A DNA stretch of 64,000 nucleotides from Halopseudomonas nanhaiensis (GTDB lineage Bacteria; Pseudomonadota; Gammaproteobacteria; Pseudomonadales; Pseudomonadaceae). The position numbers were made by a program, and so were the translations under genes. The stretch is from contig NZ_CP073751.1 in NCBI RefSeq assembly GCF_020025155.1, positions 3,411,501 to 3,475,500 of the forward strand. The letters run 5' to 3'. Below are positions 1 through 64,000 of the stretch, one piece after another (positions within the stretch are counted from its first letter, which is position 1; each line of letters starts with the position of its first letter). Below the pieces are notes generated by a model. The model had not been told where the DNA came from and did no database searches. It saw only the letters and a program-made list of their open reading frames with translations.

Positions 1-299
1 CGGAGGCCTCGATGGGCGAGCGGGTCGCGCATCTGGTCACCGGCAAAATGTTCGATTTCATCAAGTTCGATGATGGTTTTGCACTGGCATCGACCGCTGC
101 TCCCCGGTTCCTGCACGGCAAGACGCTGGCCGATGCCGATGTGCACAAGCAGTACGGGGTAAACGTAGTGGGGGTGAAACGACATAAGGTCGATTTCATC
201 TATGCCAAGCCGGAAACAGAGATTCACGCCGATGACATCCTGGTGGTCGGCGGCGATACCGGACAGGTCGAAAAGTTTGCTTCGCTGACTGACAGTTAA
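1..299 (+). CDS. TrkA-family potassium uptake regulator, C-terminal part (partial)
   Basis: The reading frame is open from the left edge (first full codon at base 3) to a TAA at 297-299, so only the last 98 or so residues are present and the true start lies outside the window. The visible part fits an RCK_C (TrkA_C) domain: residues around 'VNVVGVKR' and a closing 'DDILVVGG' strand are typical of this ligand-binding lobe. Such proteins sit on the cytoplasmic face of Trk/Ktr potassium transporters and gate them in response to nucleotides. The N-terminal NAD-binding RCK_N domain is expected just upstream but cannot be seen. It is convergent with the HxlR regulator. The internal ATG at base 12 is unlikely to be the real start because the frame continues upstream of it. 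Confidence 0.8.
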   Translation, partial: EASMGERVAHLVTGKMFDFIKFDDGFALASTAAPRFLHGKTLADADVHKQYGVNVVGVKRHKVDFIYAKPETEIHADDILVVGGDTGQVEKFASLTDS

Positions 300-316
300 G
301 CGGGCTGCGGCGTGCG

Positions 317-787
317 CTAGGGCAGCACGCCTGCTTCGCTCCAGCCAGGGCCGGCCTCGACCACGACGTCTCGCACCCCTACGGCTTCGCCGCATTCCGA
401 ACAGACGGTCACCGGCCGCATAAGCTGTCCGCACGCCTTGTGACGATGCAATACCGGTGCGCCACGCTGATCGGCCATGTGGCGGTCGCCCCAGTGCACC
501 AGCGCGAGCATGACCGGGTGAAGGTCCTTGCCCTTGTCGGTGAGACGATACTCTTCCCTCAACGGCTTCTGCTGGTAAGCCACGCGCACCAGCACCTGAG
601 CCTCTACCAGCTTTTTCAGCCTGTCGGCGAGTACATGCCGAGTAACGCCCAGCCGCCGCTCGAACGCGTCGAAGCGACGAATGCCAAGAAAACAGTCGCG
701 CAAGATCAACAGGGTCCAACGATCACCGATCACAGACAGTGCCCGGGACAGTGAACAGGGTTGCTGGTCGAGTTCTTCCCACCGCAT
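317..787 (-). CDS. HxlR-family winged-helix transcriptional regulator
   Basis: A 156-residue protein with an HxlR winged helix over about residues 8-100: 'CSLSRALSVIGDRWTLLILR' is the characteristic opening helix, followed by a recognition helix around 'GVTRHVLADRLKKL' and a wing ending 'EYRLTDKGK'. The ATG at 787 is chosen because an AGGAGT ribosome site (793-798) lies 5 bp upstream; the longer frame would start at a TTG at 805. The C-terminal tail carries a 'CSEC' motif plus another Cys and His residues that might bind a metal or sense redox state (inference). It is divergent from a dehydrogenase and isomerase, with two near-identical 15-bp elements between them, so it probably represses itself and those genes, perhaps in response to an electrophile or quinone. 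Confidence 0.85.
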   Translation of the reverse strand: MRWEELDQQPCSLSRALSVIGDRWTLLILRDCFLGIRRFDAFERRLGVTRHVLADRLKKLVEAQVLVRVAYQQKPLREEYRLTDKGKDLHPVMLALVHWGDRHMADQRGAPVLHRHKACGQLMRPVTVCSECGEAVGVRDVVVEAGPGWSEAGVLP

Positions 788-831
788 GAGTGACTCCTGG
801 TGCAAGTGATGGGGCTACAATAGCTTGACAA

Positions 832-875
832 GTTCCAAAAAGAAACTGACTATCAAATCAGTTCCAAAAAAGAAC
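832..875. promoter_or_regulatory. Paired 15-bp candidate operators between hxlR-like and SDR genes
   Basis: Two copies of GTTCCAAAAA(A)GAA(A)C lie at 832-846 and 861-875, 29 bp apart. The second copy has perfect GTTC/GAAC half-sites 7 bp apart. A TTGACA hexamer at 825-830 abuts the first copy and could be the -35 element of the dehydrogenase gene, with an AT-rich -10 region near 848-856. A repressor bound here would cover that promoter. The repeats and half-sites are seen directly; assignment to the adjacent HxlR regulator is inference from the divergent layout usual for this family. Confidence 0.65.
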
Positions 876-892
876 CTGCTGAGGAGCATGTC

Positions 893-1621
893 ATGTCCCG
901 ACCACCCGTAGCCGTCGTGATCGGCGCCGGTGACGCCACCGGCGGCGCCATCGCCCGTCGTTTTGCCCGTGAGGGATACGTCGCGTGTATCACACGTCGC
1001 CATCTGGATCAGCTGGAGCCGTTGGCCGAACAGATTCGTGCCGGGGGCGGTATCGCGCACCCTTTCGCCTGCGATGCGCGCAGCGAGGAGCAGACCGTTG
1101 CCCTGTTCGAACGGATCGAGCGGGATATTGGACCCATCGAGGTCATGGTGTTCAACATCGGCGCGAACGTACGCTTCTCGATCACCGAGACAACCGAGCG
1201 CGTCTACCGCAAGGTCTGGGAAATGGCTGCGCTGTCCGGCTTCCTGGCGGGGCGCGAAGCGGCCAGGGTGATGCTGGAGCGTGGCCGCGGGACCATCATT
1301 TTCACCGGGGCAACAGCTTCATTGCGCGGTGGCAAGGGCTTCGCTGCCTTCGCCAGCGCCAAGTTCGCCCTGCGGGCGCTGGCGCAGAGCATGGCCCGCG
1401 AGCTAGGCCCGCAGGGCATTCACGTGGCCCATCCGATCATCGACGGCGCCATCGATACGGCCTTCATCCGGGACAACTTCCCCGAGCGTTACGTGTTGAA
1501 GGACGAAGATGGGATCCTCGACCCCGAGGACATCGCGGAGCAGTACTGGCAGCTGCACTGCCAACCGCGTTCGGCCTGGACCCACGAGCTGGACCTGCGT
1601 CCCTGGCTTGAAACCTTCTGA
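893..1621 (+). CDS. Short-chain dehydrogenase/reductase (SDR) family protein with atypical active site
   Basis: A 242-residue Rossmann-fold protein. The dinucleotide-binding glycine motif is 'GAGDATGGA' at residues 11-19, and 'NIGAN' stands where classical SDRs have NNAG. In the catalytic YxxxK motif the tyrosine is replaced by phenylalanine (F153-A-S-A-K157); a serine (S143) lies upstream. It may thus be a non-classical reductase using another acid, or a binding protein without normal oxidoreductase activity. A GAGGAG ribosome site (881-886) precedes the ATG at 893. The DsbA-fold isomerase follows 18 bp later and is probably co-transcribed; the divergent HxlR gene is the likely regulator. 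The substrate cannot be told from sequence. Confidence 0.85.
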   Translation: MSRPPVAVVIGAGDATGGAIARRFAREGYVACITRRHLDQLEPLAEQIRAGGGIAHPFACDARSEEQTVALFERIERDIGPIEVMVFNIGANVRFSITETTERVYRKVWEMAALSGFLAGREAARVMLERGRGTIIFTGATASLRGGKGFAAFASAKFALRALAQSMARELGPQGIHVAHPIIDGAIDTAFIRDNFPERYVLKDEDGILDPEDIAEQYWQLHCQPRSAWTHELDLRPWLETF

Positions 1622-1639
1622 CTGACGGAGTACCGCACC

Positions 1640-2227
1640 ATGAGCAAACAGGTTGAATTCTTCTTCGACGTTGGCAGCCCTGCCAGTTATCTGGCATGGA
1701 CTCAGTTGCCTGCGATCGCCGAGCGGCAGCAGGCACAGATCGTATGGAAACCCATGCTGCTGGGCGGCGTGTTCCAGGCCACCGGCAACAGCTCGCCGGC
1801 TACAGTGGAAGCCAAGGGGCGCTATACGCGTACGGACATGCAGCGTTTCGCCCGGCGCTATGGCGCGACGCTCAATCACAACCCGCACTTCCCCATCAAT
1901 ACGCTGATGCTGATGCGCGGCGCCGTGGGGTTTCTCGATACCCCTCGGTTTCACGAGTATCTGACGGCCATTTTCACGGCGATGTGGGTCGATGAGCGCG
2001 ACATGCACCAGCCGCAGATCATCGGTGAGGTGCTCGCTGGTGCCGGGTTCGATCCTCAGGACGTACTCGCCCGCTGCAATGATCCGGCAGTGAAGGACCG
2101 CCTCAAGGCGCTGACGACCGAGGCGGTGGAACGAGGGGTGTTCGGCGCGCCGACCTTCTTCGTCGACGGCGAGATGTACTTCGGCCAGGATCGGCTGGAC
2201 TGGGTGGAACGGGCGCTGGGCGAGTGA
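1640..2227 (+). CDS. 2-hydroxychromene-2-carboxylate isomerase-like DsbA-fold protein
   Basis: A 195-residue thioredoxin-fold protein of the DsbA/GST-kappa type. The opening 'FFFDVGSPASYLAW' strand-helix holds the serine used by HCCA isomerases in place of the DsbA CxxC, and the end 'GVFGAPTFFVDGEMYFGQDRL' region (residues about 165-188) is the cis-proline and helical-lid signature of this family. Known members perform glutathione-dependent isomerisation in naphthalene and related aromatic degradation, but in genomes without that pathway they act on unknown electrophiles. A GGAG site precedes the ATG. It follows the SDR by 18 bp, so the pair may handle one reactive compound under HxlR control (inference). 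The family call is firm, the substrate unknown. Confidence 0.85.
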   Translation: MSKQVEFFFDVGSPASYLAWTQLPAIAERQQAQIVWKPMLLGGVFQATGNSSPATVEAKGRYTRTDMQRFARRYGATLNHNPHFPINTLMLMRGAVGFLDTPRFHEYLTAIFTAMWVDERDMHQPQIIGEVLAGAGFDPQDVLARCNDPAVKDRLKALTTEAVERGVFGAPTFFVDGEMYFGQDRLDWVERALGE

Positions 2228-2236
2228 CTGCCGCGT

Positions 2237-2674
2237 TCAGACTTCCAGGAGGAAGGTGACCGGGCCGTCGTTCACCAGATGGACCTGCATATCCGCTCCG
2301 AATCGGCCACTGGCCACCTGAGGATGCAACTGGCGCGCCTGTCCGAGCAGATACTCGAACAGCGCTTCAGCCTGTTGAGGGGGCGCTGCTGTAGAGAACC
2401 CCGGACGAAGCCCCTTGCGGGTGTCGGCGGCCAGGGTGAACTGTGATACCAGCAGCAAGCCGCCTTCAACGTCCTGCAGAGAGGCGTTCATGCGCCCCTC
2501 GGCATCGTTGAACACGCGGTATTTCAGCAGCCGCTGCAACAGCCTGTCGGCACTGGCGTGATCATCCCCGGGCTCGATGCCGATCAGCACCAGCAGCCCA
2601 GGGTCGATGGAGCCGACGATCTCTCCGTCAACCTCCACGCGGGCAGCACTGACCCGTTGCAGCAAACCCTTCAT
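2237..2674 (-). CDS. dtd: D-aminoacyl-tRNA deacylase
   Basis: A 145-residue DTD family enzyme that hydrolyses D-aminoacyl-tRNA (also glycyl-tRNA-Ala), recycling tRNA and keeping D-amino acids out of proteins in the cytoplasm. The two active-site motifs are visible: 'SQFTLAADTRKG' near residue 80 and 'NDGPVTFLLE' at the C-terminus, which carries the Gly-cisPro pair. Length is normal for the family. The frame stays open far upstream but that is only read-through of pip in another frame; the ATG at 2674 matches the family N-terminus 'MKGLLQRVSAARVEV'. It starts 1 bp after the pip stop codon, so the two are translated from one message. Confidence 0.95.
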   Translation of the reverse strand: MKGLLQRVSAARVEVDGEIVGSIDPGLLVLIGIEPGDDHASADRLLQRLLKYRVFNDAEGRMNASLQDVEGGLLLVSQFTLAADTRKGLRPGFSTAAPPQQAEALFEYLLGQARQLHPQVASGRFGADMQVHLVNDGPVTFLLEV

Positions 2675-2675
2675 G

Positions 2676-3647
2676 TCACTCCGCCCGCGGCGCAAGATCC
2701 AGCAACTGGCGCGCCATGGTCTGCGTGGCACGCACCAGTGCGTCGGCAATGCCCGGCTCGGACGCCGCGTGGCCAGCGTCGCGAATGATCTGCAGCTCAC
2801 TGCCCGGCCAGCGCTGGTGCAGCGCAAAGGCGTTGTCCAGCGGGCAGACCATGTCGTAACGACCGTGGACGATGATGCCGGGGAGGTGCTCGATCTTGTG
2901 CATGTCGTCCAGCAGCTGATCGGGGGTGAGAAACGCTTTGTTGATGAAGTAATGGCATTCGATCCGCGCGATCGAGTAGGCACGACGGGCGTCACTGAAG
3001 CGGTCGACCACCTGGGCACTGGGGCGCAGGGTGGCGCAGCGGCCTTCCCATATCGACCAGTTTCGCGCGGCGTGCATCCGGCAGATCTCGTCGTCGCCGG
3101 TGAGGCGCTTGTAGTACGCGGCGACCATATCGCCACGTTCCTGCTCGGGAATCAGCGAAAGATAGTCTTCCCAGTAGTCCGGAAAGATGTGGCTCGCCCC
3201 TTCCTGATAGAACCATCGAATGTCCTGATCACGACACAGGAAGATGCCCCGCAGAATCAACCCGAGCACTCTTTCCGGATGCGCCTGAGCGTAGGCCAGC
3301 GCCAGCGTGGAGCCCCAGGAACCACCGAACAGCACCCATTGCTCGATCCCCAGATTCTCACGCAATGCCTCGAGATCTTCTATCAGGTGCGCGGTGGTGT
3401 TGTTTTCCAGTGAGGCGTGCGGCGTGGAGCGGCCCGACCCGCGCTGATCAAAGGTGATGATGCGGTATATCGACGGATCGAAAAAGCGCCGACTCAGGGC
3501 ATCGCACCCGGCCCCTGGCCCCCCATGGATGAACACCACAGGCAAGCCATCCTGCTGGCCGCTCTCATCGGCGTACAACACATGCGGTGGCTCCACCGCC
3601 AGTTCGTGGCGAGCGAAGGGTTTGATCTCCGGATACAACAACTGCAT
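2676..3647 (-). CDS. pip: Proline iminopeptidase (alpha/beta hydrolase, peptidase family S33)
   Basis: A 323-residue cytoplasmic peptidase that releases N-terminal proline from peptides. The oxyanion motif 'HGGPGAG' is near residue 41, the nucleophile elbow 'GGSWGS' near 110, the acid in 'HGRYDMVCP' near 270 and the catalytic histidine in 'RDAGHAASE' near 295. 'FDQRGSGRS' after the first strand is typical of prolyl iminopeptidases. Length is standard for the family. A GGAG site lies about 9 bp upstream of the ATG at 3647. It is followed at once by dtd, an arrangement I recall as common in pseudomonads. Confidence 0.93.
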   Translation of the reverse strand: MQLLYPEIKPFARHELAVEPPHVLYADESGQQDGLPVVFIHGGPGAGCDALSRRFFDPSIYRIITFDQRGSGRSTPHASLENNTTAHLIEDLEALRENLGIEQWVLFGGSWGSTLALAYAQAHPERVLGLILRGIFLCRDQDIRWFYQEGASHIFPDYWEDYLSLIPEQERGDMVAAYYKRLTGDDEICRMHAARNWSIWEGRCATLRPSAQVVDRFSDARRAYSIARIECHYFINKAFLTPDQLLDDMHKIEHLPGIIVHGRYDMVCPLDNAFALHQRWPGSELQIIRDAGHAASEPGIADALVRATQTMARQLLDLAPRAE

Positions 3648-3763
3648 GGCATGACTCCTGGCCGTGGCCCAGCGCTGATACGACAGGGCAAAGACGCGCG
3701 TGAGCCCTCACATTACTGTTCGCGGCGATGCCTGTCACGCGTGGCGCAAGCCGGAGGCGAAAG

Positions 3764-4345
3764 TCAGGCTCCGCCGAAGGGCGCCACGCCGATCAACAGC
3801 TTGTGCAGCCACAGGGCGAAGGCAACCCACGCCACCAGCCCGACGACCACGACCGCCACATCGCGGCTGGCGCGGCCGCTACGGACCACTCCGGCGATAC
3901 GATCGCGACGACGCAGGACGACGAACAGCGCGACAGCCCAGATCAGGAAACTGCCGAAGAGCAACAGGTCTGCAACGGTGCCGTTGGCGATAAGGTGCGC
4001 TATAGCCCAGAATTTCACGCCAAGCAGCATCGGATGACCCACACGGGCCTTGATGTGCGAGCCGGGCAGGTAGGTGGCGACCAGTAGAATGAAGGCCGGC
4101 AGCGTCAGTAGCGCGGCAAGATGGCGAGTCCAGACCGGAGGAACCCACAGCCAGGTCGGAGACAGCCGAGCCTGCCCGTAGCCGTGGACGATCAGCACCA
4201 GGCCAACGACGGCCACCAATGCATACAGCCCTTTCCACGCTAGCGGGCCGAGGCGGGCAATCATCTGCGCACGCCAGCCTGCAGCGAACAGCCCCACCGA
4301 ATGTACTCCGAGAAACACTACCAGTCCTGCGATCAGCGCGAGCAT
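3764..4345 (-). CDS. NnrU-family integral membrane protein
   Basis: A 193-residue protein with about five to six hydrophobic helices, starting 'MLALIAGLVVFLGVHSVGL'. A central 'LPGSHIKARVGHPMLLGVKFWAIAHLIANG' region (about residues 95-125) has the conserved histidines of the NnrU/isoprenylcysteine-methyltransferase-like fold. NnrU proteins were named from nitrite/nitric oxide reductase clusters, yet many members occur without denitrification genes, as here, and their role is unclear. An AAAGGAAAGG ribosome site precedes the ATG. The gene begins 21 bp after the end of the upstream lipoprotein gene, so the two probably share a transcript. Confidence 0.85.
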   Translation of the reverse strand: MLALIAGLVVFLGVHSVGLFAAGWRAQMIARLGPLAWKGLYALVAVVGLVLIVHGYGQARLSPTWLWVPPVWTRHLAALLTLPAFILLVATYLPGSHIKARVGHPMLLGVKFWAIAHLIANGTVADLLLFGSFLIWAVALFVVLRRRDRIAGVVRSGRASRDVAVVVVGLVAWVAFALWLHKLLIGVAPFGGA

Positions 4346-4366
4346 AGCCCTTTCCTTGTTGGCGCA

Positions 4367-5704
4367 TCATGGCGCAGCAGGTGCCGGGTAAGGCTGCTCC
4401 TGTGCACGAATGCTACGGTTGTTGTCACCCTGCAATAACAGCTCACCTTCGCCGTCGAAATCGAACCAGCCGATACCCGCCAGACTACGCAGAAAGCGAC
4501 GTTCCTGCTCAAGTACTCCCGGTGCGCAGGCCTTCATCGTCGTCACCGCCTGAGAGAACGTCAAGCCTTCTTCTTCGAGTTGATATTCGCCGGTGAAGTT
4601 ATTGCACGAACCGATACCGACAAGATGGCCGTCATTGCGAAATTCCAGGGTGATGGTGCTCTGCTCCAGAATCGGCTCGCCGTCGATCGCCTCGACCTGC
4701 CAGGTCGTGCCCTGCAAGAGCCGCAGCGGATCGCCTCCGCACCCGTGCAACAGCTGATCACCACGGGTGAGTTCCACCCGGTGCGGAAAGACCAGCCCGC
4801 TGGACTCATCCCGACAGGCTTGGCGATGGGTCACCAGGGTGACCTCACCATCATCGCTGTGGACCGTTCGCCGAGCATTGTCGGTGCCCGAGAGCGTGAA
4901 CGGAACCGGCGTGGCATCGGCCCGCGGCGCACCGTGGCGCAGCCCCTGATCGTCCAGTTCGACACGCCAGGCCGGGTCCTGGCCGAACGCGATGAAGGGT
5001 AACGCCAGCCCCCCGGGCGCCACGCAGATCGGGTAACGCTGGCCATGCAGCGTCAGCACGGCCGTCTCACCCTGCGTCCAGTATTCAGTGTCGGGATCGC
5101 CTGCCGCCTGGTACCGGGCCCCCGAGTCACTGGGCACCGGCAACATGACGTGCCGCTCGCCGAGCGCCTCGAGCAGCAGGTCATCGCCTGCATAGCCCGC
5201 ACTGATCTGCAGCCGGCCGCATTCGAGAATGCTGCTGAACGCGGCCCCGCGACGCGGCAGAAGAAGCATCTCGCCTACGTCCAGCTCATTGGACCGATGA
5301 TTGATCGCCAGCGGCTCGGACAGCCAGGATGGCTGGTCGCGCTCGTAAATCGTGGCGCGCAGTATGTAGGCGTTGGCGCGGCGCAGCGCCTCCGGGGGGA
5401 CATCCAGCGTAAAGCTGATCGGCACCTGGCGCCCGACCAGATCGATGCGCTGGCTGGCCAGGGTGCCGCTGCCGTCGCTCTCGTCGGCAGAGGCATCGCG
5501 CAGCTCGATAAGCGCATGGCTCTCGGGCGGCAGCGCGATGCGCGCACGGTAGGTCAGGCTGCCGCTGATGCTCTGCAGCATCGGCTCGTCCACCCGGGTC
5601 GGGTCATCGGCGATAGTGCCCGGGGGCGTTTTTTCGGTGGGATCGGAGCATCCGGACGACAACGCGAGCAGCGCTACCAGCGCGGCCCAGCACAGCATTT
5701 TCAT
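4367..5704 (-). CDS. Envelope lipoprotein with YbaY-like, MliC-like and META (HslJ-like) domains
   Basis: A 445-residue lipoprotein: the signal peptide ends in the lipobox 'LSSGC' with Cys19 as the lipidation site. Three segments can be recognised: a YbaY/YscW-type beta domain (about 45-150, 'LTYRARIALPPESHALIELRD'); a segment with the pattern of MliC lysozyme inhibitors (about 158-235, a Cys in 'SSILECG', then 'GARYQAAGDP', 'WTQGETAVL', 'PICV'); and a C-terminal META domain (about 330-430) with 'GTTWQVEAIDG' and 'GIGSCNNFTGEY'. The family pieces are known in periplasmic stress and lysozyme defence; the combined function is inference. It is followed by the nnrU-like gene 21 bp on. The MliC part is the weakest of the three assignments. 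Confidence 0.8.
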   Translation of the reverse strand: MKMLCWAALVALLALSSGCSDPTEKTPPGTIADDPTRVDEPMLQSISGSLTYRARIALPPESHALIELRDASADESDGSGTLASQRIDLVGRQVPISFTLDVPPEALRRANAYILRATIYERDQPSWLSEPLAINHRSNELDVGEMLLLPRRGAAFSSILECGRLQISAGYAGDDLLLEALGERHVMLPVPSDSGARYQAAGDPDTEYWTQGETAVLTLHGQRYPICVAPGGLALPFIAFGQDPAWRVELDDQGLRHGAPRADATPVPFTLSGTDNARRTVHSDDGEVTLVTHRQACRDESSGLVFPHRVELTRGDQLLHGCGGDPLRLLQGTTWQVEAIDGEPILEQSTITLEFRNDGHLVGIGSCNNFTGEYQLEEEGLTFSQAVTTMKACAPGVLEQERRFLRSLAGIGWFDFDGEGELLLQGDNNRSIRAQEQPYPAPAAP

Positions 5705-5779
5705 TATTGTTCTCCTCGGTCGTTTCCGTCAGACCGGCGCGGTCATCGCGCGTTCACACGCGCGGCAAGTTACCCGGTG

Positions 5780-6337
5780 TCAGAAACTTGAGCCCGGCTG
5801 CTCAAGGAAGGCCAGCTCCTCAGCTGTGCTCTGACGTCCGACGATAGCGTTGCGGTGAGGGTAACGGCCGAACTTCAGGATGATATCGCGGTGACGCTTT
5901 TCGAAACGCAGGTTTTCCTCCAACCCGGGCGCTTCGAACAACTTCATGGCCAGCTGATGAATAGCCAGGGACTCACTGTGCATGTAAGGCATGTACAGAA
6001 AAGCGCGGCGCGCCGGCGTCAGCGCCTGATCCGCTCCAACCGCCACGGCCTCCTGCGCAAGCACCAGCGCCATGCCGTCATGGGCGAAGGCGCGCGGCTG
6101 GTCACGCCAGATATTGCGCGAGAACTGGTCGAGCACGATGATCTCGGCGAGCCGGCCTTCGGCCGACGCACGCCAGAACAGCAGCTCGCCTCGAACAGCT
6201 TGCTCGTGCAACACCGCGAAGCGCTGCCGAATCGTCTCGTCGAAGCCGGCATCCTTCTGCCACCACATCCGCGGTTCGATTTCATCAAACCAGAACGACA
6301 GGACCGCCTGGCAGGCATCCGAGGTGTGATCGGTCAT
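5780..6337 (-). CDS. DUF924 family protein
   Basis: A 185-residue soluble protein matching DUF924 throughout: 'VLSFWFDEI' near the N-terminus, the strongly conserved 'IIVLDQFSRNIWRDQPRAFAHD' region (about 64-85), 'YMPYMHSESLAIH' (about 113-125) and 'ILKFGRYPHRNAIVGR' near the C-terminus. The fold is all-helical and TPR-like, and the molecular function is not established. The ATG at 6337 gives a family-standard length. It sits between the acyltransferase and the lipoprotein gene on the same strand, with gaps near 75-110 bp, so co-transcription is possible but not shown. Confidence 0.9.
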   Translation of the reverse strand: MTDHTSDACQAVLSFWFDEIEPRMWWQKDAGFDETIRQRFAVLHEQAVRGELLFWRASAEGRLAEIIVLDQFSRNIWRDQPRAFAHDGMALVLAQEAVAVGADQALTPARRAFLYMPYMHSESLAIHQLAMKLFEAPGLEENLRFEKRHRDIILKFGRYPHRNAIVGRQSTAEELAFLEQPGSSF

Positions 6338-6445
6338 CAGGGCATTCTCCTCAAACTCATTCGCCGCTTTCTTTGTGCAGGGTAGCGGGAATGGCCTCTC
6401 CTGCCAGTCGGTTTGCCTGTGCCAGCTCCAGCGCCGCTGAGCGCA

Positions 6446-8413
6446 TCACTCACGCAGCACCTGAAGCTCTTTCTTCAGCATGCGACCGAACCGGCGTTCT
6501 CCAGCCGGGCTCCAGTGATCGCCGTCATGAAAATAGATGTTTCTGCAATCGATCAGGTTGTCGCCATCGGTCACGTCGATGAGTCGTGCCGTCGACACGT
6601 ATTCGATCCGGCCACGCTCCTCGACTGCCCTCTCTATATGCCGGTCCAGGTTCTCGAAGGACTCGAGCAGATTGTCGCGTACCTTCGGTGGAGAGGCGCA
6701 GCCATTGACCACGTACTCTCGCGGCATGATATGCGGCTCCACCCGTGGCCCCAACCAGACGACACGGGCCACTTCCGCCAGGGCATCAAGGTAGTCCAGC
6801 GTCTTCTGCACGTCCTCGGCGTTCGGTTCGAAAACCGTATGACCGTCTTCGCTGATCCGCGCTCGGGTCATCTCCCGACCGCGCGGCGTTTCCAGCAGGT
6901 AGAAGCCGGCCTGATTGTAAATGACGTTATCGAAAATATACGGCCGCGCGATGGCGAAGCGGTAGAAGCTGTCATAGGCGCACCATTGCGATTCGGCGCC
7001 GGCGCGACAGCCCTTCTGATTGAGACTGAATAGAAACTTGCCGTCCGCGCCATCCGCCAGGGCGTGGTAGACGTTTGCCCCATGCGAATCGCCAATCACC
7101 ACAATGCCGGGGCCGAACTCTGCGTGGCAATGTTCGAGACGCTCAATAGTCGCCCCGTCCATTCGATCGGCTTCGAAGATGCAATAGCCCTTTTCCAGTT
7201 CAGAGGTTCGCTCCGATTCTTCAACCAGCGTCAGAGCGCGCTCCTGCTCCGACTCCAGCCGCGCCTCGTACTGAAGAACACGGTGGTTCTGGAACGCCGC
7301 GGCCAGGGCCAGCACGAACAGGCAGCTTGAGAGCGTGGCTGCGGTAGAGAACAGTGCCTGACGCTCTATGGTCCGACGCTGGCGGAAAGGGTTCTCGATA
7401 TACCGCCATGACAGATACGCGAGCAGAAAGGTCAGGCCGATCAGGCCCAGCACCAGGGGCAGGGTCAGGTTGCGCATGCTGTAGATACGCGCAAAGGCGA
7501 ACAGCGGCTGATGAATCAGATAGGCGCTGTAACTCACCGTGCCGATAAACACGAGCGGGCGTAGCGCGAGCAATCGTCCGACCAGCGTCTCCCCGGTGGC
7601 GAAGGCAATGATCAGTACGGTGCCGGCCACCGGAACCAGCGCATAGACGCCCGGGAACGGGGTTCCGGCGTGATAGAGAAACACCGCGATAGCGATCAGG
7701 CCCACGCCGAGCAGCGCCGCGATATTGTCGAGCCAACCGTACCGGCTTCCCACCTGGCTCATCGCCAGGGCAAGCAGCGAACCGGCAAGCAGTTCCCACG
7801 CGCGGGTAGGTAGCAGAAAGAAGCTCGCCGAGGAGTGCGAGTCGACCAACTCCTGTGCCAGCGCCAGGCTCGCCAACGCGGCCAGCGCCAGCAGAGCCAG
7901 CAGCAAACGCAGCGACAGGCGCCGAAACAGGATCAACACAAAGGGAAATATCAGATAGAACTGCTCTTCAACCGCCAGCGACCATGTATGCAACAGCGGC
8001 GTAAGCTCGGCGGCCGATCCGAAGTAATCGCTCTGGCTCCAGAAATACAGGTTGGAAGCAAACACCTGCACGGCTGCGACGCTGAACAGGAAGTCCTTGA
8101 ACTCCGACGGCAGCAGCAATAGCCAGGCCAACGGGAGACAGGCCAGCGTGACAGCCGTGACCGCAGGATAGAGCCGCCGGATGCGCCGCTCGTAGAACCG
8201 GCCAAGGGTGAAGGTGCCATCCTGGATTTCGCGGTAGATGATCGCGGTAATCAGGTAGCCGCTGATGACAAAGAATACGTCGACGCCGACGTAGCCGCCA
8301 CTGAACAGCTCGAAACCGGCGTGGTAGAGAATGACAGGCAGGACCGCGAGCGCACGCAGGCCATCCACCTCGGGGCGGTAGGCGATTGCCGGGTTGTGCA
8401 CAGGTGGCTTCAT
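6446..8413 (-). CDS. OafA/YrhL-type membrane acyltransferase with C-terminal SGNH domain
   Basis: A 655-residue protein. The N-terminal half (about 10-380) is an acyltransferase_3 membrane domain with roughly ten helices, beginning 'YRPEVDGLRALAVLPVILYH' with the conserved catalytic histidine, then 'GGYVGVDVFFVISGYLI' and the 'RRIRRLYPA' motif. The C-terminal half is an extracytoplasmic SGNH hydrolase-like domain with 'VVIGDSHGANV' (Ser-His block) and a closing 'DGDHWSPAGERR' holding the Asp-His pair. Such two-domain enzymes O-acetylate LPS O-antigen, peptidoglycan or exopolysaccharide. The ATG at 8413 is chosen over an upstream TTG at 8452 because a GGAG site precedes it and the TTG adds no conserved residues. 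No sugar gene cluster is adjacent, so the acceptor is unknown. Confidence 0.92.
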   Translation of the reverse strand: MKPPVHNPAIAYRPEVDGLRALAVLPVILYHAGFELFSGGYVGVDVFFVISGYLITAIIYREIQDGTFTLGRFYERRIRRLYPAVTAVTLACLPLAWLLLLPSEFKDFLFSVAAVQVFASNLYFWSQSDYFGSAAELTPLLHTWSLAVEEQFYLIFPFVLILFRRLSLRLLLALLALAALASLALAQELVDSHSSASFFLLPTRAWELLAGSLLALAMSQVGSRYGWLDNIAALLGVGLIAIAVFLYHAGTPFPGVYALVPVAGTVLIIAFATGETLVGRLLALRPLVFIGTVSYSAYLIHQPLFAFARIYSMRNLTLPLVLGLIGLTFLLAYLSWRYIENPFRQRRTIERQALFSTAATLSSCLFVLALAAAFQNHRVLQYEARLESEQERALTLVEESERTSELEKGYCIFEADRMDGATIERLEHCHAEFGPGIVVIGDSHGANVYHALADGADGKFLFSLNQKGCRAGAESQWCAYDSFYRFAIARPYIFDNVIYNQAGFYLLETPRGREMTRARISEDGHTVFEPNAEDVQKTLDYLDALAEVARVVWLGPRVEPHIMPREYVVNGCASPPKVRDNLLESFENLDRHIERAVEERGRIEYVSTARLIDVTDGDNLIDCRNIYFHDGDHWSPAGERRFGRMLKKELQVLRE

Positions 8414-8621
8414 TGACGCCGCTCCGTGAAGCCCGCATGGGCGCTTGCGCAATCAGCTCGTTGATGGTGAATACGTTGGACCCGCTTCTGCAGCGTAGGC
8501 AGAGATCGCGGCGCTGCCCCTTCCGGACCATTGATTTGTCCGGCAGGCGCGTGGTTGGTTCCCACCGCGCCTGGCTGGAGACCGTCCGCCCCGACTGAGC
8601 GCAGACAGTGCGTGAGCGAGC
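8414..8621. other. Intergenic stretch with small hairpins
   Basis: This 208-bp gap lies upstream of the acyltransferase and downstream of the GlsB-like gene. It contains a 6-bp stem hairpin, CCGGAC at 8523-8528 with GTCCGG at 8538-8543, and just after it an imperfect GC-rich inverted repeat near 8546-8570. Neither is followed by a clear T-tract on either strand, so they are not convincing intrinsic terminators. No convincing promoter or gene was seen. Confidence 0.3.
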
Positions 8622-8876
8622 TCAGGATTTCTTCTTGCCCGTCACTGCGCCGTATATGACCAACAGAATGATGGCGCCCACTACCGCGCCAATGAAGCCT
8701 GCGCCCTCGCCGGCCTCGTAGAGACCCAGAGCCTGACCGCCATAGGTTGCCAGCAGCGAACCACCGATACCCAGCAGAATGGTCATGATCCAGCCCATGC
8801 TGTCATCGCCGGGCTTGAGGAAGCGTGCGATCAAACCGACCAGCAAGCCGATAACGATGGTGCCGATAATACCCAT
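8622..8876 (-). CDS. GlsB/YeaQ/YmgE family stress-response membrane protein
   Basis: An 84-residue, glycine-rich small membrane protein with three hydrophobic helices: 'GIIGTIVIGLLVGLIARFL', 'MGWIMTILLGIGGSLLATYGG' and 'GAGFIGAVVGAIILLVIYGAV'. The 'ARFLKPGDD' loop after helix one is diagnostic of the transglycosylase-associated/GlsB family. The family is linked to general stress responses; its biochemical role is unknown. The ATG at 8876 has an AGGAG site 8 bp upstream; the longer open frame reading further upstream is not part of the protein. It is transcribed divergently from the iron receptor gene. Confidence 0.9.
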   Translation of the reverse strand: MGIIGTIVIGLLVGLIARFLKPGDDSMGWIMTILLGIGGSLLATYGGQALGLYEAGEGAGFIGAVVGAIILLVIYGAVTGKKKS

Positions 8877-8977
8877 AGGTGTTTCTCCTGATCCGAGCGC
8901 GAACAGCCGCGCAGAACCTCTGACCGGCAGGAGCCGACACGGTTCGCGCGATGTGCGAGCCAAACTCCAGTCGTATT

Positions 8978-8996
8978 GATAACATTTCTCATTAGT
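8978..8996 (+). promoter_or_regulatory. Candidate Fur box upstream of siderophore receptor
   Basis: GATAACATTTCTCATTAGT matches the 19-bp Fur consensus GATAATGATAATCATTATC at 12 of 19 positions by hand comparison, with both AT-rich arms (GATAA and TCATTA) intact. It lies 47 bp upstream of the GTG start of the TonB-dependent receptor, where a Fur site would block transcription in iron-replete cells. The match is seen in sequence; binding is inferred. Confidence 0.6.
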
Positions 8997-9042
8997 ATTA
9001 AAGTTGCGCGCTGATCCGCTCCCTTTTTCCAGGAGATTTGCC

Positions 9043-11235
9043 GTGTCACCGTTACGCAACCCATTGGCCGCAGCTGGCTTCATGCTGACATCACTCGCCC
9101 TGGCGGTACCTGCACAGGCCGTTACCACGCTGGACAGTACAGTCGTCATTGGCGGCCGTGCAGCCACCACTATCGCCGACATTCCAGGCACGGCGTGGAT
9201 CATCGAGTCCGAGCAGCTGCAGCAGCAGTTCCGCTCCGGTGTCACGCTCAAGGAAGCGCTGAGCCAGCTGGTCCCGGGCCTTGACGCAGCATCCCAGGGG
9301 CGCACCAACTACGGCCAGAACATGCGTGGCCGCGGCGTGCTGGTCATGATCGACGGCGTATCGCTCAACAGTGCCCGCAACGTCAGTCGCCAGTTCGACA
9401 GCATCGATCCGTTCAATATCGAACGCATCGAAGTACTGTCCGGCGCGAACGCGATCTACGGTGGTGGCGCTACCGGCGGCATCATCAATATCGTCACCAA
9501 GCGTGGCACCGCGGGCGACGCGCATTACGAACTGGAAGCAGGGGTGCGCAGCGGCTTCGAAGACAGCGACGATCGCGATATTCATGCCGGTGCCGCAGTC
9601 AGTGGTGGCGGCGAGAACTGGGCCGGGCGGCTCTCGCTGGCCGGCATCGACAACGGCGGCTCGTACGACAGCGAAGGCGATCAGGTGATCTTCGACATCA
9701 CCCAGACCGACCTGCAATACAACCGCGCCGTCGATCTGCTCGGCAGCCTGGATTTCAATCTCGCCAATGGGCATGTGCTGCGCCTGAACGCGCAGCGCTA
9801 TGATTCCGGTTTCGAGGGCGACAAGGGGGTGTATTTCGGTCCGGGTCTGGCTGCACTGCGACCACCCTTCCCCGATGTCGTCGAAATCCGCGAGGGCTTC
9901 GAGTCAGACCTTGAGCCGCGTACCGAGCGCACCGTGTTGAGCGCCAACTATTTCGTGCCGGAAGTCATTGGGCATCAGCTCAACCTGCAGACCTACTATC
10001 GGGAAGAAAAGCTCAACTTTCATCCGTTCCCCTATGTCGCCAACGGCTACTTCTCCGCGTCCGAGCAGGACACCACACAGGCGGGTTTCAAGGCTGTGCT
10101 GAGTCGCAGCCTGGGCAACTTCGACTTCAACTACGGCGTTGATTACGAGCGCGAAAAGTTCGAGGCCGACCAGACCCTGTTCGACTTCCCGACGGCCGTG
10201 GCCAGCGGCGGGCTGGTGATGGATGCAACGAACACGGTCGGTCGCTACCCATCGTTCACCACTGACGGCGTGGCGGCCTTCGCCCAGGCGGACTGGCGAG
10301 TGACGGATCAGCTGCTGCTCACCGCCGGGCTACGTCAGCAACGCTATTACCTGGAGATCGACGACTTCGTCGACTCGAACGAGCAGGTCCGTCAGGCCCT
10401 TGGCCTGTCCACTGGCGCCGATGCTATCCCTGGCGGGGAGAACGATTACGACACCACCCTGCTCAACCTGGGAGCGGTGTTCACCCTGCAGCCAGGCAAT
10501 CAGCTGTGGGCAAACGTCTCGCAGGGTTACGAGATACCGGACCCGGGCAAGTACTATGGCCGCGGCGTTTATGCCTACAACGGTACCTACCGCGAGCTGC
10601 AGGACAGCATCAACGTCGACGACGAGCCGCTTAAGGCGATCAAGAGCAATCAGGTGGAACTGGGTTGGCGCCTGTTTCGCGGGAACATGGATGCGCAGGT
10701 CGCCGCCTACTACCTGTGGTCGGACGAAAGCCTCTCATACAACTCCAGCAACCTGGCGGTACAGGTCGACGATGACAAGCGGCGCAACTACGGTCTCGAA
10801 GGCCAGCTCAACTACCGTCTGAGCGATGCCTGGCAGGTCGGAACCAGCGCCCATTACACACGTGCCGAACTCGAGAACGATGATGGCGACTGGGACAAGC
10901 AGGCGGTGACCCTCGCCAGCCCGTCGAAGGTGTCGGCGTACATTGGTTGGGAAAACGCACAGAATGGCGTACGCCTGCAAAGCATTACCAGCCTCGATCT
11001 GGAAGACGAAGCCGGGAATGAACTGGATGGCTACACCACGCTGGATCTGCTGACGCGGCACCAGCTTCCGGTCGGCGAGCTCAACTTCGGCATCCAGAAT
11101 CTGCTCAATCGCGACTACACCACCATCTGGGGCCAGCGCTCACAGTTGTTCTACTCCAGCTATGCGCCGGCCAACACCTTCGACTACCGCGGCCGTGGTA
11201 CCACCTATAGCGTCAGCTACAACGTCGCGTTCTAA
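9043..11235 (+). CDS. TonB-dependent siderophore receptor, IutA/ChtA type (hydroxamate-citrate siderophores)
   Basis: A 730-residue outer-membrane receptor. A signal peptide (about 1-26, ending 'AVPAQA') precedes a TonB-box-like 'STVVIGG', a plug domain with 'RTNYGQNMRGRGVLVMIDGV' and 'IERIEVLSGANAIYGGGATGG', and a 22-strand barrel ending in the aromatic C-terminus 'YSVSYNVAF'. Several stretches resemble the aerobactin receptor IutA as I know it, notably 'DPGKYYGRGVY', 'DYTTIWGQRSQLFYSS' and the plug motif, so an aerobactin/schizokinen/rhizobactin-type ligand is likely. The GTG at 9043 is preferred because AGGAG lies at 9031-9035; an upstream TTG at 9004 would add residues before the signal peptide. 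A Fur box precedes it and a hairpin terminator follows. Confidence 0.9.
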   Translation: MSPLRNPLAAAGFMLTSLALAVPAQAVTTLDSTVVIGGRAATTIADIPGTAWIIESEQLQQQFRSGVTLKEALSQLVPGLDAASQGRTNYGQNMRGRGVLVMIDGVSLNSARNVSRQFDSIDPFNIERIEVLSGANAIYGGGATGGIINIVTKRGTAGDAHYELEAGVRSGFEDSDDRDIHAGAAVSGGGENWAGRLSLAGIDNGGSYDSEGDQVIFDITQTDLQYNRAVDLLGSLDFNLANGHVLRLNAQRYDSGFEGDKGVYFGPGLAALRPPFPDVVEIREGFESDLEPRTERTVLSANYFVPEVIGHQLNLQTYYREEKLNFHPFPYVANGYFSASEQDTTQAGFKAVLSRSLGNFDFNYGVDYEREKFEADQTLFDFPTAVASGGLVMDATNTVGRYPSFTTDGVAAFAQADWRVTDQLLLTAGLRQQRYYLEIDDFVDSNEQVRQALGLSTGADAIPGGENDYDTTLLNLGAVFTLQPGNQLWANVSQGYEIPDPGKYYGRGVYAYNGTYRELQDSINVDDEPLKAIKSNQVELGWRLFRGNMDAQVAAYYLWSDESLSYNSSNLAVQVDDDKRRNYGLEGQLNYRLSDAWQVGTSAHYTRAELENDDGDWDKQAVTLASPSKVSAYIGWENAQNGVRLQSITSLDLEDEAGNELDGYTTLDLLTRHQLPVGELNFGIQNLLNRDYTTIWGQRSQLFYSSYAPANTFDYRGRGTTYSVSYNVAF

Positions 11236-11250
11236 GCGACCAGCGAAACG

Positions 11251-11275
11251 AAAGCCGCCCTGCCGGGCGGCTTTT
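11251..11275 (+). terminator. Intrinsic terminator after siderophore receptor
   Basis: A perfect 7-bp GC stem, GCCGCCC (11254-11260) with GGGCGGC (11265-11271), a TGCC loop and TTTT afterwards, lies 16 bp past the receptor stop codon. It separates the receptor from the binding-protein gene, which has its own promoter-like sequence. Confidence 0.8.
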
Positions 11276-11305
11276 CCATGCATATGACACCAGCTGCCCG
11301 CTGCA

Positions 11306-11334
11306 TTGGCATCCCTGGCGCGGTGCCCGATAAT
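11306..11334 (+). promoter_or_regulatory. Candidate sigma-70 promoter for fhuD-like/fhuB-like genes
   Basis: TTGGCA (11306-11311) and GATAAT (11329-11334) are separated by exactly 17 bp. Each hexamer differs from consensus at one position. The start of transcription would fall near 11341, about 36 bp before the ATG of the binding protein. No good Fur box was found over it. Confidence 0.55.
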
Positions 11335-11376
11335 CGCCCTGGTCGCGCAACCGAGCCTGCCTACAGGAATAACGCC

Positions 11377-12273
11377 ATGACCCGCCTCATCGCACTCCTC
11401 GCCATGCTGTTCTCCGCGCATGTTCATGCCGCAACTGTTCTGGTCCATGAAGCGGGCGAAATCCGCTTTGAAAGCCCCCCGCAGCGCATCGTCGCGTTGA
11501 ACTGGGCCATGGTCGAAACGCTGCTCGGTCTGGGCGTCACCCCAGCCGCGGTTGCCGAGCCGGAAGGCTATCGCACCTGGGCCAATCATCCGCCGCTGCC
11601 CGAGGGAGCGCTGGACGTGGGCAATCGGCGCGAGCCCAATCTGGAGGCGATCAGCCAGGCGAGGCCTGACCTGATTCTGGTCAGCAGCGACCTGCACAGC
11701 ATGCTGCCGGCCTTCGAGGCCATCGCTCCGACCGCAGTCTATACCCTGTTCGAGCCTGGCCAGGACGCGGCCAGCCGGGCGGCCGAGGTCGTGCAGCAGA
11801 TCGCCGAAGGCCTGGATCGTGCCGCGCAAGGGCAGGCGTTGCTCGACGGCGTTGCCCAGCAGCAGGCAGAGTACGCCGCACAGCTGAAGGCGGCAGAGCG
11901 TACCGACGAGCCGGTGCTGCTGATGAGCTTTCTCGACGAGCGCAGCTTGCGGGTGCACGCACCCAACGCGCTTCTGTCAACGGCACTGGAAGAACTCGGC
12001 TTGCGCAACGCCTGGGACGGCGAGAGCAATTTCTGGGGTTTTGCCACCATTAATCTAGCGCAATTGGGGAAGTATCCGGATGCGCACTTTCTGATCATCA
12101 GGCCGACCCCGCCGGGGCTGCAGCAGGCGCTGCAGCGGAATCCGGTATGGCGTGCGCTGCAGCCGGTCAAGGCCGGGCGGGTCACCGAGGTGCCGCCGGT
12201 ATGGACCTTTGGCAGCGTGATGACCAAGGCGCGCATGGGTCAGGTGCTCACCGAGACCTGGCTTGATCAGTAA
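11377..12273 (+). CDS. FhuD-like periplasmic iron-siderophore binding protein
   Basis: A 298-residue ABC transporter substrate-binding protein of the helical-backbone (FhuD/BtuF) class. The signal peptide 'MTRLIALLAMLFSAHVHA' is followed by 'PPQRIVALNWAMVETLLGLGV', 'NLEAISQARPDLILVS' and a C-terminal 'WTFGSVMTKARMG' region. The Trp and Arg residues common to hydroxamate siderophore binders are present. The ATG at 11377 has an AGGAAT site at 11365-11370; the earlier in-frame ATG at 11278 would place the signal peptide inside the protein. The stop codon overlaps the start of the permease gene. It presumably takes the siderophore brought in by the receptor upstream and delivers it to the FhuB-like permease. 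Confidence 0.9.
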   Translation: MTRLIALLAMLFSAHVHAATVLVHEAGEIRFESPPQRIVALNWAMVETLLGLGVTPAAVAEPEGYRTWANHPPLPEGALDVGNRREPNLEAISQARPDLILVSSDLHSMLPAFEAIAPTAVYTLFEPGQDAASRAAEVVQQIAEGLDRAAQGQALLDGVAQQQAEYAAQLKAAERTDEPVLLMSFLDERSLRVHAPNALLSTALEELGLRNAWDGESNFWGFATINLAQLGKYPDAHFLIIRPTPPGLQQALQRNPVWRALQPVKAGRVTEVPPVWTFGSVMTKARMGQVLTETWLDQ

Positions 12274-14242
12274 CGCCAATCTACCGGGTCGAGCCGGACT
12301 GGGCGTATTGACCCTGGTCGGCCTGGCTGCCGCTGGCCTGAGTGTGGTGCAGCTGGCGCAATTGCTGGGCTGGCAGTCTCTGCCGGAGCTGCTCGACGCA
12401 GACAGCTTCACCCGCGTGCTGGCCTGGCAGGCCTGGGCACCGCGTACCCTTATGGCGGTGCTGCTGGGCGCCGGCCTGGGCATCGCCGGCTGTCTGATGC
12501 AGCAGGTGTTGCGCAATCCCCTCGCCTCGCCCACCACCATGGGCACAGCGGCAGGCGCCCAGCTGGCGTTGACCGCCGCACTGCTGGTAATGCCCTCTGC
12601 ACTCGAGCACGGCCGCAGCGTTGTTGCCCTGTTCGGCGCTGCCGCAGCAACCGGCCTGGTGCTCCTTCTGAGCCTGCGCGATCGCCTGGCGCCGGTCAGC
12701 GTAGCCCTCTCCGGCATGCTGGTAACGCTCTATTGCGGAGCGCTGAGCCATGCGCTGATGCTGCTCAACGAACAGCGTCTGGCCGGCATGTTTCTTTGGG
12801 GCGCAGGCAATCTCGATCAGTACGGCTGGCAGGGCCTGGGCCGCCTGTGGCCGGTGCTCGCCGGCTGCGCATTGCTGGCACTAGCGCTGCGCAGGCCCCT
12901 GGCGATGCTCGAACTGGGCAGCGACGGCGCGGCCAGCCTGGGCGTGCCGATCCAGTGGATTCGCCTCGGCGCGCTGGGCGCCGCCGTGCTGATCACTGCG
13001 CTGGTAGTTAGCGAGGTGGGGATGGTCGGCTTCGTCGGCCTGGTCACCCCGGCGCTGGTGCGCCTGCTGGGACCGAGAACCTTCCTGTCGCGCCTGCTCT
13101 GGTGCATTCCGGTGGGCGCTCTGCTGTTGCTGGTGGCTGACACGTTGGCCCAGCTGGTCACGCCGTGGTTCGGCGCGCGGCTGATCCCCACCGGCGCCAT
13201 GACCGCGTTGATCGGCGCCCCGGTGCTGGTCTGGCTGCTACGCCGGCACACCAGTGCATTCGGTGCCAGCCGCGAAGGTCTTCCACCCGGTCGCCATGCC
13301 GGCTGGCTGTCCTGGGCGCTCGTGCTTACGGCCTTCTGTGCCACCCTTTGGCTGGCGCTGAACTGGGCACCCGGCGCGCAGGGCTGGCACTGGACCGGAT
13401 GGGCCCAGCTGAATGAGGTATGGCAATGGCGCGCGCCCCGGGTATTCAGCGCAGCACTCGCCGGTGCATTGCTGGCGCTGGCCGGCACCATCATCCAGCG
13501 CCTGACGCACAACCCCATGGCCAGCCCGGAAATACTCGGCATCAGCTCCGGCGCGGCCATGTGTCTGGTGGCGCTGCTGATCATCTGGCCGCTGGCGCCA
13601 CGCTCCGCCCAGCTGGCTGCGGCCGGTGCCGGCTCAGCCGCGGCACTGGCTCTGCTGTTGTGGTTGACACGCCAGCAGCACATGGGCCCGCAGCGACTGT
13701 TGCTCACCGGTATCGGCCTCGGCGCCGCGGCCGATGCACTGGTGCGCCTGCTGCTTTCAGGCGGAGACGCGCAATCGCTGGCGTTACTGACCTGGCTGTC
13801 TGGCTCGACCTACCAGAACACCGTCAACGAGCAGCAGTGGTTGTTCGTCTGGGCAGCATGCTGTGCGCTGGCTGCTGCCCTTCTGCTGCGCTGGATCAGG
13901 CTTCTCGGGCTCGGAGGCGAGATGCCCCAAAGCCTGGGTGTGCCAATGGCCCTGGCGCGCGCCAGCGCCTTGCTGGTGGCCTGTCTGGCCGCAGCGGGGG
14001 CGACCATGGTGGTTGGCCCGCTGAGCTTCGTCGGCCTGATGGCCCCGCATATGGCGCATCGCTGGAGTGGCCGTCAGGCAGGGATGCATTTGATCGCAGC
14101 GGGCCTGTTCGGCGCCTGGCTGATGGTGGCTGCTGACTGGGCCGGGCGCACGCTGATCTATCCCAGTCAGCTGCCGGCGGGCCTGCTGGCCGCACTGCTC
14201 GGCGGGGTGTACTGGCTATGGCAATGGCGCGCCAGGCGGTAA
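12263..14242 (+). CDS. FhuB-like fused iron-siderophore ABC permease
   Basis: A 659-residue inner-membrane protein made of two tandem FecCD domains, the FhuB arrangement. Each half carries the permease motif: 'CLMQQVLRNPLASPTTMGTAAGAQ' near residue 80 and 'TIIQRLTHNPMASPEILGISSGA' near residue 410, and each ends in a 'VGFVGLVTP' or 'LSFVGLMAPHMAHR' coupling region. Around twenty helices are predicted by eye. The likely start is a TTG at 12263 that overlaps the end of the binding-protein gene by 11 bp, indicating translational coupling. No FhuC-type ATPase gene lies on either side: the next gene is convergent and unrelated. The transporter must use an ATPase encoded elsewhere, or one has been lost. 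Confidence 0.92.
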   Translation: MISNANLPGRAGLGVLTLVGLAAAGLSVVQLAQLLGWQSLPELLDADSFTRVLAWQAWAPRTLMAVLLGAGLGIAGCLMQQVLRNPLASPTTMGTAAGAQLALTAALLVMPSALEHGRSVVALFGAAAATGLVLLLSLRDRLAPVSVALSGMLVTLYCGALSHALMLLNEQRLAGMFLWGAGNLDQYGWQGLGRLWPVLAGCALLALALRRPLAMLELGSDGAASLGVPIQWIRLGALGAAVLITALVVSEVGMVGFVGLVTPALVRLLGPRTFLSRLLWCIPVGALLLLVADTLAQLVTPWFGARLIPTGAMTALIGAPVLVWLLRRHTSAFGASREGLPPGRHAGWLSWALVLTAFCATLWLALNWAPGAQGWHWTGWAQLNEVWQWRAPRVFSAALAGALLALAGTIIQRLTHNPMASPEILGISSGAAMCLVALLIIWPLAPRSAQLAAAGAGSAAALALLLWLTRQQHMGPQRLLLTGIGLGAAADALVRLLLSGGDAQSLALLTWLSGSTYQNTVNEQQWLFVWAACCALAAALLLRWIRLLGLGGEMPQSLGVPMALARASALLVACLAAAGATMVVGPLSFVGLMAPHMAHRWSGRQAGMHLIAAGLFGAWLMVAADWAGRTLIYPSQLPAGLLAALLGGVYWLWQWRARR

Positions 14243-14245
14243 GCG

Positions 14246-14626
14246 TCAGGCCTCGTCGAGCTTTTCCAACGCCTGGCGCGGGGAGAGTCTGTTACCGGTC
14301 CATAATACAAAGCGATGAGCGCCTGCACCGGCCGCCAACTCCATGAACAGTCGGCTCTCGACCTGACACAGGCCATCCTCGATCATATCCAGCGGATGAA
14401 TCACCACCGCCGGGCTGCGACGGAACAGACCCGGGCGCTGGGCCTGACGAATCCCGGCACGCAGCTGGGTTTCCGCCGAGCTGAACTCACCGACCAGTAA
14501 CCTGCGGGTAGTAAAAGGGTCTGCCGCGGTGACGACCGTTGATTTGCCAGTGCTGAGATTGTCTATCTCGAACTGATTGACGCCTACGCGCACGTAGAGC
14601 TTTTCTTCGAAGAAGGATTTAAGCAT
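14246..14626 (-). CDS. Conserved hypothetical protein, 126 aa
   Basis: A 126-residue soluble protein starting 'MLKSFFEEKLYVRVGVNQF', with no signal peptide or membrane helix. I recall similar short proteins in pseudomonads sharing the 'LYVRV' start, a 'DPFTTRRLLVGEFSSAE' centre and a 'RSPAVVIHPLDMIEDGLCQVE' segment; the N-terminal beta pattern hints at an actin/MreB-like subdomain, but I do not assign a function. The gene is convergent with the permease (3 bp between stop codons) and follows the phosphodiesterase gene on the same strand after 47 bp. A GCGCC/GGCGC hairpin with no T-tract lies in that gap. Confidence 0.7.
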   Translation of the reverse strand: MLKSFFEEKLYVRVGVNQFEIDNLSTGKSTVVTAADPFTTRRLLVGEFSSAETQLRAGIRQAQRPGLFRRSPAVVIHPLDMIEDGLCQVESRLFMELAAGAGAHRFVLWTGNRLSPRQALEKLDEA

Positions 14627-14673
14627 TCCATTTGCCTTGAATGCGCCATTTGGCGCGTCAGATAGAGTCCGGT

Positions 14674-15138
14674 CTATCCGGATGACAGCTCGATGATTCT
14701 CGGCGTCACCTGGGAGCCATCTATGATCAACTCACCGAGCGCAATCGGCAAGCTGAATCGGCGGCGTCCGGCGCTCCCTGGGTTGACGTAGATCACACCT
14801 TCTCGCTCGCGGATCAGTGGTTTATGCGAATGACCCGTTACAACCACGCCCACCTGCTCGGCAACCGGGTCGATATCCAGCTCGGCAATATCATGCACGG
14901 CGTAGATTCCCACCCCCTCGAACTGTAGCCTGAGGCTGTGCGGTAGCCGCTCGGCCCAGCCGTCGCGATCGTTGTTGCCTCGAACAACGCTCAGCGGAGC
15001 CAGTTCCGCCAGCCGCTCGAGGATCGATTCGTCGCCGATATCGCCGCCATGCAGGATGTGATCGCAGCCGCGCAGGCAATCAACCGCCTCCGGCCTCAAC
15101 AGATTGTGAGTATCCGATATCAAACCGACCCGCAGCAT
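14674..15138 (-). CDS. YfcE/MJ0936-type metallophosphoesterase
   Basis: A 154-residue calcineurin-like phosphodiesterase. All metal-binding motifs of the small YfcE-type enzymes are visible: 'GLISDTHN' at the N-terminus (D-x-H), 'HGGDIGD' (GD), 'VRGNNDRDG' (GNxD), 'VHDI', and 'VTGHSHKP' (GHSH), with 'VNPGSAGRRR' closing the site. Related enzymes hydrolyse phosphodiesters with Mn or Ni in the cytoplasm; the physiological substrate is not settled. The ATG at 15138 is chosen over a GTG at 15144 because GGAG lies 5 bp before it. The longer open frame on this strand is a read-through of another frame. Confidence 0.9.
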   Translation of the reverse strand: MLRVGLISDTHNLLRPEAVDCLRGCDHILHGGDIGDESILERLAELAPLSVVRGNNDRDGWAERLPHSLRLQFEGVGIYAVHDIAELDIDPVAEQVGVVVTGHSHKPLIREREGVIYVNPGSAGRRRFSLPIALGELIIDGSQVTPRIIELSSG

Positions 15139-15195
15139 AACCACTCCGATCGTTGCGTCGAAAGGCTTCGACCACGCCGCGGGCGCGCGATTCCG

Positions 15196-15528
15196 TCAGG
15201 CGTGACGCGGGGCAAACATGATGATCGCCATGCCCAGCAGGGCGACCGCTGAGCCGACGGCATCCCAGAGGGTCGGGCGGATGCCATCCACCAGCCCCAA
15301 CCAGATCATGGCAACGCAGATATACACGCCGCCGTAGGCTGCATAGACGCGCCCGGCGGCGGTGGGGTGCAGCGAGAGCAGCCAGGCGAACAGCGCGAGA
15401 CTCACGGCGCCCGGCACCAGCAGCCAGATCGACTTGCCCTCGCGGAGCCACAGGTAAGGCAGATAGCACCCGACGATCTCTGCCACTGCAGTAAGGAAAA
15501 ACAGACTCAGGGTTTTCAGTTCGGGCAT
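15196..15528 (-). CDS. YnfA/UPF0060 family small membrane protein
   Basis: A 110-residue protein with four hydrophobic helices, the layout of the YnfA family (related to small multidrug resistance transporters). Diagnostic segments are '[20 protein letters not shown]' at the N-terminus, '[17 protein letters not shown]' in the middle and '[21 protein letters not shown]' at the end. The start codon is the ATG at 15528, which gives the family length; upstream codons of the longer frame are not conserved. A role in efflux has been proposed for some YnfA proteins, and the true substrate is uncertain. It lies 57 bp upstream of the phosphoesterase gene on the same strand. Confidence 0.92.
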
Positions 15529-15692
15529 CGATGGTCTCGGCGGCAGCGGCTGAATGAACGCGAGTATAACCCCCCTTCTGGCGGAAGCCGGACGGACGAG
15601 TCCAACGCGTGCCGCAAACCGCGAACCGCCGCTTGCAACACCGAGCATCGCAGCATGTTCGTCGATCCGAGCTGTGAGGTCGGCGGCCTCCC

Positions 15693-16616
15693 TCAGCGAA
15701 ACCTGCCGCCCGGCACGGCAAAGAACCGCGCCTGCCCCCGGTGCAGCACCACGGGAACCTGCGTCGCGTAGATCGGGTTTTCCGGGCCCGCGTAGATATA
15801 GGCCCAGTCTGGCAATTCAGCACTGATTCGCTGATAGAACGCATTGTGATCGAAGCCCGGGACAGGCTGCTTTTCCATCCGCCACTGGGCGCCACGACCG
15901 ACTTCCAGATACTGCGAGGTGACCTGGCTGAAGGTGATCGCCACCGCCTTGGTCTGCAGGTAGGATTCCGCTTCGCCATGTTCGGCGACCGAAGGCGTCG
16001 GCACCCGCTGCATGGCCGCCGCCTCGCTCAGAGCCGGATTCTCCTGGCTGGTGAATCCGCCTTCGAGCACGCATGACCAGTCGCTGCACAGCGGGCCGTT
16101 TACACGCAGGGCGCGATGGGTCGTCTCGATACCCTCAGCCGAGGTATTAACCCACTCGAACGGCTCGGTTTCATGACCATCGGGCAATGCCCGGGCGGCC
16201 GCCTGCTCGAGCACTTCGGACCACTTGAGCCGTGCGGCCGTTTCGTCTGCCGCCTGGCTGGCTGGCAACCAGGCGATAAAGCGCAGATCCGTGCGCAGCG
16301 GCAGCGTCGGATCTGTGCGCCCCTTGAATGACATGAACGCGGCCTGCACCGGGTAGGTGACCGGTTCGGCGCGACCCGCGTTGGCCGGAGCCAGCTCCTC
16401 TATCAGGGCTGCCTGGGCTGCGGCCACCACTGCAGCCCGGTTATCCATCATGGCTTTCGGGATCGCCAGATCGGCCAGCCCGTCAGCCTGGCCCGCCGCC
16501 TGCATGACACGCATGGCCTCCGATGGGCGACTTGTACCAGGCGATTGCAGACGCTCGATAACCGAGCAGCCTCCCAGCGCAACCATCAGCGATCCGAGAA
16601 CAACAGCCTTGTACAT
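15693..16616 (-). CDS. Lipoprotein of unknown function
   Basis: A 307-residue predicted lipoprotein with signal '[18 protein letters not shown]' and Cys at residue 17. No family was recognised. The body is mixed alpha/beta, with an Ala-rich helical stretch after '[22 protein letters not shown]', a paired-cysteine loop '[14 protein letters not shown]' and a closing '[11 protein letters not shown]' and '[13 protein letters not shown]' segment. The ATG at 16616 is chosen over a GTG at 16643 because GGAG lies 6 bp before it. It is the third of three lipoproteins in a row on the minus strand (from 18462 down to 15693), which may share a transcript. A role at the outer membrane is inference. Confidence 0.75.
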
Positions 16617-16692
16617 TGGTATCTCCAGAAAGCGCTCCGGCACAACGCCGGGCGCACGTGTATCGACCGAGCCTCGCGGTACTTGAGACAGC

Positions 16693-16726
16693 TCACCGCG
16701 CTAGCCGCAAGGCGGCTCAGCGGTGA
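16693..16726. other. Stable hairpin between lipoprotein genes
   Basis: Nested inverted repeats TCACCGC (16693-16699) with GCGGTGA (16720-16726) and AGCCGC (16703-16708) with GCGGCT (16712-16717) form a strong stem with a small bulge. It lies just past the stop codon of the upstream gene on the minus strand. No T-tract follows, so it may protect the mRNA end or attenuate expression of the last gene rather than terminate. Confidence 0.5.
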
Positions 16727-16733
16727 ACGAAGG

Positions 16734-17624
16734 CTAGAACGTCCGCTTTGCGTGAATCCATTCGATATTGCCGTATGGCTTCAGTCTGTTGAGCCTGGGC
16801 AGGAACAGCTGGCGCGGCCGTAAATCCTTGGCGACGTATTTCGCATAGGCCGCCCCGTAGAACAGGAATTCTGCCAGCGCATCCTGGCGAATGGCAGGGT
16901 CGCGCCAACCTTCCGGTCGAACGGTCAGTTCATCCGGAAATTTCTGGCCGGACCAGAGATTTACCAGCACAGCATAATGGCTGGAGGCATCACCGGAATA
17001 CGCCTTGATCTGCCGCTCGAACATTTCGTTAGGCGGCAGGTCGCTGCCCGCCCTGGCCTTGATGTAGCAGTAGAGTAGCGTGCGATAGGCCGCGTAACCC
17101 GGATCGTCATCATCCGGCACGGCATGCTCCAGGATCTCGACGGCCTGTGCCCACGCGCCTTTTTCGATCAACGCGAACACCGCTGGCACTATGTCGTAGG
17201 CAGGCTCCATGCCTGCGGGCTTTGACTCTATGGCTTGCGGCGACAGCACGGCAGCCATCGCCGGGGCGAGTAAACGCAAGGTCTCATCGGTCCGCCCGAG
17301 GCTGTAAAGGATGCCAGCACGAGCGCGGATAGTTGGCCAGTCTTCAGGCGACAATGCCGAAGCCTGATCGATCACGCTAAGCGCCTGCTCTGAGCGACCG
17401 AGCGAATCCAGCGCCGCAGCCTCCAGCCGCAAGGCCAGCACTTGCCCTTCTTCGCTGCGCGCCGAATCCCCGAACTTTCGGGCCACGTTCAGCTGCCCCT
17501 CGTGATACGCCTGCAAAGGATTAAGCCTGGCTTCGCTCGTTGCCGGTTTACCAGCGCAACCCGTGAGCACGATCAGGGCAGAAGCGGTGAGCACGACGAG
17601 CACAGTGGAGATGGTTGTATGCAC
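16734..17624 (-). CDS. Tetratricopeptide-like lipoprotein of unknown function
   Basis: A 296-residue predicted lipoprotein. The signal peptide is long and hydrophobic ('STVLVVLTASALIVLTGC') with the lipid Cys near residue 23. The body is helical with TPR-like pairs, e.g. 'LDSLGRSEQALSVIDQASALSPEDW' and 'GILYSLGRTDETLRLLAPA', followed by 'KGAWAQAVEILEHAV'. The GTG at 17624 is taken as start, with AAGGAT about 9 bp upstream; the longer frame puts the signal peptide internally. TPR lipoproteins often scaffold envelope complexes, but no partner is obvious apart from the flanking lipoproteins. Function unknown. Confidence 0.75.
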   Translation of the reverse strand: MHTTISTVLVVLTASALIVLTGCAGKPATSEARLNPLQAYHEGQLNVARKFGDSARSEEGQVLALRLEAAALDSLGRSEQALSVIDQASALSPEDWPTIRARAGILYSLGRTDETLRLLAPAMAAVLSPQAIESKPAGMEPAYDIVPAVFALIEKGAWAQAVEILEHAVPDDDDPGYAAYRTLLYCYIKARAGSDLPPNEMFERQIKAYSGDASSHYAVLVNLWSGQKFPDELTVRPEGWRDPAIRQDALAEFLFYGAAYAKYVAKDLRPRQLFLPRLNRLKPYGNIEWIHAKRTF

Positions 17625-17754
17625 GGAATAGGTATCCTTACCTGAGGTGGTCAACGAGGGCTGCAACAATAACGGGCCAGTGATGGGATTGGCCAGCGCG
17701 AGCATACCCTGACGCGCAGCCAGAGGCTGTGCGTCAAGGTATGTCAGATCCTGC

Positions 17755-18462
17755 TTACTGCGAGGTAACTGCGAACCGCGGCTGCGCGGCGGCTGCAGGC
17801 ATACCGGTTTTGGTACGAATATCGGCTACGCAATAATCGATGGAACCGGCGAGGGCAGCGCGGAGCCCGGTCCCGTCTTCCAGCGCTTCGTATGACGGCG
17901 CCGAATCCGTATCCGTGTATTCCGGCATGTGCGTGCACACGCCTTCACTTACCACCTTGCTGGTCTTGGCATCGATCAGCCGGGCGTGGGCCGCATAGAT
18001 GACCTTGTAGTTGTTCCAGTCAGACGGAAAGTAGATCGACCGCCAGCCAACGGTTTTCACGTCGAGGATGAAATCGTGATCGCCGTACGCCTTGACGATG
18101 TCGCCGACGCTGCTCTTGTGCATGACCAGATTGGCCGGCTCGCTGATCGTGACGTTATGCTGCCCCCTCAACCCTTCGCCCAGTCGCTGAGCGATCGTCA
18201 GCGCAGGGTCGGCAATCTTCTGGTTGCGAATAATGGCATTACCGTTGGAAACGGCTGTTGCGTAGCCGATCATTCCGAACTGCACGTTGACCGCCGTTTG
18301 CGCGGCAAAGTCTGGCAGATCTGCATAGCGTGCCACGGCGACTGACTTATCCTTGAGCGCCAGTGAATCATCCGCCGTCAGCCCTTTGGTTTGCACCCCC
18401 GAGCAGCCAGAGATGACTGCCGCGACGATCCCTAACCCCACTACCTGCAACATCCCTTTCAT
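17755..18462 (-). CDS. Lipoprotein of unknown function
   Basis: A 235-residue predicted lipoprotein, signal 'MKGMLQVVGLGIVAAVISGC' with Cys20. The mature part contains 'SVAVARYADLPDFAAQT', a Gly/Ala-rich amphipathic region and 'DHDFILDVKTVGWRSIYFPSDWNNYKV', which by its strand pattern resembles outer-membrane assembly-type lipoprotein folds, but I recognise no family. Two cysteines near the end ('EGVCTHMPE', 'IDYCVADI') could pair. The ATG at 18462 has a GGAGAG site; the frame remains open 117 bp upstream without a ribosome site. It is the first of the three minus-strand lipoproteins. Confidence 0.75.
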   Translation of the reverse strand: MKGMLQVVGLGIVAAVISGCSGVQTKGLTADDSLALKDKSVAVARYADLPDFAAQTAVNVQFGMIGYATAVSNGNAIIRNQKIADPALTIAQRLGEGLRGQHNVTISEPANLVMHKSSVGDIVKAYGDHDFILDVKTVGWRSIYFPSDWNNYKVIYAAHARLIDAKTSKVVSEGVCTHMPEYTDTDSAPSYEALEDGTGLRAALAGSIDYCVADIRTKTGMPAAAAQPRFAVTSQ

Positions 18463-18836
18463 TGCACTCTCCACGTTTACTCGTACCGCTGCGGCATCCG
18501 CCACAACGAATTTGCTCCGATCATCCTTGTAACCACCCGGCCGCTGCACATCGAATGATGACGTTGCGCAGCGCATCACCAGGCGGGGAAGAATCGTTCC
18601 AAGGCTTCATAGCCTCGCAAGAGGCCTATCGCCTTGGAGCGAGCGAACTTTAGGCCGGTCGTCGGCGGGTTAACGGCGCATGGTTGCCCAGGCCCGCTGA
18701 ACGAGCAGAGCAATACCCACACAGCAAAAAAAGGGGACAGATTGATCTAGCCCCTGTCCCTGTCCGTGAAACCGGAGTCAGTTCAATCTGTCCCCTTTTT
18801 TCTGAAAGTTCGCCCGAAAATCTGGATTGATGACTG
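18463..18836. other. Gene-free stretch between lipoprotein and TPS locus
   Basis: Apart from the GGGGACAG inverted-repeat element at 18727-18801, no coding frame with plausible composition was found. Short open frames on both strands across the element are explained by the repeat itself. Base composition becomes more AT-rich toward the TPS side. This is the downstream edge of the accessory locus. Confidence 0.5.
18727..18801. repeat. Inverted-repeat element with GGGGACAG arms (RAYT/REP-like or MITE remnant)
   Basis: A 75-bp element bounded by perfect 19-bp inverted arms AAAAAAGGGGACAGATTGA (18727-18745) and its complement (18783-18801). The inner part contains further CCCTGTCC repeats. I recall A-rich ...AAAGGGGACAGATT... 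termini beside IS200-like REP-associated transposases in many proteobacteria; no transposase frame is present here, so this would be a non-autonomous copy or remnant. It sits just downstream of the small membrane gene that ends the TPS operon, and its long hairpin could also stop transcription from both sides. Confidence 0.7.
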
Positions 18837-19121
18837 CTATTCACCAACCCATAAGAGCCCAACGAAGCAGAGCAAAGCAACCGCTGCCACCGTTCGGCGT
18901 TCAAAATTTGAAGCTTTTTTTGAAACAGCGGCGAGTCCAATAAAAATATCTTTGCCGGCGACATAACTATATATCGCGCTTCCGGACATTATCTGCAACA
19001 CCATGACCAATACCATGGTGTTGCGTTCATCCCATGAGAGCAACAGATTCGTGATAGCGGCAACTCCGAGAATCGCCCATACCATATGTCGGTGGCGAAA
19101 AAGCCAGTGTTCTAAATTCAT
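18837..19121 (-). CDS. Small three-helix membrane protein, candidate immunity protein of the TPS exoprotein
   Basis: A 94-residue protein with three hydrophobic segments: 'MVWAILGVAAITNLLLSW', 'TMVLVMVLQIMSGSAIYSYVAG' (about 35-56) and 'TVAAVALLCFVGLLWV' near the end, with charged loops. Its ATG at 19121 lies 5 bp after the exoprotein stop codon, so it is the last gene of the tpsB-tpsA operon. This is the position of cdiI immunity genes in contact-dependent inhibition loci. Hand counts of 60-base lines across it give about 38-50% G+C, versus 63% in a line of the exoprotein body. I recognise no family. Membrane immunity proteins usually protect against toxins acting on the inner membrane. The immunity role is inference from position, size and composition. 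Confidence 0.6.
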   Translation of the reverse strand: MNLEHWLFRHRHMVWAILGVAAITNLLLSWDERNTMVLVMVLQIMSGSAIYSYVAGKDIFIGLAAVSKKASNFERRTVAAVALLCFVGLLWVGE

Positions 19122-19126
19122 CGCCT

Positions 19127-22100
19127 TTACTCTCGACCCACTTCCACAAGTTTCTGCCATCCACCCGCAAGGTCGATAGCGCTGCTGAGCTTTGTCGCTT
19201 GGCTTGGAGTAAGGCCGCGAGCCACAGCGTAACGGTTGAAGCCCTCTGCAAGCACCGCCGCCCCAACTGCCCCTGCGGAATCCCCTTTCAGATACGCCGC
19301 TACGATTCCTAACCCGGTTGAGCCGACCGCTAAGCTTGAAGGCCCGACGATAGCCGAAGCCGCGAAAGCTTTGCCAAGCTTATCTGCCGTTTGCGCGTCG
19401 ACAGCTTGTATCCAGCGTTTCGTAGCGGGATCGGAGAAATCGATATTCGCCCCAACCGCTAAACATTCGGCATCTCCGCAAGAGCGAAACCGCGGGGAGT
19501 GGGACGTTCCTTCGATCACTACAGACACCCGGTAGCCGCCGTCTTCGTCCAATACGTAACCCGTCAGCCGGTCACGTGGCGCATCGCCTCCTCTGGGAAT
19601 CCCAGAGTACCTAGGGTCAGGTGTATAGCCGAATTCAACGGAAGGCGTCCATGCATAGGTATCAGTGTGCTCTTTGATATAGGCGATGACGTCGCGATTC
19701 GCATCTCCGAAAAGCTGGACATATTTGTCGCCGATTGGGCGCCAATTTCCGTCGAAGTCATATATTCCGTCTTCTGCGGCCAGCATATCAGTAGAAGCAT
19801 TGATGTCGGTCCCATTGATGGCAGCAATTCGAAGCTGGTCTTCGATTTGCTCAACCGTGAAGCGTCCCTCACTTCTTTCCGCGAGCTTTCGTGCAAGCGC
19901 TTTTTCTTCAAAGTGCAACTGCCGATTATAAGCCGTAGCATTCTTTGCAAGGTCCGCACCATGATGCACGTCGCCGCCCGTTACGCCAGCAGCAACGGTA
20001 CCAACAATCTGAGAAGCAGCCTGCTCCAGTCCGTTATTCAGCTCGACGTAGCGCGAAAGCTTTTCGACAAGTGCTTCATTCGCCCCAGCAGCCAAAGCCC
20101 CGGTCGCGAAATCCTGTCCCATCGCCTTACTGATCAGCCCCCCTGTCAGGGCGTGTAACGCCGTTTTCTCCAAGCCACCTTCGGCGAAGTTTTGCGAGCG
20201 AGCCACATCGCCCACTGCATTGAAGGCAATGGCCTGCGCCAAGTGGTAAACCTGTGCGGTCAGCGCAGCTTCAAGGTTCTCGCTGAAGCTGCCACCGTTG
20301 ATGAGCGTCTGGCTCCCCGCCTGGATGGCGCCCTGAGCGGCGAGGTGCGAGCCGAACTTCGCAGCGCCGCCGATGGTGCCAATCTTGAAGCCTTTAGTGG
20401 TGTGGTTGATAAAGTCGGTTTCCACACCGAACGCTTGATCCAGGTAGCCCGCCGTTACACCTGCCGTCAATGCCGAAGTCGCATAACCCTTGATCGCGTC
20501 GCTCGAAGTAACGTCCTTGAATACCGCGCCTAGGTCGCCTCGGTTATTGATAAAGCTGACGCTCGCGGTGGTGGCCGCGCCGCTTGCTGCTGCACCGGCC
20601 GCTGCTCCCATGCCGCCGCCTCCAGCCATACCCGAAACCGCAGGCCCAACAATCGCCGCGACAGCAATCGCAATCACCAACTGCGCCCCAACCCCCAACC
20701 CCGAATGGCTGTACTCGAACGAGTCGTGTACTTCCTTCACGGTCTGCCAATCCACGTCGCCGCGTGCTTCCATCTCCTTAAGCCAGGCCAGATCCGGATC
20801 GGCCTGGACCATGGCGTCGATGGTCCGGCTGACGGTGTTCTGGTCGATTTCCTTGATGTCGATCTGCACGCCTTCGGCAGCGCGGATGGCGAGGTTACCC
20901 TGGGCGATGAGCTGGCTCTGGCGCAGGGTTTCGTCGGTGGTGCCCTTGCCCTTGGCCGAATTCCAGGCCCAGTCGCTCTTGCTCTTCTCGTGGCTTTCCT
21001 GGTGCAGGTCTTTTACCGCTTCGAAGGTGACCGTGCCGCCGCTGTCCAGCGTGATATCGGCACCGCTTTCCAGCCGCGCGCCCTGGTAGCGCTGGCTGCC
21101 TTCGCTGATCAGCGTGACATCGCTGCCCGCTGAAATGCTGCTGCCCACGCTGCGCACGTCAGTGACTTCGTCGCGCCGGGTTTCCTTGCGGCCCCAGGAG
21201 CCTTTGGATTGTTTGTCGTACAGCGAATAGTGCAGGTCATCCGCGGCCAGCAAGTTCAGATCGCCGCCGGCGTAAACGTAGGCTTCGTCGCCTGCGCTGA
21301 TGTGACTGGCGACCAGGTTGGTGTCGCCACCGGAGACGGCAACCACGCTGCCGCCGGCCTTGATCTCAGCCGCCTGCTGGACGATGTCGGTGCGTACGGC
21401 ATCGATCTTCTTGCCGCCACCATCGCGGTGATACTCGAAGTGCGATTCGTTGGCCGCAGCGGCGAGGGTCAGGTCGCCACCCGCCTGGAGCAGCACGTCA
21501 CCCCCTGCCTCGACCTTGCTGCCGACCACTGCCAGGTCACGCCCGGTCTGAAGCGAAGCATTACCCCCAACCTGCAGCTCACCGGCGTGCTGGGTGATGA
21601 TCTGCTGATCGAGCGTTGACCGGCGGTCACGCAGCCGGGTGGCTTCTTCAGTGCGCTGGCTGGCTATCAGCAGATCCCGCCCGGCGCTCAGTTCGGCGTT
21701 GCCGCCGGCGCTCATGGCACCGCCGATATTGAGCAGGTCCCGCCCGGCGTTGAGCGCCAGATCACCACTGGCTTCGATCCGCGCGCTGCTGTCGAGGAAG
21801 TCCTGACGGTGCATGGCACGCTCGCCGCGCTCACTCTGATGGGTGGCAACGCTGCGCTCGTTGATGATATCGCCGGTGAGCGCCGTGGCGGATACCTCAC
21901 GCCCGGCGATGATGCCGCCGGCACTGTTGCGAATGCTGTCCAGCGCCAGCAGCTGCACCCGTTCATGGGCTTGGAGCAGGCCCCGGTTGTCGAGGTTCTG
22001 AGCGCTGGCCGCCAGATCGCGCGAGGCGCGCAGCGTGCCCTGGTTACGCAGTTCGCCGCCGCTGATGAGCGCTACGTCGCGCCCCTGAATCAGCGCGCCG

Positions 22101-25100
22101 TTTGGCGCCAGGCGCCCTTCGGCCTGGGCCAGGTACAACACCGGCACCAGCACCCGCTGGCCCATGACCTCACGCTCTTCCATCCAGACGATGTCGTGCG
22201 TAAGCGCGGCGACCTGTTCAGCGGTCAGTGCCACGCCCAGGCTTAGCTGCAGGCTGTCCTTGCTGGCGATGGCGTTGTCCATCAGGTAGCGGTACATGGC
22301 TTCGTCGCTGGTCATGCCGGCGAGAAAGCGTTGGCCGGTGCGCGCGACGATGGCCTCACGCACCAGACGCTGTTCGTACAGGCCATCGCCCAGGCGCATG
22401 AGCGTGTCGTCGGGGTTGCCGCCCAGGCGCGCGAGCATGTAGTCCGAGCCGAGGAACTGACGCAGATCGGTCAGCGCTGGGTTGGTCTCGATCAGGTAGC
22501 GCTGGGCCGGCGCCGTGTTGCCAGGCGTGACGATCGCGCCCTGATTCGGCACTGCGCCAGGCTGATTCGGGGCCTGGCCTGACTGACCACTGAGACGAAA
22601 CAGGCCGTTCTCGCCCTGCGGCAGGCTGAAGCCGGGCAGGCTTAGCGGGTCGACCTGCTGTTGCTGAAGATCCGGCGGCAAGTGCGGGTTGAGAACGACA
22701 TAGGTAGCCTGACCCGTACCGGGATTGGTGCTTTGCGTGCGGTTACCGCCAGAGGTGTAAGCGAAGCCGGGGCGGATGACGCTGTTATCGATGCGCTCGG
22801 CGGCGTTGATGGTGACATCGCCGGCAGCCTGGATGGTGGCGTGGTAGTCGACCCGGTTGGTGTAAACCGGCTCCCTGATCCCTTCGTCGAGACTGATGTG
22901 ACGGAAGAAATAGTCGATATCCGCAGTAATGTCATTCGGGGCATAGGTCGGACTATCTATCCAATTGCGGTCATTGAATTCGTTGGACTCGGCCCGTCTC
23001 GCGTCGACATATCGTTGGTAGACGCGATAAGCACTGAGTTTACGCACAGTGGTGACATCGCCGGTCTGGGCTCCCTTGTTCAGGAGCGTACCGGTGTCGA
23101 TGCGAAGATTCGCGCCAGAGGCTAGCAGGCTGTACCGGTTTTCCAGCACATCGCTATGCAAACGCATGGATTGGCCGGCCAGAAGCTGCGCCTGCGGGCT
23201 AACACGGGTCGCCGAGGTACGATCGACTTCTTCCAGGTCGAAGTAAGAGCTTTCCTTGGTGCCGCCACAGTCACCACACCCCAGGTAGATCAACCGTGCC
23301 GAGACCTTCTCGGTCACGATATCCAGCGTTTCACGAGCGTTTTCCAGGAAGCTCGCCGCTATGGACAGGTTCCCCTGACTCTCGACCGTTCCGGACAGGT
23401 TGCTGAAGCGGCCGGCAAGCGCGCCTGCATCGTTGGCTGCGAAGGAAAGGTCGCCGAGGCTGTAGATATCGCCGCGCAGGTTGGTCAGCGCGTTACCACG
23501 CAGGTGCATATCGCTGCCACTGAACAGCAGACCACCCTGGTTCAGTAGAGAGGCAGCCTGCAGGCGTACATCCTCCCCTGCGCCCAGCGTGCCGTAGTTG
23601 TACAGCGAACCCGTCGTGAGGCTCAGGTCCTGCCCGGCCGTCAGGCGGCCATGGTTGGTGAGCGCATGGGTGATGCTGACAGTTGCGTTGCCACCGGCAC
23701 CCGTGCGGCCGGCACTGGCAAGGTCCACCGTGTGGGCCGCAAAGCTCATGTCACCGAGGCTGGAGAGCGTTCCGGTGCCGTTATAGGTACCGGTCAAGCG
23801 CAGATCGAGCGTGCCATCGCTGGTCAGCAAGCCGTGGTTGGTCCAGTGCCCACCGGTTGCTACGAGTGAATCGCTAGCGATGATGCGGCCAGTCTGATTC
23901 TGCGTGAACCGGCCCACGTTCAGCGTGAGGTTCGCCGCCTGGAGCAGGCCTTCGTGAATCCATTCGGCGGCGTCTAGCGTGAGATCGCCGTGGGTGATCA
24001 GGCTGCCTCCGGCCTGAGTAACAGTCTGGCTAGCTACGTCCAGGCGGCCGGTACCGACGTGCCTGGCGGTGCCACCGGCGTTAAGCAACCCACCGAGATT
24101 GAGCCGCAAGTCCGTGTTGGCGCTTTCGATGGTGCCGCTGCGGTTATCCAGCGTAGAGCGGGTGATAATCGAGGTGGTGCCAGTCTGACCGAGCGCGCGC
24201 AGGCTGCCGTTACGGTTGTCCAGCGTTCCGGTATTCAACACCAGGTGCGAGTCGCTTTCGATCAAGCCGTTTACGTTGAGCAGATCGCTTGCGGACAACT
24301 CGATGTATTGCGCGCCGATGCGGCCGAGGTTGTTATCAAGTAGGGTGCTATCAAGAGCCAGATTGCCGCTTGCCAACAGATTGCCTTGGCGATTGGTCAG
24401 GCTGCCTGCCTGAATGCTCGCATCGCCGGCCAGCGCAGTAATGCGACCCTGACTGTTATCCACGACACCCGCATTGAGGTTAACCGACTCGGCCTGCAGC
24501 ACGCCCGCGATGTTGCTCACCGCGCCGCTGATGCGTGCAGTCAACCATCCAGAGGCCGCACTCAAGAGCCCGTTGTTGCTGTTGTTCAGTTGTGCCGCGT
24601 TTACCTCGAGGTCGCCTTGGGCGATTAGCTGCCCACCACGGTTGTCGAGAGCTCCGGCCGTGTTGACGACCACGTCGCTGGCGGCCTGGACGGTCCCTGC
24701 GCCGTTACGGACCTCGCCAGCGTCCAGCGTCACAGTTGCATTGCGGCTTAGTAGCAATCCGGTACCGCTGTTGTCGAGGGTGCCGCTCATATTGACGGCG
24801 AAAGCGTCAGTGGCGACGATCGATCCGCCCATATTCAGCAGGTCGACGCCAAAGAGATTCAGCAGCTGATTGCTGGCCAGGTAGCCGTTGCTGTTGTCGA
24901 TTCGCGTCGCTTCGATTCGTAACGGCCCGGCTGCCGTAAGCTGGCCAGCATTATTGAACAGTGCATTGGTCAGTCTGACCGTCAGTGTGCCGCCGCTGGC
25001 CAGTTGCCCGGTACGGTTATCGAGGCTGGCTGCCGTTAGCGCGAACGGGCCGGCACTCTGCATCTGCCCGTCCTGGTTGATCAGCTCTGAGGCGTCGATG

Positions 25101-27016
25101 GTCAGACCAGAGCCTGCACTGATCACCCCGACGGAGTTGTCCAGCGTCTGCTGCGCAACAATGCTCAGGTTACTCTGGCTGGACAGGATGCCGCCCGCGC
25201 CGTTATCGATCGAGCCGACCTGTAGCTGCTGCGCACCCGCGCTGACGACAGCCCCTTCGCTATGGTTATCCAGTTTGCCGGACAGCGTGACAGACACCGC
25301 CCCCTCGCGGCTGGACAGTGTTCCTTGGCTGCTGTTGTCCAGATTGTCGCCAACGAGAGCGATCCCGGCCATGCCGGAGATGAGCCCGGCGCGGTTGTCG
25401 AGTTGGCTAACCTGCGCATCAAGTGAGGTACCAGCGATCACGCGGCCCTCACCGTTGTTCATCTGACCGGCGATTAACGCCAGGCTCTGTTGGCTGGAGA
25501 TTTCGCCGTTCTGGTTGGTAATGGTTGCGGACTCGACGCGTGCTGCTCCGGCGCTTGCGACCCACCCGTTCGTGCTGTTGTCCAGCGCGCCAGCGGAAAG
25601 CTGCATCTCACCCATGGCGATAATATCGCCGCCGCGGTTATCCAGCGTGTTGGCCACGTTGAGCTTGGCAGTCTGGCCGCTGTGCATCACGCCCTGCTGG
25701 TTGTCGAGCTGGCTGGCTCGTACCGCAAGCTGGGTGTCGGCCAATACACGGCCGTCAGCATTGAGCAGCGCTGCGGCTGAAATCTGCAGGTCGTCGGCGG
25801 CAACCGTACCCTGGCGGTTGTCCAGTGTTCCACTAGCCTGGATAGCCGCCGAACCGCTCGCCAGCAAACTGCCTTCGTTCACTAGATTGTTGGCGGAGAC
25901 GTTGAGATCCGAGCTGAAATTGCTGGTGCCACCGGCAGCGACACCCGCTTCGATGACGCCTCGGTTGACTACGGTATCGGCAGCGAGCTGAACCGCTCCC
26001 GCGGCAGCCAGGCTGTCGTGTACGGTCAGGGCTTCCCTGGCCTTTACGGACGCCTGACCCTCCGCATAGGTATCGGCAGTCAGATCGACCTGATTGGCGG
26101 CGATGCGTACATCCCCCGCCGCCGCCGTACGCGCCATGCTCAGATTGCCGTTGGCGTCGATATGAATATCACCAGCATGTGCTGCCATGTCGCCAGCCAG
26201 CCGCACGCCGACGCCCTGCTCGGTACCGATCAGCTGAATGGCGCCGGCGTACATACCGCCCAGCGCGGAGCTGTCGAGTGCCAGGGCGGGCTTGTCACTG
26301 CCGTCATCGGCCTTGGCGGTGGCAGCCAGTGAATCCGCATCGACCTGGTTGCGGCCGGTGACGATGTTCAGCTGGTTGGCGTGCAGGTTGGCGTTGATCT
26401 GCGCGCTGCGGGTGATCAGATCGAAGCGGTCGACATTGCTGGCGTTGAGGCCGGCGCCTTCGATGCGAATCGCCCCGCCGTCGACGTCGAACTGGCGAAG
26501 TGCACCCTGCTCGATGATCGGCTTGCCGGTACTCAGGGTGACGCGCGGGGTATTGATGAAACCGCAGCCATCACAGGTGATGCCGTGGGGGTTGGCGACG
26601 ATCACCCCGGCGCGCTGGCCCGCCACCTCGGTATAGCCGCGCAGATTACTCGGGTTGGCGCCGGTAACCTCGTTGAGAATCAGCCCGGCTGCGCCGCCGG
26701 ACAGGTTCGGGTTACCCAGAATGATGCCGCCCAGCTGGGTGCTGTTGGTCGCACCCGTGGCATTGTTCAGGATCAGCCCCTGCTGGCCCACGTTGTATTC
26801 ATTGAAGCGGTTGTGCGATAGCCCCGCAGAGCTCGGGGTGGCAATGTTGACCACCGGCACGCCATTGCCCGCCTGACCCAGGCTGGCGTTGCCGCCGGCG
26901 GCTGCGTCCAGGGCAAGGTCGGCGCCCATGGCGACGACCGGATTGATGAACAACACGCCGACTAGAATGGCGGCGACGTTCTGGAACAGAGGGCTGCGGG
27001 TATCCATGGTATTCAT
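19127..27016 (-). CDS. Filamentous haemagglutinin/CdiA-like two-partner secretion exoprotein (TpsA)
   Basis: A 2629-residue secreted protein. After a signal peptide comes the TPS secretion domain (about 35-300) with 'NPHGITCDGCGFINTPRV'. A long beta-helix follows, built from dozens of about 20-residue repeats with 'LDNR.G' and 'GNLSI' patterns, then haemagglutinin repeats (about 1650-2050) with 'GGDLTLAAAANESHFEY' style units. A glycine/alanine-rich DUF637-like region (about 2100-2350) leads to 'NATAYNRQLH' (about 2357-2367), a motif that often marks the border of exchangeable toxin tips. The last 261 residues are unlike the rest and include hydrophobic stretches 'AASAIVGPSSLAVGSTGLGI' and 'AGAVGAAVLAEG'. 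ATG 27016 gives the longest form; ATG 27007 has a better spaced AGGGA site. TpsB lies 15 bp upstream. Confidence 0.9.
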   Translation of the reverse strand: MNTMDTRSPLFQNVAAILVGVLFINPVVAMGADLALDAAAGGNASLGQAGNGVPVVNIATPSSAGLSHNRFNEYNVGQQGLILNNATGATNSTQLGGIILGNPNLSGGAAGLILNEVTGANPSNLRGYTEVAGQRAGVIVANPHGITCDGCGFINTPRVTLSTGKPIIEQGALRQFDVDGGAIRIEGAGLNASNVDRFDLITRSAQINANLHANQLNIVTGRNQVDADSLAATAKADDGSDKPALALDSSALGGMYAGAIQLIGTEQGVGVRLAGDMAAHAGDIHIDANGNLSMARTAAAGDVRIAANQVDLTADTYAEGQASVKAREALTVHDSLAAAGAVQLAADTVVNRGVIEAGVAAGGTSNFSSDLNVSANNLVNEGSLLASGSAAIQASGTLDNRQGTVAADDLQISAAALLNADGRVLADTQLAVRASQLDNQQGVMHSGQTAKLNVANTLDNRGGDIIAMGEMQLSAGALDNSTNGWVASAGAARVESATITNQNGEISSQQSLALIAGQMNNGEGRVIAGTSLDAQVSQLDNRAGLISGMAGIALVGDNLDNSSQGTLSSREGAVSVTLSGKLDNHSEGAVVSAGAQQLQVGSIDNGAGGILSSQSNLSIVAQQTLDNSVGVISAGSGLTIDASELINQDGQMQSAGPFALTAASLDNRTGQLASGGTLTVRLTNALFNNAGQLTAAGPLRIEATRIDNSNGYLASNQLLNLFGVDLLNMGGSIVATDAFAVNMSGTLDNSGTGLLLSRNATVTLDAGEVRNGAGTVQAASDVVVNTAGALDNRGGQLIAQGDLEVNAAQLNNSNNGLLSAASGWLTARISGAVSNIAGVLQAESVNLNAGVVDNSQGRITALAGDASIQAGSLTNRQGNLLASGNLALDSTLLDNNLGRIGAQYIELSASDLLNVNGLIESDSHLVLNTGTLDNRNGSLRALGQTGTTSIITRSTLDNRSGTIESANTDLRLNLGGLLNAGGTARHVGTGRLDVASQTVTQAGGSLITHGDLTLDAAEWIHEGLLQAANLTLNVGRFTQNQTGRIIASDSLVATGGHWTNHGLLTSDGTLDLRLTGTYNGTGTLSSLGDMSFAAHTVDLASAGRTGAGGNATVSITHALTNHGRLTAGQDLSLTTGSLYNYGTLGAGEDVRLQAASLLNQGGLLFSGSDMHLRGNALTNLRGDIYSLGDLSFAANDAGALAGRFSNLSGTVESQGNLSIAASFLENARETLDIVTEKVSARLIYLGCGDCGGTKESSYFDLEEVDRTSATRVSPQAQLLAGQSMRLHSDVLENRYSLLASGANLRIDTGTLLNKGAQTGDVTTVRKLSAYRVYQRYVDARRAESNEFNDRNWIDSPTYAPNDITADIDYFFRHISLDEGIREPVYTNRVDYHATIQAAGDVTINAAERIDNSVIRPGFAYTSGGNRTQSTNPGTGQATYVVLNPHLPPDLQQQQVDPLSLPGFSLPQGENGLFRLSGQSGQAPNQPGAVPNQGAIVTPGNTAPAQRYLIETNPALTDLRQFLGSDYMLARLGGNPDDTLMRLGDGLYEQRLVREAIVARTGQRFLAGMTSDEAMYRYLMDNAIASKDSLQLSLGVALTAEQVAALTHDIVWMEEREVMGQRVLVPVLYLAQAEGRLAPNGALIQGRDVALISGGELRNQGTLRASRDLAASAQNLDNRGLLQAHERVQLLALDSIRNSAGGIIAGREVSATALTGDIINERSVATHQSERGERAMHRQDFLDSSARIEASGDLALNAGRDLLNIGGAMSAGGNAELSAGRDLLIASQRTEEATRLRDRRSTLDQQIITQHAGELQVGGNASLQTGRDLAVVGSKVEAGGDVLLQAGGDLTLAAAANESHFEYHRDGGGKKIDAVRTDIVQQAAEIKAGGSVVAVSGGDTNLVASHISAGDEAYVYAGGDLNLLAADDLHYSLYDKQSKGSWGRKETRRDEVTDVRSVGSSISAGSDVTLISEGSQRYQGARLESGADITLDSGGTVTFEAVKDLHQESHEKSKSDWAWNSAKGKGTTDETLRQSQLIAQGNLAIRAAEGVQIDIKEIDQNTVSRTIDAMVQADPDLAWLKEMEARGDVDWQTVKEVHDSFEYSHSGLGVGAQLVIAIAVAAIVGPAVSGMAGGGGMGAAAGAAASGAATTASVSFINNRGDLGAVFKDVTSSDAIKGYATSALTAGVTAGYLDQAFGVETDFINHTTKGFKIGTIGGAAKFGSHLAAQGAIQAGSQTLINGGSFSENLEAALTAQVYHLAQAIAFNAVGDVARSQNFAEGGLEKTALHALTGGLISKAMGQDFATGALAAGANEALVEKLSRYVELNNGLEQAASQIVGTVAAGVTGGDVHHGADLAKNATAYNRQLHFEEKALARKLAERSEGRFTVEQIEDQLRIAAINGTDINASTDMLAAEDGIYDFDGNWRPIGDKYVQLFGDANRDVIAYIKEHTDTYAWTPSVEFGYTPDPRYSGIPRGGDAPRDRLTGYVLDEDGGYRVSVVIEGTSHSPRFRSCGDAECLAVGANIDFSDPATKRWIQAVDAQTADKLGKAFAASAIVGPSSLAVGSTGLGIVAAYLKGDSAGAVGAAVLAEGFNRYAVARGLTPSQATKLSSAIDLAGGWQKLVEVGRE

Positions 27017-27031
27017 CCCTGAAACAACTGA

Positions 27032-28723
27032 TCAGAAAAACAGATCGATACGGAAATAGGTCGGGTTCTCGTCGCGGGGTAACGCGTCCGGGCGCACCAG
27101 CGATTGGGCAAAGGTCACGCTTGCGGCGATGTGCTTGCCGCGCAACGACAGCTCCAGCGCGTTGCCGCTGAGCCGGCCGCTCTGCCCCGGGTTGTACTCG
27201 TCGGACCGAATCGCGCCCAGGTCGTAGCCCAGGGCTACGCCGTACTCGCTGACCCAGGGGGTGAGCGGCGCGAAGGTCACGGCTTGCCGCCAGCGAAGGT
27301 TGTTGCGCCAGTAAAAGCCGCTGTCACCGGCGAGCGATTGCTCCTTGAAACCCCGCACCGACGCCAGCCCACCCAGGCTCATCCGCTGGGGGCCGAAGAG
27401 TACGTCTTCACTACGTTGGCCGTAGATCAGACTTTCGACGCTGAAGCTCTCGTCCCATAGGCGCAGCGGCTGAAGGTAGCTGAGGGTGAGCGTGTACTTG
27501 TTGTAGTTGGCGACCGGCTGGCTGCCCCGTGGGCGACCATTGCTCTGCGCATCGAATGCGCCGATGCCATGCTGCCAGCCGATATCGCCATTGACGAAAG
27601 CCCCGCCAATACGCCGGCCGTGATTGACACCCAGCTGCAGTTCGCTCAGCCGGTGGCTGGAGGAGTCGAGCAGAGAGTTTTCGATGTAGTTACGCGTGCG
27701 CAGGTGCGCCAGGCCGACCGCAGCGCCGGTTTTGCCAACGCTGTCGCGATGCAGGGTGCGCTCCAGCGTCAGTTGGTGCCGCTTGCTCTCGCCGTCGGAG
27801 GTGAAATCGAAGTTAGCGGCCTGGTTGAGGGTTCGGTAATAGCTCTGGCTATAGGCGTAGCTCGCCGTCCACCAGCCGTAGGGCACGCTATAGAACAGGC
27901 TCTGGTTGGAAGAGTGCCGCCAGTGGTCGCTGACCGCATCGCCACCGGTACGCAGCCGCAACTGGTCGGCCAGTCCAAGGGGGCTATCCCAGGCCAGCGC
28001 GGCCTCCCATTGCTGCTCGCCGGTGCCGAGTTGGCCATCGTTGTGTCGGCCAAGCGCAACCTGCCAGGGTTTGCTGCGCAGCCCCTTGAGCTGAACGCGG
28101 CTGCCGCCCATCTGCTCGCCCGGTAACAGCTCGATCTGCACCTGTCGCGAAGGAAGCCGACCCAGCTGGTCGATCATCTGCTCCAGTTCACGCAGGTTGA
28201 GGTGCTCGCCGACTGCGCCCGGGAAGGCCATGGCCATTTCGCGATCCGACGCCAGGCCAGCACCGTCGAACCCTTCCAGCCGCCCTTCGATGAGGATGAC
28301 TTCAAGCTCACCATCGCTCATGTCCTGCTGGGGCAGATAGGCGCGCGCAGTCACAAAGCCGCGATCAAGATAGCGGGCGGTGATGTGTTTGAGCAGGTCA
28401 TTCAGGCCGGTCGCGCCGAGGCACTGGCCCTGGTACGGCTCGATCAGGTCTTGTTGGGTTGGTGCGTCGAGCAGGCTGACGCCCTGAAGACGAATACGAT
28501 CGATCTGGAAGCAGCGATCGGGTTCGGCGCCCAGCGCAGGCTGGCGATCCGGCGTGCTGCCGGGCAGCGATTGCAGCTCCTGCAGCCGTTGTTGCTGCTC
28601 GCGCAGGAGCTGCTCCTGGCGATCACGAATCAGGTTGATATCGCCCGGCGTGGCCTGGGCAAGAACGATCGGACACCACAGCACTACAGCCAGCGCAGTC
28701 ATTGCGCTCAATGCAATCCGCAT
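27032..28723 (-). CDS. TpsB outer-membrane transporter (ShlB/FhaC/CdiB family)
   Basis: A 563-residue Omp85-type pore that exports the exoprotein across the outer membrane. It has a signal peptide (about 1-23), an N-terminal plug helix rich in Gln/Arg/Leu ('EQLLREQQQRLQEL'), POTRA1 starting 'CFQIDRIRLQGVSLL' with a paired Cys in 'YQGQCLG', POTRA2 ending 'LEVILIEGRLEG', and a 16-strand barrel with the conserved 'VRGF' lid-loop motif ('GLASVRGFKEQSL') and a terminal Phe. The ATG at 28723 has a GGAAGG site; the longer frame up to 28795 would bury the signal peptide. It lies 15 bp upstream of the exoprotein gene in the classical tpsB-tpsA order. Confidence 0.93.
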   Translation of the reverse strand: MRIALSAMTALAVVLWCPIVLAQATPGDINLIRDRQEQLLREQQQRLQELQSLPGSTPDRQPALGAEPDRCFQIDRIRLQGVSLLDAPTQQDLIEPYQGQCLGATGLNDLLKHITARYLDRGFVTARAYLPQQDMSDGELEVILIEGRLEGFDGAGLASDREMAMAFPGAVGEHLNLRELEQMIDQLGRLPSRQVQIELLPGEQMGGSRVQLKGLRSKPWQVALGRHNDGQLGTGEQQWEAALAWDSPLGLADQLRLRTGGDAVSDHWRHSSNQSLFYSVPYGWWTASYAYSQSYYRTLNQAANFDFTSDGESKRHQLTLERTLHRDSVGKTGAAVGLAHLRTRNYIENSLLDSSSHRLSELQLGVNHGRRIGGAFVNGDIGWQHGIGAFDAQSNGRPRGSQPVANYNKYTLTLSYLQPLRLWDESFSVESLIYGQRSEDVLFGPQRMSLGGLASVRGFKEQSLAGDSGFYWRNNLRWRQAVTFAPLTPWVSEYGVALGYDLGAIRSDEYNPGQSGRLSGNALELSLRGKHIAASVTFAQSLVRPDALPRDENPTYFRIDLFF

Positions 28724-28867
28724 TACAACACCTTCCCTGGTAACAGCTAGACATTCACCGGGCGGATTATTGCCAGACTGATGTCGCTGAGCCATGCAAG
28801 AAAGATGGAATGGGGAAAGGCGTCACGAAGATGGCATAAAGATGGCCACCCACAGACCAATGGTCAG

Positions 28868-28914
28868 GTGACCGCTTGAACGACCGTCTATTCCGTGCAT
28901 GACCAAGCGGTCAC
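28868..28914. repeat. Perfect 11-bp inverted repeat upstream of tpsB
   Basis: GTGACCGCTTG (28868-28878) and CAAGCGGTCAC (28904-28914) are exact complements separated by 25 bp. The pair sits between the stop codon of the periplasmic protein gene and the tpsB start. There is no T-tract, so it is a candidate operator or looped RNA element for the TPS operon rather than a standard terminator. Confidence 0.55.
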
Positions 28915-28925
28915 GGTTTGGAAAG

Positions 28926-29855
28926 CTAATCGATGGGTGTGGTACGTGAGGCGCGCTGCCGGTAATAGGCGCGCAGATCGTGTTGGTAGAGCGCATAGGT
29001 GTCTTCAGGCACCCAGGGCCGGTACAGTGCCAAAAAGGTCTCCGGGTCGCTGGCCAGCTCCCGGATGACCCGGTCGAGTTCACCGGCGACGCGCTTGCCC
29101 CAGGGTGTGCGGGAGCAGTAGATCCCCGCGTCGATCAGGGCGCCATGCCCCTTGATCGGCACACCCCTCAACGCTTCACCATTGCGCAGGCGCTTGTTCA
29201 CCGTGTTGATCAGGATGGAAAACTCGAACGCGTAATCGATCCGCTCCAGGCTGACCATCCGCAACAGATTTTCGCCGCTGGGGGTGCCAGTGGCCCGCTC
29301 GATTCGGTCGTCTCGCCGGGCCTGCTCCAGCCAGCTGGAGATCACTGGCGGGTAGGTACGAAAGCCGGAATATCCACCGCGCAGATCGTCCCGCTCGGCG
29401 AGCGCCGCGAGGGAAATCGCGCCGTCCTCGATGGGGAAATCCGCCGCTGCGCTGCGCCGAATCACCATCTGGATCGGGGTGCTGGCCATGAAAGGGATGA
29501 AGTAGGCGTACTCGTCGGTATCCGCGCGGCGGAACAGCGGGGTGGAACAGAAGTCCTGGCCTTGCTGCATCTCCTGCTGCTGGCGGAAGCGGTTGCCCAG
29601 CCGGTACTGTGCTTCGAACGCCGGCAGCTTCGACATCACCAGCCGCAGCATGTCCATGGTTGCGCCATCGGTAGGCTGACCGTCACGTACGTTGACCACG
29701 CCTGGCAGCGGCCATACGGTCCAGTTCAGGGGCTCTCGAGCGGTAGCTTCCGGGCTGGCAGTTTCAGCGACGCTCGGGACAACGGGAATCAAACCGCAGA
29801 GGATGCCCAGGCACCAGCGGCGCAGGGACTTGCGATTGATTTGAATACCGGTCAT
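28926..29855 (-). CDS. TIGR02285-like periplasmic solute-binding family protein
   Basis: A 309-residue exported protein with signal peptide ('CLGILCGLIPVVPSVAETA'). The body has a type-II periplasmic binding fold of the SBP_bac_3 class: 'LNWTVWPLPGVVNVRDG' at the front, 'DGATMDMLRLVMSKLP', a hinge region 'YFIPFMASTPIQMVIRR' and a closing 'LIDAGIYCSRTPWGKRV' with 'ELASDPETFLALYRPWVP'. It fits an orphan family (TIGR02285) with no transporter genes nearby. The ATG at 29855 has AGGAG about 7 bp before it. Ligand and role are unknown; a sensory or stress role is possible. It lies about 200 bp upstream of the TPS operon on the same strand. Confidence 0.75.
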   Translation of the reverse strand: MTGIQINRKSLRRWCLGILCGLIPVVPSVAETASPEATAREPLNWTVWPLPGVVNVRDGQPTDGATMDMLRLVMSKLPAFEAQYRLGNRFRQQQEMQQGQDFCSTPLFRRADTDEYAYFIPFMASTPIQMVIRRSAAADFPIEDGAISLAALAERDDLRGGYSGFRTYPPVISSWLEQARRDDRIERATGTPSGENLLRMVSLERIDYAFEFSILINTVNKRLRNGEALRGVPIKGHGALIDAGIYCSRTPWGKRVAGELDRVIRELASDPETFLALYRPWVPEDTYALYQHDLRAYYRQRASRTTPID

Positions 29856-29889
29856 TCCGACTCCTGTTAAGCGGACTGCTCAAACAAGC

Positions 29890-29921
29890 AAAAACCCGCC
29901 AGGTCGCCCGGGCGGGTTTTT
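29890..29921. terminator. Bidirectional intrinsic terminator between typA and the periplasmic protein gene
   Basis: AAAAACCCGCC (29890-29900) pairs with GGCGGGTTTTT (29911-29921) around a 10-base GC-rich loop. The A-run and T-run on opposite ends make it work in either direction. On the minus strand it lies just past the typA stop codon. Confidence 0.85.
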
Positions 29922-29937
29922 GCAGGTCAGCGCACGC

Positions 29938-31749
<1,812 letters not shown>

Positions 31750-31800
31750 TATGGACTTCCTGGTGGCGCGGCGAGGCCGGCTAGATAAAAATGAGGGGGC

Positions 31801-31806
31801 ATTATA
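31801..31806 (-). promoter_or_regulatory. Consensus -10 element of the typA promoter
   Basis: Read on the minus strand this is TATAAT, 52 bp before the GTG of typA. The -35 region 17 bp upstream is a poor match (CTGTGC), so the promoter may rely on an activator or on its perfect -10. Confidence 0.5.
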
Positions 31807-31870
31807 CAGAGGTCAGTGTGACAGCACAGGGTTTTTCGCCGGACGGGCGACGGAGGGGCTTCGCAAAGCT

Positions 31871-31926
31871 GCAAGCTGCAAGCTGCAAGCTGCAAGCTGC
31901 AAGCTGCAAGCTGCAAGCTGCAAGCT
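31871..31926. repeat. Tandem heptamer repeat (GCAAGCT)x8
   Basis: Eight perfect head-to-tail copies of the 7-bp unit GCAAGCT span 56 bp, with a degenerate copy at 31863-31870. Related GCTTGAA heptamers occur about 85 bp further on (around 32014-32028). Heptamer arrays of this kind are a familiar feature of Pseudomonas intergenic DNA and can vary in copy number. This one lies between the typA promoter and the thiI 3' end. Confidence 0.9.
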
Positions 31927-32048
31927 AGTGTGCGGCTGGACAGCATGGCGTCAAGCATTGACGAGCGCTATTCCTGAGCACCTTGGCCGCGGCCCGCACG
32001 GACAAGCTTACCGCTTGAAGCTTGAAGCTCACCGCTGTTCTCCGGCCG

Positions 32049-33500
32049 CTACCTCGGCCGGAGAACCCTGACATGGCCATGCCCGGCATCGGCCAGGGTC
32101 TGGGCGTGCATCTGGCTCATGATGCCCTTCTGGCAATACAGCAGATAGTTGCGCGCCGGGTCCAGCTCCTTGAAGCGGGTCGACAGCTCATAGAACGGAA
32201 TCGCCTTGACCTCCACTCCCTCGATGGCAAAAGGGGCCTGCTCCTGCTCGTCCGGATGGCGAATATCGATGACGATCTGGCCGGTCAGCGCTTCATCTAC
32301 CAACTCGACATCACTGATGCCCTCCATGGGTTGGTCCAGCTCCTGACACTCGTGATAGCCGGCCGCAGCAATCGCGGCATCGAGTATCTGCAAGTCGAAG
32401 TTGGCCTCGGCCGCCTCGACCTGGTTTGGCGTGGTGCGGATTGCCGGATTGACCGAGATGATGCCGCAATACTCCGGCATGCTGCTGGCAAAGCCTTCCG
32501 TGCCGATCGCTCGTGCGGTGCTGATGATATCGGTCTTGCTGGTCGTGATCAGCGGGCGCAGCACGAGGAGATCGCTGGCCTCGTCGATCACCCGCAGATT
32601 CGGCAGCGTCTGACTGGCGACCTGAGCAATCGCCTCGCCGGTTACCAGTGCATCAAGCCCCAGCCGCCAGGCGACCCGGTTGGCTGCGCGCAGCATCATG
32701 CGCTTGAGCACCACCCCCATCAGCGGGTTATCGATGTTCTTCAGCAGTTCACCGACCACCCCTTCGAACGGCACGCTGATAAAACGCAATCGATGGCTGC
32801 TGGCGTAGCGCTCCCACATGTAATGCGCGACCTGCCGGACGCCGAGCTCATGGGCGCGACCACCCATGTTGAAGAATATGAAATGAGGCAGCAGGCCCCG
32901 CTGTAGCATCGAGTACGCTGCCACGGTGGAATCGAAGCCCCCGGACAGCAGGCACAGCACCGGTTCCTGGGTGCCGAGCGGAAACCCGCCCATGCCCTTG
33001 TGCCGCGCCTGGATCAACAGCACGCGCTGATCGCGCAATTCGACGTCGACCCACACTTCGGGGTTCTTCAACGATACGCCGGCAGCGCCGCAGCGCTCGA
33101 CCAACGCAGAGCCGAGGAACGCCGCGGCTTCCGGTGAGCTGAATGGATGCGTGCCCACGCGCTTGCAGCGGACGGCGAAGACCTTGCCGCGGATCTGATC
33201 GCCGACGTTCGCCACGCAGAGATCGGCAAGCTGCTCGAGCGACTCGAGCTGATAATCGTGCACTTCCACGAAGTGCGCGATGCCGGGTGTATTGCGCAGC
33301 CGCTCGATGCAACGCTTCTGCACCGCGGGGTCGGTACCCAGGCTCACTTCGAGAAAGTCCCAGTTGCCGCTGACGCGTGCTTCAGGGTCGATGGCCTTGA
33401 GAACCGTCTTCAGATTCCCCTTGAGCTGCTGGATGAAGCGCTTGCGTACAGGGCGCGTCTTGATGGTGATTTCGGGGAAAAATTTTATGATGAGTTTCAT
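32049..33500 (-). CDS. thiI: tRNA 4-thiouridine synthetase with rhodanese domain
   Basis: A 483-residue enzyme that makes 4-thiouridine at tRNA position 8 and, in enterobacteria, passes sulfur for thiamine thiazole synthesis. Order of domains: NFLD and THUMP (about 1-165), PP-loop AANH domain with '[11 protein letters not shown]' (about 183-193), and a C-terminal rhodanese domain (about 395-480). The two key cysteines are present: 'MPEYCGIIS' near residue 345 and '[11 protein letters not shown]' near 454, which receives sulfur from IscS. The ATG at 33500 gives the family start '[11 protein letters not shown]'; codons upstream in the long frame are not part of it. A TATAAT -10 element lies 31-36 bp upstream. 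Confidence 0.96.
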
Positions 33501-33530
33501 TTGCTGATGTAAGGTGCGCAAAAGCGGCGC

Positions 33531-33536
33531 ATTATA
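33531..33536 (-). promoter_or_regulatory. Consensus -10 element of the thiI promoter
   Basis: TATAAT on the minus strand, followed by GCGCCGC, a GC-rich discriminator as in growth-rate-controlled promoters. The predicted transcript would have a leader of about 25 bases. The -35 region has no close match. Confidence 0.5.
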
Positions 33537-33579
33537 CGCCGGCTGACGCTGGTCGGCGAAACCTTGCACACTGCGCCAG

Positions 33580-33596
33580 TGCACTATAGTTGTGCA
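33580..33596 (+). promoter_or_regulatory. NtrC binding site 1 upstream of glnA
   Basis: TGCAC-TATAG-TTGTGCA matches the NtrC consensus TGCAC-N5-TGGTGCA with one mismatch. Its centre is about 139 bp upstream of the predicted sigma-54 start, close to the spacing of the upstream sites in enterobacterial glnA. Confidence 0.8.
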
Positions 33597-33623
33597 TGCC
33601 AGCCCTGTAGCGCACCCATAGAG

Positions 33624-33640
33624 TGCACAACAATGGTGCG
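33624..33640 (+). promoter_or_regulatory. NtrC binding site 2 upstream of glnA
   Basis: TGCAC-AACAA-TGGTGCG matches the NtrC consensus at all but the last base. Centred about 95 bp upstream of the predicted start, 44 bp from site 1 (roughly four helical turns), so both sites face the same side of the DNA and could hold an NtrC oligomer. Confidence 0.82.
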
Positions 33641-33700
33641 CAGCACTGCGAAAACACGCGCGATGGCTGTAAGGCGGGCCTTTCAGAGCATGCTCCGAAA

Positions 33701-33715
33701 TGGCACATCTTTTGC
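33701..33715 (+). promoter_or_regulatory. Sigma-54 (RpoN) promoter of glnA
   Basis: TGGCAC-N5-TTGC with GG at 33702-33703 and GC at 33714-33715, the exact 12-bp register required for the -24/-12 elements. The start of transcription would fall near 33727, about 83 bp before the glnA ATG. Confidence 0.88.
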
Positions 33716-33809
33716 TCTGTTGTAAGGCAAGCGGATCAACGGTAAGTCCCGCTCAAAATTTGAGGCGCCGGGCCAGAAGCCCGGCATATGATTCCTGTTG
33801 GAGGAAAAC

Positions 33810-35213
33810 ATGTCGAAAGCGATTCAACTGATCAAAGAGTTCGAAGTGAAGTGGGTTGACCTGCGCTTTACCGATACCAAAGGTAAGCAGCAGCACGTCA
33901 CCATGCCGGCTCGCGACGTCAACGACGACTTCTTCGAAGAAGGCAAGATGTTCGACGGTTCTTCTATCGCAGGCTGGAAGGGCATCGAAGCTTCCGACAT
34001 GATTCTCATGCCCGACGACAGCACTTCCGTTCTTGATCCGTTCACCGAAGAGCCGACGCTGATCATCGTTTGCGACATCATCGAACCGTCGACCATGCAG
34101 GGTTACGACCGTGACCCGCGCGGCATCGCTCATCGCGCCGAAGAGTATCTGAAGTCCACCGGTATCGGTGACACCGTATTCGTGGGTCCGGAGCCCGAAT
34201 TCTTCGTCTTCGACGAAGTGAAATTCAAGTCCGACATCTCCGGCTCCATGTTCAAGATCTTCTCCGAGCAGGCTTCCTGGAACACCGACGCCGACATCGA
34301 AACCGGTAACAAGGGTCACCGTCCGGGCGTCAAGGGCGGCTACTTCCCGGTTCCGCCGGTCGATCACGACCACGAAATCCGTACCGCCATGTGCAACGCC
34401 CTGGAAGAAATGGGTCTGCAGGTGGAAGTTCACCACCACGAAGTGGCGACTGCCGGCCAGAACGAAATCGGTGTGCTGTTCAACACCCTGACCAAGAAGG
34501 CTGACGAAGTGCAGACGCTGAAGTACTGCGTGCACAACGTTGCTGACGCCTACGGCAAGACCGCCACCTTCATGCCCAAGCCGCTGTATGGCGACAACGG
34601 TTCCGGTATGCACGTGCACATGTCCATCTCCAAGGATGGCAAGAACACCTTCGCTGGCGAAGGCTACTCCGGCCTGTCCGACACCGCCCTGTACTTCATC
34701 GGCGGCATCATCAAGCACGGCAAGGCACTGAACGGCTTCACCAACCCGTCGACCAACTCCTACAAGCGTCTGGTTCCCGGTTTCGAAGCGCCGGTCATGC
34801 TGGCGTACTCTGCGCGTAACCGTTCGGCCTCGATCCGTATTCCGTACGTTTCCAGCCCGAAGGCGCGCCGTATCGAAGCCCGCTTCCCGGATCCGGCTGC
34901 CAACCCCTACCTGTGCTTCGCTGCACTGCTGATGGCTGGCCTGGACGGCATCCAGAACAAGATTCACCCTGGCGATGCGGCTGACAAGAACCTGTATGAC
35001 CTGCCGCCGGAAGAAGCGGACAAGATCCCTCAGGTTTGCGGCAGCCTGAAGGAAGCCCTGGAATCGCTGGACGCCGATCGCGGCTTCCTGACCAAGGGCG
35101 GCGTATTCACCGACGAGTTCATCGACGCCTACATCGAGCTGAAGGCGGCCGAAGAAATCAAGGTGCGCACCTTCGTTCACCCGCTGGAATACGACCTGTA
35201 CTACAGCGTCTGA
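33810..35213 (+). CDS. glnA: Glutamine synthetase type I
   Basis: A 467-residue enzyme (dodecamer) that makes glutamine from glutamate, ammonia and ATP; it is the main ammonia-assimilation step. Visible signatures: '[13 protein letters not shown]' near residue 50, '[12 protein letters not shown]' (metal ligand Glu, about 128-139), '[10 protein letters not shown]' (about 264-273), and the adenylylation site in 'KNLYDLPPE' (Tyr396). This marks it as the GlnE-regulated beta class. The ATG at 33810 has GGAGG about 6 bp upstream; the frame would also allow a TTG at 33798. Codon use is strongly biased, as expected for a highly expressed gene. Two NtrC sites and a sigma-54 promoter precede it, and a strong terminator follows. 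Confidence 0.98.
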
Positions 35214-35236
35214 ACCTGGTTCTGCCACTGCAGTCG

Positions 35237-35268
35237 AAAAAGGGTGCCCTTCGGGCGCCCTTTTTTTT
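35237..35268 (+). terminator. Intrinsic terminator of glnA
   Basis: GGGTGCCC (35242-35249) pairs with GGGCGCCC (35253-35260, one G-T pair) around a short loop and is followed by eight T residues; an A-run lies on the 5' side. It starts about 25 bp after the glnA stop codon. Confidence 0.9.
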
Positions 35269-35353
35269 CGCCTGTCCGCCGGGCGCCGTCTTGCTCTTGC
35301 CAGTCTCGCGAGCCGATGCGACGCTTTACCCAACGTCAAAGGAGTGAAAGTAG

Positions 35354-36022
35354 ATGCAGAACACAACCCTGTTTGCGGCCCTGTCGCTGGTGACCGCGAT
35401 AGTCGCGTTGCCGGCGCAGGCCGAGGTCTACACCTGGACCGACGCCGATGGAAACCGCGTCTATTCGGATCAGCAGTCGCCGGATGGCAAAGGCCAGAGC
35501 GTCGAAGTACCGAAGGTGAACACCATCGAGCCGCCGCCAGAAATGCCGAGCCTGGAGCGTGACGAATCGCAGTCGGCCGATGGCGGCTCCGGCTCGCAGC
35601 AGGCCAATTATCGGCGCCTGGCGATTACCAATCCGTCAGACGATCAGCCGGTGCGCGCCAACGATGGCAGCGTGGTGCTGACCGTCGAGACCGACCCGCC
35701 ATTGAGCAGCCGTCATCTCCTGCGCGTGGAAATGGACGGAGAGCCCACGGATGTCAGCACGCCAGGCATCGGACAATCGACTTATCAGCTGGTGGTGCCA
35801 AATGTTGATCGCGGAAGCCACGCCGTTGCGGTTGCAGTGGTCAACGCTCGCGGTGAAACCCTGCAGCGAAGCGAGCCGGTCATACTGCATGTTCAACGCA
35901 CCTCGCTAAACCAGCCCGGCCGGGGCGGTGCCAATCAGGCGCCAACCGCACCCGCGGCTCCTCGCGCACCCAATGTGCCCGCCCCGTCAGCGGCGGGCAG
36001 TGGCGCCGGCAGCGGCGGCTGA
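35354..36022 (+). CDS. DUF4124 domain-containing exported protein
   Basis: A 222-residue periplasmic protein. The signal peptide ends 'LPAQA', followed at once by the DUF4124 motif 'EVYTWTDADGNRVYSDQQSPDG' pattern (about 23-45), then an Ig-like beta region (about 85-175) with 'RLAITNPSDDQPVRANDGSVVLTVETDPPL' features, and a low-complexity Pro/Ala/Gly tail. The function of the family is not known. The position between glnA and ntrBC is conserved in pseudomonads. The ATG at 35354 is preceded by AAAGGAGTG with slightly long spacing (12 bp). Confidence 0.88.
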   Translation: MQNTTLFAALSLVTAIVALPAQAEVYTWTDADGNRVYSDQQSPDGKGQSVEVPKVNTIEPPPEMPSLERDESQSADGGSGSQQANYRRLAITNPSDDQPVRANDGSVVLTVETDPPLSSRHLLRVEMDGEPTDVSTPGIGQSTYQLVVPNVDRGSHAVAVAVVNARGETLQRSEPVILHVQRTSLNQPGRGGANQAPTAPAAPRAPNVPAPSAAGSGAGSGG

Positions 36023-36040
36023 ATTCGCTCCCTCAACCAA

Positions 36041-36067
36041 CAAGCGCACCATTTAGGTGCGTTTTTT
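36041..36067 (+). terminator. Intrinsic terminator after DUF4124 gene
   Basis: CGCACC (36045-36050) pairs with GGTGCG (36056-36061) around ATTTA and is followed by TTTTTT, 22 bp beyond the stop codon. It isolates ntrBC from the upstream genes. Confidence 0.82.
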
Positions 36068-36319
36068 ATTTTGGGGTGTCATTCTTTGTGCACGCGCTGC
36101 CAAGGATTCGAGCGCCCTCGATTGATCAGGCGGTGGGAGAGTAGCCGCTCTTCGCGCAAAGGACCCCGCTCCATCGCCCTGTCCTTCCCGCCTGTAAAGG
36201 CTCAGGGTCCTGTGACGGCTTCCCGAGCATGGACGTTGCGAGTTCGCGCGCGGGATCGCACAGAGCAATTACGCTTGCGCCCTGTATTGGTTCGCTTCTT
36301 GCATTTCCATGCTCACATT

Positions 36320-37411
36320 ATGGATACCGATATGCTGCCCGACCGTTACCTCAGACAGATCCTCGACAATCTCACCACAGCCGTGATGCTGCTGGACGCC
36401 GAGTTGCGCCTGACCTACCTCAATCCTGCCGCTGAAATGTTGCTCGCGGTCAGCGGGCAACGCGTGCTGCGCCAACCGGTCGGGGAGCTGTTCAACGATA
36501 CGAGCGCCGCCCTGGCGTCGCTGCTCGGCTCGCTGAAAACCGGTGACCCATTCACCAAACGCGAGGCGCAGCTGAACCTGGCCAACGGTCAGGCGTTGAT
36601 GGTCGATTATTCGGTGACCCCGATCACTGCCGGTGAACGCGACTGGATACTGATGGAGCTGTACCCCCGCGACAGGTTGTTGCGCATCACCAAGGAAGAG
36701 GCGCAGCTCTCCAAACAGGAAGTGACCAAGGTTCTGGTGCGCGGGCTGGCTCACGAGATCAAGAATCCACTGGGCGGCATCCGCGGGGCGGCGCAGTTGC
36801 TGGCACGCGAGCTCCCGGAAGAGTCGCTGAAGGACTATACGGACGTGATCATCGCCGAAGCCGACCGACTGCGGAATCTGGTCGATCGCATGCTCGGGCC
36901 CTACCGACCACCGAACCTGCAACCGCTCAACGTTCACGAGATCACCGAGCGGGTGATCAGCCTGTTGCAGGCCGAGACCCAGGGCCGCCTTACCTTGCAG
37001 CGCGACTATGATCCGAGCATTCCCGACATCATGGGCGATCGCGAGCAGTTGATTCAGGCTGTGCTCAATATCGTACGCAACGCGATGCAGGCTATCGAGG
37101 CAGCGCAAGGCCTGGAGACAGGCGAAATCACGCTGGAAACCCGGGCCCTTCGCCAGTTCACCATCGGCCAGGTGCGCCACCGCCTGGTCTGCCGAATCCA
37201 GATCATCGATAACGGACCCGGCATACCCGACGACATCGTCGAAAGCATCTTCTATCCCATGGTCAGCGGCCGTGCCGAAGGCACCGGACTGGGGTTGTCC
37301 ATCACGCAGAATATCGTCAGCCAGCATCAGGGCCTGATCGAATGCGAGAGCGCACCCGGCCGCACCCTGTTTACCCTGTTCCTGCCACTGGAACACAGCC
37401 CCGGAGAGTGA
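36320..37411 (+). CDS. ntrB: Nitrogen regulation sensor histidine kinase NtrB
   Basis: A 363-residue cytoplasmic kinase/phosphatase of NtrC, controlled by PII. An N-terminal PAS domain ('ILDNLTTAVMLLDAELRLTYLNPAAEMLL', about 14-120) precedes the H box 'GLAHEIKNPLGG' (about 147-158) and the catalytic domain with N box 'NIVRNAMQAIE', G1 'DNGPGIP' and G2 'GTGLGLSI'. The ATG at 36320 starts the protein close to the PAS domain as in relatives; an ATG at 36332 is equally possible and neither has a strong ribosome site. About 250 bp of upstream sequence holds no other gene. ntrC follows after 4 bp. Confidence 0.96.
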   Translation: MDTDMLPDRYLRQILDNLTTAVMLLDAELRLTYLNPAAEMLLAVSGQRVLRQPVGELFNDTSAALASLLGSLKTGDPFTKREAQLNLANGQALMVDYSVTPITAGERDWILMELYPRDRLLRITKEEAQLSKQEVTKVLVRGLAHEIKNPLGGIRGAAQLLARELPEESLKDYTDVIIAEADRLRNLVDRMLGPYRPPNLQPLNVHEITERVISLLQAETQGRLTLQRDYDPSIPDIMGDREQLIQAVLNIVRNAMQAIEAAQGLETGEITLETRALRQFTIGQVRHRLVCRIQIIDNGPGIPDDIVESIFYPMVSGRAEGTGLGLSITQNIVSQHQGLIECESAPGRTLFTLFLPLEHSPGE

Positions 37412-37415
37412 ATCC

Positions 37416-38846
37416 ATGAGCCGAGCCGAAAATGTCTGGATTGTCGATGATGACCGCTCCATCCGCTGGGTGCTGGAAAAGGCGCTGCAGCAGGAGGGGA
37501 TGGAGCCGGTCTGCTTCGACAGTGCCGACAGCGCGCTGGCGCGGCTTTCACGGCAACACCCCGACGTACTGATCAGCGACATCCGCATGCCGGGCACCAG
37601 CGGGCTGGAAATGCTCGCGCAGATTCGCGATCAACACCCGCGCATGCCCGTGATCATCATGACCGCACACTCCGATTTGGACAGTGCCGTCGCGTCCTAT
37701 CAGGGCGGTGCCTTCGAGTATCTTCCCAAGCCATTCGACGTTGACGAAGCGGTAGCCCTGGTACGTCGCGCCCTGGCACACAGCCGTGAGCAGGAAGGCC
37801 AGGAGCCGGAAACGGCGCAAACGCGGACCCCCGAGATCATTGGCGAGGCCCCGGCGATGCAGGAGGTGTTCCGCGCAATCGGCCGGCTCTCGCATTCGAA
37901 CATTACCGTGCTGATCAACGGCGAATCAGGCACCGGCAAGGAGCTGGTGGCCCATGCCCTGCATCGGCACAGCCCAAGGGCGCGCAACCCGTTCATCGCC
38001 CTGAATATGGCGGCAATCCCCAAGGACCTGATGGAGTCGGAGCTGTTCGGCCACGAGAAAGGCGCCTTCACCGGCGCTGCCGTGCAGCGACGTGGTCGCT
38101 TCGAGCAGGCGGATGGCGGCACGCTGTTTCTCGATGAAATCGGCGACATGCCCGCTGAAACCCAGACCCGGCTGCTGCGTGTTCTCGCCGATGGCGAGTT
38201 CTACCGTGTCGGCGGGCATACCCCGATCAAGGTAGACGTTCGCATCATCGCGGCCACGCACCAGGACCTCGAAGGACTGGTACAAGCCGGCAAGTTCCGC
38301 GAGGATCTGTTCCACCGTTTGAATGTTATCCGCATACACATTCCCAAGCTGGCCGAACGCCGTGAGGACATTCCCGCCCTTGCGCAGCACTTCCTGGCCC
38401 GTGCTGCACAGGAGCTGGCAGTAGAACCCAAGGTGCTCAAGCAACAGACCCAGGACTACCTGCGTACGCTCCCCTGGCCGGGCAACGTGCGGCAGCTGGA
38501 AAACACCTGCCGCTGGATTACGGTCATGGCGTCGAGCCGTGAAGTACTCGTCGAGGATCTGCCCCCGGAACTGCTCACTCAGCACCAGGAAAGTGCACCC
38601 GACGGGCATTGGGAGCACAGTTTGCGCACGTGGGCCGATCAGGAACTGGCGCGCGGGGTGACCAATCTGCTCGATGTCGCGGTGCCAGCATTCGAGCGGA
38701 TCATGATCGAAACCGCCCTCAAGCACACCGCCGGCCGACGCCGCGATGCCGCGCAGCTACTGGGCTGGGGCCGTAATACCCTGACCCGGAAGATCAAGGA
38801 GCTGGGGATGAATATCGACGGGCACGACGAGGACGAAAGCGAGTAA
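37416..38846 (+). CDS. ntrC: Nitrogen regulator NtrC, sigma-54-dependent response regulator
   Basis: A 476-residue activator. Receiver domain (about 5-120) with acidic pocket Asp11-13, phosphorylated Asp55 ('LISDIRMPG') and 'KPF'; AAA+ domain (about 140-380) with Walker A 'GESGTGKE', the sigma-54 contact loop 'GAFTGA' and Walker B 'GGTLFLDEIGDM'; C-terminal Fis-type helix-turn-helix (about 435-468, 'GRRRDAAQLLGWGRNTLTRKI'). Phosphorylated by NtrB under nitrogen limitation, it would bind the two sites upstream of glnA in this window. It is followed by a strong terminator. Confidence 0.97.
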   Translation: MSRAENVWIVDDDRSIRWVLEKALQQEGMEPVCFDSADSALARLSRQHPDVLISDIRMPGTSGLEMLAQIRDQHPRMPVIIMTAHSDLDSAVASYQGGAFEYLPKPFDVDEAVALVRRALAHSREQEGQEPETAQTRTPEIIGEAPAMQEVFRAIGRLSHSNITVLINGESGTGKELVAHALHRHSPRARNPFIALNMAAIPKDLMESELFGHEKGAFTGAAVQRRGRFEQADGGTLFLDEIGDMPAETQTRLLRVLADGEFYRVGGHTPIKVDVRIIAATHQDLEGLVQAGKFREDLFHRLNVIRIHIPKLAERREDIPALAQHFLARAAQELAVEPKVLKQQTQDYLRTLPWPGNVRQLENTCRWITVMASSREVLVEDLPPELLTQHQESAPDGHWEHSLRTWADQELARGVTNLLDVAVPAFERIMIETALKHTAGRRRDAAQLLGWGRNTLTRKIKELGMNIDGHDEDESE

Positions 38847-38903
38847 AGCTCGTCGTTCAGAGTATTGGCACGCTTGATGCTTTAACTACTACGGGTGTAT
38901 TGG

Positions 38904-38943
38904 GGTGGCTCCGGTTCAGGCAGGCTGGAGTCGCCTTTTTTTT
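38904..38943 (+). terminator. Intrinsic terminator of ntrBC
   Basis: GGTGGCTCC (38904-38912) pairs fully with GGAGTCGCC (38927-38935), two positions being G-T pairs, followed by eight T residues. It lies 58 bp past the ntrC stop codon. Confidence 0.8.
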
Positions 38944-39107
38944 GCCCGCACTTTTCCTCTCCCTCGATTCGCCCTTAACTTCCGCTGTTCCCTTCCCGCA
39001 GGGTGCTCACCAGCCGTTCGCATCGTGGCAGGTCCACGAATGGTTGGGGTTGTCGCCGCGGCACCCGTCTGTACACTATCGCCGACCCAGCGTTCGGAAG
39101 CCCTCGC

Positions 39108-39572
39108 ATGTTTCACATCGCCCTGCTCGAACCCGAGATACCGCCAAATACCGGCAACATCATCCGCCTGTGCGCCAACACCGGATGCCAGCTGCATCTG
39201 ATCGAGCCTCTGGGTTTCGAGCTGGACGACAAGCGACTGCGCCGGGCGGGACTCGATTACCACGAGTTCGCCGCGGTGAATACCTACGCGACGCTCGAGG
39301 CGTGCCTGGCTGCCGTGTCGCCGCCGCGGGTGTTCGCGCTGAGCACCAAGGGCACCCGTGCGTTCACCGAGGTGCGCTATCAGCCCGGTGACCTTTTTCT
39401 TTTCGGTCCGGAGAGTCGCGGTCTGCCGGTCGAGGTACGCGAGAGTCTGCCGGCCGAGCAGGTGCTGCGCATCCCCATGCGACCGGACAGCCGCAGCCTG
39501 AACCTGTCGAACAGCGCAGCGGTGCTGATCTTTGAAGCGTGGCGCCAGCATGATTTTACAGGTGGCGGGTAG
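39108..39572 (+). CDS. trmL: tRNA (cytidine/uridine-2'-O-)-methyltransferase TrmL
   Basis: A 154-residue SPOUT-fold enzyme that methylates the ribose of wobble base 34 in tRNA-Leu. The start '[26 protein letters not shown]' pattern and the trefoil-knot AdoMet motifs '[10 protein letters not shown]' (about 99-108) and '[19 protein letters not shown]' (about 124-142) are nearly invariant in TrmL. Length is typical. The ATG at 39108 is used; upstream codons in the open frame overlap the intergenic region. The ribosome site is weak. A long REP array follows immediately. Confidence 0.95.
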
Positions 39573-39591
39573 CCCCGCGAACCGTAGGCTC

Positions 39592-40092
39592 GTGTAAGTG
39601 CATCTGGGCGCGAATGGCGGCGTAAACCCTTCGCGGTCATGCCCGCTCCTACGGGAATGCGAATCCGCGGGGTTTGGCGGGGTTCTGTAGGAGCGCACCT
39701 GGGCAATGGCGGCGTAAACCCTTCGCGGTCATGCCCTCTCCTACGGGAATGCGAATCCACGGGGGTTGGCGGGCTTCTGTAGGAGCGCACCTGGGCGCGA
39801 ATAGCGGCGTAAACCCTTCGCGGTCATGCCCGCTCCTACGGGAATGTGAATCTGCAGGGTTTGGCGGGGTTCTGTAGGAGCGCACCTGGGCACGAATGGC
39901 GGCGTAAACCCTTCGCGGTCATGCCCGCTTCTACGGGATGTGAATCTGCAGGGATTGGCGGGCTTCTGTAGGAGCGCACCTGGGCGCGAATAGCGGCGTA
40001 AACCCTTCGCGGTCATGCCCGCTCCTACAAGAATGTGAATCCGCAGGGATTGGCGGGGTTCTGTAGGAGCGCACCTGGGCGCGAACAGCGGC
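39592..40092. repeat. REP/BIME array: five tandem units of about 95 bp plus a partial sixth
   Basis: Units begin with GTAGGAGCGCACCTGGGC at 39687, 39779, 39874, 39968 and 40063, i.e. spacings of 92, 95, 94 and 95 bp, with a degenerate first unit from about 39592. Each unit contains an inverted pair, GTAGGAGCG... and ...CGCTCCTAC, around a TTCGCGGTCATGCCC core, matching the Pseudomonas REP pattern (GTAGGAGCGGGC...GCGAAGG on the other strand). It fills most of the 610-bp gap between trmL and the quinone reductase. Open frames across it on either strand repeat with the array and are not genes. Confidence 0.92.
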
Positions 40093-40134
40093 TTGCCTCG
40101 TCTGCGCCGCCTCCCGCCGATAGTCCGCCTTACA

Positions 40135-40165
40135 CAACAAAGCCGGCGCGAGGCCGGCTTTGTTG
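40135..40165. terminator. Bidirectional intrinsic terminator between REP array and quinone reductase gene
   Basis: CAACAAAGCCGGC (40135-40147) pairs with GCCGGCTTTGTTG (40153-40165) around a GCGAG loop, a perfect 13-bp stem. It lies 17 bp past the stop codon of the minus-strand quinone reductase gene. Confidence 0.75.
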
Positions 40166-40182
40166 GGGCTGACAGGGCGCAG

Positions 40183-41160
40183 TTAGCGCACCTTGACCAC
40201 AACCTTGCCTACGGCTTTGCGCGAGCTCAGCACGTCCAGCGCTTGCTCGTACTCTTCAAGGTTGTAGGTCTGCGATACCAGCGGCTTGAGCTTGCCTTCA
40301 CTGTACCAGGCGAACAGCTGCTGGAAGTTCTCCAGATTGGCCTGCGGTTCACGCGCAGCGAAGGAGCCCCAGAATACGCCGACGATCGACGAACCCTTGA
40401 GCAGCGCCAGGTTGACCGGGAATTCAGGAATGCGGCCACTGGCGAAGCCGATGACCAGCAGACGGCCCTTCCAGTTGATCGAACGCACGGCCTGGTCGAA
40501 CAGATCGCCACCGACCGGATCGTAGATCACATCCGCACCCTTGCCGCCGGTGAGTTCCTTGACCTTGTCCTTGAGGCTGTCTTCGCTGTAGTTGATCAGT
40601 TCATCCGCGCCGGCTTGCTTGGCCACTTCGAGCTTTTCCGCACTGGAGGCTGCCGCGATCACGCGTGCGCCCATGGCCTTGCCGATCTCGACCGCTGCCA
40701 GGCCCACGCCACCGGATGCGCCCAGCACCAGCAGCGTCTCGCCAGGCTTGAGTTCGCCGCGCTGCTTGAGCGCATGCATGGAAGTACCGTAAGTCATGCT
40801 GAAACCGGCAGCGGTGACGTAGTCCATGTCCTGCGGCATCGGCAGCACACGGTTGCCGTCGACGGCAATCTTCTCGGCGTAGCTGCCGAAACCGGTGAGC
40901 GCCATGACCCGGTCGCCCGCCTTGACGTGCTTGACGCTCTCGCCGACGCTGGCGATCACGCCTGCGGCTTCACCACCGGGTGAGAAAGGGAACGGCGGCT
41001 TGAGCTGGTATTTGCCTTCGATGATCAGCGTGTCAGGGAAGTTGACGCCGGCCGCGTGGATGTCGATGACGACCTCGTTTTTCTTGGCTACCGGGTCCGC
41101 GGTTTCTTCGAGGACGAGGCTGCTGGCAGGCCCGAATTCTTTGCACAATACGGCTTTCAT
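40183..41160 (-). CDS. NADPH:quinone oxidoreductase family protein (zinc-free MDR)
   Basis: A 325-residue medium-chain dehydrogenase/reductase of the quinone oxidoreductase group. The N-terminal GroES-like domain begins 'MKAVLCKEFGPASSLVLEE' and contains 'AAGVNFPDTLIIEGKYQ' and 'FPFSPGGEAAGVI'; the Rossmann domain has 'VLGASGGVGLAAVEIGKA' (about 145-162) and 'GGKGADVIYDPVGGD'. No zinc-binding cysteine cluster is present, as in the QOR subgroup. The ATG at 41160 has AAGGGAG at good spacing; the frame continuing to 41514 is not supported. The natural substrate (quinone, enal or other) is not determined. Confidence 0.92.
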   Translation of the reverse strand: MKAVLCKEFGPASSLVLEETADPVAKKNEVVIDIHAAGVNFPDTLIIEGKYQLKPPFPFSPGGEAAGVIASVGESVKHVKAGDRVMALTGFGSYAEKIAVDGNRVLPMPQDMDYVTAAGFSMTYGTSMHALKQRGELKPGETLLVLGASGGVGLAAVEIGKAMGARVIAAASSAEKLEVAKQAGADELINYSEDSLKDKVKELTGGKGADVIYDPVGGDLFDQAVRSINWKGRLLVIGFASGRIPEFPVNLALLKGSSIVGVFWGSFAAREPQANLENFQQLFAWYSEGKLKPLVSQTYNLEEYEQALDVLSSRKAVGKVVVKVR

Positions 41161-41329
41161 GTTGGCTCCCTTGGTGACGTTCTTGACGAGGATTTGCCAC
41201 AGTCTAGTCGCTCCCCCGCTCAAGCGGTCAATCACCATGGCTTCGGGTGATCCATGTCCATAACAGGCCAGCCATTTGGCGACGGCGAGGCGCTCGGCTA
41301 TCCTGTGCCAAATCACTGGAGTATCCGCC

Positions 41330-41734
41330 GTGCACCGCCCTACCCGTTTGCTGTTTGCCCTGTTATGCCTGGTCGCTCTGAGCACCCCGTTGAAGGCCGA
41401 GGAGCCTGTTACTGCCGAGCCGCAATACGTCGAACTCAAACCGGCGTTTGTCGGAACCATCGGCCCCGGACCGAAGATCCAGTATCTGAAAGTGGACGTG
41501 GCGCTGCGCGTCAATCAGCCTGCGGCGGTGGCAAAGGTGCAATACCACGATCCGCTGATCCGCAATGCGCTGGTCGGGCTCTTTGCGCGGCAGTCACGCG
41601 AAGCGCTGGCGACGCTGGAAGGGAAGGAGCAGCTGCGCGCCGAAGCGCTGGCTGCCGTGCGCACCGTATTGGAGGAAGAGGAAGGCGAACCGCTGGTCGA
41701 CGACCTGCTGTTCACCAACCTGATCACTCAGTAA
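41330..41734 (+). CDS. FliL-like exported protein
   Basis: A 134-residue protein with an N-terminal signal ('LLFALLCLVALSTPLKAEE') and a FliL-type domain: 'PQYVELKPAFVGTIGPGPKIQYLKVDVALRV' (about 28-60), then 'DPLIRNALVGLFARQSREAL' and a C-terminal 'VDDLLFTNLITQ' strand. It resembles the stand-alone FliL-like proteins of Pseudomonas that lie outside flagellar operons; FliL proteins bind the stator complex, but no flagellar genes are near. GTG at 41330 is the start, with GGAG at 41318-41321. It is convergent with gshA (15 bp between stops). Confidence 0.82.
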   Translation: MHRPTRLLFALLCLVALSTPLKAEEPVTAEPQYVELKPAFVGTIGPGPKIQYLKVDVALRVNQPAAVAKVQYHDPLIRNALVGLFARQSREALATLEGKEQLRAEALAAVRTVLEEEEGEPLVDDLLFTNLITQ

Positions 41735-41749
41735 GACGTCAGCGGATGT

Positions 41750-43327
41750 TCATCCCTGCTGGCTGAGATAGCGCTCCACAAAGGTGTCGAAGTCGATCTC
41801 GTCGGCCGCCTCGATCGCTGTCTGTTCGGCCAGCGAGGCATCGGCCTGGGTGCGGAACGCTCGCAGGCTATCGGAGTCCAGCGGACGCTCAATGAAGTGC
41901 TTGCGGTGGGCTTCCGATTGCGCCAGGGCGAAGCGGAAGAAGCTGTTGCCATGCCGCTCGATGTCCGCCAGTACCTGCGCTGACGGGGTGAGCGCTGCGT
42001 TGTGCAGTTTGTCCCGCTGCCTGGCCAGGCTCTTGCTATAGGCGCTGGTCTGCCGGGTCTCGTCGAGCAGCCCCGCACAGGCCGCGATCTTGTCCAGCAG
42101 ATCGAGTCCCCAGTCCTGCAATGAGCGCGGCTGCCCCGCATCGCTCAGCTGCAGGCCCGGCTCACGTCCCCGCTTGACCGAAAGCGCGAAGTTGTCCGCC
42201 AGCTCAGCGCAGCTTTGCGGGTCATGGGCAGGGCTGTCCTCCAGCGCACAATACAGCAGGAAGCAGTCGAGGAACCGCGCGGTTTCCGGCTCGATTCCCA
42301 TGGGCGAATAGGGATCGATGTCCATGCAGCGCACTTCGATATATTCGACCCCACGCGAGGCCAGCGCATGCACCGGCTTCTCGCCACTGCGGGTGACCCG
42401 CTTGGGACGGATCGGGCTGTAGAACTCGTTTTCGATTTGCAGCAGGTTTGTGTTCAGCTGCTGCCACTGACCATCGGCATCATGCGTACCCAGTGCAGCG
42501 TACGGCGCATAGGGAATGCCGGTGGCCTCACGCATGCTGGCGATGTAGTTATCCAGGCTGTTGTAACAGACGTTGAGGCCGGACTGGGCGTTGTTGTTGT
42601 AACCCAGGTCGCTCATGCGCAGGCTGGTCGCGTACGGCAGATACAGGCTGCGCTCGCCGAGGCGCTCGAGCTTGTGATCACGGCCCTGCAGAAAGCTGGC
42701 ACAGACGGCAGGCGAGGCGCCGAACAGGTACATCAACAGCCAGGCATAGCGGCGGAAATTGCGAATCAGCGCCACATAGCGCTCGGACTGATAATCCTGG
42801 GGCGGTCGGTGGTCGCCGCTGCGCTGCGCAAGCGCAGCCCATAATTGCGGTGGAAGCGAGAAATTGTAGTGGATGCCTGCGATGCACTGCATGGCCTTCC
42901 CGTAACGCACGGCCAGACCTCGCCGGTAAACGTGCTTGAGCATGCCGATGTTGGAAGTGCCATACCAGGCGATCGGTATATCGACGTCTGCCGCCGGCAG
43001 CAGGCAGGGCATCGACTCGGTCCACAGGCGCTCGTCGCCGAGCTGCGCATAGGTGAAGCGGTGAATGCGGTCGAGACTGTCGAACAGGCCGTCGATATCG
43101 GCGCTGACCGGCGTGATCAGCTCCAGCAGGGCTTCGGAATAGTCGGTGGTGATGGTCGGGTGCGTCAGCGCCGAGCCCAGACCCAGCGGATGCGGTGTGC
43201 GCGCCAGCGCCCCGTCCGCACTGATACGCAGACTTTCCTTTTCGATACCGTGCAGGCATCCGCGCAGCAGCTCGCGGTGGGTCGGCTGGCTGAGCAAATC
43301 AAGGCTGTCGCTGAGCGTTGGTGACAA
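41750..43327 (-). CDS. gshA: Glutamate-cysteine ligase
   Basis: A 525-residue enzyme of the proteobacterial GshA type, which joins glutamate and cysteine in the first, rate-limiting step of glutathione synthesis. Motifs include 'LLRGCLHGIEKESLRI' near the N-terminus (metal/ATP Glu residues), 'LTHPTITTDYSEALLELITP' (about 53-72), 'GIHYNFSLP' (about 150-158) and 'YIEVRCMDIDPYSPMGIE' (about 325-342). The start appears to be a TTG at 43327, with AAGGA 8 bp upstream; no ATG exists near the conserved N-terminus. The partner gshB is in this window at 61118, far away and on the other strand. Confidence 0.96.
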   Translation of the reverse strand: MSPTLSDSLDLLSQPTHRELLRGCLHGIEKESLRISADGALARTPHPLGLGSALTHPTITTDYSEALLELITPVSADIDGLFDSLDRIHRFTYAQLGDERLWTESMPCLLPAADVDIPIAWYGTSNIGMLKHVYRRGLAVRYGKAMQCIAGIHYNFSLPPQLWAALAQRSGDHRPPQDYQSERYVALIRNFRRYAWLLMYLFGASPAVCASFLQGRDHKLERLGERSLYLPYATSLRMSDLGYNNNAQSGLNVCYNSLDNYIASMREATGIPYAPYAALGTHDADGQWQQLNTNLLQIENEFYSPIRPKRVTRSGEKPVHALASRGVEYIEVRCMDIDPYSPMGIEPETARFLDCFLLYCALEDSPAHDPQSCAELADNFALSVKRGREPGLQLSDAGQPRSLQDWGLDLLDKIAACAGLLDETRQTSAYSKSLARQRDKLHNAALTPSAQVLADIERHGNSFFRFALAQSEAHRKHFIERPLDSDSLRAFRTQADASLAEQTAIEAADEIDFDTFVERYLSQQG

Positions 43328-43402
43328 TTCGTCGTTCCTTAAGGCAGTGCGCCGGTGACGCGAAGGCGTGCCGGCATTCGAGCTAGTTGAGTATAGGAGC
43401 GG

Positions 43403-43804
43403 TCAGATACGGGCAAAGGTTCCGAGACTTTTTGCCACCAGCGCACCGTCCTGCCACACCTCGCCATCCACCACGACGGTTCGCGTACCGGCGTGTACCA
43501 CCTTGCCGGTGCACAGCAGCTCGCCACCAGTGACCGCGCGGGTGTAGTTGATCTTGCACTCGACCGTTGCAGTGCTCTCATGGGACTCCAGCACGCTGAA
43601 GGCCGCCGCACCCATCGCCGAATCGAGCAGCGAGAATATCACTCCGCCATGCACGCGTTGAGTGGAATTGAAGTGGTCCTCGCGAATCGACAGCCTGAGC
43701 GTGCAGAGGCCGCGCTCGAGCGACTCGAACTCCAGCCCGAGCATCTGGGTGAACGGGCTCATGCGGTTGCGGGCAAACTCGGTCAGTGACGGGTGTTGGC
43801 TCAT
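43403..43804 (-). CDS. PaaI-type hotdog-fold thioesterase
   Basis: A 133-residue hotdog thioesterase. Central motif 'HGGVIFSLLDSAMGAAA' (about 51-67) carries the catalytic Asp and the HGG turn; 'ECKINYTRAVTGGELLCTGKVVH' and 'VVDGEVWQDGALVAKSLGTF' complete the fold. These enzymes hydrolyse aryl- or acyl-CoA; the substrate here is unknown. The ATG at 43804 lies 2 bp after the tex stop codon, so tex and this gene are co-transcribed. The same gene stands between gshA and tex in other pseudomonads. Confidence 0.92.
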   Translation of the reverse strand: MSQHPSLTEFARNRMSPFTQMLGLEFESLERGLCTLRLSIREDHFNSTQRVHGGVIFSLLDSAMGAAAFSVLESHESTATVECKINYTRAVTGGELLCTGKVVHAGTRTVVVDGEVWQDGALVAKSLGTFARI

Positions 43805-43806
43805 GA

Positions 43807-46155
43807 TCAGCGCTTCTTCAGGTCTTTGGCATTGGCGAACAGGCTGGCAAACGTACCACCGGCGGGCTCGGACGCACCAGCCCCGGCCGGTTTGTTACGA
43901 GGAGCCGAACGCGGCCTGCTGCGATCACCCTGCCCGGCGCCAGCCGCGTCGCGGCGCGCCTGGGGCGAACTGGCCGAGCCCGGCTCGTCGCTCATGCGCA
44001 TGGTCAGGCCGATGCGCTGGCGCGGAATGTCCACTTCCAGCACCTTGACCTTGACGATGTCGCCGGCCTTGACGACCTCCCGTGGATCCTTGACGAACTG
44101 ATTGGACAACATGGAAATGTGCACCAGACCATCCTGATGCACGCCGATGTCGACGAACGCCCCAAAATTGGCGACGTTGGTCACCACGCCCTCGAGCACC
44201 ATGCCCGGTTCCAGGTCGCTGAGCTTCTCGACGCCCTCCTGAAAGGTCGCCGCCTTGAATTCCGGACGCGGGTCACGACCGGGCTTGTCCAGCTCGCGCA
44301 GGATGTCGCTGATCGTCGGCACGCCGAAGTGCTCGTCGGTAAACCGGGCAGGGTCGAGCTTCCTGAGGAATCCCGAATCGCCGATTAGGCTGCGGATGTC
44401 GCGACCGGTCTCGCCGGCGATGCGCTCGACCAGCGGATAGGCTTCCGGATGCACCGCGGACGCGTCCAGTGGGTTGTCGCCATGCATCACGCGCAGGAAA
44501 CCCGCGGCCTGCTCGAAGGTCTTGTCGCCCAGCCGGCTGACTTTGAGCAGCTCCCGACGGCTTTTGAACGCACCGTGCTGATCACGGTAGGCAACGATAT
44601 TCTGGGCGATGGTCGGATTGAGGCCAGACACGCGTGTCAGCAAGGGTACCGAGGCGGTGTTCAGATCAACGCCGACCGCGTTCACGCAGTCCTCGACCAC
44701 CGCATCCAGACTGCGCGCGAGCTTGACCTGCGAAACGTCGTGCTGATATTGCCCGACGCCGATCGATTTCGGTTCGATTTTCACCAGCTCGGCCAGCGGA
44801 TCCTGCAACCGTCGCGCAATCGAGACCGCACCGCGATAGGTCACGTCCAGATCCGGGAACTCGCGGGCAGCCAGCTCGGATGCCGAGTACACCGAAGCAC
44901 CGGCTTCCGATACCACGATTTTCTGCATCTTCAGCGCGGGGCACAGCTTGAGCAGGTCGCCGGCGAGCTTGTCGCTTTCACGCGAGGCGGTGCCGTTGCC
45001 GATCGCGACCAGATTGACATGATGCCTGTTGCACAGTGATGCCAGCACAGCGAGCGACTGGTCCCACTGATTGCGGGGCGCATGCGGAAACACGGTGGCG
45101 GTATCGACCAGCTTGCCGGTTGCATCGACCACCACCACCTTGCAGCCGGTGCGCAGGCCCGGATCCAGCGCCAGCGTCACCCGCGGGCCGGCGGGCGCCG
45201 ACAGCAGCAGGTCCTTCAGGTTGCTGGCGAATACCCGGATCGCTTCATCCTCGGCGGCTTCGCGCAGATCGCCCAGCAGCTCGGTTTCCAGGTGCCCCAG
45301 CAGTTTCACTCGCCAGGTCCAGCGCACCACTTCGCCCAGCCACTTGTCCGCCGGGCGGCCCTGCTGCTCGATGCCTACCGCCTGCGCGATGATCCCTTCG
45401 CAGGGATGCATGCTGGGCGCCGAGGCGTCGCTTTCGCCCAGTTCCAGGGCAATGCTCAGGACGCCTTCGTTACGCCCACGCAGGATGGCCAGCGCCCGAT
45501 GCGAGGGCACGCTCTTCAGCGGCTCGTCATACTCGAAATAATCGCGGAACTTGGCTCCCTCCTGCTCTTTCCCGGATACCAGCCGCGACACCACCCGCCC
45601 ATCCTGGCGCAGCGCATGGCGCAACTTCTCGATCAGCGCAGCATCTTCGCTGAAGCGCTCCATGAGGATGTACTTGGCGCCGTCCAGCGCGGCTTTGGTA
45701 TCGGCAACACCCTTCCCGGCATCGACGTAGTCGCGCGCGAGCTGCTCGGGATCGAGCTGGGCATCGGCATACAGCTGCTCGGCCAGCGGACCGAGGCCGG
45801 CTTCAAGGGCAATCTGGCCCTTGGTGCGGCGCTTGGGCTTGTACGGCAGATACAGATCCTCGAGCCGGGTCTTGGTATCCGCTTGGGTAATGTCGCGTTT
45901 GAGCTCGGGGGTGAGCTTGCCCTGCTCGTCGATGCTGGAGAGGATCGCGCTGCGGCGGTCTTCCAACTCGCGCAGGTAACGCAAACGCTCTTCAAGGTAG
46001 CGCAGCTGCGTGTCATCCAGGCTGCCGGTGACTTCCTTGCGGTAGCGGGCGATGAAGGGCACGCTGGCGCCCTCGTCGAGCAGGCCGACGGTGGCCTTGA
46101 CCTGCTCGGGACGAACCGCCAGTTCGCTAGCGATGCGCGAGGCAATACTATCCAT
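43807..46155 (-). CDS. tex: Tex-family RNA-binding transcription accessory protein
   Basis: A 782-residue cytoplasmic protein of the Tex/YhgF family, involved in transcription and RNA metabolism. It has an N-terminal helical Tex_N region (about 1-190, '[19 protein letters not shown]'), a YqgF-like RNase H fold ('[17 protein letters not shown]', about 325-341), helix-hairpin-helix repeats ('[21 protein letters not shown]', about 505-525) and a C-terminal S1 RNA-binding domain ('[28 protein letters not shown]', about 645-675), then a basic Gly/Ala-rich tail. The ATG at 46155 gives the family N-terminus; the longer open frame upstream overlaps the promoter region. It is divergent from ompR. Confidence 0.96.
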
Positions 46156-46348
46156 GGATGATGGTCCGATCAGTGTAACGAGCCGCGCAGTATAGCCGAC
46201 CGCGCTGCTCCAAAGGCACCCGCCGTGCATCGCCCTATTGGCGTGCGATGGCAGACGATGTACAAAAGAAACCTCTTGTAACGATGGCTCAAAGGCAAGC
46301 AAACCGGCATCTGCGACAATGCCAGGACGCAAAAACGAGGCGGGAAGC

Positions 46349-47071
46349 ATGAACAGCGAAGGCGAGAAGATTCTAATTGTCGACGACGATGTGCGGTTGC
46401 GGCGGTTGCTCGAGCGTTTTCTGAGCGAGCAGGGCTATCGCGTGCGGGCCGTCGAAAACACCGAACAGATGGACCGGCTGTTGGCGCGTGAATTGTATTC
46501 GATGATTGTCCTCGATCTCATGCTTCCCGGGGAAGACGGCCTGAGCGCCTGCAAGCGGCTGCGAGAGCAGCAGAACACCACCCCGATCATCATGCTGACT
46601 GCCAAGGGTGACGAGACCAGCCGGATTCAGGGGCTGGAGCTGGGCGCCGACGACTACCTGCCCAAGCCGTTCAACCCACGCGAGCTGGTGGCGCGGATCA
46701 AGGCCGTACTGCGCCGTCAGGCGCCGCAGGTCCCCGGTGCGCCGAGTGCCGAAGACGATCAGGTGACCTTTGGCGACTTCGTGCTCAATCTCGCTACCCG
46801 CGAACTCAAGCGCGGCGATGAAGTGAACATGCTCACCACTGGCGAGTTCGCCGTGCTCAAGGCACTGGTTCGTCACCCTCGCGAGCCCCTCACCCGCGAC
46901 AAGCTGATGCAACTCGCCCGTGGCCGCGAGTGGGACGCACTCGAGCGCTCGATCGATGTGCAGATCTCCCGACTGCGCCGGATGCTCGAGCCTGATCCGT
47001 CCAAGCCGCGCTACATCCAGACCGTCTGGGGTGTCGGTTACGTATTCGTACCGGACGGTCAGGCAACGTGA
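46349..47071 (+). CDS. ompR: OmpR-family response regulator (AmgR-like)
   Basis: A 240-residue regulator. Receiver domain (about 7-120) with acidic Asp12-14, phosphorylated Asp56 ('[12 protein letters not shown]'), 'LTAKGDE' and 'KPFNPRE'; C-terminal winged helix (about 140-236) ending '[13 protein letters not shown]'. The gene order gshA-thioesterase-tex-ompR-envZ matches the P. aeruginosa locus whose pair is called AmgRS and handles membrane stress and aminoglycoside tolerance; that functional link is from gene order. The ATG at 46349 has a GGGAA site; the longer frame would overlap the divergent tex promoter. The stop codon overlaps the envZ start. Confidence 0.95.
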
Positions 47072-48369
47072 AGGGAGGTCCGGGCTGGCACCCCCTGTTG
47101 CCGCGTAGCTTCTTCGCCCGGACCATCCTGCTGGTGCTCGTCGTTACGCTGTTCTCCAAGCTGCTCACCATGGTCTACCTGCTGAGCAACGAGGACCTGC
47201 TGGTCGACCGCCAGTACAGCCATGGCACCGCGATGCTCATCCGCGCCTACTGGGCAAGCGGACCGGATGCACGCGCGGACATCGAAGCGATGACCGGCGT
47301 GACCCTGGTTCCGGCGAACGAAGTACCACCGGGCGAGGTGCATTGGCCCTACTCCGGCGTATTCACCAATCAACTGCGCGACGAGCTGGGCGACCGCACG
47401 CAGGTGCGTGTGCGTATTCAGGACGAACCGGCACTGTGGGTGAACCAGCCCGCTTACCGGGACCAGTGGTTGAAGGTGCCGATCTACGCTCATCCGCTGC
47501 GTGGCCAGCGGATCTGGATGGTATTCAGCTGGATGCTGCTGATCGGCATGCTCTCCACCGCGGCGGCCTGGATCTTCGTGCGTCAGCTCAACCGCCCGCT
47601 CAAAGTGCTGGAGCTCGCTGCGCGACGTGTGGGCCAGGGCCACAGCATTCGCCTGCTGGATACCGGCGGCCCCGCCGAAATCGCGGAGGTGTATCGCGCC
47701 TTCAATCAGATGGCCCAGGACGTCGAGCAGGCCAACCGTGACCGCTCGCTGCTGCTGGCCGGCGTCTCCCACGACCTGCGCACGCCGTTGACGCGCATGC
47801 GCCTGTCCACCGAGCTGCTCTCCAGCGCCGAGCCGGAACTGACCGATGGCATGATTCGCGATATCGAAGACATGGACGCGATCCTCGATCAGTTCATGGC
47901 CTTCATTCGCGATGGCAGCGCCGAACCGATCGAGCCGGCGGACATCAATGACCTGATCCGCGAAGTCGTTGCGCCGCTCAATACCGGCGATGAGCGGGTG
48001 CGACTATGCCTGGAGCCGGTGCCGGATATTCCGGTGCGCCGGCTGTCGATCAAGCGGGTGATGGCGAATCTGGTGGAAAACGCCCTGAACCATGGCGGCT
48101 CAGGGGTAGAGGTGTGTACCCATGTCACGCGTGCAGCGACGCATTCCTACCTGGTGGTCAGCGTCCTGGATCGCGGTCCGGGTATTGATCCAACCGAATG
48201 CGAGGCACTGTTCACACCCTTCACCCGTGGGGACCGGGCTCGCTCGACCAAGGGCACCGGGCTGGGACTTGCGATCGTCAAACGTATCGCCGATGGTCAC
48301 GGCGCGACGGTGCAGCTGCTGAACCGCACCGGCGGCGGCACCGAGGCGCGGCTCAGTTTTCCGCTCTGA
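47068..48369 (+). CDS. envZ: EnvZ-family sensor histidine kinase (AmgS-like)
   Basis: A 433-residue inner-membrane kinase. Two transmembrane segments ('TILLVLVVTLFSKLLTMVYLL', about 19-39, and 'IWMVFSWMLLIGMLSTAAAWIFV', about 152-174) flank a periplasmic domain of about 110 residues; then HAMP, the H box 'GVSHDLRTPLTRMRL' (about 233), N box 'NLVENALNHGG', G1 'DRGPGID' and G2 'GTGLGLAIV'. It starts with GTG at 47068, overlapping the ompR stop (GTGA), which couples their translation. Its stop codon (48367-48369) directly abuts the stop of the convergent chpC gene. Confidence 0.95.
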   Translation: MKGGPGWHPLLPRSFFARTILLVLVVTLFSKLLTMVYLLSNEDLLVDRQYSHGTAMLIRAYWASGPDARADIEAMTGVTLVPANEVPPGEVHWPYSGVFTNQLRDELGDRTQVRVRIQDEPALWVNQPAYRDQWLKVPIYAHPLRGQRIWMVFSWMLLIGMLSTAAAWIFVRQLNRPLKVLELAARRVGQGHSIRLLDTGGPAEIAEVYRAFNQMAQDVEQANRDRSLLLAGVSHDLRTPLTRMRLSTELLSSAEPELTDGMIRDIEDMDAILDQFMAFIRDGSAEPIEPADINDLIREVVAPLNTGDERVRLCLEPVPDIPVRRLSIKRVMANLVENALNHGGSGVEVCTHVTRAATHSYLVVSVLDRGPGIDPTECEALFTPFTRGDRARSTKGTGLGLAIVKRIADGHGATVQLLNRTGGGTEARLSFPL

Positions 48370-48837
48370 TCAGCGCAGCAGGCCGGAGTCAGCCAGGGCC
48401 TGCTCTATGGCCAGCAGATCTGGAATCAGCAACTCTGCCGGTTCGTCAGCCAGGCGGACCGGCTGGGTAATATATGCCGCCGCTTCGCCCACCGGCTCGA
48501 TCTCGCCGCGCAGCACCTTGCGCGAGCGCGGGATGCCCCAGATCCGCAGCCCAATGAAATTGAGACCCGTGCGTCCACCGAGCGCGTTGAGAATCAACGT
48601 TCGGGGCTGCACCTCGGCAGCCTGGCTGCTGGGCTGACCCAACAGCAGTTCGGGATCGAGCAGCGGCACCTTCTGGTCGCGCCATGTCGTCCAGCCCAGA
48701 AACCACTCCGGGCCCTGTGCCGCCGGCTGACTCAGGCGATAACCCACCAACTCGGCAACCGCGATGTTGGGCAACAGCAGGGGCTGCCCGCCCAGCGGTA
48801 CGATGAGTCCATTCAAGCTTTCCAGTGCGTCTGCCAT
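48370..48837 (-). CDS. chpC: CheW-like adaptor ChpC of the Pil-Chp system
   Basis: A 155-residue CheW-fold protein, the last gene of the Chp operon. Features are 'LIVPLGGQPLLLPNIAVAELV' at the start, 'GPEWFLGWTTWRDQKVPLLDPELLLG' (about 42-67) and 'NFIGLRIWGIPRSRKVL'. It is one of two CheW-like proteins (with PilI) that link receptors to the ChpA kinase; in P. aeruginosa ChpC is not essential for twitching but transmits some chemoeffector signals. The ATG at 48837 has AGAGG upstream; codons above it in the open frame are not conserved. It starts 29 bp past the chpB stop. Confidence 0.9.
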   Translation of the reverse strand: MADALESLNGLIVPLGGQPLLLPNIAVAELVGYRLSQPAAQGPEWFLGWTTWRDQKVPLLDPELLLGQPSSQAAEVQPRTLILNALGGRTGLNFIGLRIWGIPRSRKVLRGEIEPVGEAAAYITQPVRLADEPAELLIPDLLAIEQALADSGLLR

Positions 48838-48866
48838 CGAATTGCCTCTTCTGCTCGTGCGGCTCG

Positions 48867-49826
48867 CTAATGCGCCACCGCCCATTCCTGCTCCAGCCAG
48901 TCCCGCATGGCACTGGCCAGCTGTTCTGGCGTTCCCTGCCGGCTACTATGGCCGGCATCCTGTACAGCCTGGGGCATGACTCCGCAGGCGGCGCTCTCTG
49001 CGGTCTGCGTCCACACCTCCATGCCGCTCTGGCGCAGCCGCCCGCAGGCCGCCACCCCATCCTCGCCCATACCACTGAAGATGATCGCACCACACGCGGG
49101 CGCAAAGCCGCGCATGACCTCATCGATCACCGACTCGATCGCCGGCTGGTACGGACCAGGCCAGGGCGCATCACGCATCTGGACCTGGCGGTCGCCGCCA
49201 AACTGCATTGAGCGCTCGATCGGTGCTATCAGCACCTCGCCCGGGGCAAGCCCTACACCCGGCACGCAATTGATGATCCGCCATTCGTTGTGCCGGCCCA
49301 CGATTTGCGGCAACTGCGCTTCGAACGTCGCATCGATGTGCTGAGCGTAAACGAAAGCTACCGGCAGGCTTGCCGGCAAGTGATCAAGAAACGCCTTGAC
49401 CGCGGCCGGACCGCCGAGCGAGGCCGCCAGTACCCAGACACAAGCGGGTGCGTTCGGCGTCGAAGCTGGAGCCATAGTCGGCGCCTCGCCCCCGGGCGCA
49501 GCGCCTATCAGCGGCAGCAGCTTGTTGTACAGCTGTCGTTTCCAGCGCGGATAGTCTTCGCTGTCGGCCTCCGGCGTGTCGCCGACCCCCAGCAGCACCG
49601 GGACATCGCTCTGGTCCAGCAGCCAGTCGATCGCTTCGCATTCGTCCGAGACGTCCAGCAACCACAGATCGGTATCGATCGACCCGAGTTGCGCCGGCGT
49701 CAAACGCTCCGGCCCGTCAATGAACACCAGCCGGTAGCCGAACCCGGCGAGCACCTCGGCAAGCACCTCGCGCCTGCACCGCCCGCTGGCAAGCAGAGCG
49801 ATGGCAGGCGCGAGCGCATCAGTCAC
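48867..49826 (-). CDS. chpB: CheB-type protein-glutamate methylesterase ChpB
   Basis: A 319-residue methylesterase that removes methyl groups from the PilJ receptor. The C-terminal CheB domain (about 130-315) shows the catalytic Ser in 'LAASLGGPAAVKAFL', His in 'AQHIDATFEAQL' and Asp in 'GMGEDGVAACG'. The N-terminal region (about 1-115) is not a normal receiver: it has 'DLWLLDVSDE' but lacks the usual acidic pocket at the start, as I recall for Pil-Chp CheB proteins. The GTG at 49826 is preferred; it overlaps the chpA stop codon by 8 bp, implying translational coupling. A TTG at 49856 is the longer alternative. Confidence 0.92.
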   Translation of the reverse strand: MTDALAPAIALLASGRCRREVLAEVLAGFGYRLVFIDGPERLTPAQLGSIDTDLWLLDVSDECEAIDWLLDQSDVPVLLGVGDTPEADSEDYPRWKRQLYNKLLPLIGAAPGGEAPTMAPASTPNAPACVWVLAASLGGPAAVKAFLDHLPASLPVAFVYAQHIDATFEAQLPQIVGRHNEWRIINCVPGVGLAPGEVLIAPIERSMQFGGDRQVQMRDAPWPGPYQPAIESVIDEVMRGFAPACGAIIFSGMGEDGVAACGRLRQSGMEVWTQTAESAACGVMPQAVQDAGHSSRQGTPEQLASAMRDWLEQEWAVAH

Positions 49827-52800
49827 TGAGCGCGACCAGGCGGCCGATGACTTCAAGCAGTTGACCCTCCTGATACGGCTTTCCGAGGTACTCGTTCACG
49901 CCGATCGCCCGCGCCCGGTCGCGGTGCTTCTCACCGGTCCGCGAGGTGATCATGATGATCGGCAGGTCCTGAAGACGTTCGTCATGGCGTACCAGGGTGG
50001 CCACTTCGAAGCCGTCCATGCGCGGCATCTCGATATCCAGCAGCATGATGTCCGGCTGAATGTCCTGCAGCTTGGCGATCGCTTCGAGGCCGTCCTTCGC
50101 CGTAACCACTTCCATCCCGTGCCGCTCGAGCAGACGGCTGGTGACCTTGCGTACGGTAATCGAATCGTCCACCACCATGACCAGGGTGGGCCGCTCCTCG
50201 TTCTGCGCCTGGGTCAATTGCTGACGCTCGGCAGCCAGACGCTGCTGCGAATGCAGCGCCTGCTGGGCACGAATCACTGCCAGCAGATCGAGAATCACCA
50301 CTACGCGGCCGTCACCCAGGATGGTCGCGCCGGAGATGCCCGGCACCACGGCGAACTGCTTGCCAAGGCCTTTCACCACGATTTCCCGCGAGCCTGCCAG
50401 CGCATCGACCTGAACGGCGACGCTGTGCTCGGTTCCGCGCACGAGAATCACCGGGAGCGGCAGACTGTGCCCGCTCAGCTTGGGCTGCTGCCCGGTGACC
50501 AGCAGATCGCCGAGATAGCGCAGGTCATAGGTCTTGCCGGCGTACTGGAACGCCGGGGCGTCCGGCGCGTAGTAGGCTTCGAGCTCGTAGCCGGAAACCC
50601 GCACGATACCCTCGATGGTGTTCAGCGGAATGGCGTAGAGGTCCTCGCCGGAATACACCATCAACGCACGGTTCACCGACACGGTGAACGGCAGGCGGAT
50701 GGTGAACACCGATCCCTGACCCGGCTCGGTGGTCAGCGTCATGCTGCCGCCGAGCTGCTTGACCTCGGCATTGACCACATCCATGCCGACACCACGCCCG
50801 GAAATCTGGGTAACCTTTTCCGCGGTGGAGAAGCCGGCTTCAAGAATGAACTGCAGAATCTCCTGGTCGGTGAGTTCGGCAGAGGCGTCCATCAGTCCGC
50901 GCTCGATCGCCTTGCGCCGCACCGCGTCGAGATTGATGCCGGCGCCATCATCGGCCAGCTGCAGGACGATCTCGCCGCCTTCACGACGCAGGTCGAGCAT
51001 GATGTTGCCCTGCTCCGCCTTGCCACTCGCGCTACGCCGGTCCGGCATCTCGATGCCATGGTCGACCGCGTTGCGCAGCATATGCTCCAGCGGGCCGATC
51101 ATGCGTTCGAGCACGCTGCGATCCATTTCGCCTTCAGCGTTGCCGACAGTCAGCTCGACCTGCTTGCCGAGCTCGGTGGCAACCTGCCGAACCACACGGC
51201 GCATGCGCGGCAACAGCCGCTCGAAGGGCACCATGCGCGTGCGCATCAGGCCTTCCTGAAGTTCGGTATTGACCCGCGCCTGCTGGACCAGCAGCGTTTC
51301 GGCATCGCGACTTTTAGCGGCCAGTGTTTCCTTCAGATCGAGCAAGTCGGATGCGGACTCGAACAGCGATCGCGACAGCTGCTGCAACTGCGAATAGCGG
51401 TCCATCTCCAGCGGGTCGAAATCCTCGTAACCCTGCTCGATCTCCTCCTGGTGCCGCGAGAGGATCTGCGCCTGGGTTTCCATGTCCAGCCGGCGCAGCT
51501 GGTCGCGGACCCGCTCGATGGTCGTTTCGACGTCGGACAGCGTCTGGCTCAGGTCGCTCACCTGCTGCTCGACCCGGCCCCGGAAAATGGACGTTTCACC
51601 GGCCAGGTTGACCAGCTCTTCGAGCAGCGCAGCGGGAACCTTGACGGTTTCCTGTCCGCTACTGCGGCTGGTGCGCGACTCGGAACCCTGGCCGACCTGC
51701 ATGGCCTGCTCGAGCACCGCCTTGACAGTGGCCAGCGTCTGGGTCGGCTGCGCAGGCTCAAGCGCTTCAATCGGCGCAATGTCGCGCACCGGGTTGGAAG
51801 ACCAGTTCTGCGGCGTATTCCAGCCGGCGTCCTCCACTTCGCCACCTGCCGCGATCTGCTCGACCGCCGCTCGCAAGCCATCCAGTGCGCCAGCAAGCGC
51901 ATCATCATGCTCTGCGGTGACATCATGCAGCGCGGACTCGAGTCGCTTCGCCTGCTCGGCCAGGACGTGCTGACTGGCCAGTCTGGCGCTGCCCTTGAGC
52001 GTCTGAATGCGATGCAGCAACTCATGCGCGGCGGCCGCATCGCTGCGCCGTGCTTCAAGCAGCGCGCTGCACGGAGCGAGCAGTTCGCGCGCTTCTTCGA
52101 CGAACATCCCCAGCATGCCCTTGAGCGGCTGGTTGACCAGTCGCGCCGCAGGCGAAGCGGGCTCTACCGAGTCCTCGACGGCGGAGGCCGCCGGCGCTGG
52201 AGCGGCCTGACCCGGCAGCACCACCGGCGCCTCGGGATTGGACCGGTACTGGCGAATCGCTGCAATCAGTGCACGACCGGTGCGCACCGGTCGGCGCGCG
52301 ATAATGCCTTCGATCATCTCTGCCAGCGCATCGTGGCAGGCGTGCAGCAAGGCGAACAAGGGTTCACTGGGCTGGTAACGCATCTCGCCCAGCCCTTCGT
52401 AAAGGAACTCGAGTTCGTGGGCGAGATCCCCGACCGGGGTAATCTCGGCCATGCGGGCGCCGCCCTTCAGTGTGTGCAGGTCACGTTGCAATGCCGCCAC
52501 GGCAATGCCATTACCGGTGTCTTCAAGCCAGTGCCGCAAGCTTTCGCTGGAGCTTTCGATGATCTCCTGGGCTTCTTCCAGGAAGATGTCCACCAGCTCG
52601 ACATCGGTCGCCGATGCCGCCGGATCCCACAGCTCTTCGCTTGCGCCTGCCGCTACGACTGGCGGTTCGGCATCGTCGACGCTTACCTCGGTCGGCGCCT
52701 CGTCATCCGCGGGCTGGTCAGCTTCACGTTGTTGCAGCAACGCAGCCAGCGCGGCTATTTCTGCAGCAGGTGCGGCTACATGCTGATGCGCGGCCACCTG

Positions 52801-55800
52801 GTCCATCATGGTAATGAGCCGTTCGTGCGCGGCCACCAGCGTGGAGGCGCCTTCGGCATCCAGATCCAGACGCTGCTCTGCGAGCGCGCCATGCACATCT
52901 TCCAGCGACTGGCACAGCGACTCGAGCTCACCCAGCTCCACGTCCCCGGCTACTTCACCCAGCGCCCTGAGACTTGATACCAGCGCCTGATTGTCGACCG
53001 GTTCCGGTTGGCCCGGCTTCCAGGCCAACAGCTGGTCAGCTGCATCGAGCAACAGATCAAGGCCTTCAGTGAGGAAGATGGAAAGCAGCCCCGCCTCGCC
53101 TGAAGGGCTCTGATCCGACTCGCTGCGGCGCTTGTCGCGGGTCTCGAGTGCCCTGGCGTGAATCTGCTGCAGGCGTGCGAGAAACGCGTCGGTGTCTTCT
53201 ATCGGTTCATCGGCGTTGACCTCAAGCCGCGCCAGACCGCTTTCGATCATGCTCACGGCGTCGCCCAGCAGATCGGCGAATTCGCGATCGGCGGCGATCA
53301 GGTTGGCCTTGAATTCCTTCGCCAGCTTCTCCAGCGGCGTCGCCAACGTGGCGATCGGCTTGATGCCTGCCATGTGCGCGCTGCCCTTGAGCGTATGCAG
53401 GGCGCGTTGCAGGGAATCGTTGATGCTGCGCGGCACGCTCTGATCGCACAGCCGCAGGAAGTCCCTGATCTCCTCGATGTGAGCCTGGGTTTCGTTCCAG
53501 AAAATCTCCAGCAGCACCGGATCGAGACCATTGGTCTCCATCTCCATGGCGGACGCTTCAGCCGTGTCGGCAGGCTCGGCGTCTTCCTCGACCCTCTCCG
53601 CTGTCAACGCGTCAGCGGTTGGTTCGACCGGCGCATCGACCAGACTCTCAAGCGCTGCATCGTCACCTTCATCACTGCCGACATCCAGCCCGGCCAGGAT
53701 AATGTCTTCCTGGTCTGTCTGCTCCGGCTCTGTCGGCTGCGGCTCTATAAACTCGAATTCGACAGTGGATGCGTCGTCGGCCAGCTCGTTCGTTGCCGAC
53801 GCCTCGGCGTCCGACAAGGAGCCCTGCGCGTCAACCGTGTGTTCTTCTTCACCCGCCTCATCCAGGCTGGTTTCAGAGTGATCGGTTTCGAGGACGATTG
53901 GATCGTCCTGATCCGCTGCCTCGATGGGATCAGGGTCGATACTGAACTGAACATCCGCAGGAGCCTCGCCTGCCTGCGCCGCATCGTCCTGCGCACCGCT
54001 ATCATCGTCCAGCAACGACTCGGCCGCAGGCCCTTCCGAGATCGGAGCAGGCATCGGCTGTCCTTTGCCCAGCGCGTCGGCACAGCTCGACAGGTACTGC
54101 ACCTGCGGTCGCATCTGCTGCTGATGGGCGGCGAAGTCGTCCACCAGTTGCGGCATCAGCGCGCGCACATCGTTTACCACGCCGAACAGCTCCGGGCTGG
54201 TCCCGATGTTGCCGTCTATGACGCGATTGAGCATGTTCTCGACGGACCATGCCAGCTCCGCCAGCACACCGGCGCGCACCATCCTGCCGCTACCCTTGAG
54301 TGTGTGGAAGCCACGACGGACTTCTGCTCGGGCCTTGTGATCATCGGGATCGGCCTGCCACGCCGGCACGAACTCCTGCAGCGTTTCAAGGACCTCTCCG
54401 ACCTCCTCGATGAATATCTCGACCAGCTCTTCGTCCAGCTCATCCTCGTCGGCATCGCTGGCTGCCATCTGAACCGCAGCCGGCGGCTCGGCGACGGGCT
54501 CGCTTTCGGGTGCAGGAGCACTCGCTTCGATCGGCAGGTCCGACTCCGGCTCGGGGGCGCCGGCTTCCGGCTCCTCGCCTGCGTCGAGGTCGATTTGAGG
54601 GAGTGTGCTGCCGGTCGGCTCTGCGTCGGCAGTTTCCCCGGTGACGTCTGCGGCTTCAGCTTCAGCTTCAGCTTCAGCTTCAGCTTCAGCCAGGGGGGAC
54701 GATTCGGGAGCGAAGGTTCGGAGGCTTTCAGCGTCGTACCCGAGCGTGGCGAGCCGTTCCTCGGCCACAGCAAGAATCCCGTCGCCCCGGTTGGCGTCGT
54801 CTTCAGCCAGGCGCTCGAGGTAATAATCCACGCTGGTAATGACATCGGCCAGCGCGTCAAGCGATTCCCAGCTGGGCACCGCCCGCGGTGCGAGCAGCGA
54901 TTCGTTGACGCACTGCCGGCATATCCCTACCACCGTCGAGGCGCGCGCCAGGCCAAGCATCGACAGACTGCCGCGAACGCTGTTGAGCAATCCATCGACT
55001 GGCTGGAGATGCTGATGATTCCACTGGTGTGCGATGAAGGCATTGATCGCTTCGCGGGTAAGCTCGAGATCGTTGCGCGCTTCATGGACCACCTGGCGGT
55101 GAACGGCCTGCATGTCCCGGGCCGCGGCGACTCGCTGGGCCTCGTCGCTGTCCGGTTTGCGCGTTCCGTCGCTGCGTTCCTGTCCGGAAATGCCCTGCAG
55201 GCTCGCTTCGACAAACAGCAGCCCGCCGGCGATATCCATCAACGAACCGTCGCCGATCGGCGACCGGGAGACGGCCAGACGGTCGACCTGTTCGATCTGC
55301 TCGAGCAGCACACGCCTCGGTTGGCCCAGGCCAAGCATGGCCAGCGTATCGGCAATCTGCTTGAGGGTGGGCAGCATGTCTGCCAGCTGCTCCGGCTGAC
55401 TGCGGTCACTGCGCACGAACAGGTCCAGACGGTCCTTGACCTGGTTAAGCTCCTCGCCCAGCGCTATCACCACGGACTGCATGGCGCTGCGGTCGGGGCC
55501 GACCAGCCGGCTGGTGCGATCAGTGTCCTGATCGGCCTGATCCCAGGCGCCGTTGAGCTGATAACGCTCTTTCAACGCGTCCAGACGGGGACTGGCGCCG
55601 GAACTCTTGGCGACGTAAAAGAGGAGGTTGCGCAGCAGTTCAGGGGCCGGCCTGGCGCTGAGCGCGTCGGGCCCGGCATCAAGTAGCTGACGCAACTCCC
55701 GATCTGCCTGACGCAACAGCTGCTTGATGGCGGCACCCGGCTCGATGCTACCGGTTTGAAGGCCCTCGGCTATTCCGGCGAAAACCTTCCACAGGTTGGC

Positions 55801-56436
55801 CAGCGGCGCGCCGCGGAAAATCTTTTCCAGGTACTCGAACACCCGCAGCAACTGGTGAGCATTGGCCGGAACGTTGTGTTCACGGACGATGCCTGCCTGG
55901 GCGATCTGCATGGCCTGGCGAAGCTTGCGCAGCTGACGGGCTATGTCCGGGCCGGCAAAGTTGGCGCGCTGTTCGTCGCTGGCCGCGCTGCTGGCGTCCT
56001 GTTCGGCAATCTGCGGACTGAACAGTGCATTTTCCGACAGCAGTTTTTCGCCCCGAGCGGAGCGCATGTCGTTGAGCAGCGGCAGCAGGACCAGCGGCAG
56101 ATCGCGGCGACCGGACTGAACGCGGTCGAGATACGCTGGCATCTGCAGGATCGACTGCATCAACACTTCCAGCGCCTCGCCTTCGCGGTCCACGCTGCCG
56201 TGCATCAGCGCCTGAGCGAGCTTTTCCATTTCTTCGGCGAGCAGGGCCGCGCCGTAGAACTCGACCATTTGCAGGGTACCGTGGACCTGATGGATATAGG
56301 TCAGACAGAACCGCAGTCGCGTCGAATCCTCGGGGTGTTCAACGTAGGCTTCCAGGGCTTGGCGTGCCTGCCCAAGCGTTTCGGAAATCTCGCCTTTTAC
56401 CCAATCGAGGGCGACATAATCATGCCGATCACCCAT
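49819..56436 (-). CDS. chpA: ChpA (PilL) hybrid CheA-type histidine kinase with multiple phosphotransfer domains
   Basis: A 2205-residue kinase core of the Pil-Chp system that controls type IV pili and cAMP. In order: an N-terminal Hpt-like domain ('IHQVHGTLQMV', about 49); a domain with Ser/Arg at the acceptor position ('NSVRGSLSML', about 484); three canonical Hpt domains ('HTLKGSGRM' about 712, 'HTLKGSAHM' about 1012, 'HTLKGGARM' about 1319); a fourth in which His is replaced by Gln ('IQTLKGSARL', about 1476); then dimerisation, HATPase ('HMLRNAVDHGIEMPDRR'), CheW-like and a C-terminal receiver ('MLLDIEMPRMDG'). Acidic linkers include an (EA)n run. It is shorter than the P. aeruginosa protein (near 2470 residues). 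The ATG at 56436 has GGAG 5 bp upstream, overlapping the end of pilK. Confidence 0.95.
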   Translation of the reverse strand: MGDRHDYVALDWVKGEISETLGQARQALEAYVEHPEDSTRLRFCLTYIHQVHGTLQMVEFYGAALLAEEMEKLAQALMHGSVDREGEALEVLMQSILQMPAYLDRVQSGRRDLPLVLLPLLNDMRSARGEKLLSENALFSPQIAEQDASSAASDEQRANFAGPDIARQLRKLRQAMQIAQAGIVREHNVPANAHQLLRVFEYLEKIFRGAPLANLWKVFAGIAEGLQTGSIEPGAAIKQLLRQADRELRQLLDAGPDALSARPAPELLRNLLFYVAKSSGASPRLDALKERYQLNGAWDQADQDTDRTSRLVGPDRSAMQSVVIALGEELNQVKDRLDLFVRSDRSQPEQLADMLPTLKQIADTLAMLGLGQPRRVLLEQIEQVDRLAVSRSPIGDGSLMDIAGGLLFVEASLQGISGQERSDGTRKPDSDEAQRVAAARDMQAVHRQVVHEARNDLELTREAINAFIAHQWNHQHLQPVDGLLNSVRGSLSMLGLARASTVVGICRQCVNESLLAPRAVPSWESLDALADVITSVDYYLERLAEDDANRGDGILAVAEERLATLGYDAESLRTFAPESSPLAEAEAEAEAEAEAADVTGETADAEPTGSTLPQIDLDAGEEPEAGAPEPESDLPIEASAPAPESEPVAEPPAAVQMAASDADEDELDEELVEIFIEEVGEVLETLQEFVPAWQADPDDHKARAEVRRGFHTLKGSGRMVRAGVLAELAWSVENMLNRVIDGNIGTSPELFGVVNDVRALMPQLVDDFAAHQQQMRPQVQYLSSCADALGKGQPMPAPISEGPAAESLLDDDSGAQDDAAQAGEAPADVQFSIDPDPIEAADQDDPIVLETDHSETSLDEAGEEEHTVDAQGSLSDAEASATNELADDASTVEFEFIEPQPTEPEQTDQEDIILAGLDVGSDEGDDAALESLVDAPVEPTADALTAERVEEDAEPADTAEASAMEMETNGLDPVLLEIFWNETQAHIEEIRDFLRLCDQSVPRSINDSLQRALHTLKGSAHMAGIKPIATLATPLEKLAKEFKANLIAADREFADLLGDAVSMIESGLARLEVNADEPIEDTDAFLARLQQIHARALETRDKRRSESDQSPSGEAGLLSIFLTEGLDLLLDAADQLLAWKPGQPEPVDNQALVSSLRALGEVAGDVELGELESLCQSLEDVHGALAEQRLDLDAEGASTLVAAHERLITMMDQVAAHQHVAAPAAEIAALAALLQQREADQPADDEAPTEVSVDDAEPPVVAAGASEELWDPAASATDVELVDIFLEEAQEIIESSSESLRHWLEDTGNGIAVAALQRDLHTLKGGARMAEITPVGDLAHELEFLYEGLGEMRYQPSEPLFALLHACHDALAEMIEGIIARRPVRTGRALIAAIRQYRSNPEAPVVLPGQAAPAPAASAVEDSVEPASPAARLVNQPLKGMLGMFVEEARELLAPCSALLEARRSDAAAAHELLHRIQTLKGSARLASQHVLAEQAKRLESALHDVTAEHDDALAGALDGLRAAVEQIAAGGEVEDAGWNTPQNWSSNPVRDIAPIEALEPAQPTQTLATVKAVLEQAMQVGQGSESRTSRSSGQETVKVPAALLEELVNLAGETSIFRGRVEQQVSDLSQTLSDVETTIERVRDQLRRLDMETQAQILSRHQEEIEQGYEDFDPLEMDRYSQLQQLSRSLFESASDLLDLKETLAAKSRDAETLLVQQARVNTELQEGLMRTRMVPFERLLPRMRRVVRQVATELGKQVELTVGNAEGEMDRSVLERMIGPLEHMLRNAVDHGIEMPDRRSASGKAEQGNIMLDLRREGGEIVLQLADDGAGINLDAVRRKAIERGLMDASAELTDQEILQFILEAGFSTAEKVTQISGRGVGMDVVNAEVKQLGGSMTLTTEPGQGSVFTIRLPFTVSVNRALMVYSGEDLYAIPLNTIEGIVRVSGYELEAYYAPDAPAFQYAGKTYDLRYLGDLLVTGQQPKLSGHSLPLPVILVRGTEHSVAVQVDALAGSREIVVKGLGKQFAVVPGISGATILGDGRVVVILDLLAVIRAQQALHSQQRLAAERQQLTQAQNEERPTLVMVVDDSITVRKVTSRLLERHGMEVVTAKDGLEAIAKLQDIQPDIMLLDIEMPRMDGFEVATLVRHDERLQDLPIIMITSRTGEKHRDRARAIGVNEYLGKPYQEGQLLEVIGRLVALSD
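54654..54690. repeat. Hexanucleotide microsatellite (CTTCAG)x6 inside chpA
   Basis: Six perfect tandem copies of CTTCAG encode a run of Glu-Ala in an acidic linker of ChpA near residue 585. The unit is a multiple of three, so slippage would change linker length without breaking the frame. Confidence 0.9.
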
Positions 56437-56438
56437 AG

Positions 56439-57323
56439 TCACTCCAGACTTTCGCTGCTGTCCCGACGCACGTAGGCCTGCACCCGGTCATCGGGTACGC
56501 GCTCGAGCAAGGGGTTGTTCCAGTCCACAATTTCACCCAGTCCGACGACCAGCATGCCGCCCGGTGCCAACCGCTTCGCCAGCAGGTTGAGCAGATCGCG
56601 ACGGCGCCAGCGCCGGAAATAGATGAGAAGGTTCTGGCAAAAGATGATATCCAGGTCCCGTAACGGTGCCTGGGCCAGTTCAAGAATGTTCATTCGGCTG
56701 AAACACACGCGCTCGCGCAGGCTCGGGAGCACTGCGTGACGCCCGTCGGGCGTGTCGGTCAGCCAGGTATTGCGCTCGGCCTGCGTCAGGCCGCCAAGCC
56801 TGCCGGTGGGGTAGTGCGCGGCGCGACCCTGTTCAAGCGCCTGCAGACTGATGTCGGTGGCCCAGATTCCGTAGTCTCGTTTCGACGACCCGGTGTCGAT
56901 CAGCGCCTGCTCGACCACAATGGCAAGGGAATACGCCTCTTCACCGCTGGCACAACCCACGCTCCAGAGTTGCAGCGGAGTCTGCCTGCCGGGCTGGGAT
57001 AGCCGTTCATGGAGGTATCGGGCAACACAGTCGAAGGAGGCGCGATGACGCATGAAGCTGGTCTCGCGTACGGTCAGTCGTTCTATCAGCGCAGACCATT
57101 CGATCGCACCCAGGGGGCCCTGGGTCACATAGTCGTAATAGGTCTGGTAGTCATCCATCTGCTGCTCGCGCATGCGCGCGCAGAGACTTGTTTGCAGGAA
57201 CGTCTTGCGCTGGTCACTGACGCAGACGCCGGTACGCTCTTCGAGCAGGGCTTGCCACTGGCGAAACTGGCCCATGTCCATGTCCGGCAGCTGCTGCAAT
57301 GACCAGTTCGGCGTTCTTTGCAC
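56439..57323 (-). CDS. pilK: CheR-type methyltransferase PilK
   Basis: A 294-residue AdoMet-dependent enzyme that methylates glutamates of the PilJ receptor. The N-terminal helical CheR_N part (about 15-75) is followed by 'RETSFMRHRASFD' (about 86-98), the AdoMet motif 'LWSVGCASGEEAYSLAI' (about 119-135), 'ATDISLQALEQGRAAHY', and 'DIIFCQNLLIYFRRW' (about 225-240). It probably starts at a GTG (57323) with AAGGGA about 6 bp upstream; no ATG precedes the conserved start until residue 15. It ends 2 bp before the chpA ATG. Confidence 0.93.
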   Translation of the reverse strand: MQRTPNWSLQQLPDMDMGQFRQWQALLEERTGVCVSDQRKTFLQTSLCARMREQQMDDYQTYYDYVTQGPLGAIEWSALIERLTVRETSFMRHRASFDCVARYLHERLSQPGRQTPLQLWSVGCASGEEAYSLAIVVEQALIDTGSSKRDYGIWATDISLQALEQGRAAHYPTGRLGGLTQAERNTWLTDTPDGRHAVLPSLRERVCFSRMNILELAQAPLRDLDIIFCQNLLIYFRRWRRRDLLNLLAKRLAPGGMLVVGLGEIVDWNNPLLERVPDDRVQAYVRRDSSESLE

Positions 57324-57386
57324 AATGAGTCCCTTGCTCGAGCCGGCAATCGGGGCGCCTGACGGTCACCCCTGTTTCTGTGCTGC

Positions 57387-59426
57387 TCAGCTGTCCTGCT
57401 GCGGCAGCGTGAAGCCATCGACCGACTGACGCATGCTTTCCGCCAGTTTGGCCAATTCACCGATGCTCCGCGCAGTGGCAGTCGTACCGGTCGAGGTCTG
57501 CGAGGTGATCTCCTGGATGACGTTCATGGTGTTGGAGATATGACCGGCAGACGAAGCCTGCTGGCGGGCGGCGTTGGAGATGTTCTGAATCAACGCTGCT
57601 AGGCTCGTCGATACCTTCTCGATCTCTTCCAGGGCGACACCGGCGTCCTGTGCCAGGCGTGCACCGCGCACCACCTCGGAGGTGGTTTGCTCCATGGAGA
57701 TAACCGCTTCGTTGGTGTCGGTCTGAATCGTCTTGACCAGCGCTTCGATCTGCTTGGTCGCACCCGAGGAACGTTCCGCCAGTCGCTGTACTTCGTCGGC
57801 AACCACCGCGAAGCCTCGACCCGCATCACCAGCCATGGAGGCCTGGATCGCAGCGTTCAATGCAAGAATGTTGGTCTGGTCGGCGATGTCGTTGATCAGG
57901 CTGACGATGTCACCGATTTCCTGGGACGATTCACCCAGACGCTTGATGCGCTTGGAGGTGTCCTGGATCTGTTCGCGGATGGTGTCCATGCCGACGATGG
58001 TGTTCTGTACCACCTCGTTGCCCTTGTTGGCGATGGCTACCGAGCGCTCCGCTACGGCCGAGGATTCGGCAGCGTTGGCCGATACCTGGTCAATCGACAC
58101 GGCCATCTCGTTTACTGCAGCCGATGCTCCAGCGATTTCCTGAGCCTGGTGCTCGGACGCTTCGGCCAGGTGCATCGCGGTGTTCTGGGTGTCCTGAGCG
58201 GCGAGTGCCACCTGGGCTGCAGTGTGGTTGATCGTTTCTACCAGCTGGCGCAGTTGGTCGATAGAGAAGTTGATCGAGTCCGCAATCGCACCGGTGAAGT
58301 CCTCGGTGACCGTGGCCTGGGCGGTCAGGTCACCGTCGGCGAGGTCGGCGATTTCATCGAGCAGTCGCAGAATCGCTTCCTGGTTCCGGGTGTTCTTCTC
58401 GGCGGTCTCGGCCAGACGCACGCGTGTTTCGCGGGTCATCTGCATACCGATCAATACGATGCTGCCCAGCGCGATGATCGCCAGCAGTGCACCCAGCAAA
58501 GTGTTGATCCAGCGGGCATCGGCACGTGCTTCGAAGCCAAGGGACAGGGCCGAGGCGTTTTCCAACAGTGCCTGCGAGTCGGTGAAGATGTCGTTGGCAG
58601 CAGAACGCACCTGATACAGCTCGGGCGACGTCAGCAGGATCTCGTCCACCGAGTCGGATACGAACTGGAACAGGTCGGCGATTTCAGTCAGACGCGAGAC
58701 CGCTTCGGGGTCCGTCACCTGGCTGATTTCCATCACCTCGTCCCCGTTGATCATGCCTTCCAGCACGCGACCGAAGAGACTGGCGTCGCGACCGAAGCTG
58801 TCTGCTGCCATGACGGAGTCGGCGTCACCGCTGAGTACGCGGTTCACCGAGCCGAGAATACGCTCGGCCAGCAGCGACTGGCGCTGGGCAATCGCGATCT
58901 GCTGCGCCGGCGCTTCGTTGGCGATGAGCAGGTCAACCACGTCTTCGTATTCGACCTGCAGCTGCGGAACGGTGTCGGACAGTGTTGCGGCAACCTCGTG
59001 CAACGACAGTACGGTGTTCTGGCTGGCCAGAATCGCGTCAGCATTGCTGCCCACGCGGTCCCAGTTGGCCTGCACTGCGGCAACTTCTTCCTGCAGCGAG
59101 CCCGGGGCTGCCGGCAGGCCCGTTTCTTCGCGGCCCTCGGTCAGGTAGTTCCAGCGCTCCTGGAAGTCGTTGCGCGCCTCGGCCAGCAGGGCAAACGCCT
59201 CCGGCGTACCCGTGGCGGCTTCGGTGGCCGACTTGGAAATTTGCTGGGACAGAACGCGCAGCTCACCGGAGTGACCGATGTATTCGGTGTCGTAGGTGCT
59301 CTGGACGTTCAGGTACAGGAAGTTGACGAAGAGCAGCAGCAAGGAAACGATCAGTGCCGCGAACAAGCCGAGGAACTGCCGGTTACTGCGCATGGAGGAT
59401 AGAAATTGAGTGTCTAGCTTTTTCAT
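57387..59426 (-). CDS. pilJ: PilJ methyl-accepting chemoreceptor for type IV pili
   Basis: A 679-residue inner-membrane receptor. Transmembrane helices at about 18-40 ('[22 protein letters not shown]') and 309-331 ('[22 protein letters not shown]') flank a periplasmic region containing two PilJ-type helical bundles ('[23 protein letters not shown]'). Then HAMP and the signalling domain with hairpin tip '[20 protein letters not shown]' (about 540-560) and '[16 protein letters not shown]'. The tip reads '[16 protein letters not shown]' rather than the commoner 'AAIEAARAGE', as in PilJ proteins. It senses PilA and surface contact in P. aeruginosa. ATG 59426 is the start. Confidence 0.96.
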
Positions 59427-59501
59427 CTTTTGGCCCCTACCTGGCCTACTTCCTATTCGTGTTGTCCCTGTTGCGACGCCGGCACCCGGCGCCGCTCCCG
59501 A

Positions 59502-60038
59502 TCAAATCGCCACGTCCAGAAAACCCTGGTCTCGCGCCAATGCTCGAAAATTGAAAACCAGCGAAACCGGATCGCGCCGATAGGCTCCGACCACATAGGG
59601 TCTGAACGCTGCGGGGACATCGGGCGTGTCGCTGATGAAACTGCTTACGGGAAAATGCTGCATCCCGAGCACTTCGTCTACCAGTAATCCGACGAACAGC
59701 TCGTCGCGATCGAGTACCAGAACCCGGCGCTGCTTACGCGGCGCGGAAACAGTGGCGCCAAAGAACCGGCTCAAATCGACGATCGGTAGCAGCCGACCAC
59801 GGACGTTGGCGACTCCGCGTACCCAGGACTTGACCCGGGGCAGCGCGGTGTAACGCGGCTCATGCAGGATTTCGCTGATTTCACCCATGGCTGCAACCAT
59901 CGGCTGACCAGCAAGGCGGAAACCGACCCCGCTCCAGGTTTCGCTGACCACTTCCTGCGCAGGCAGGCCGACAGCCTGCTGTCGGCATTGCGCGACGAGC
60001 AGCTGCAGGAGGTCGAATGGGTGAGTAGCGTTTGTCAT
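59502..60038 (-). CDS. pilI: CheW-like adaptor PilI
   Basis: A 178-residue CheW-fold protein that couples PilJ to ChpA. The CheW domain covers about 45-170: 'GVGFRLAGQPMVAAMGEISEIL', 'VKSWVRGVANVRGRLLPIVDLSRFFG' and 'LDRDELFVGLLVDEVLGMQHF'. The ATG at 60038 is chosen over the GTG at 60068 because it has an AGGGA site and matches the family start. It lies 47 bp after pilH and 75 bp before pilJ. Confidence 0.93.
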   Translation of the reverse strand: MTNATHPFDLLQLLVAQCRQQAVGLPAQEVVSETWSGVGFRLAGQPMVAAMGEISEILHEPRYTALPRVKSWVRGVANVRGRLLPIVDLSRFFGATVSAPRKQRRVLVLDRDELFVGLLVDEVLGMQHFPVSSFISDTPDVPAAFRPYVVGAYRRDPVSLVFNFRALARDQGFLDVAI

Positions 60039-60085
60039 GCCGTCCCTGTTCTCGTTGTTATGCGGCACCGAAACAACGGTAGCTG

Positions 60086-60451
60086 TCAGCTACCGAGCAC
60101 CGACTTCAATGTCTGGATCAAGGTCGCTTCCTCGACCGGCTTGGTCAGGTAATCCTTCGCACCCTGACGTTTGCCCCAGACCTTGTCGGTCTCCTGGTCC
60201 TTGGTGGTGACGATGATCACGGGGATGTGAGCTGTCTCGGCATCCTTGGTCAACTGGCGCGTCGCCTGAAAGCCGTTGAGGCCCGGCATGACGATATCCA
60301 TGAGCACTGCGTCGGGCTTTTCCTGGCGTGCCAGGGCAACGCCATCAGCGCCGTTTTCCGCCTTGAGCACCTCGAAACCATGCTTTTCCAGCATGCCGGT
60401 GAGCTTGTACAGCTCGGTCGGCGAATCATCCACTACAAGAATTCTGGCCAT
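60086..60451 (-). CDS. pilH: Response regulator PilH
   Basis: A 121-residue single-domain receiver. Acidic residues 'VVDDSPTE' (Asp8-9), phosphorylated Asp52 ('VLMDIVMPG'), Thr in 'IIVTTKDQE' and Lys in 'YLTKPVEE' are all present. In P. aeruginosa PilH opposes PilG and promotes pilus retraction, perhaps as a phosphate sink. The ATG at 60451 is clear. pilG lies 33 bp upstream. Confidence 0.94.
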   Translation of the reverse strand: MARILVVDDSPTELYKLTGMLEKHGFEVLKAENGADGVALARQEKPDAVLMDIVMPGLNGFQATRQLTKDAETAHIPVIIVTTKDQETDKVWGKRQGAKDYLTKPVEEATLIQTLKSVLGS

Positions 60452-60484
60452 ATCCTTCCCCGGTCAAATCAAATGCACTCCGGA

Positions 60485-60901
60485 TCAAACTCCGGTAGCG
60501 CCTGCCATTTTTTTATCGGACTGCGGTACGTGCGCGCGGATTGCGCCCAGCAACTCTTCCTTGCTGAAGGGTTTGGTCAGGTACTGGTCGGAACCGACGA
60601 TACGACCCTTTGCCTTGTCGAACAGACCGTCCTTGCTCGACAACATGATCACCGGCGTCGAGCGGAAGGCACTGTTGTTCTTGATCAGCGCGCAGGTCTG
60701 ATAGCCATCGAGGCGCGGCATCATGATGTCGACGAAGATGATATCGGGGTGGTTATCGGCAATCTTGGCCAGAGCATCAAAGCCATCGACGGCGGTGATG
60801 ACGGTGCAACCAACCTTTTTCAGCAGCGTTTCCGCGGTGCGCCGAATGGTCTTGCTGTCATCAATGACCATGACCTTGAGGCTCTCGAAATTTTCTTCCA
60901 T
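60485..60901 (-). CDS. pilG: Response regulator PilG
   Basis: A 138-residue single-domain receiver, first gene of the pil-chp operon. Acidic pocket 'VIDDSKTIRR' (Asp14-15), phosphorylated Asp58 ('IFVDIMMPRLDG'), 'MLSSKDG' and 'YLTKPFSKEE'. The short extra tail ('PQSDKKMAGATGV') is typical of PilG. It promotes pilus extension and cAMP synthesis in P. aeruginosa. The ATG at 60901 is chosen because the family starts 'MEENFESLKVMVIDD'; codons further upstream in the open frame lie in the promoter region shared with divergent gshB. Confidence 0.95.
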   Translation of the reverse strand: MEENFESLKVMVIDDSKTIRRTAETLLKKVGCTVITAVDGFDALAKIADNHPDIIFVDIMMPRLDGYQTCALIKNNSAFRSTPVIMLSSKDGLFDKAKGRIVGSDQYLTKPFSKEELLGAIRAHVPQSDKKMAGATGV

Positions 60902-61117
60902 AAGACCAGCCCTTGTTATAGATGTGGGTCGTGTTCGCAGGCGGCATGGTGCCAACCCCAAGACCAGCCATTCCCTTTTCCGCGTACTTTTAGCATAGAT
61001 TCCTGGGCCGTTCCATGGGCATGCTCAGGTATGCGGCAAAGCGGCGTTCCAGTCAAACTTTTCAGTACATGAACCCGACGCTACACTGCCGGGACTTTTC
61101 CTCTCAGGTCACACCCT

Positions 61118-62080
61118 ATGCGCATCCGTATCGGCATCGTCATGGATCCCATTAGCCGGATCTCGTACAAAAAGGACAGCTCGCTGGCCATGCTGCTGGC
61201 AGCCCAGTCACGCGGCTGGGAGTTGCTCTACATGGAGCCGGCCGATCTGTACCTGGAGGACGGCCGCGCCATGGCACGCATGGCCCCCCTCAGCGTTCAT
61301 GCCGACCCGGCGCACTGGTATGACCTCGGCGAAACCAGCCGCACGGGGCTCGACGAACTGGACGCCATCCTGATGCGCAAGGATCCGCCGTTCGATAACG
61401 AGTTTCTGTATGCGACGCATATCCTCGAGGCCGCCGAGCGCGCCGGGGTGCTGGTGGTAAACCGCCCGGCAAGCCTGCGCGACTGCAATGAAAAGCTCTA
61501 TGCCACACAGTTCCCGCAGTGTACGCCGCCGAATGTGGTGTCTCGCCGAGCTGACATTTTGCGCGCATTCGCACAAGAACACCGTGACGTCATTCTCAAA
61601 CCGCTTGACGGCATGGGTGGGTCGATGATCTTCCGCATTCGCGAGAACGACCCGAATCTCAGCGTCATCATCGAAACCCTCACGCAGCACGGTCAGCAGC
61701 AGATCATGGCCCAGCGATACCTTCCCGAGATAGCGGATGGCGACAAACGGATTCTGATGATTGAAGGCGAGCCGATACCCTACTGCCTGGCGCGGATACC
61801 CCAGCACGGCGAAACACGGGGCAACCTGGCTGCCGGTGGACGTGGCGAAGCGCGGCCGCTAAGCGATCGTGATCGCTGGATTGCTGCACAAATCGGCCCG
61901 GCCCTGCGCGAACGCGGGCTGATGTTCGTCGGCCTGGACGTGATTGGCGATTATCTTACCGAGATCAACGTGACCAGCCCGACCTGCATCCGCGAGATCG
62001 ACGCGGCCTACCAGACCGACATCGGTGGCCAACTGATGGATGCCATTGCCAGAAAGCTGGAAGCGAGACCTGGCGCATAG
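61118..62080 (+). CDS. gshB: Glutathione synthetase
   Basis: A 320-residue ATP-grasp enzyme joining gamma-glutamylcysteine and glycine, second step of glutathione synthesis. Signature segments are 'GIVMDPISRISYKKDSSLAML' near the N-terminus, 'RKDPPFDNEFLYATHILE', 'LKPLDGMGGSMIFR' (ATP lid, about 165-178) and 'NLAAGGRGEARPLSDRD' (about 234-250), ending 'NVTSPTCIREID'. Length is normal. Divergent from pilG with about 215 bp between; its partner gshA is elsewhere in the window. Confidence 0.97.
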   Translation: MRIRIGIVMDPISRISYKKDSSLAMLLAAQSRGWELLYMEPADLYLEDGRAMARMAPLSVHADPAHWYDLGETSRTGLDELDAILMRKDPPFDNEFLYATHILEAAERAGVLVVNRPASLRDCNEKLYATQFPQCTPPNVVSRRADILRAFAQEHRDVILKPLDGMGGSMIFRIRENDPNLSVIIETLTQHGQQQIMAQRYLPEIADGDKRILMIEGEPIPYCLARIPQHGETRGNLAAGGRGEARPLSDRDRWIAAQIGPALRERGLMFVGLDVIGDYLTEINVTSPTCIREIDAAYQTDIGGQLMDAIARKLEARPGA

Positions 62081-62144
62081 ACTTTTGCCACAGGGAGCGG
62101 CAGACTGCGCTGCAATCGGCCGCTCGCTACAGCCTACGGATAGC

Positions 62145-63044
62145 ATGAATACAGCAGCAACAGTCACCGCCGCGCCTGTTACCCCTACCGTGACACCCCG
62201 CGACCGCCTCGGATTCACCCTGTTTCTGGCGGCAGTTCTGCACGCCCTGCTGATTCTCGGCGTGACCTTTGACCTGCCAACACCCAGCGAGCTGTCGCGT
62301 GCGCTGGAAATCACCCTGGCTACACAACCCAGCGAGCAGACTCCCGAGCAGGCCGACTATCTTGCCCAGGTCAATCAGGAGGGCAGTGGCACGCTGGACG
62401 AGAAGGCCGCACCGAGTACCACGGAAGAGGCCGAACTGCAGGACAGCGAGATCAATCAGGTAACGCCGGCACAGGAAGCCAGCGCACCACCGCCCGAGCC
62501 GGTTCAGCCCAAACAGATCGTCACCACCAGCGCAGCCTCCCCCGACCGCGTCCGTCGCGCACCCGAGATACCCGACCCGGTGGAGGCACCTAGCCCCGCG
62601 CAACGCTTCGACATGTCGCGCCTCTCGCAGGAAATTGCCAGCCTCGAGGCCCAACTGGCAGAAGAACGCCAGCTCTACGCCAAGCGCCCGCGTGTTCATC
62701 GGCTCAACGCCGCCTCGACGATGCAGGACAAGGGTGCCTATTACAAGGATGCCTGGCGGCGCAAGGTCGAACGCGTCGGCAACCAGAACTACCCTGCCGA
62801 GGCTCGCGACCAGCGCATCTATGGCAGCCTGCGCATGCTGGTCGCCATCAACCGCGACGGAACGCTGCGCGAAGTGCGCATCCTCGAGAGCTCTGGACAC
62901 ACCGTGCTGGACAATGCCGCGCTGCGCATCGTGCGCCTGGCCGCCCCCTACGCCCCATTCACCGGCGACCTGATCGATGTCGATGTACTGGAGATCATCC
63001 GTACCTGGCGCTTCGAGCGGGGCGACCGCGTCTCGAGCTTCTGA
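62145..63044 (+). CDS. tonB: TonB-family energy transducer protein (TonB3-like)
   Basis: A 299-residue inner-membrane protein: one N-terminal helix ('GFTLFLAAVLHALLILGVTF', about 22-41), a Pro/Glu/Gln-rich periplasmic spacer (about 50-160), a coiled-coil-like stretch ('LSQEIASLEAQLAEERQLY') and a C-terminal TonB domain (about 220-295) with 'YPAEARDQRIYGSLRMLVAI' and 'ILESSGHTVLDNAALRI'. In P. aeruginosa the gene at this place is tonB3, needed for normal pilus assembly rather than iron uptake. The ATG at 62145 keeps the helix near the N-terminus; the open frame upstream overlaps gshB. Confidence 0.93.
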   Translation: MNTAATVTAAPVTPTVTPRDRLGFTLFLAAVLHALLILGVTFDLPTPSELSRALEITLATQPSEQTPEQADYLAQVNQEGSGTLDEKAAPSTTEEAELQDSEINQVTPAQEASAPPPEPVQPKQIVTTSAASPDRVRRAPEIPDPVEAPSPAQRFDMSRLSQEIASLEAQLAEERQLYAKRPRVHRLNAASTMQDKGAYYKDAWRRKVERVGNQNYPAEARDQRIYGSLRMLVAINRDGTLREVRILESSGHTVLDNAALRIVRLAAPYAPFTGDLIDVDVLEIIRTWRFERGDRVSSF

Positions 63045-63119
63045 GACAGGTTGCGCAGCAACGGACATGCGTCCGATCACACCCTTGCTCTGCTCGCGCT
63101 TCGCCCCAATACTAGGCGC

Positions 63120-63689
63120 ATGACTCAGACCACAGCGACCTACCTGACCCATCATTTCCTCATCGCGATGCCGCACATGGCTGATCCGCGCTTCGTTCAC
63201 AGCCTGATCTACCTGTGCGAGCACAGCGAGGAAGGTGCGATGGGTATCGTCATAAACCAGCTCAGCGGCCTGAACCTGTCGGACATCATCGAGCAGGCAG
63301 CTCCGGACGTGGATGTGCCCCCTTCGGTGGGTCTGCGCCCGGTCTACAACGGCGGACCGGTGCAGACAGAGCGCGGTTTCGTGCTGCATTCCGGCCATAC
63401 CCGATGGGAAGCCAGCCTTGATCTCGGGGCACTGCATCTGACCACGTCTCGGGATATCCTGGTCGACATGGCACATGGGGCAGGTCCGGACGAATCACTC
63501 GTCGCCCTGGGCTACGCCGGCTGGGAAGCCGGGCAGCTGGACCAGGAGCTGGGAGACAACTGCTGGCTGAGCGTGCCGGCCGAGCACCACATCCTGTTTC
63601 AGGTTCCCAGCGAGCAGCGGCTGGCTGCAGCAGCGCAAAGCCTGGGCATAGACCTGAATCTGCTGACCAGCCAGGCTGGTCACGCCTGA
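63120..63689 (+). CDS. yqgE: YqgE/AlgH family protein
   Basis: A 189-residue cytoplasmic protein matching the YqgE/AlgH family over its full length: 'LTHHFLIAMPHMADPRFVHSLIYLCEH' at the start, 'GAMGIVINQLSGL', 'VYNGGPVQTERGFVLH' (about 75-90) and 'ALGYAGWEAGQLDQELGDNCWL' (about 129-150). The family was first tied to alginate regulation in Pseudomonas; its molecular role is not settled. The ATG at 63120 is used, with only a weak AGG site. The stop codon shares one base with the yqgF start. Confidence 0.95.
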   Translation: MTQTTATYLTHHFLIAMPHMADPRFVHSLIYLCEHSEEGAMGIVINQLSGLNLSDIIEQAAPDVDVPPSVGLRPVYNGGPVQTERGFVLHSGHTRWEASLDLGALHLTTSRDILVDMAHGAGPDESLVALGYAGWEAGQLDQELGDNCWLSVPAEHHILFQVPSEQRLAAAAQSLGIDLNLLTSQAGHA

Positions 63690-64000
63690 TGGACCGACCG
63701 CAGAGGCTGCTGGGATTCGACTACGGTACGCGCCAGATCGGCGTCGCCGTCGGCCAGACGCTGACCGGAAATGCGCAACCGTTGTGCGTGCTGAAGGCGC
63801 GTGACGGCATACCTGACTGGCAGCAGATCGCCGCGCTGATCGATGAGTGGAAACCCGACGCCCTGGTTGTCGGGCTGCCGCTGAACATGGACGGCACCCC
63901 CAGCGATATGAGCGCACGGGCGCAGAAGTTCGCCCGCCGCCTGGAGGGTCGCTATCACCTTGCAGTGCACTGCGTGGACGAGCGGCTGTCGACCTTCGAG
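63689..64000 (+). CDS. yqgF: Holliday-junction resolvase-like / 16S rRNA processing nuclease YqgF (RuvX), 5' part
   Basis: The frame opens at an ATG overlapping the yqgE stop (TGATG) and runs off the right edge; 104 residues are visible of an expected 140 or so. 'LLGFDYGTRQIGVAVGQ' is the RNase H-fold motif with the catalytic Asp, and 'LVVGLPLNMDGTPSDMS' and 'VDERLST' are conserved. YqgF matures the 5' end of pre-16S rRNA. The yqgE-yqgF pair is conserved in gammaproteobacteria. Confidence 0.95.
   Translation, partial: MDRPQRLLGFDYGTRQIGVAVGQTLTGNAQPLCVLKARDGIPDWQQIAALIDEWKPDALVVGLPLNMDGTPSDMSARAQKFARRLEGRYHLAVHCVDERLSTFE

Follow-up and report, generated by a model that had tools for sequence, protein, structure and literature searches.

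Contact-dependent growth inhibition (CDI) loci of the CdiB-CdiA-CdiI type have been described in several bacteria, and the comparisons made here rest on extracts of the papers concerned. One of these, PMC4927057 (2016), is presumably the work of Ruhe et al. Pre-toxin motifs of class V are reported from P. aeruginosa only in the extracts of Mercy et al. (2016, PMC4725963). The CDI ionophores of E. coli are described as having a five-helix fold, two-helix-hairpin immunity proteins and a depolarizing effect on the target, with the glycine zipper G-x3-G-x3-G as the only shared sequence element (Halvorsen et al. 2024, PMC11630599). Orphan cdiA-CT/cdiI arrays are reported to contain intervening transposase and integrase genes, and transposition and site-specific recombination have been suggested for them (Poole et al. 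2011, PMC3150448; PMC4927057); Poole et al. called the exchange mechanisms unknown. For polyimmunity loci, adjacent recombinases (XerC/D) were suggested to aid accumulation (PMC3482391, 2012), and the T6SS immunity arrays of Vibrio cholerae have been likened to integron cassettes (Kirchberger et al. 2017, PMC5361080). Toxin swapping and the build-up of antidote genes at CDI and T6SS loci are an open point according to the extracts of both Poole et al. (PMC3150448) and Kirchberger et al. (PMC5361080).

The locus analyzed here lies in a 64-kb stretch of Halopseudomonas DNA (the window, meaning that whole stretch), and a literature search for CDI together with Halopseudomonas found nothing. Its features are as follows:

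27032-28795, minus strand: tpsB, cdiB-like, 587 aa from the first ATG (Pfam ShlB, 3.2e-87; POTRA_2; POTRA_3); the true start is probably 28723, at a Met ahead of the signal peptide
19127-27016, minus strand: tpsA, cdiA-like, 2629 aa, frame open end to end (TPS domain, FHA repeats, Fil_haemagg_2, DUF637)
26138-26917, minus strand: TPS secretion domain, residues 34-293 (Pfam, 1e-54)
20087-20602, minus strand: DUF637 pre-toxin domain, residues 2139-2310 (domain search, 1e-31)
19913-19930, minus strand: YNRQLH junction, residues 2363-2368, the point at which relatives part (alignments and junction scan)
19412-19912, minus strand: entry-type region, first part of the tip (residues ~2369-2535), carrying an invariant Cys pair (CGxxEC type); edge and function predicted
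19130-19411, minus strand: hydrophobic C-terminal domain and putative toxin, about residues 2536-2629 (alignment A4 and hydropathy)
18837-19121, minus strand: putative cdiI, a hydrophobic protein of 94 aa with kin behind related tips
18727-18801, no strand: palindrome 35 bp past the small gene, with RAYT-type ends and outer arms that pair perfectly over 19 bp

The first-pass annotation had proposed a tight minus-strand operon of tpsB, a tpsA of 2629 aa and a membrane ORF of 94 aa, and the gene calls agree with it, the gaps being 15 bp between tpsB and tpsA and 5 bp between tpsA and the small gene. With its ShlB, POTRA_2 and POTRA_3 domains, TpsB is the Omp85-type partner that adjoins cdiA in CDI loci, and TpsA combines the TPS domain, FHA repeats and pre-toxin domain of a CdiA protein. 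TpsA had one match within its own genome. Promoter and terminator scans of the locus did no better than shuffles (the loop limit of the scan made it blind to the palindrome), and a relative of the flanking gene at 17758-18456, used as an empty-site probe, was absent from 19 other genomes of the genus.

Directly past the DUF637 domain, at TpsA residue 2313, we found NEALV, the class V pre-toxin motif as defined by Mercy et al. (2016, PMC4725963). The motif NRQLH, which had been placed at base 19913, is indeed there (residues 2364-2368, bases 19913-19927), and the check proposed with it, whether identity collapses beyond this point, came out in its favor with five same-genus tips (G161, G098, the 927-aa ORF of G066, G090 and G184), in which BLASTP likeness to the window tip is limited to the first 9-36 residues (best E 0.001); a sixth same-genus tip (G066:C36) is 51% identical to it over 270 residues. 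The divergence is C-terminal, abrupt and located at a conserved motif, as is characteristic of CDI, the motif being YNxxxH and not VENN, and it is not wholly confined to the junction, with identity between G098 and the window down to 12/40 in the preceding 40-residue bin. The junction scan listed 41 rows, of which 5 within CdiB were left out and 36 kept, 34 of them with complete tails; behind all 34 complete tails, by a lenient criterion, an ORF of at least 55 aa started between -100 and +60 nt from the stop. Text searches of the literature for NRQLH and for YNRQLH found no mention of either.

The low G+C content that had been noted by hand for the tip and small gene holds over the whole segments: the tip has 55.3% (GC3 0.54) and the small gene 46.7% (GC3 0.50) versus 62.8% (GC3 0.75) for the TpsA body, and body windows as low were found neither at tip length (0/2096) nor at small-gene length (0/2268). 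Across the 64-kb window, with the tip and small gene counted in, stretches with as little G+C as the segment concerned numbered 36 of 1264 at tip length and 2 of 2549 at small-gene length. A dip to about 55% G+C is seen immediately ahead of the YNRQLH junction. As for the hand counts themselves, the tip lines (47-55%) were right (55% for 19681-19740 and 46.7% for 19741-19800), the body line 21001-21060 has 61.7% rather than 63%, and the small-gene lines 18901-19140, given as 38-50%, have 38, 43, 52 and 47%, matching at the low end and exceeding the range with one line. Individual 60-base lines carry little weight, since 9% of the 118 TpsA-body lines scanned have 55% or less as well.

The palindrome behind the small gene carries T6 at the outer-arm ends on both strands, and a strong hairpin is predicted for it (z -7.2). 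Its relatives include 46 inverted paired elements, in which compensatory changes were seen in 0 of 22 pairs (the arms having been chosen for likeness), and covariation was accordingly rejected as support for the hairpin. In the manner of REP elements and their RAYT transposases, the repeat occurs in inverted pairs and bounds a transposase gene, full-length RAYT matches being bounded by the same ends on both sides in 6/8 cases and on at least one side in 8/8; the high genome-wide copy number of REPs was not found. Exact palindromes numbered 20 among 233 genomes, with the doublet in 12 of the 233 at 1-3 copies each. Of these 20, 14 are situated 3' of a DUF637 domain at a distance of up to 10 kb, or 10/15 when counted per cluster, which is the safer figure since the P values assume independence of palindrome copies and block ends, which does not hold. 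Some results speak against reading the palindrome as a cassette edge: only 10 of the 66 genomes with DUF637 contain an exact palindrome, and six copies are away from DUF637 domains. The six are those behind other CdiA-like ORFs, named by reading the sequence (two in G178, one in G170:C199), one at an array of orphan immunity genes for which a 10-kb range showed no cdiA (G024), and those of G141 and G170:C197, near which no CDI gene was recognized. Among the 14 loci with the window type of tip, only five showed the motif within the DNA fetched (the window's own, G066:C36, G127, G062 and G115).

Few per genome, the palindromes cluster at CDI loci, where they separate orphan immunity genes. The small genes between copies have the orientation of cdiA (24 of 33 listed intervals were counted, those dropped having no ORF, no known cdiA direction or a length of at least 2500 bp). 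The palindromes also fall where homology between arrays stops, as judged from pairs of the same genus, with the reservation that BLAST alignments tend to extend through shared palindromes, which favors ends there. None of the 35 array ORFs (31 of 40 listed plus 4 others, some being toxin fragments, e.g., L070:4016) matched an NCBIfam model named as an immunity protein, and nearly all of their matches were to pentapeptide-repeat models, with one member each; the 29 control ORFs were hand-picked. A literature search with GGGGACAGATT gave no title on bacterial repeats among the matches listed.

The palindrome could be a mere bidirectional terminator, the remnant of an old RAYT-type element, and play no part in cassette exchange; we give this a little less than an even chance. 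The perfect 19-bp outer arms with T6 on both strands, the strong predicted hairpin, the result of 0/22 compensatory pairs and the one divergent copy in the window all speak for it, but a terminator role does not predict that palindromes are concentrated at CDI loci, that small genes between the copies are oriented as cdiA, that RAYT genes are bounded by the same ends or that homology blocks end at these elements. Tentatively, and also at somewhat under even odds, we propose that CDI loci in the Pseudomonadaceae serve as capture platforms resembling integrons, whose cassettes would be edged by a dedicated low-copy RAYT-type palindrome. On this proposal, tip/immunity cassettes and orphan immunity genes would be gained, lost and traded as units, either by transposase-made single-strand exchange or by recombination between palindrome copies, and the window would represent the simplest form, bounded by the cdiA junction and, at the opposite end, by one divergent palindrome. 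Judging from the sequences compared, relatives of the palindrome appear to mark cassette edges at other CDI loci, and the window locus ends in such a palindrome; for the window itself, which has a single, divergent copy and no RAYT gene, a cassette-edge role is inferred.

By alignment, the window tip is itself modular, consisting of an entry region and a putative toxin: the tips of L013, L028, L090 and L091 have the entry region, whole or its first part, as in the window, but other toxin ends and other downstream ORFs. The median highest 19-mer hydropathy of the toxin domain family is 1.33, compared with 0.45 in 22 other CdiA tips picked by the analyst and measured over their final 97 residues, with overlap from two tips that have other ends (L013, 1.52; one L066 tip, 1.30). 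The toxin had been called unassigned, and HMM searches of the tip and the small protein upheld this, yielding no family in Pfam, NCBIfam, PHROGs or PADLOC; against PDB sequences both gave chance-level matches only (best E 0.17), and among their relatives one member each matches DUF5485 (0.003) and DUF6850 (0.024). In plasmid records, the tip had one partial Paraburkholderia match (tip residues 12-96, 38.5%, E 6e-7) and the toxin domain none. The toxin profile found no match in 368 other genomes of the class (few of them Pseudomonadaceae), and a spread of the toxin across the class was rejected.

When the window toxin was set against the CDI ionophores by published features, the glycine zipper was missing from it and, in all, from 7 of the 9 rows of A4, being present in the other 2, and the toxin was dropped as an ionophore of the E. 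coli type. We consider it likely that the toxin acts at the membrane, and lean toward a depolarizing, ionophore-like action. An enzymatic toxin of the membrane or periplasm in the CDI locus, with the membrane protein blocking its target or entry as in colicin-M-like bacteriocins, seems unlikely. It would accord with the missing zipper, with the invariant polar residues ahead of the hydrophobic part and with a Pseudomonas precedent from these bacteriocins, in which a membrane protein confers immunity to a lipid II-cleaving toxin (extracts of PMC5358913). However, the conserved polar stretch recurs in L090 and L091, whose toxin ends differ, and is thus more likely a delivery part, and only 2 columns are invariant in the last ~95 residues in A4.

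The toxin domain of the window occurs in 14 distinct tips, its own included, a count that omits fragments such as L014, L015 and L031. Behind 12 of the 14 there is an intact hydrophobic ORF of 92-110 aa that starts between 52 nt before and 6 nt after the tip stop; the G170 tip carries an internal stop, the orphan tip of G006 had no comparable small ORF in a scan of 500-700 nt, and the orphan tip of G062/L085 has a broken one. The first-pass annotation had asked for tip/small-gene pairs to be compared across strains, and different pairs were found behind the same junction, as were the same type of tip and small hydrophobic ORF on other exoproteins, so that the pair is not tied to the body and does not diverge along with it. 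Toxin and immunity distances at ten loci were moderately correlated (Mantel r 0.47, reached in 1.8% of permutations; one of six tests, which would fail strict correction, with the entry/toxin cut fixed at 174 residues), and immunity distances tracked neither the entry region nor the body. Mean identity among the immunity proteins was 30.7%, compared with 25.8% for shuffled ones, and a chance ORF was rejected on the sequence relatives behind related tips. In its length of 94 aa and its hydropathy peaks the small protein fits the immunity proteins of CDI ionophores (72-100 aa, very hydrophobic), with about three hydrophobic stretches by hydropathy alone where those form a two-helix hairpin. Although TpsA is adhesin-like along most of its length, a plain TPS adhesin with an adhesin C-terminus and an unrelated neighboring gene is highly improbable and was rejected, given that relatives of tip and small gene are found side by side on different exoproteins (12/14 intact), that tips are exchanged at one junction and that orphan cassettes of both stand apart from any exoprotein frame (L009, and L031, whose small gene is broken).

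Overall, these results support the contact-dependent competition system proposed earlier. The locus is almost certainly a Halopseudomonas CdiB-CdiA-CdiI locus, and the small gene is very likely its cognate immunity gene. For the whole explanation, a CDI locus with an entry domain, a membrane-depolarizing toxin, cognate immunity and an exchangeable cassette, we estimate a probability of roughly 85%. TpsB would export TpsA, and upon contact the part past the YNRQLH junction would be cleaved off and released into the neighboring cell. There, the first ~170 residues past the junction would serve as an inner-membrane entry domain, and the last ~95 would insert into that membrane and depolarize it, an action against which the 94-aa membrane protein would confer immunity; tip and small gene together would form the exchangeable cassette.

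Taken by itself, the operon adds another CDI locus to those known, with a toxin/immunity family that lies outside the libraries searched and a class V architecture in Halopseudomonas; the 3' palindrome lifts it beyond the ordinary case. If the platform proposal is true, a repeated hairpin at cassette edges and a linked single-strand transposase would make toxin/immunity swapping testable, and the palindrome would provide a sequence handle for immunity genes resembling nothing known.

Compared with known systems, again by extracts, the locus resembles class V CDI of Pseudomonas in the order cdiB-cdiA-cdiI, in DUF637 followed by NEALV, in the variable tip and in the small downstream ORF, and differs in its Halopseudomonas host and in the site of the identity drop, which comes 50 residues later, at YNxxxH (Mercy et al. 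2016, PMC4725963). With the E. coli CDI ionophores it shares a predicted entry domain plus a hydrophobic putative toxin domain, modular entry domains and immunity proteins that are hydrophobic, short (72-100 aa) and ~30% identical to one another in the same group, but it has no glycine zipper and has YNRQLH in place of VENN (Halvorsen et al. 2024, PMC11630599). Like the arrays described here, orphan cdiA-CT/cdiI arrays consist of tandem displaced cassettes 3' of cdiI in cdiA orientation, whereas their descriptions, in the extracts, contain no repeated palindrome at the cassette edges (PMC3150448; PMC4927057). Polyimmunity loci similarly hold tandem unrelated immunity genes, in the extracts without a palindrome between them, and the linked gene here is a RAYT-type transposase (PMC3482391). 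REPINs and RAYTs likewise have an inverted doublet ~60-70 bp apart and a transposase gene bounded by repeats; known REPs reach hundreds of copies genome-wide, in contrast to 0-11 exact half-motif copies per genome here (11 genomes), concentrated at CDI loci (Nunvar et al. 2010, PMC2817692; PMC3390384, 2012). Finally, the T6SS arrays of Vibrio cholerae are also made up of orphan immunity genes and form the 3' end of a killing locus, and while the extracts report no evidence of an integrase-like agent there (Kirchberger et al. 2017, PMC5361080), cassette edges in the arrays described here carry a repeated element that has a linked transposase.

The genome that holds the window is 3.65 Mb in a single contig. 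The first-pass annotation had described a tight minus-strand operon of tpsB, tpsA and a small ORF, which we read as a contact-dependent inhibition (CDI) locus, and the coordinates bear out its gaps of 15 and 5 bp:

27032-28795, minus strand: tpsB, ShlB/POTRA protein
19127-27016, minus strand: tpsA, exoprotein with TPS domain, FHA repeats and DUF637
18837-19121, minus strand: small ORF of 94 aa, directly behind tpsA
18727-18801: 75-bp inverted repeat behind the small gene, with perfect 19-bp outer arms

After DUF637, TpsA carries NEALV at residue 2313, named as the class V pre-toxin motif in passages of Mercy et al. (2016, PMC4725963), and then YNRQLH at 2363. Adjoining the operon is a predicted lipoprotein-like gene (17755-18579), for which Pfam gave nothing at 1e-5 and 19 other genomes of the same genus yielded no relative. 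Elsewhere in the window, a 2207-aa CheA-type histidine kinase with Hpt domains and a PilJ-type chemoreceptor (49819-59426) probably form a pilus chemosensory cluster.

The first-pass annotation had also proposed testing whether identity to relatives collapses behind the NRQLH motif, here called the YNRQLH junction. Whole TpsA matched 7 of the 38 genomes searched, its own included, and its C-terminal half was aligned with proteins of three other genomes of the same genus (G161, G098 and G066), identities being counted per 40-residue bin. From residue 1441 on, the G161 and G098 proteins mostly showed 15-35 identities per 40, with dips before the junction (8-12 per 40 at 2201-2280 and 12-14 at 2321-2360). 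The junction bin (2361-2400) held 17, 12 and 18 identities of 39 for G161, G098 and a 927-aa ORF of G066, respectively, and past it the bins held 2-14 identities of 24-40, no more than a forced global alignment would give. The C-terminal part of a 3030-aa G066 exoprotein is different, and this protein could be aligned with TpsA only to about residue 2000. The collapse was confirmed by BLASTP of five tips unlike that of the window (G161, G098, the 927-aa ORF of G066, G090 and G184), which gave nothing past their initial 9-36 residues (best E 0.001). Another tip of G066, on contig C36, showed 51% identity to the window tip over 270 residues (BLASTP). The junction scan over loci gave 41 rows, 36 of which were used after five inside CdiB were dropped; tails were complete in 34 of the 36, and an ORF of at least 55 aa lay near the stop in 34/34 by a lenient criterion.

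Low G+C in the tip and the small gene, also proposed earlier, was borne out (55.3% and 46.7%, against 62.8% in the TpsA body), and no equal-length body window was as low (0/2096 at tip length, 0/2268 at small-gene length). The dip begins slightly before the junction, and G+C returns to 61% in the stretch that separates the palindrome from the next gene (18579-18726).

The different tip/small-gene pairs anticipated at other loci were likewise found. The tips of L013 and L028 have their first ~111-120 residues in common but diverge after that; the ORFs behind them are 123 and 129 aa long. The L091 tip matches up to tip residue 195 and the L090 tip to 253, although the latter's own end, with a Stv domain, starts near 190 (by eye); the ORFs that follow these two tips, of 195 and 150 aa, lack a hydrophobic segment. 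An orphan fragment in G115 starts at tip residue 184, immediately behind a palindrome. Because of these shared-then-different tips and the start of this fragment, the tip looks, at the sequence level, like two separable regions, a delivery region ending near residue 185 and a putative toxin region ~95 residues long. An invariant Cys pair is located in the delivery part. The NRQLH entry region was also seen with other toxin ends in Cupriavidus (L094, L096) and Dyella (L095), so the delivery part reaches past Pseudomonadaceae.

Searches with the 278-residue tip gave hits in 26 of 398 Pseudomonadaceae genomes, many of these hits being short and at the junction; the small protein gave hits in 13 of 298. 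A profile of the toxin domain (E 0.01) matched 17 of the 398 family genomes, several weakly, and only the window's own among 369 genomes of the class. Among the loci read, with fragments left out, the toxin domain is present in 14 distinct tips, 12 of which are followed by an intact hydrophobic ORF of 92-110 aa starting -52 to +6 nt from the tip stop. In Pseudomonas sp. JM0905a (G062; L005/L085) the tip is intact and the small gene frame-broken; tip and antidote could therefore be unbalanced there, or one of the two silent. The G006 tip (L088) has no small hydrophobic ORF of the kind behind it, the G170 tip contains an internal stop, and some tips (L009, L010) are orphan cassettes without an exoprotein. 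Mean identities across loci were 45.7% for the pre-tip body, 51.9% for the entry region and 38.1% for the toxin, and 30.7% for the putative immunity proteins compared with 25.8% when shuffled. Toxin and immunity distances correlated (r 0.47; one of six tests, ten loci, one locus without an intact small gene dropped), while immunity tracked neither entry region nor body, which lends support to the pairing of tip and small gene.

Compared with the ends of 22 other CdiA tips, the putative toxin domain has higher hydrophobicity and carries less charge (2 of the 22 overlap it), and together with its membrane-protein partner it fits a membrane-inserting toxin, of which the CDI ionophores of E. coli are an example. 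In excerpts of PMC11630599, the immunity proteins of the E. coli CDI ionophores are hydrophobic, 72-100 residues long and ~30% identical within a group; the window's locus resembles these systems in its hydrophobic toxin domain and small membrane partner. We put at roughly 0.6 the probability that the toxin would work like an ionophore toxin. The glycine zipper common to the E. coli ionophores is absent from the domain, and we therefore call it ionophore-like and do not assign it to that class.

The inverted repeat behind the small gene is a strong predicted hairpin (z -7.2). Its 15-mer end, AAAAGGGGACAGATT, has five copies in the genome (reversed control pattern, 0), two at the window palindrome and three surrounding a transposase gene of Y1/RAYT type at 1.414-1.416 Mb:

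G000:C1:1414266-1416180 (L145, own genome): RAYT-type transposase gene bounded by the window palindrome's 15-mer

This gene is a possible source of the window's element. Four Y1 genes were found in the genome, none inside the window. The motif was sought in ten relatives that have CDI or orphan immunity genes and was absent from three; in the remaining seven, many of the copies are found just 3' of the CDI locus; with the own genome included, 42 of 60 copies lie there (by reading), and 9/9 in G062. The exact doublet occurs at 20 places in 12 of 233 Pseudomonadaceae genomes. DUF637 was found in 66 genomes of an equal-size draw, whose listed genomes all fall within the doublet set. For 14 of the 20 doublets, a DUF637 match stands no more than 10 kb away with the doublet on its 3' side (expected 0.26% each; P about 7e-34); counted by cluster this is 10/15 (P about 1e-23), and DUF637 is present in 10/12 genomes with a doublet compared with 56/221 without (P 8e-5). 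At two other Halopseudomonas CDI loci (G161 and G066:C36), the small gene is followed by a motif-bearing RAYT gene or RAYT fragment, and full-length RAYT genes are bounded by palindrome ends on both sides in 6/8 cases and on at least one side in 8/8. No compensatory changes were seen across 46 elements selected for having both ends (the window's not included), and the hairpin therefore rests on repeat identity only.

Palindromes of this type also punctuate arrays of orphan immunity genes:

L068, L070, L147/L085, L146, L153, L156, L160: orphan immunity arrays whose genes are set apart by 80-86-bp palindromes with RAYT-type ends, 3' of cdiA

The arrays belong to G127, G115, G062, G114, G178, G024 and G170; in G024 no cdiA was seen within 10 kb. 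Half-motif starts within a palindrome are mostly 68-69 nt apart (G115, G127, G062, G114, G178 and others). The stretches between successive palindromes contain small ORFs, and 18 of the 33 stretches are 400-660 bp long. In 23 of the 24 intervals that were counted, the longest ORF has the orientation of cdiA. Named immunity families were matched by 8 of 35 array ORFs (CdiI twice, Imm8, Imm35, Imm50, Colicin_immun, ImmE5 and SUKH), two of the eight (L146:9861, L070:4462) lying beside, not strictly between, paired palindromes; 29 picked non-array ORFs gave 0/29, although MqsRA and ParDE genes do appear among them. MqsR/MqsA toxin-antitoxin genes were seen at the far array end in L146 (6848-7554) and L153 (7761-8470), whose flank identity continues as far as the first palindrome. 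A G127 array ORF shares 85% identity with the ORF that immediately follows the G115 cdiA. Using 13 of 14 inter-genome homology blocks (one flank block dropped), 36 of 43 block ends inside arrays fell within 30 bp of the motif (10.5 expected), or 23 at palindromes alone (7.1 expected), and one block, 1257 bp long at 98.8% identity, begins at one palindrome and ends at another in each of the two genomes. Since the window has a single palindrome copy, with a core unlike the others, and no RAYT gene, we infer a cassette-edge role there by analogy.

The elements have the appearance of non-autonomous doublets of RAYT type. Three readings are considered: movement of the cassettes by the transposase, use of the repeats as sites of recombination, or terminators that have stayed with the cassettes. 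Orphan CDI arrays near transposases (passages of PMC3150448 and PMC4927057) and polyimmunity loci near recombinases (passages of PMC3482391) are already known; a repeated palindrome at their edges was not found in the portions of the open-licence literature covered. Known REP doublets number hundreds of copies, according to extracts of PMC3390384, whereas the elements described here are few and sited at CDI loci.
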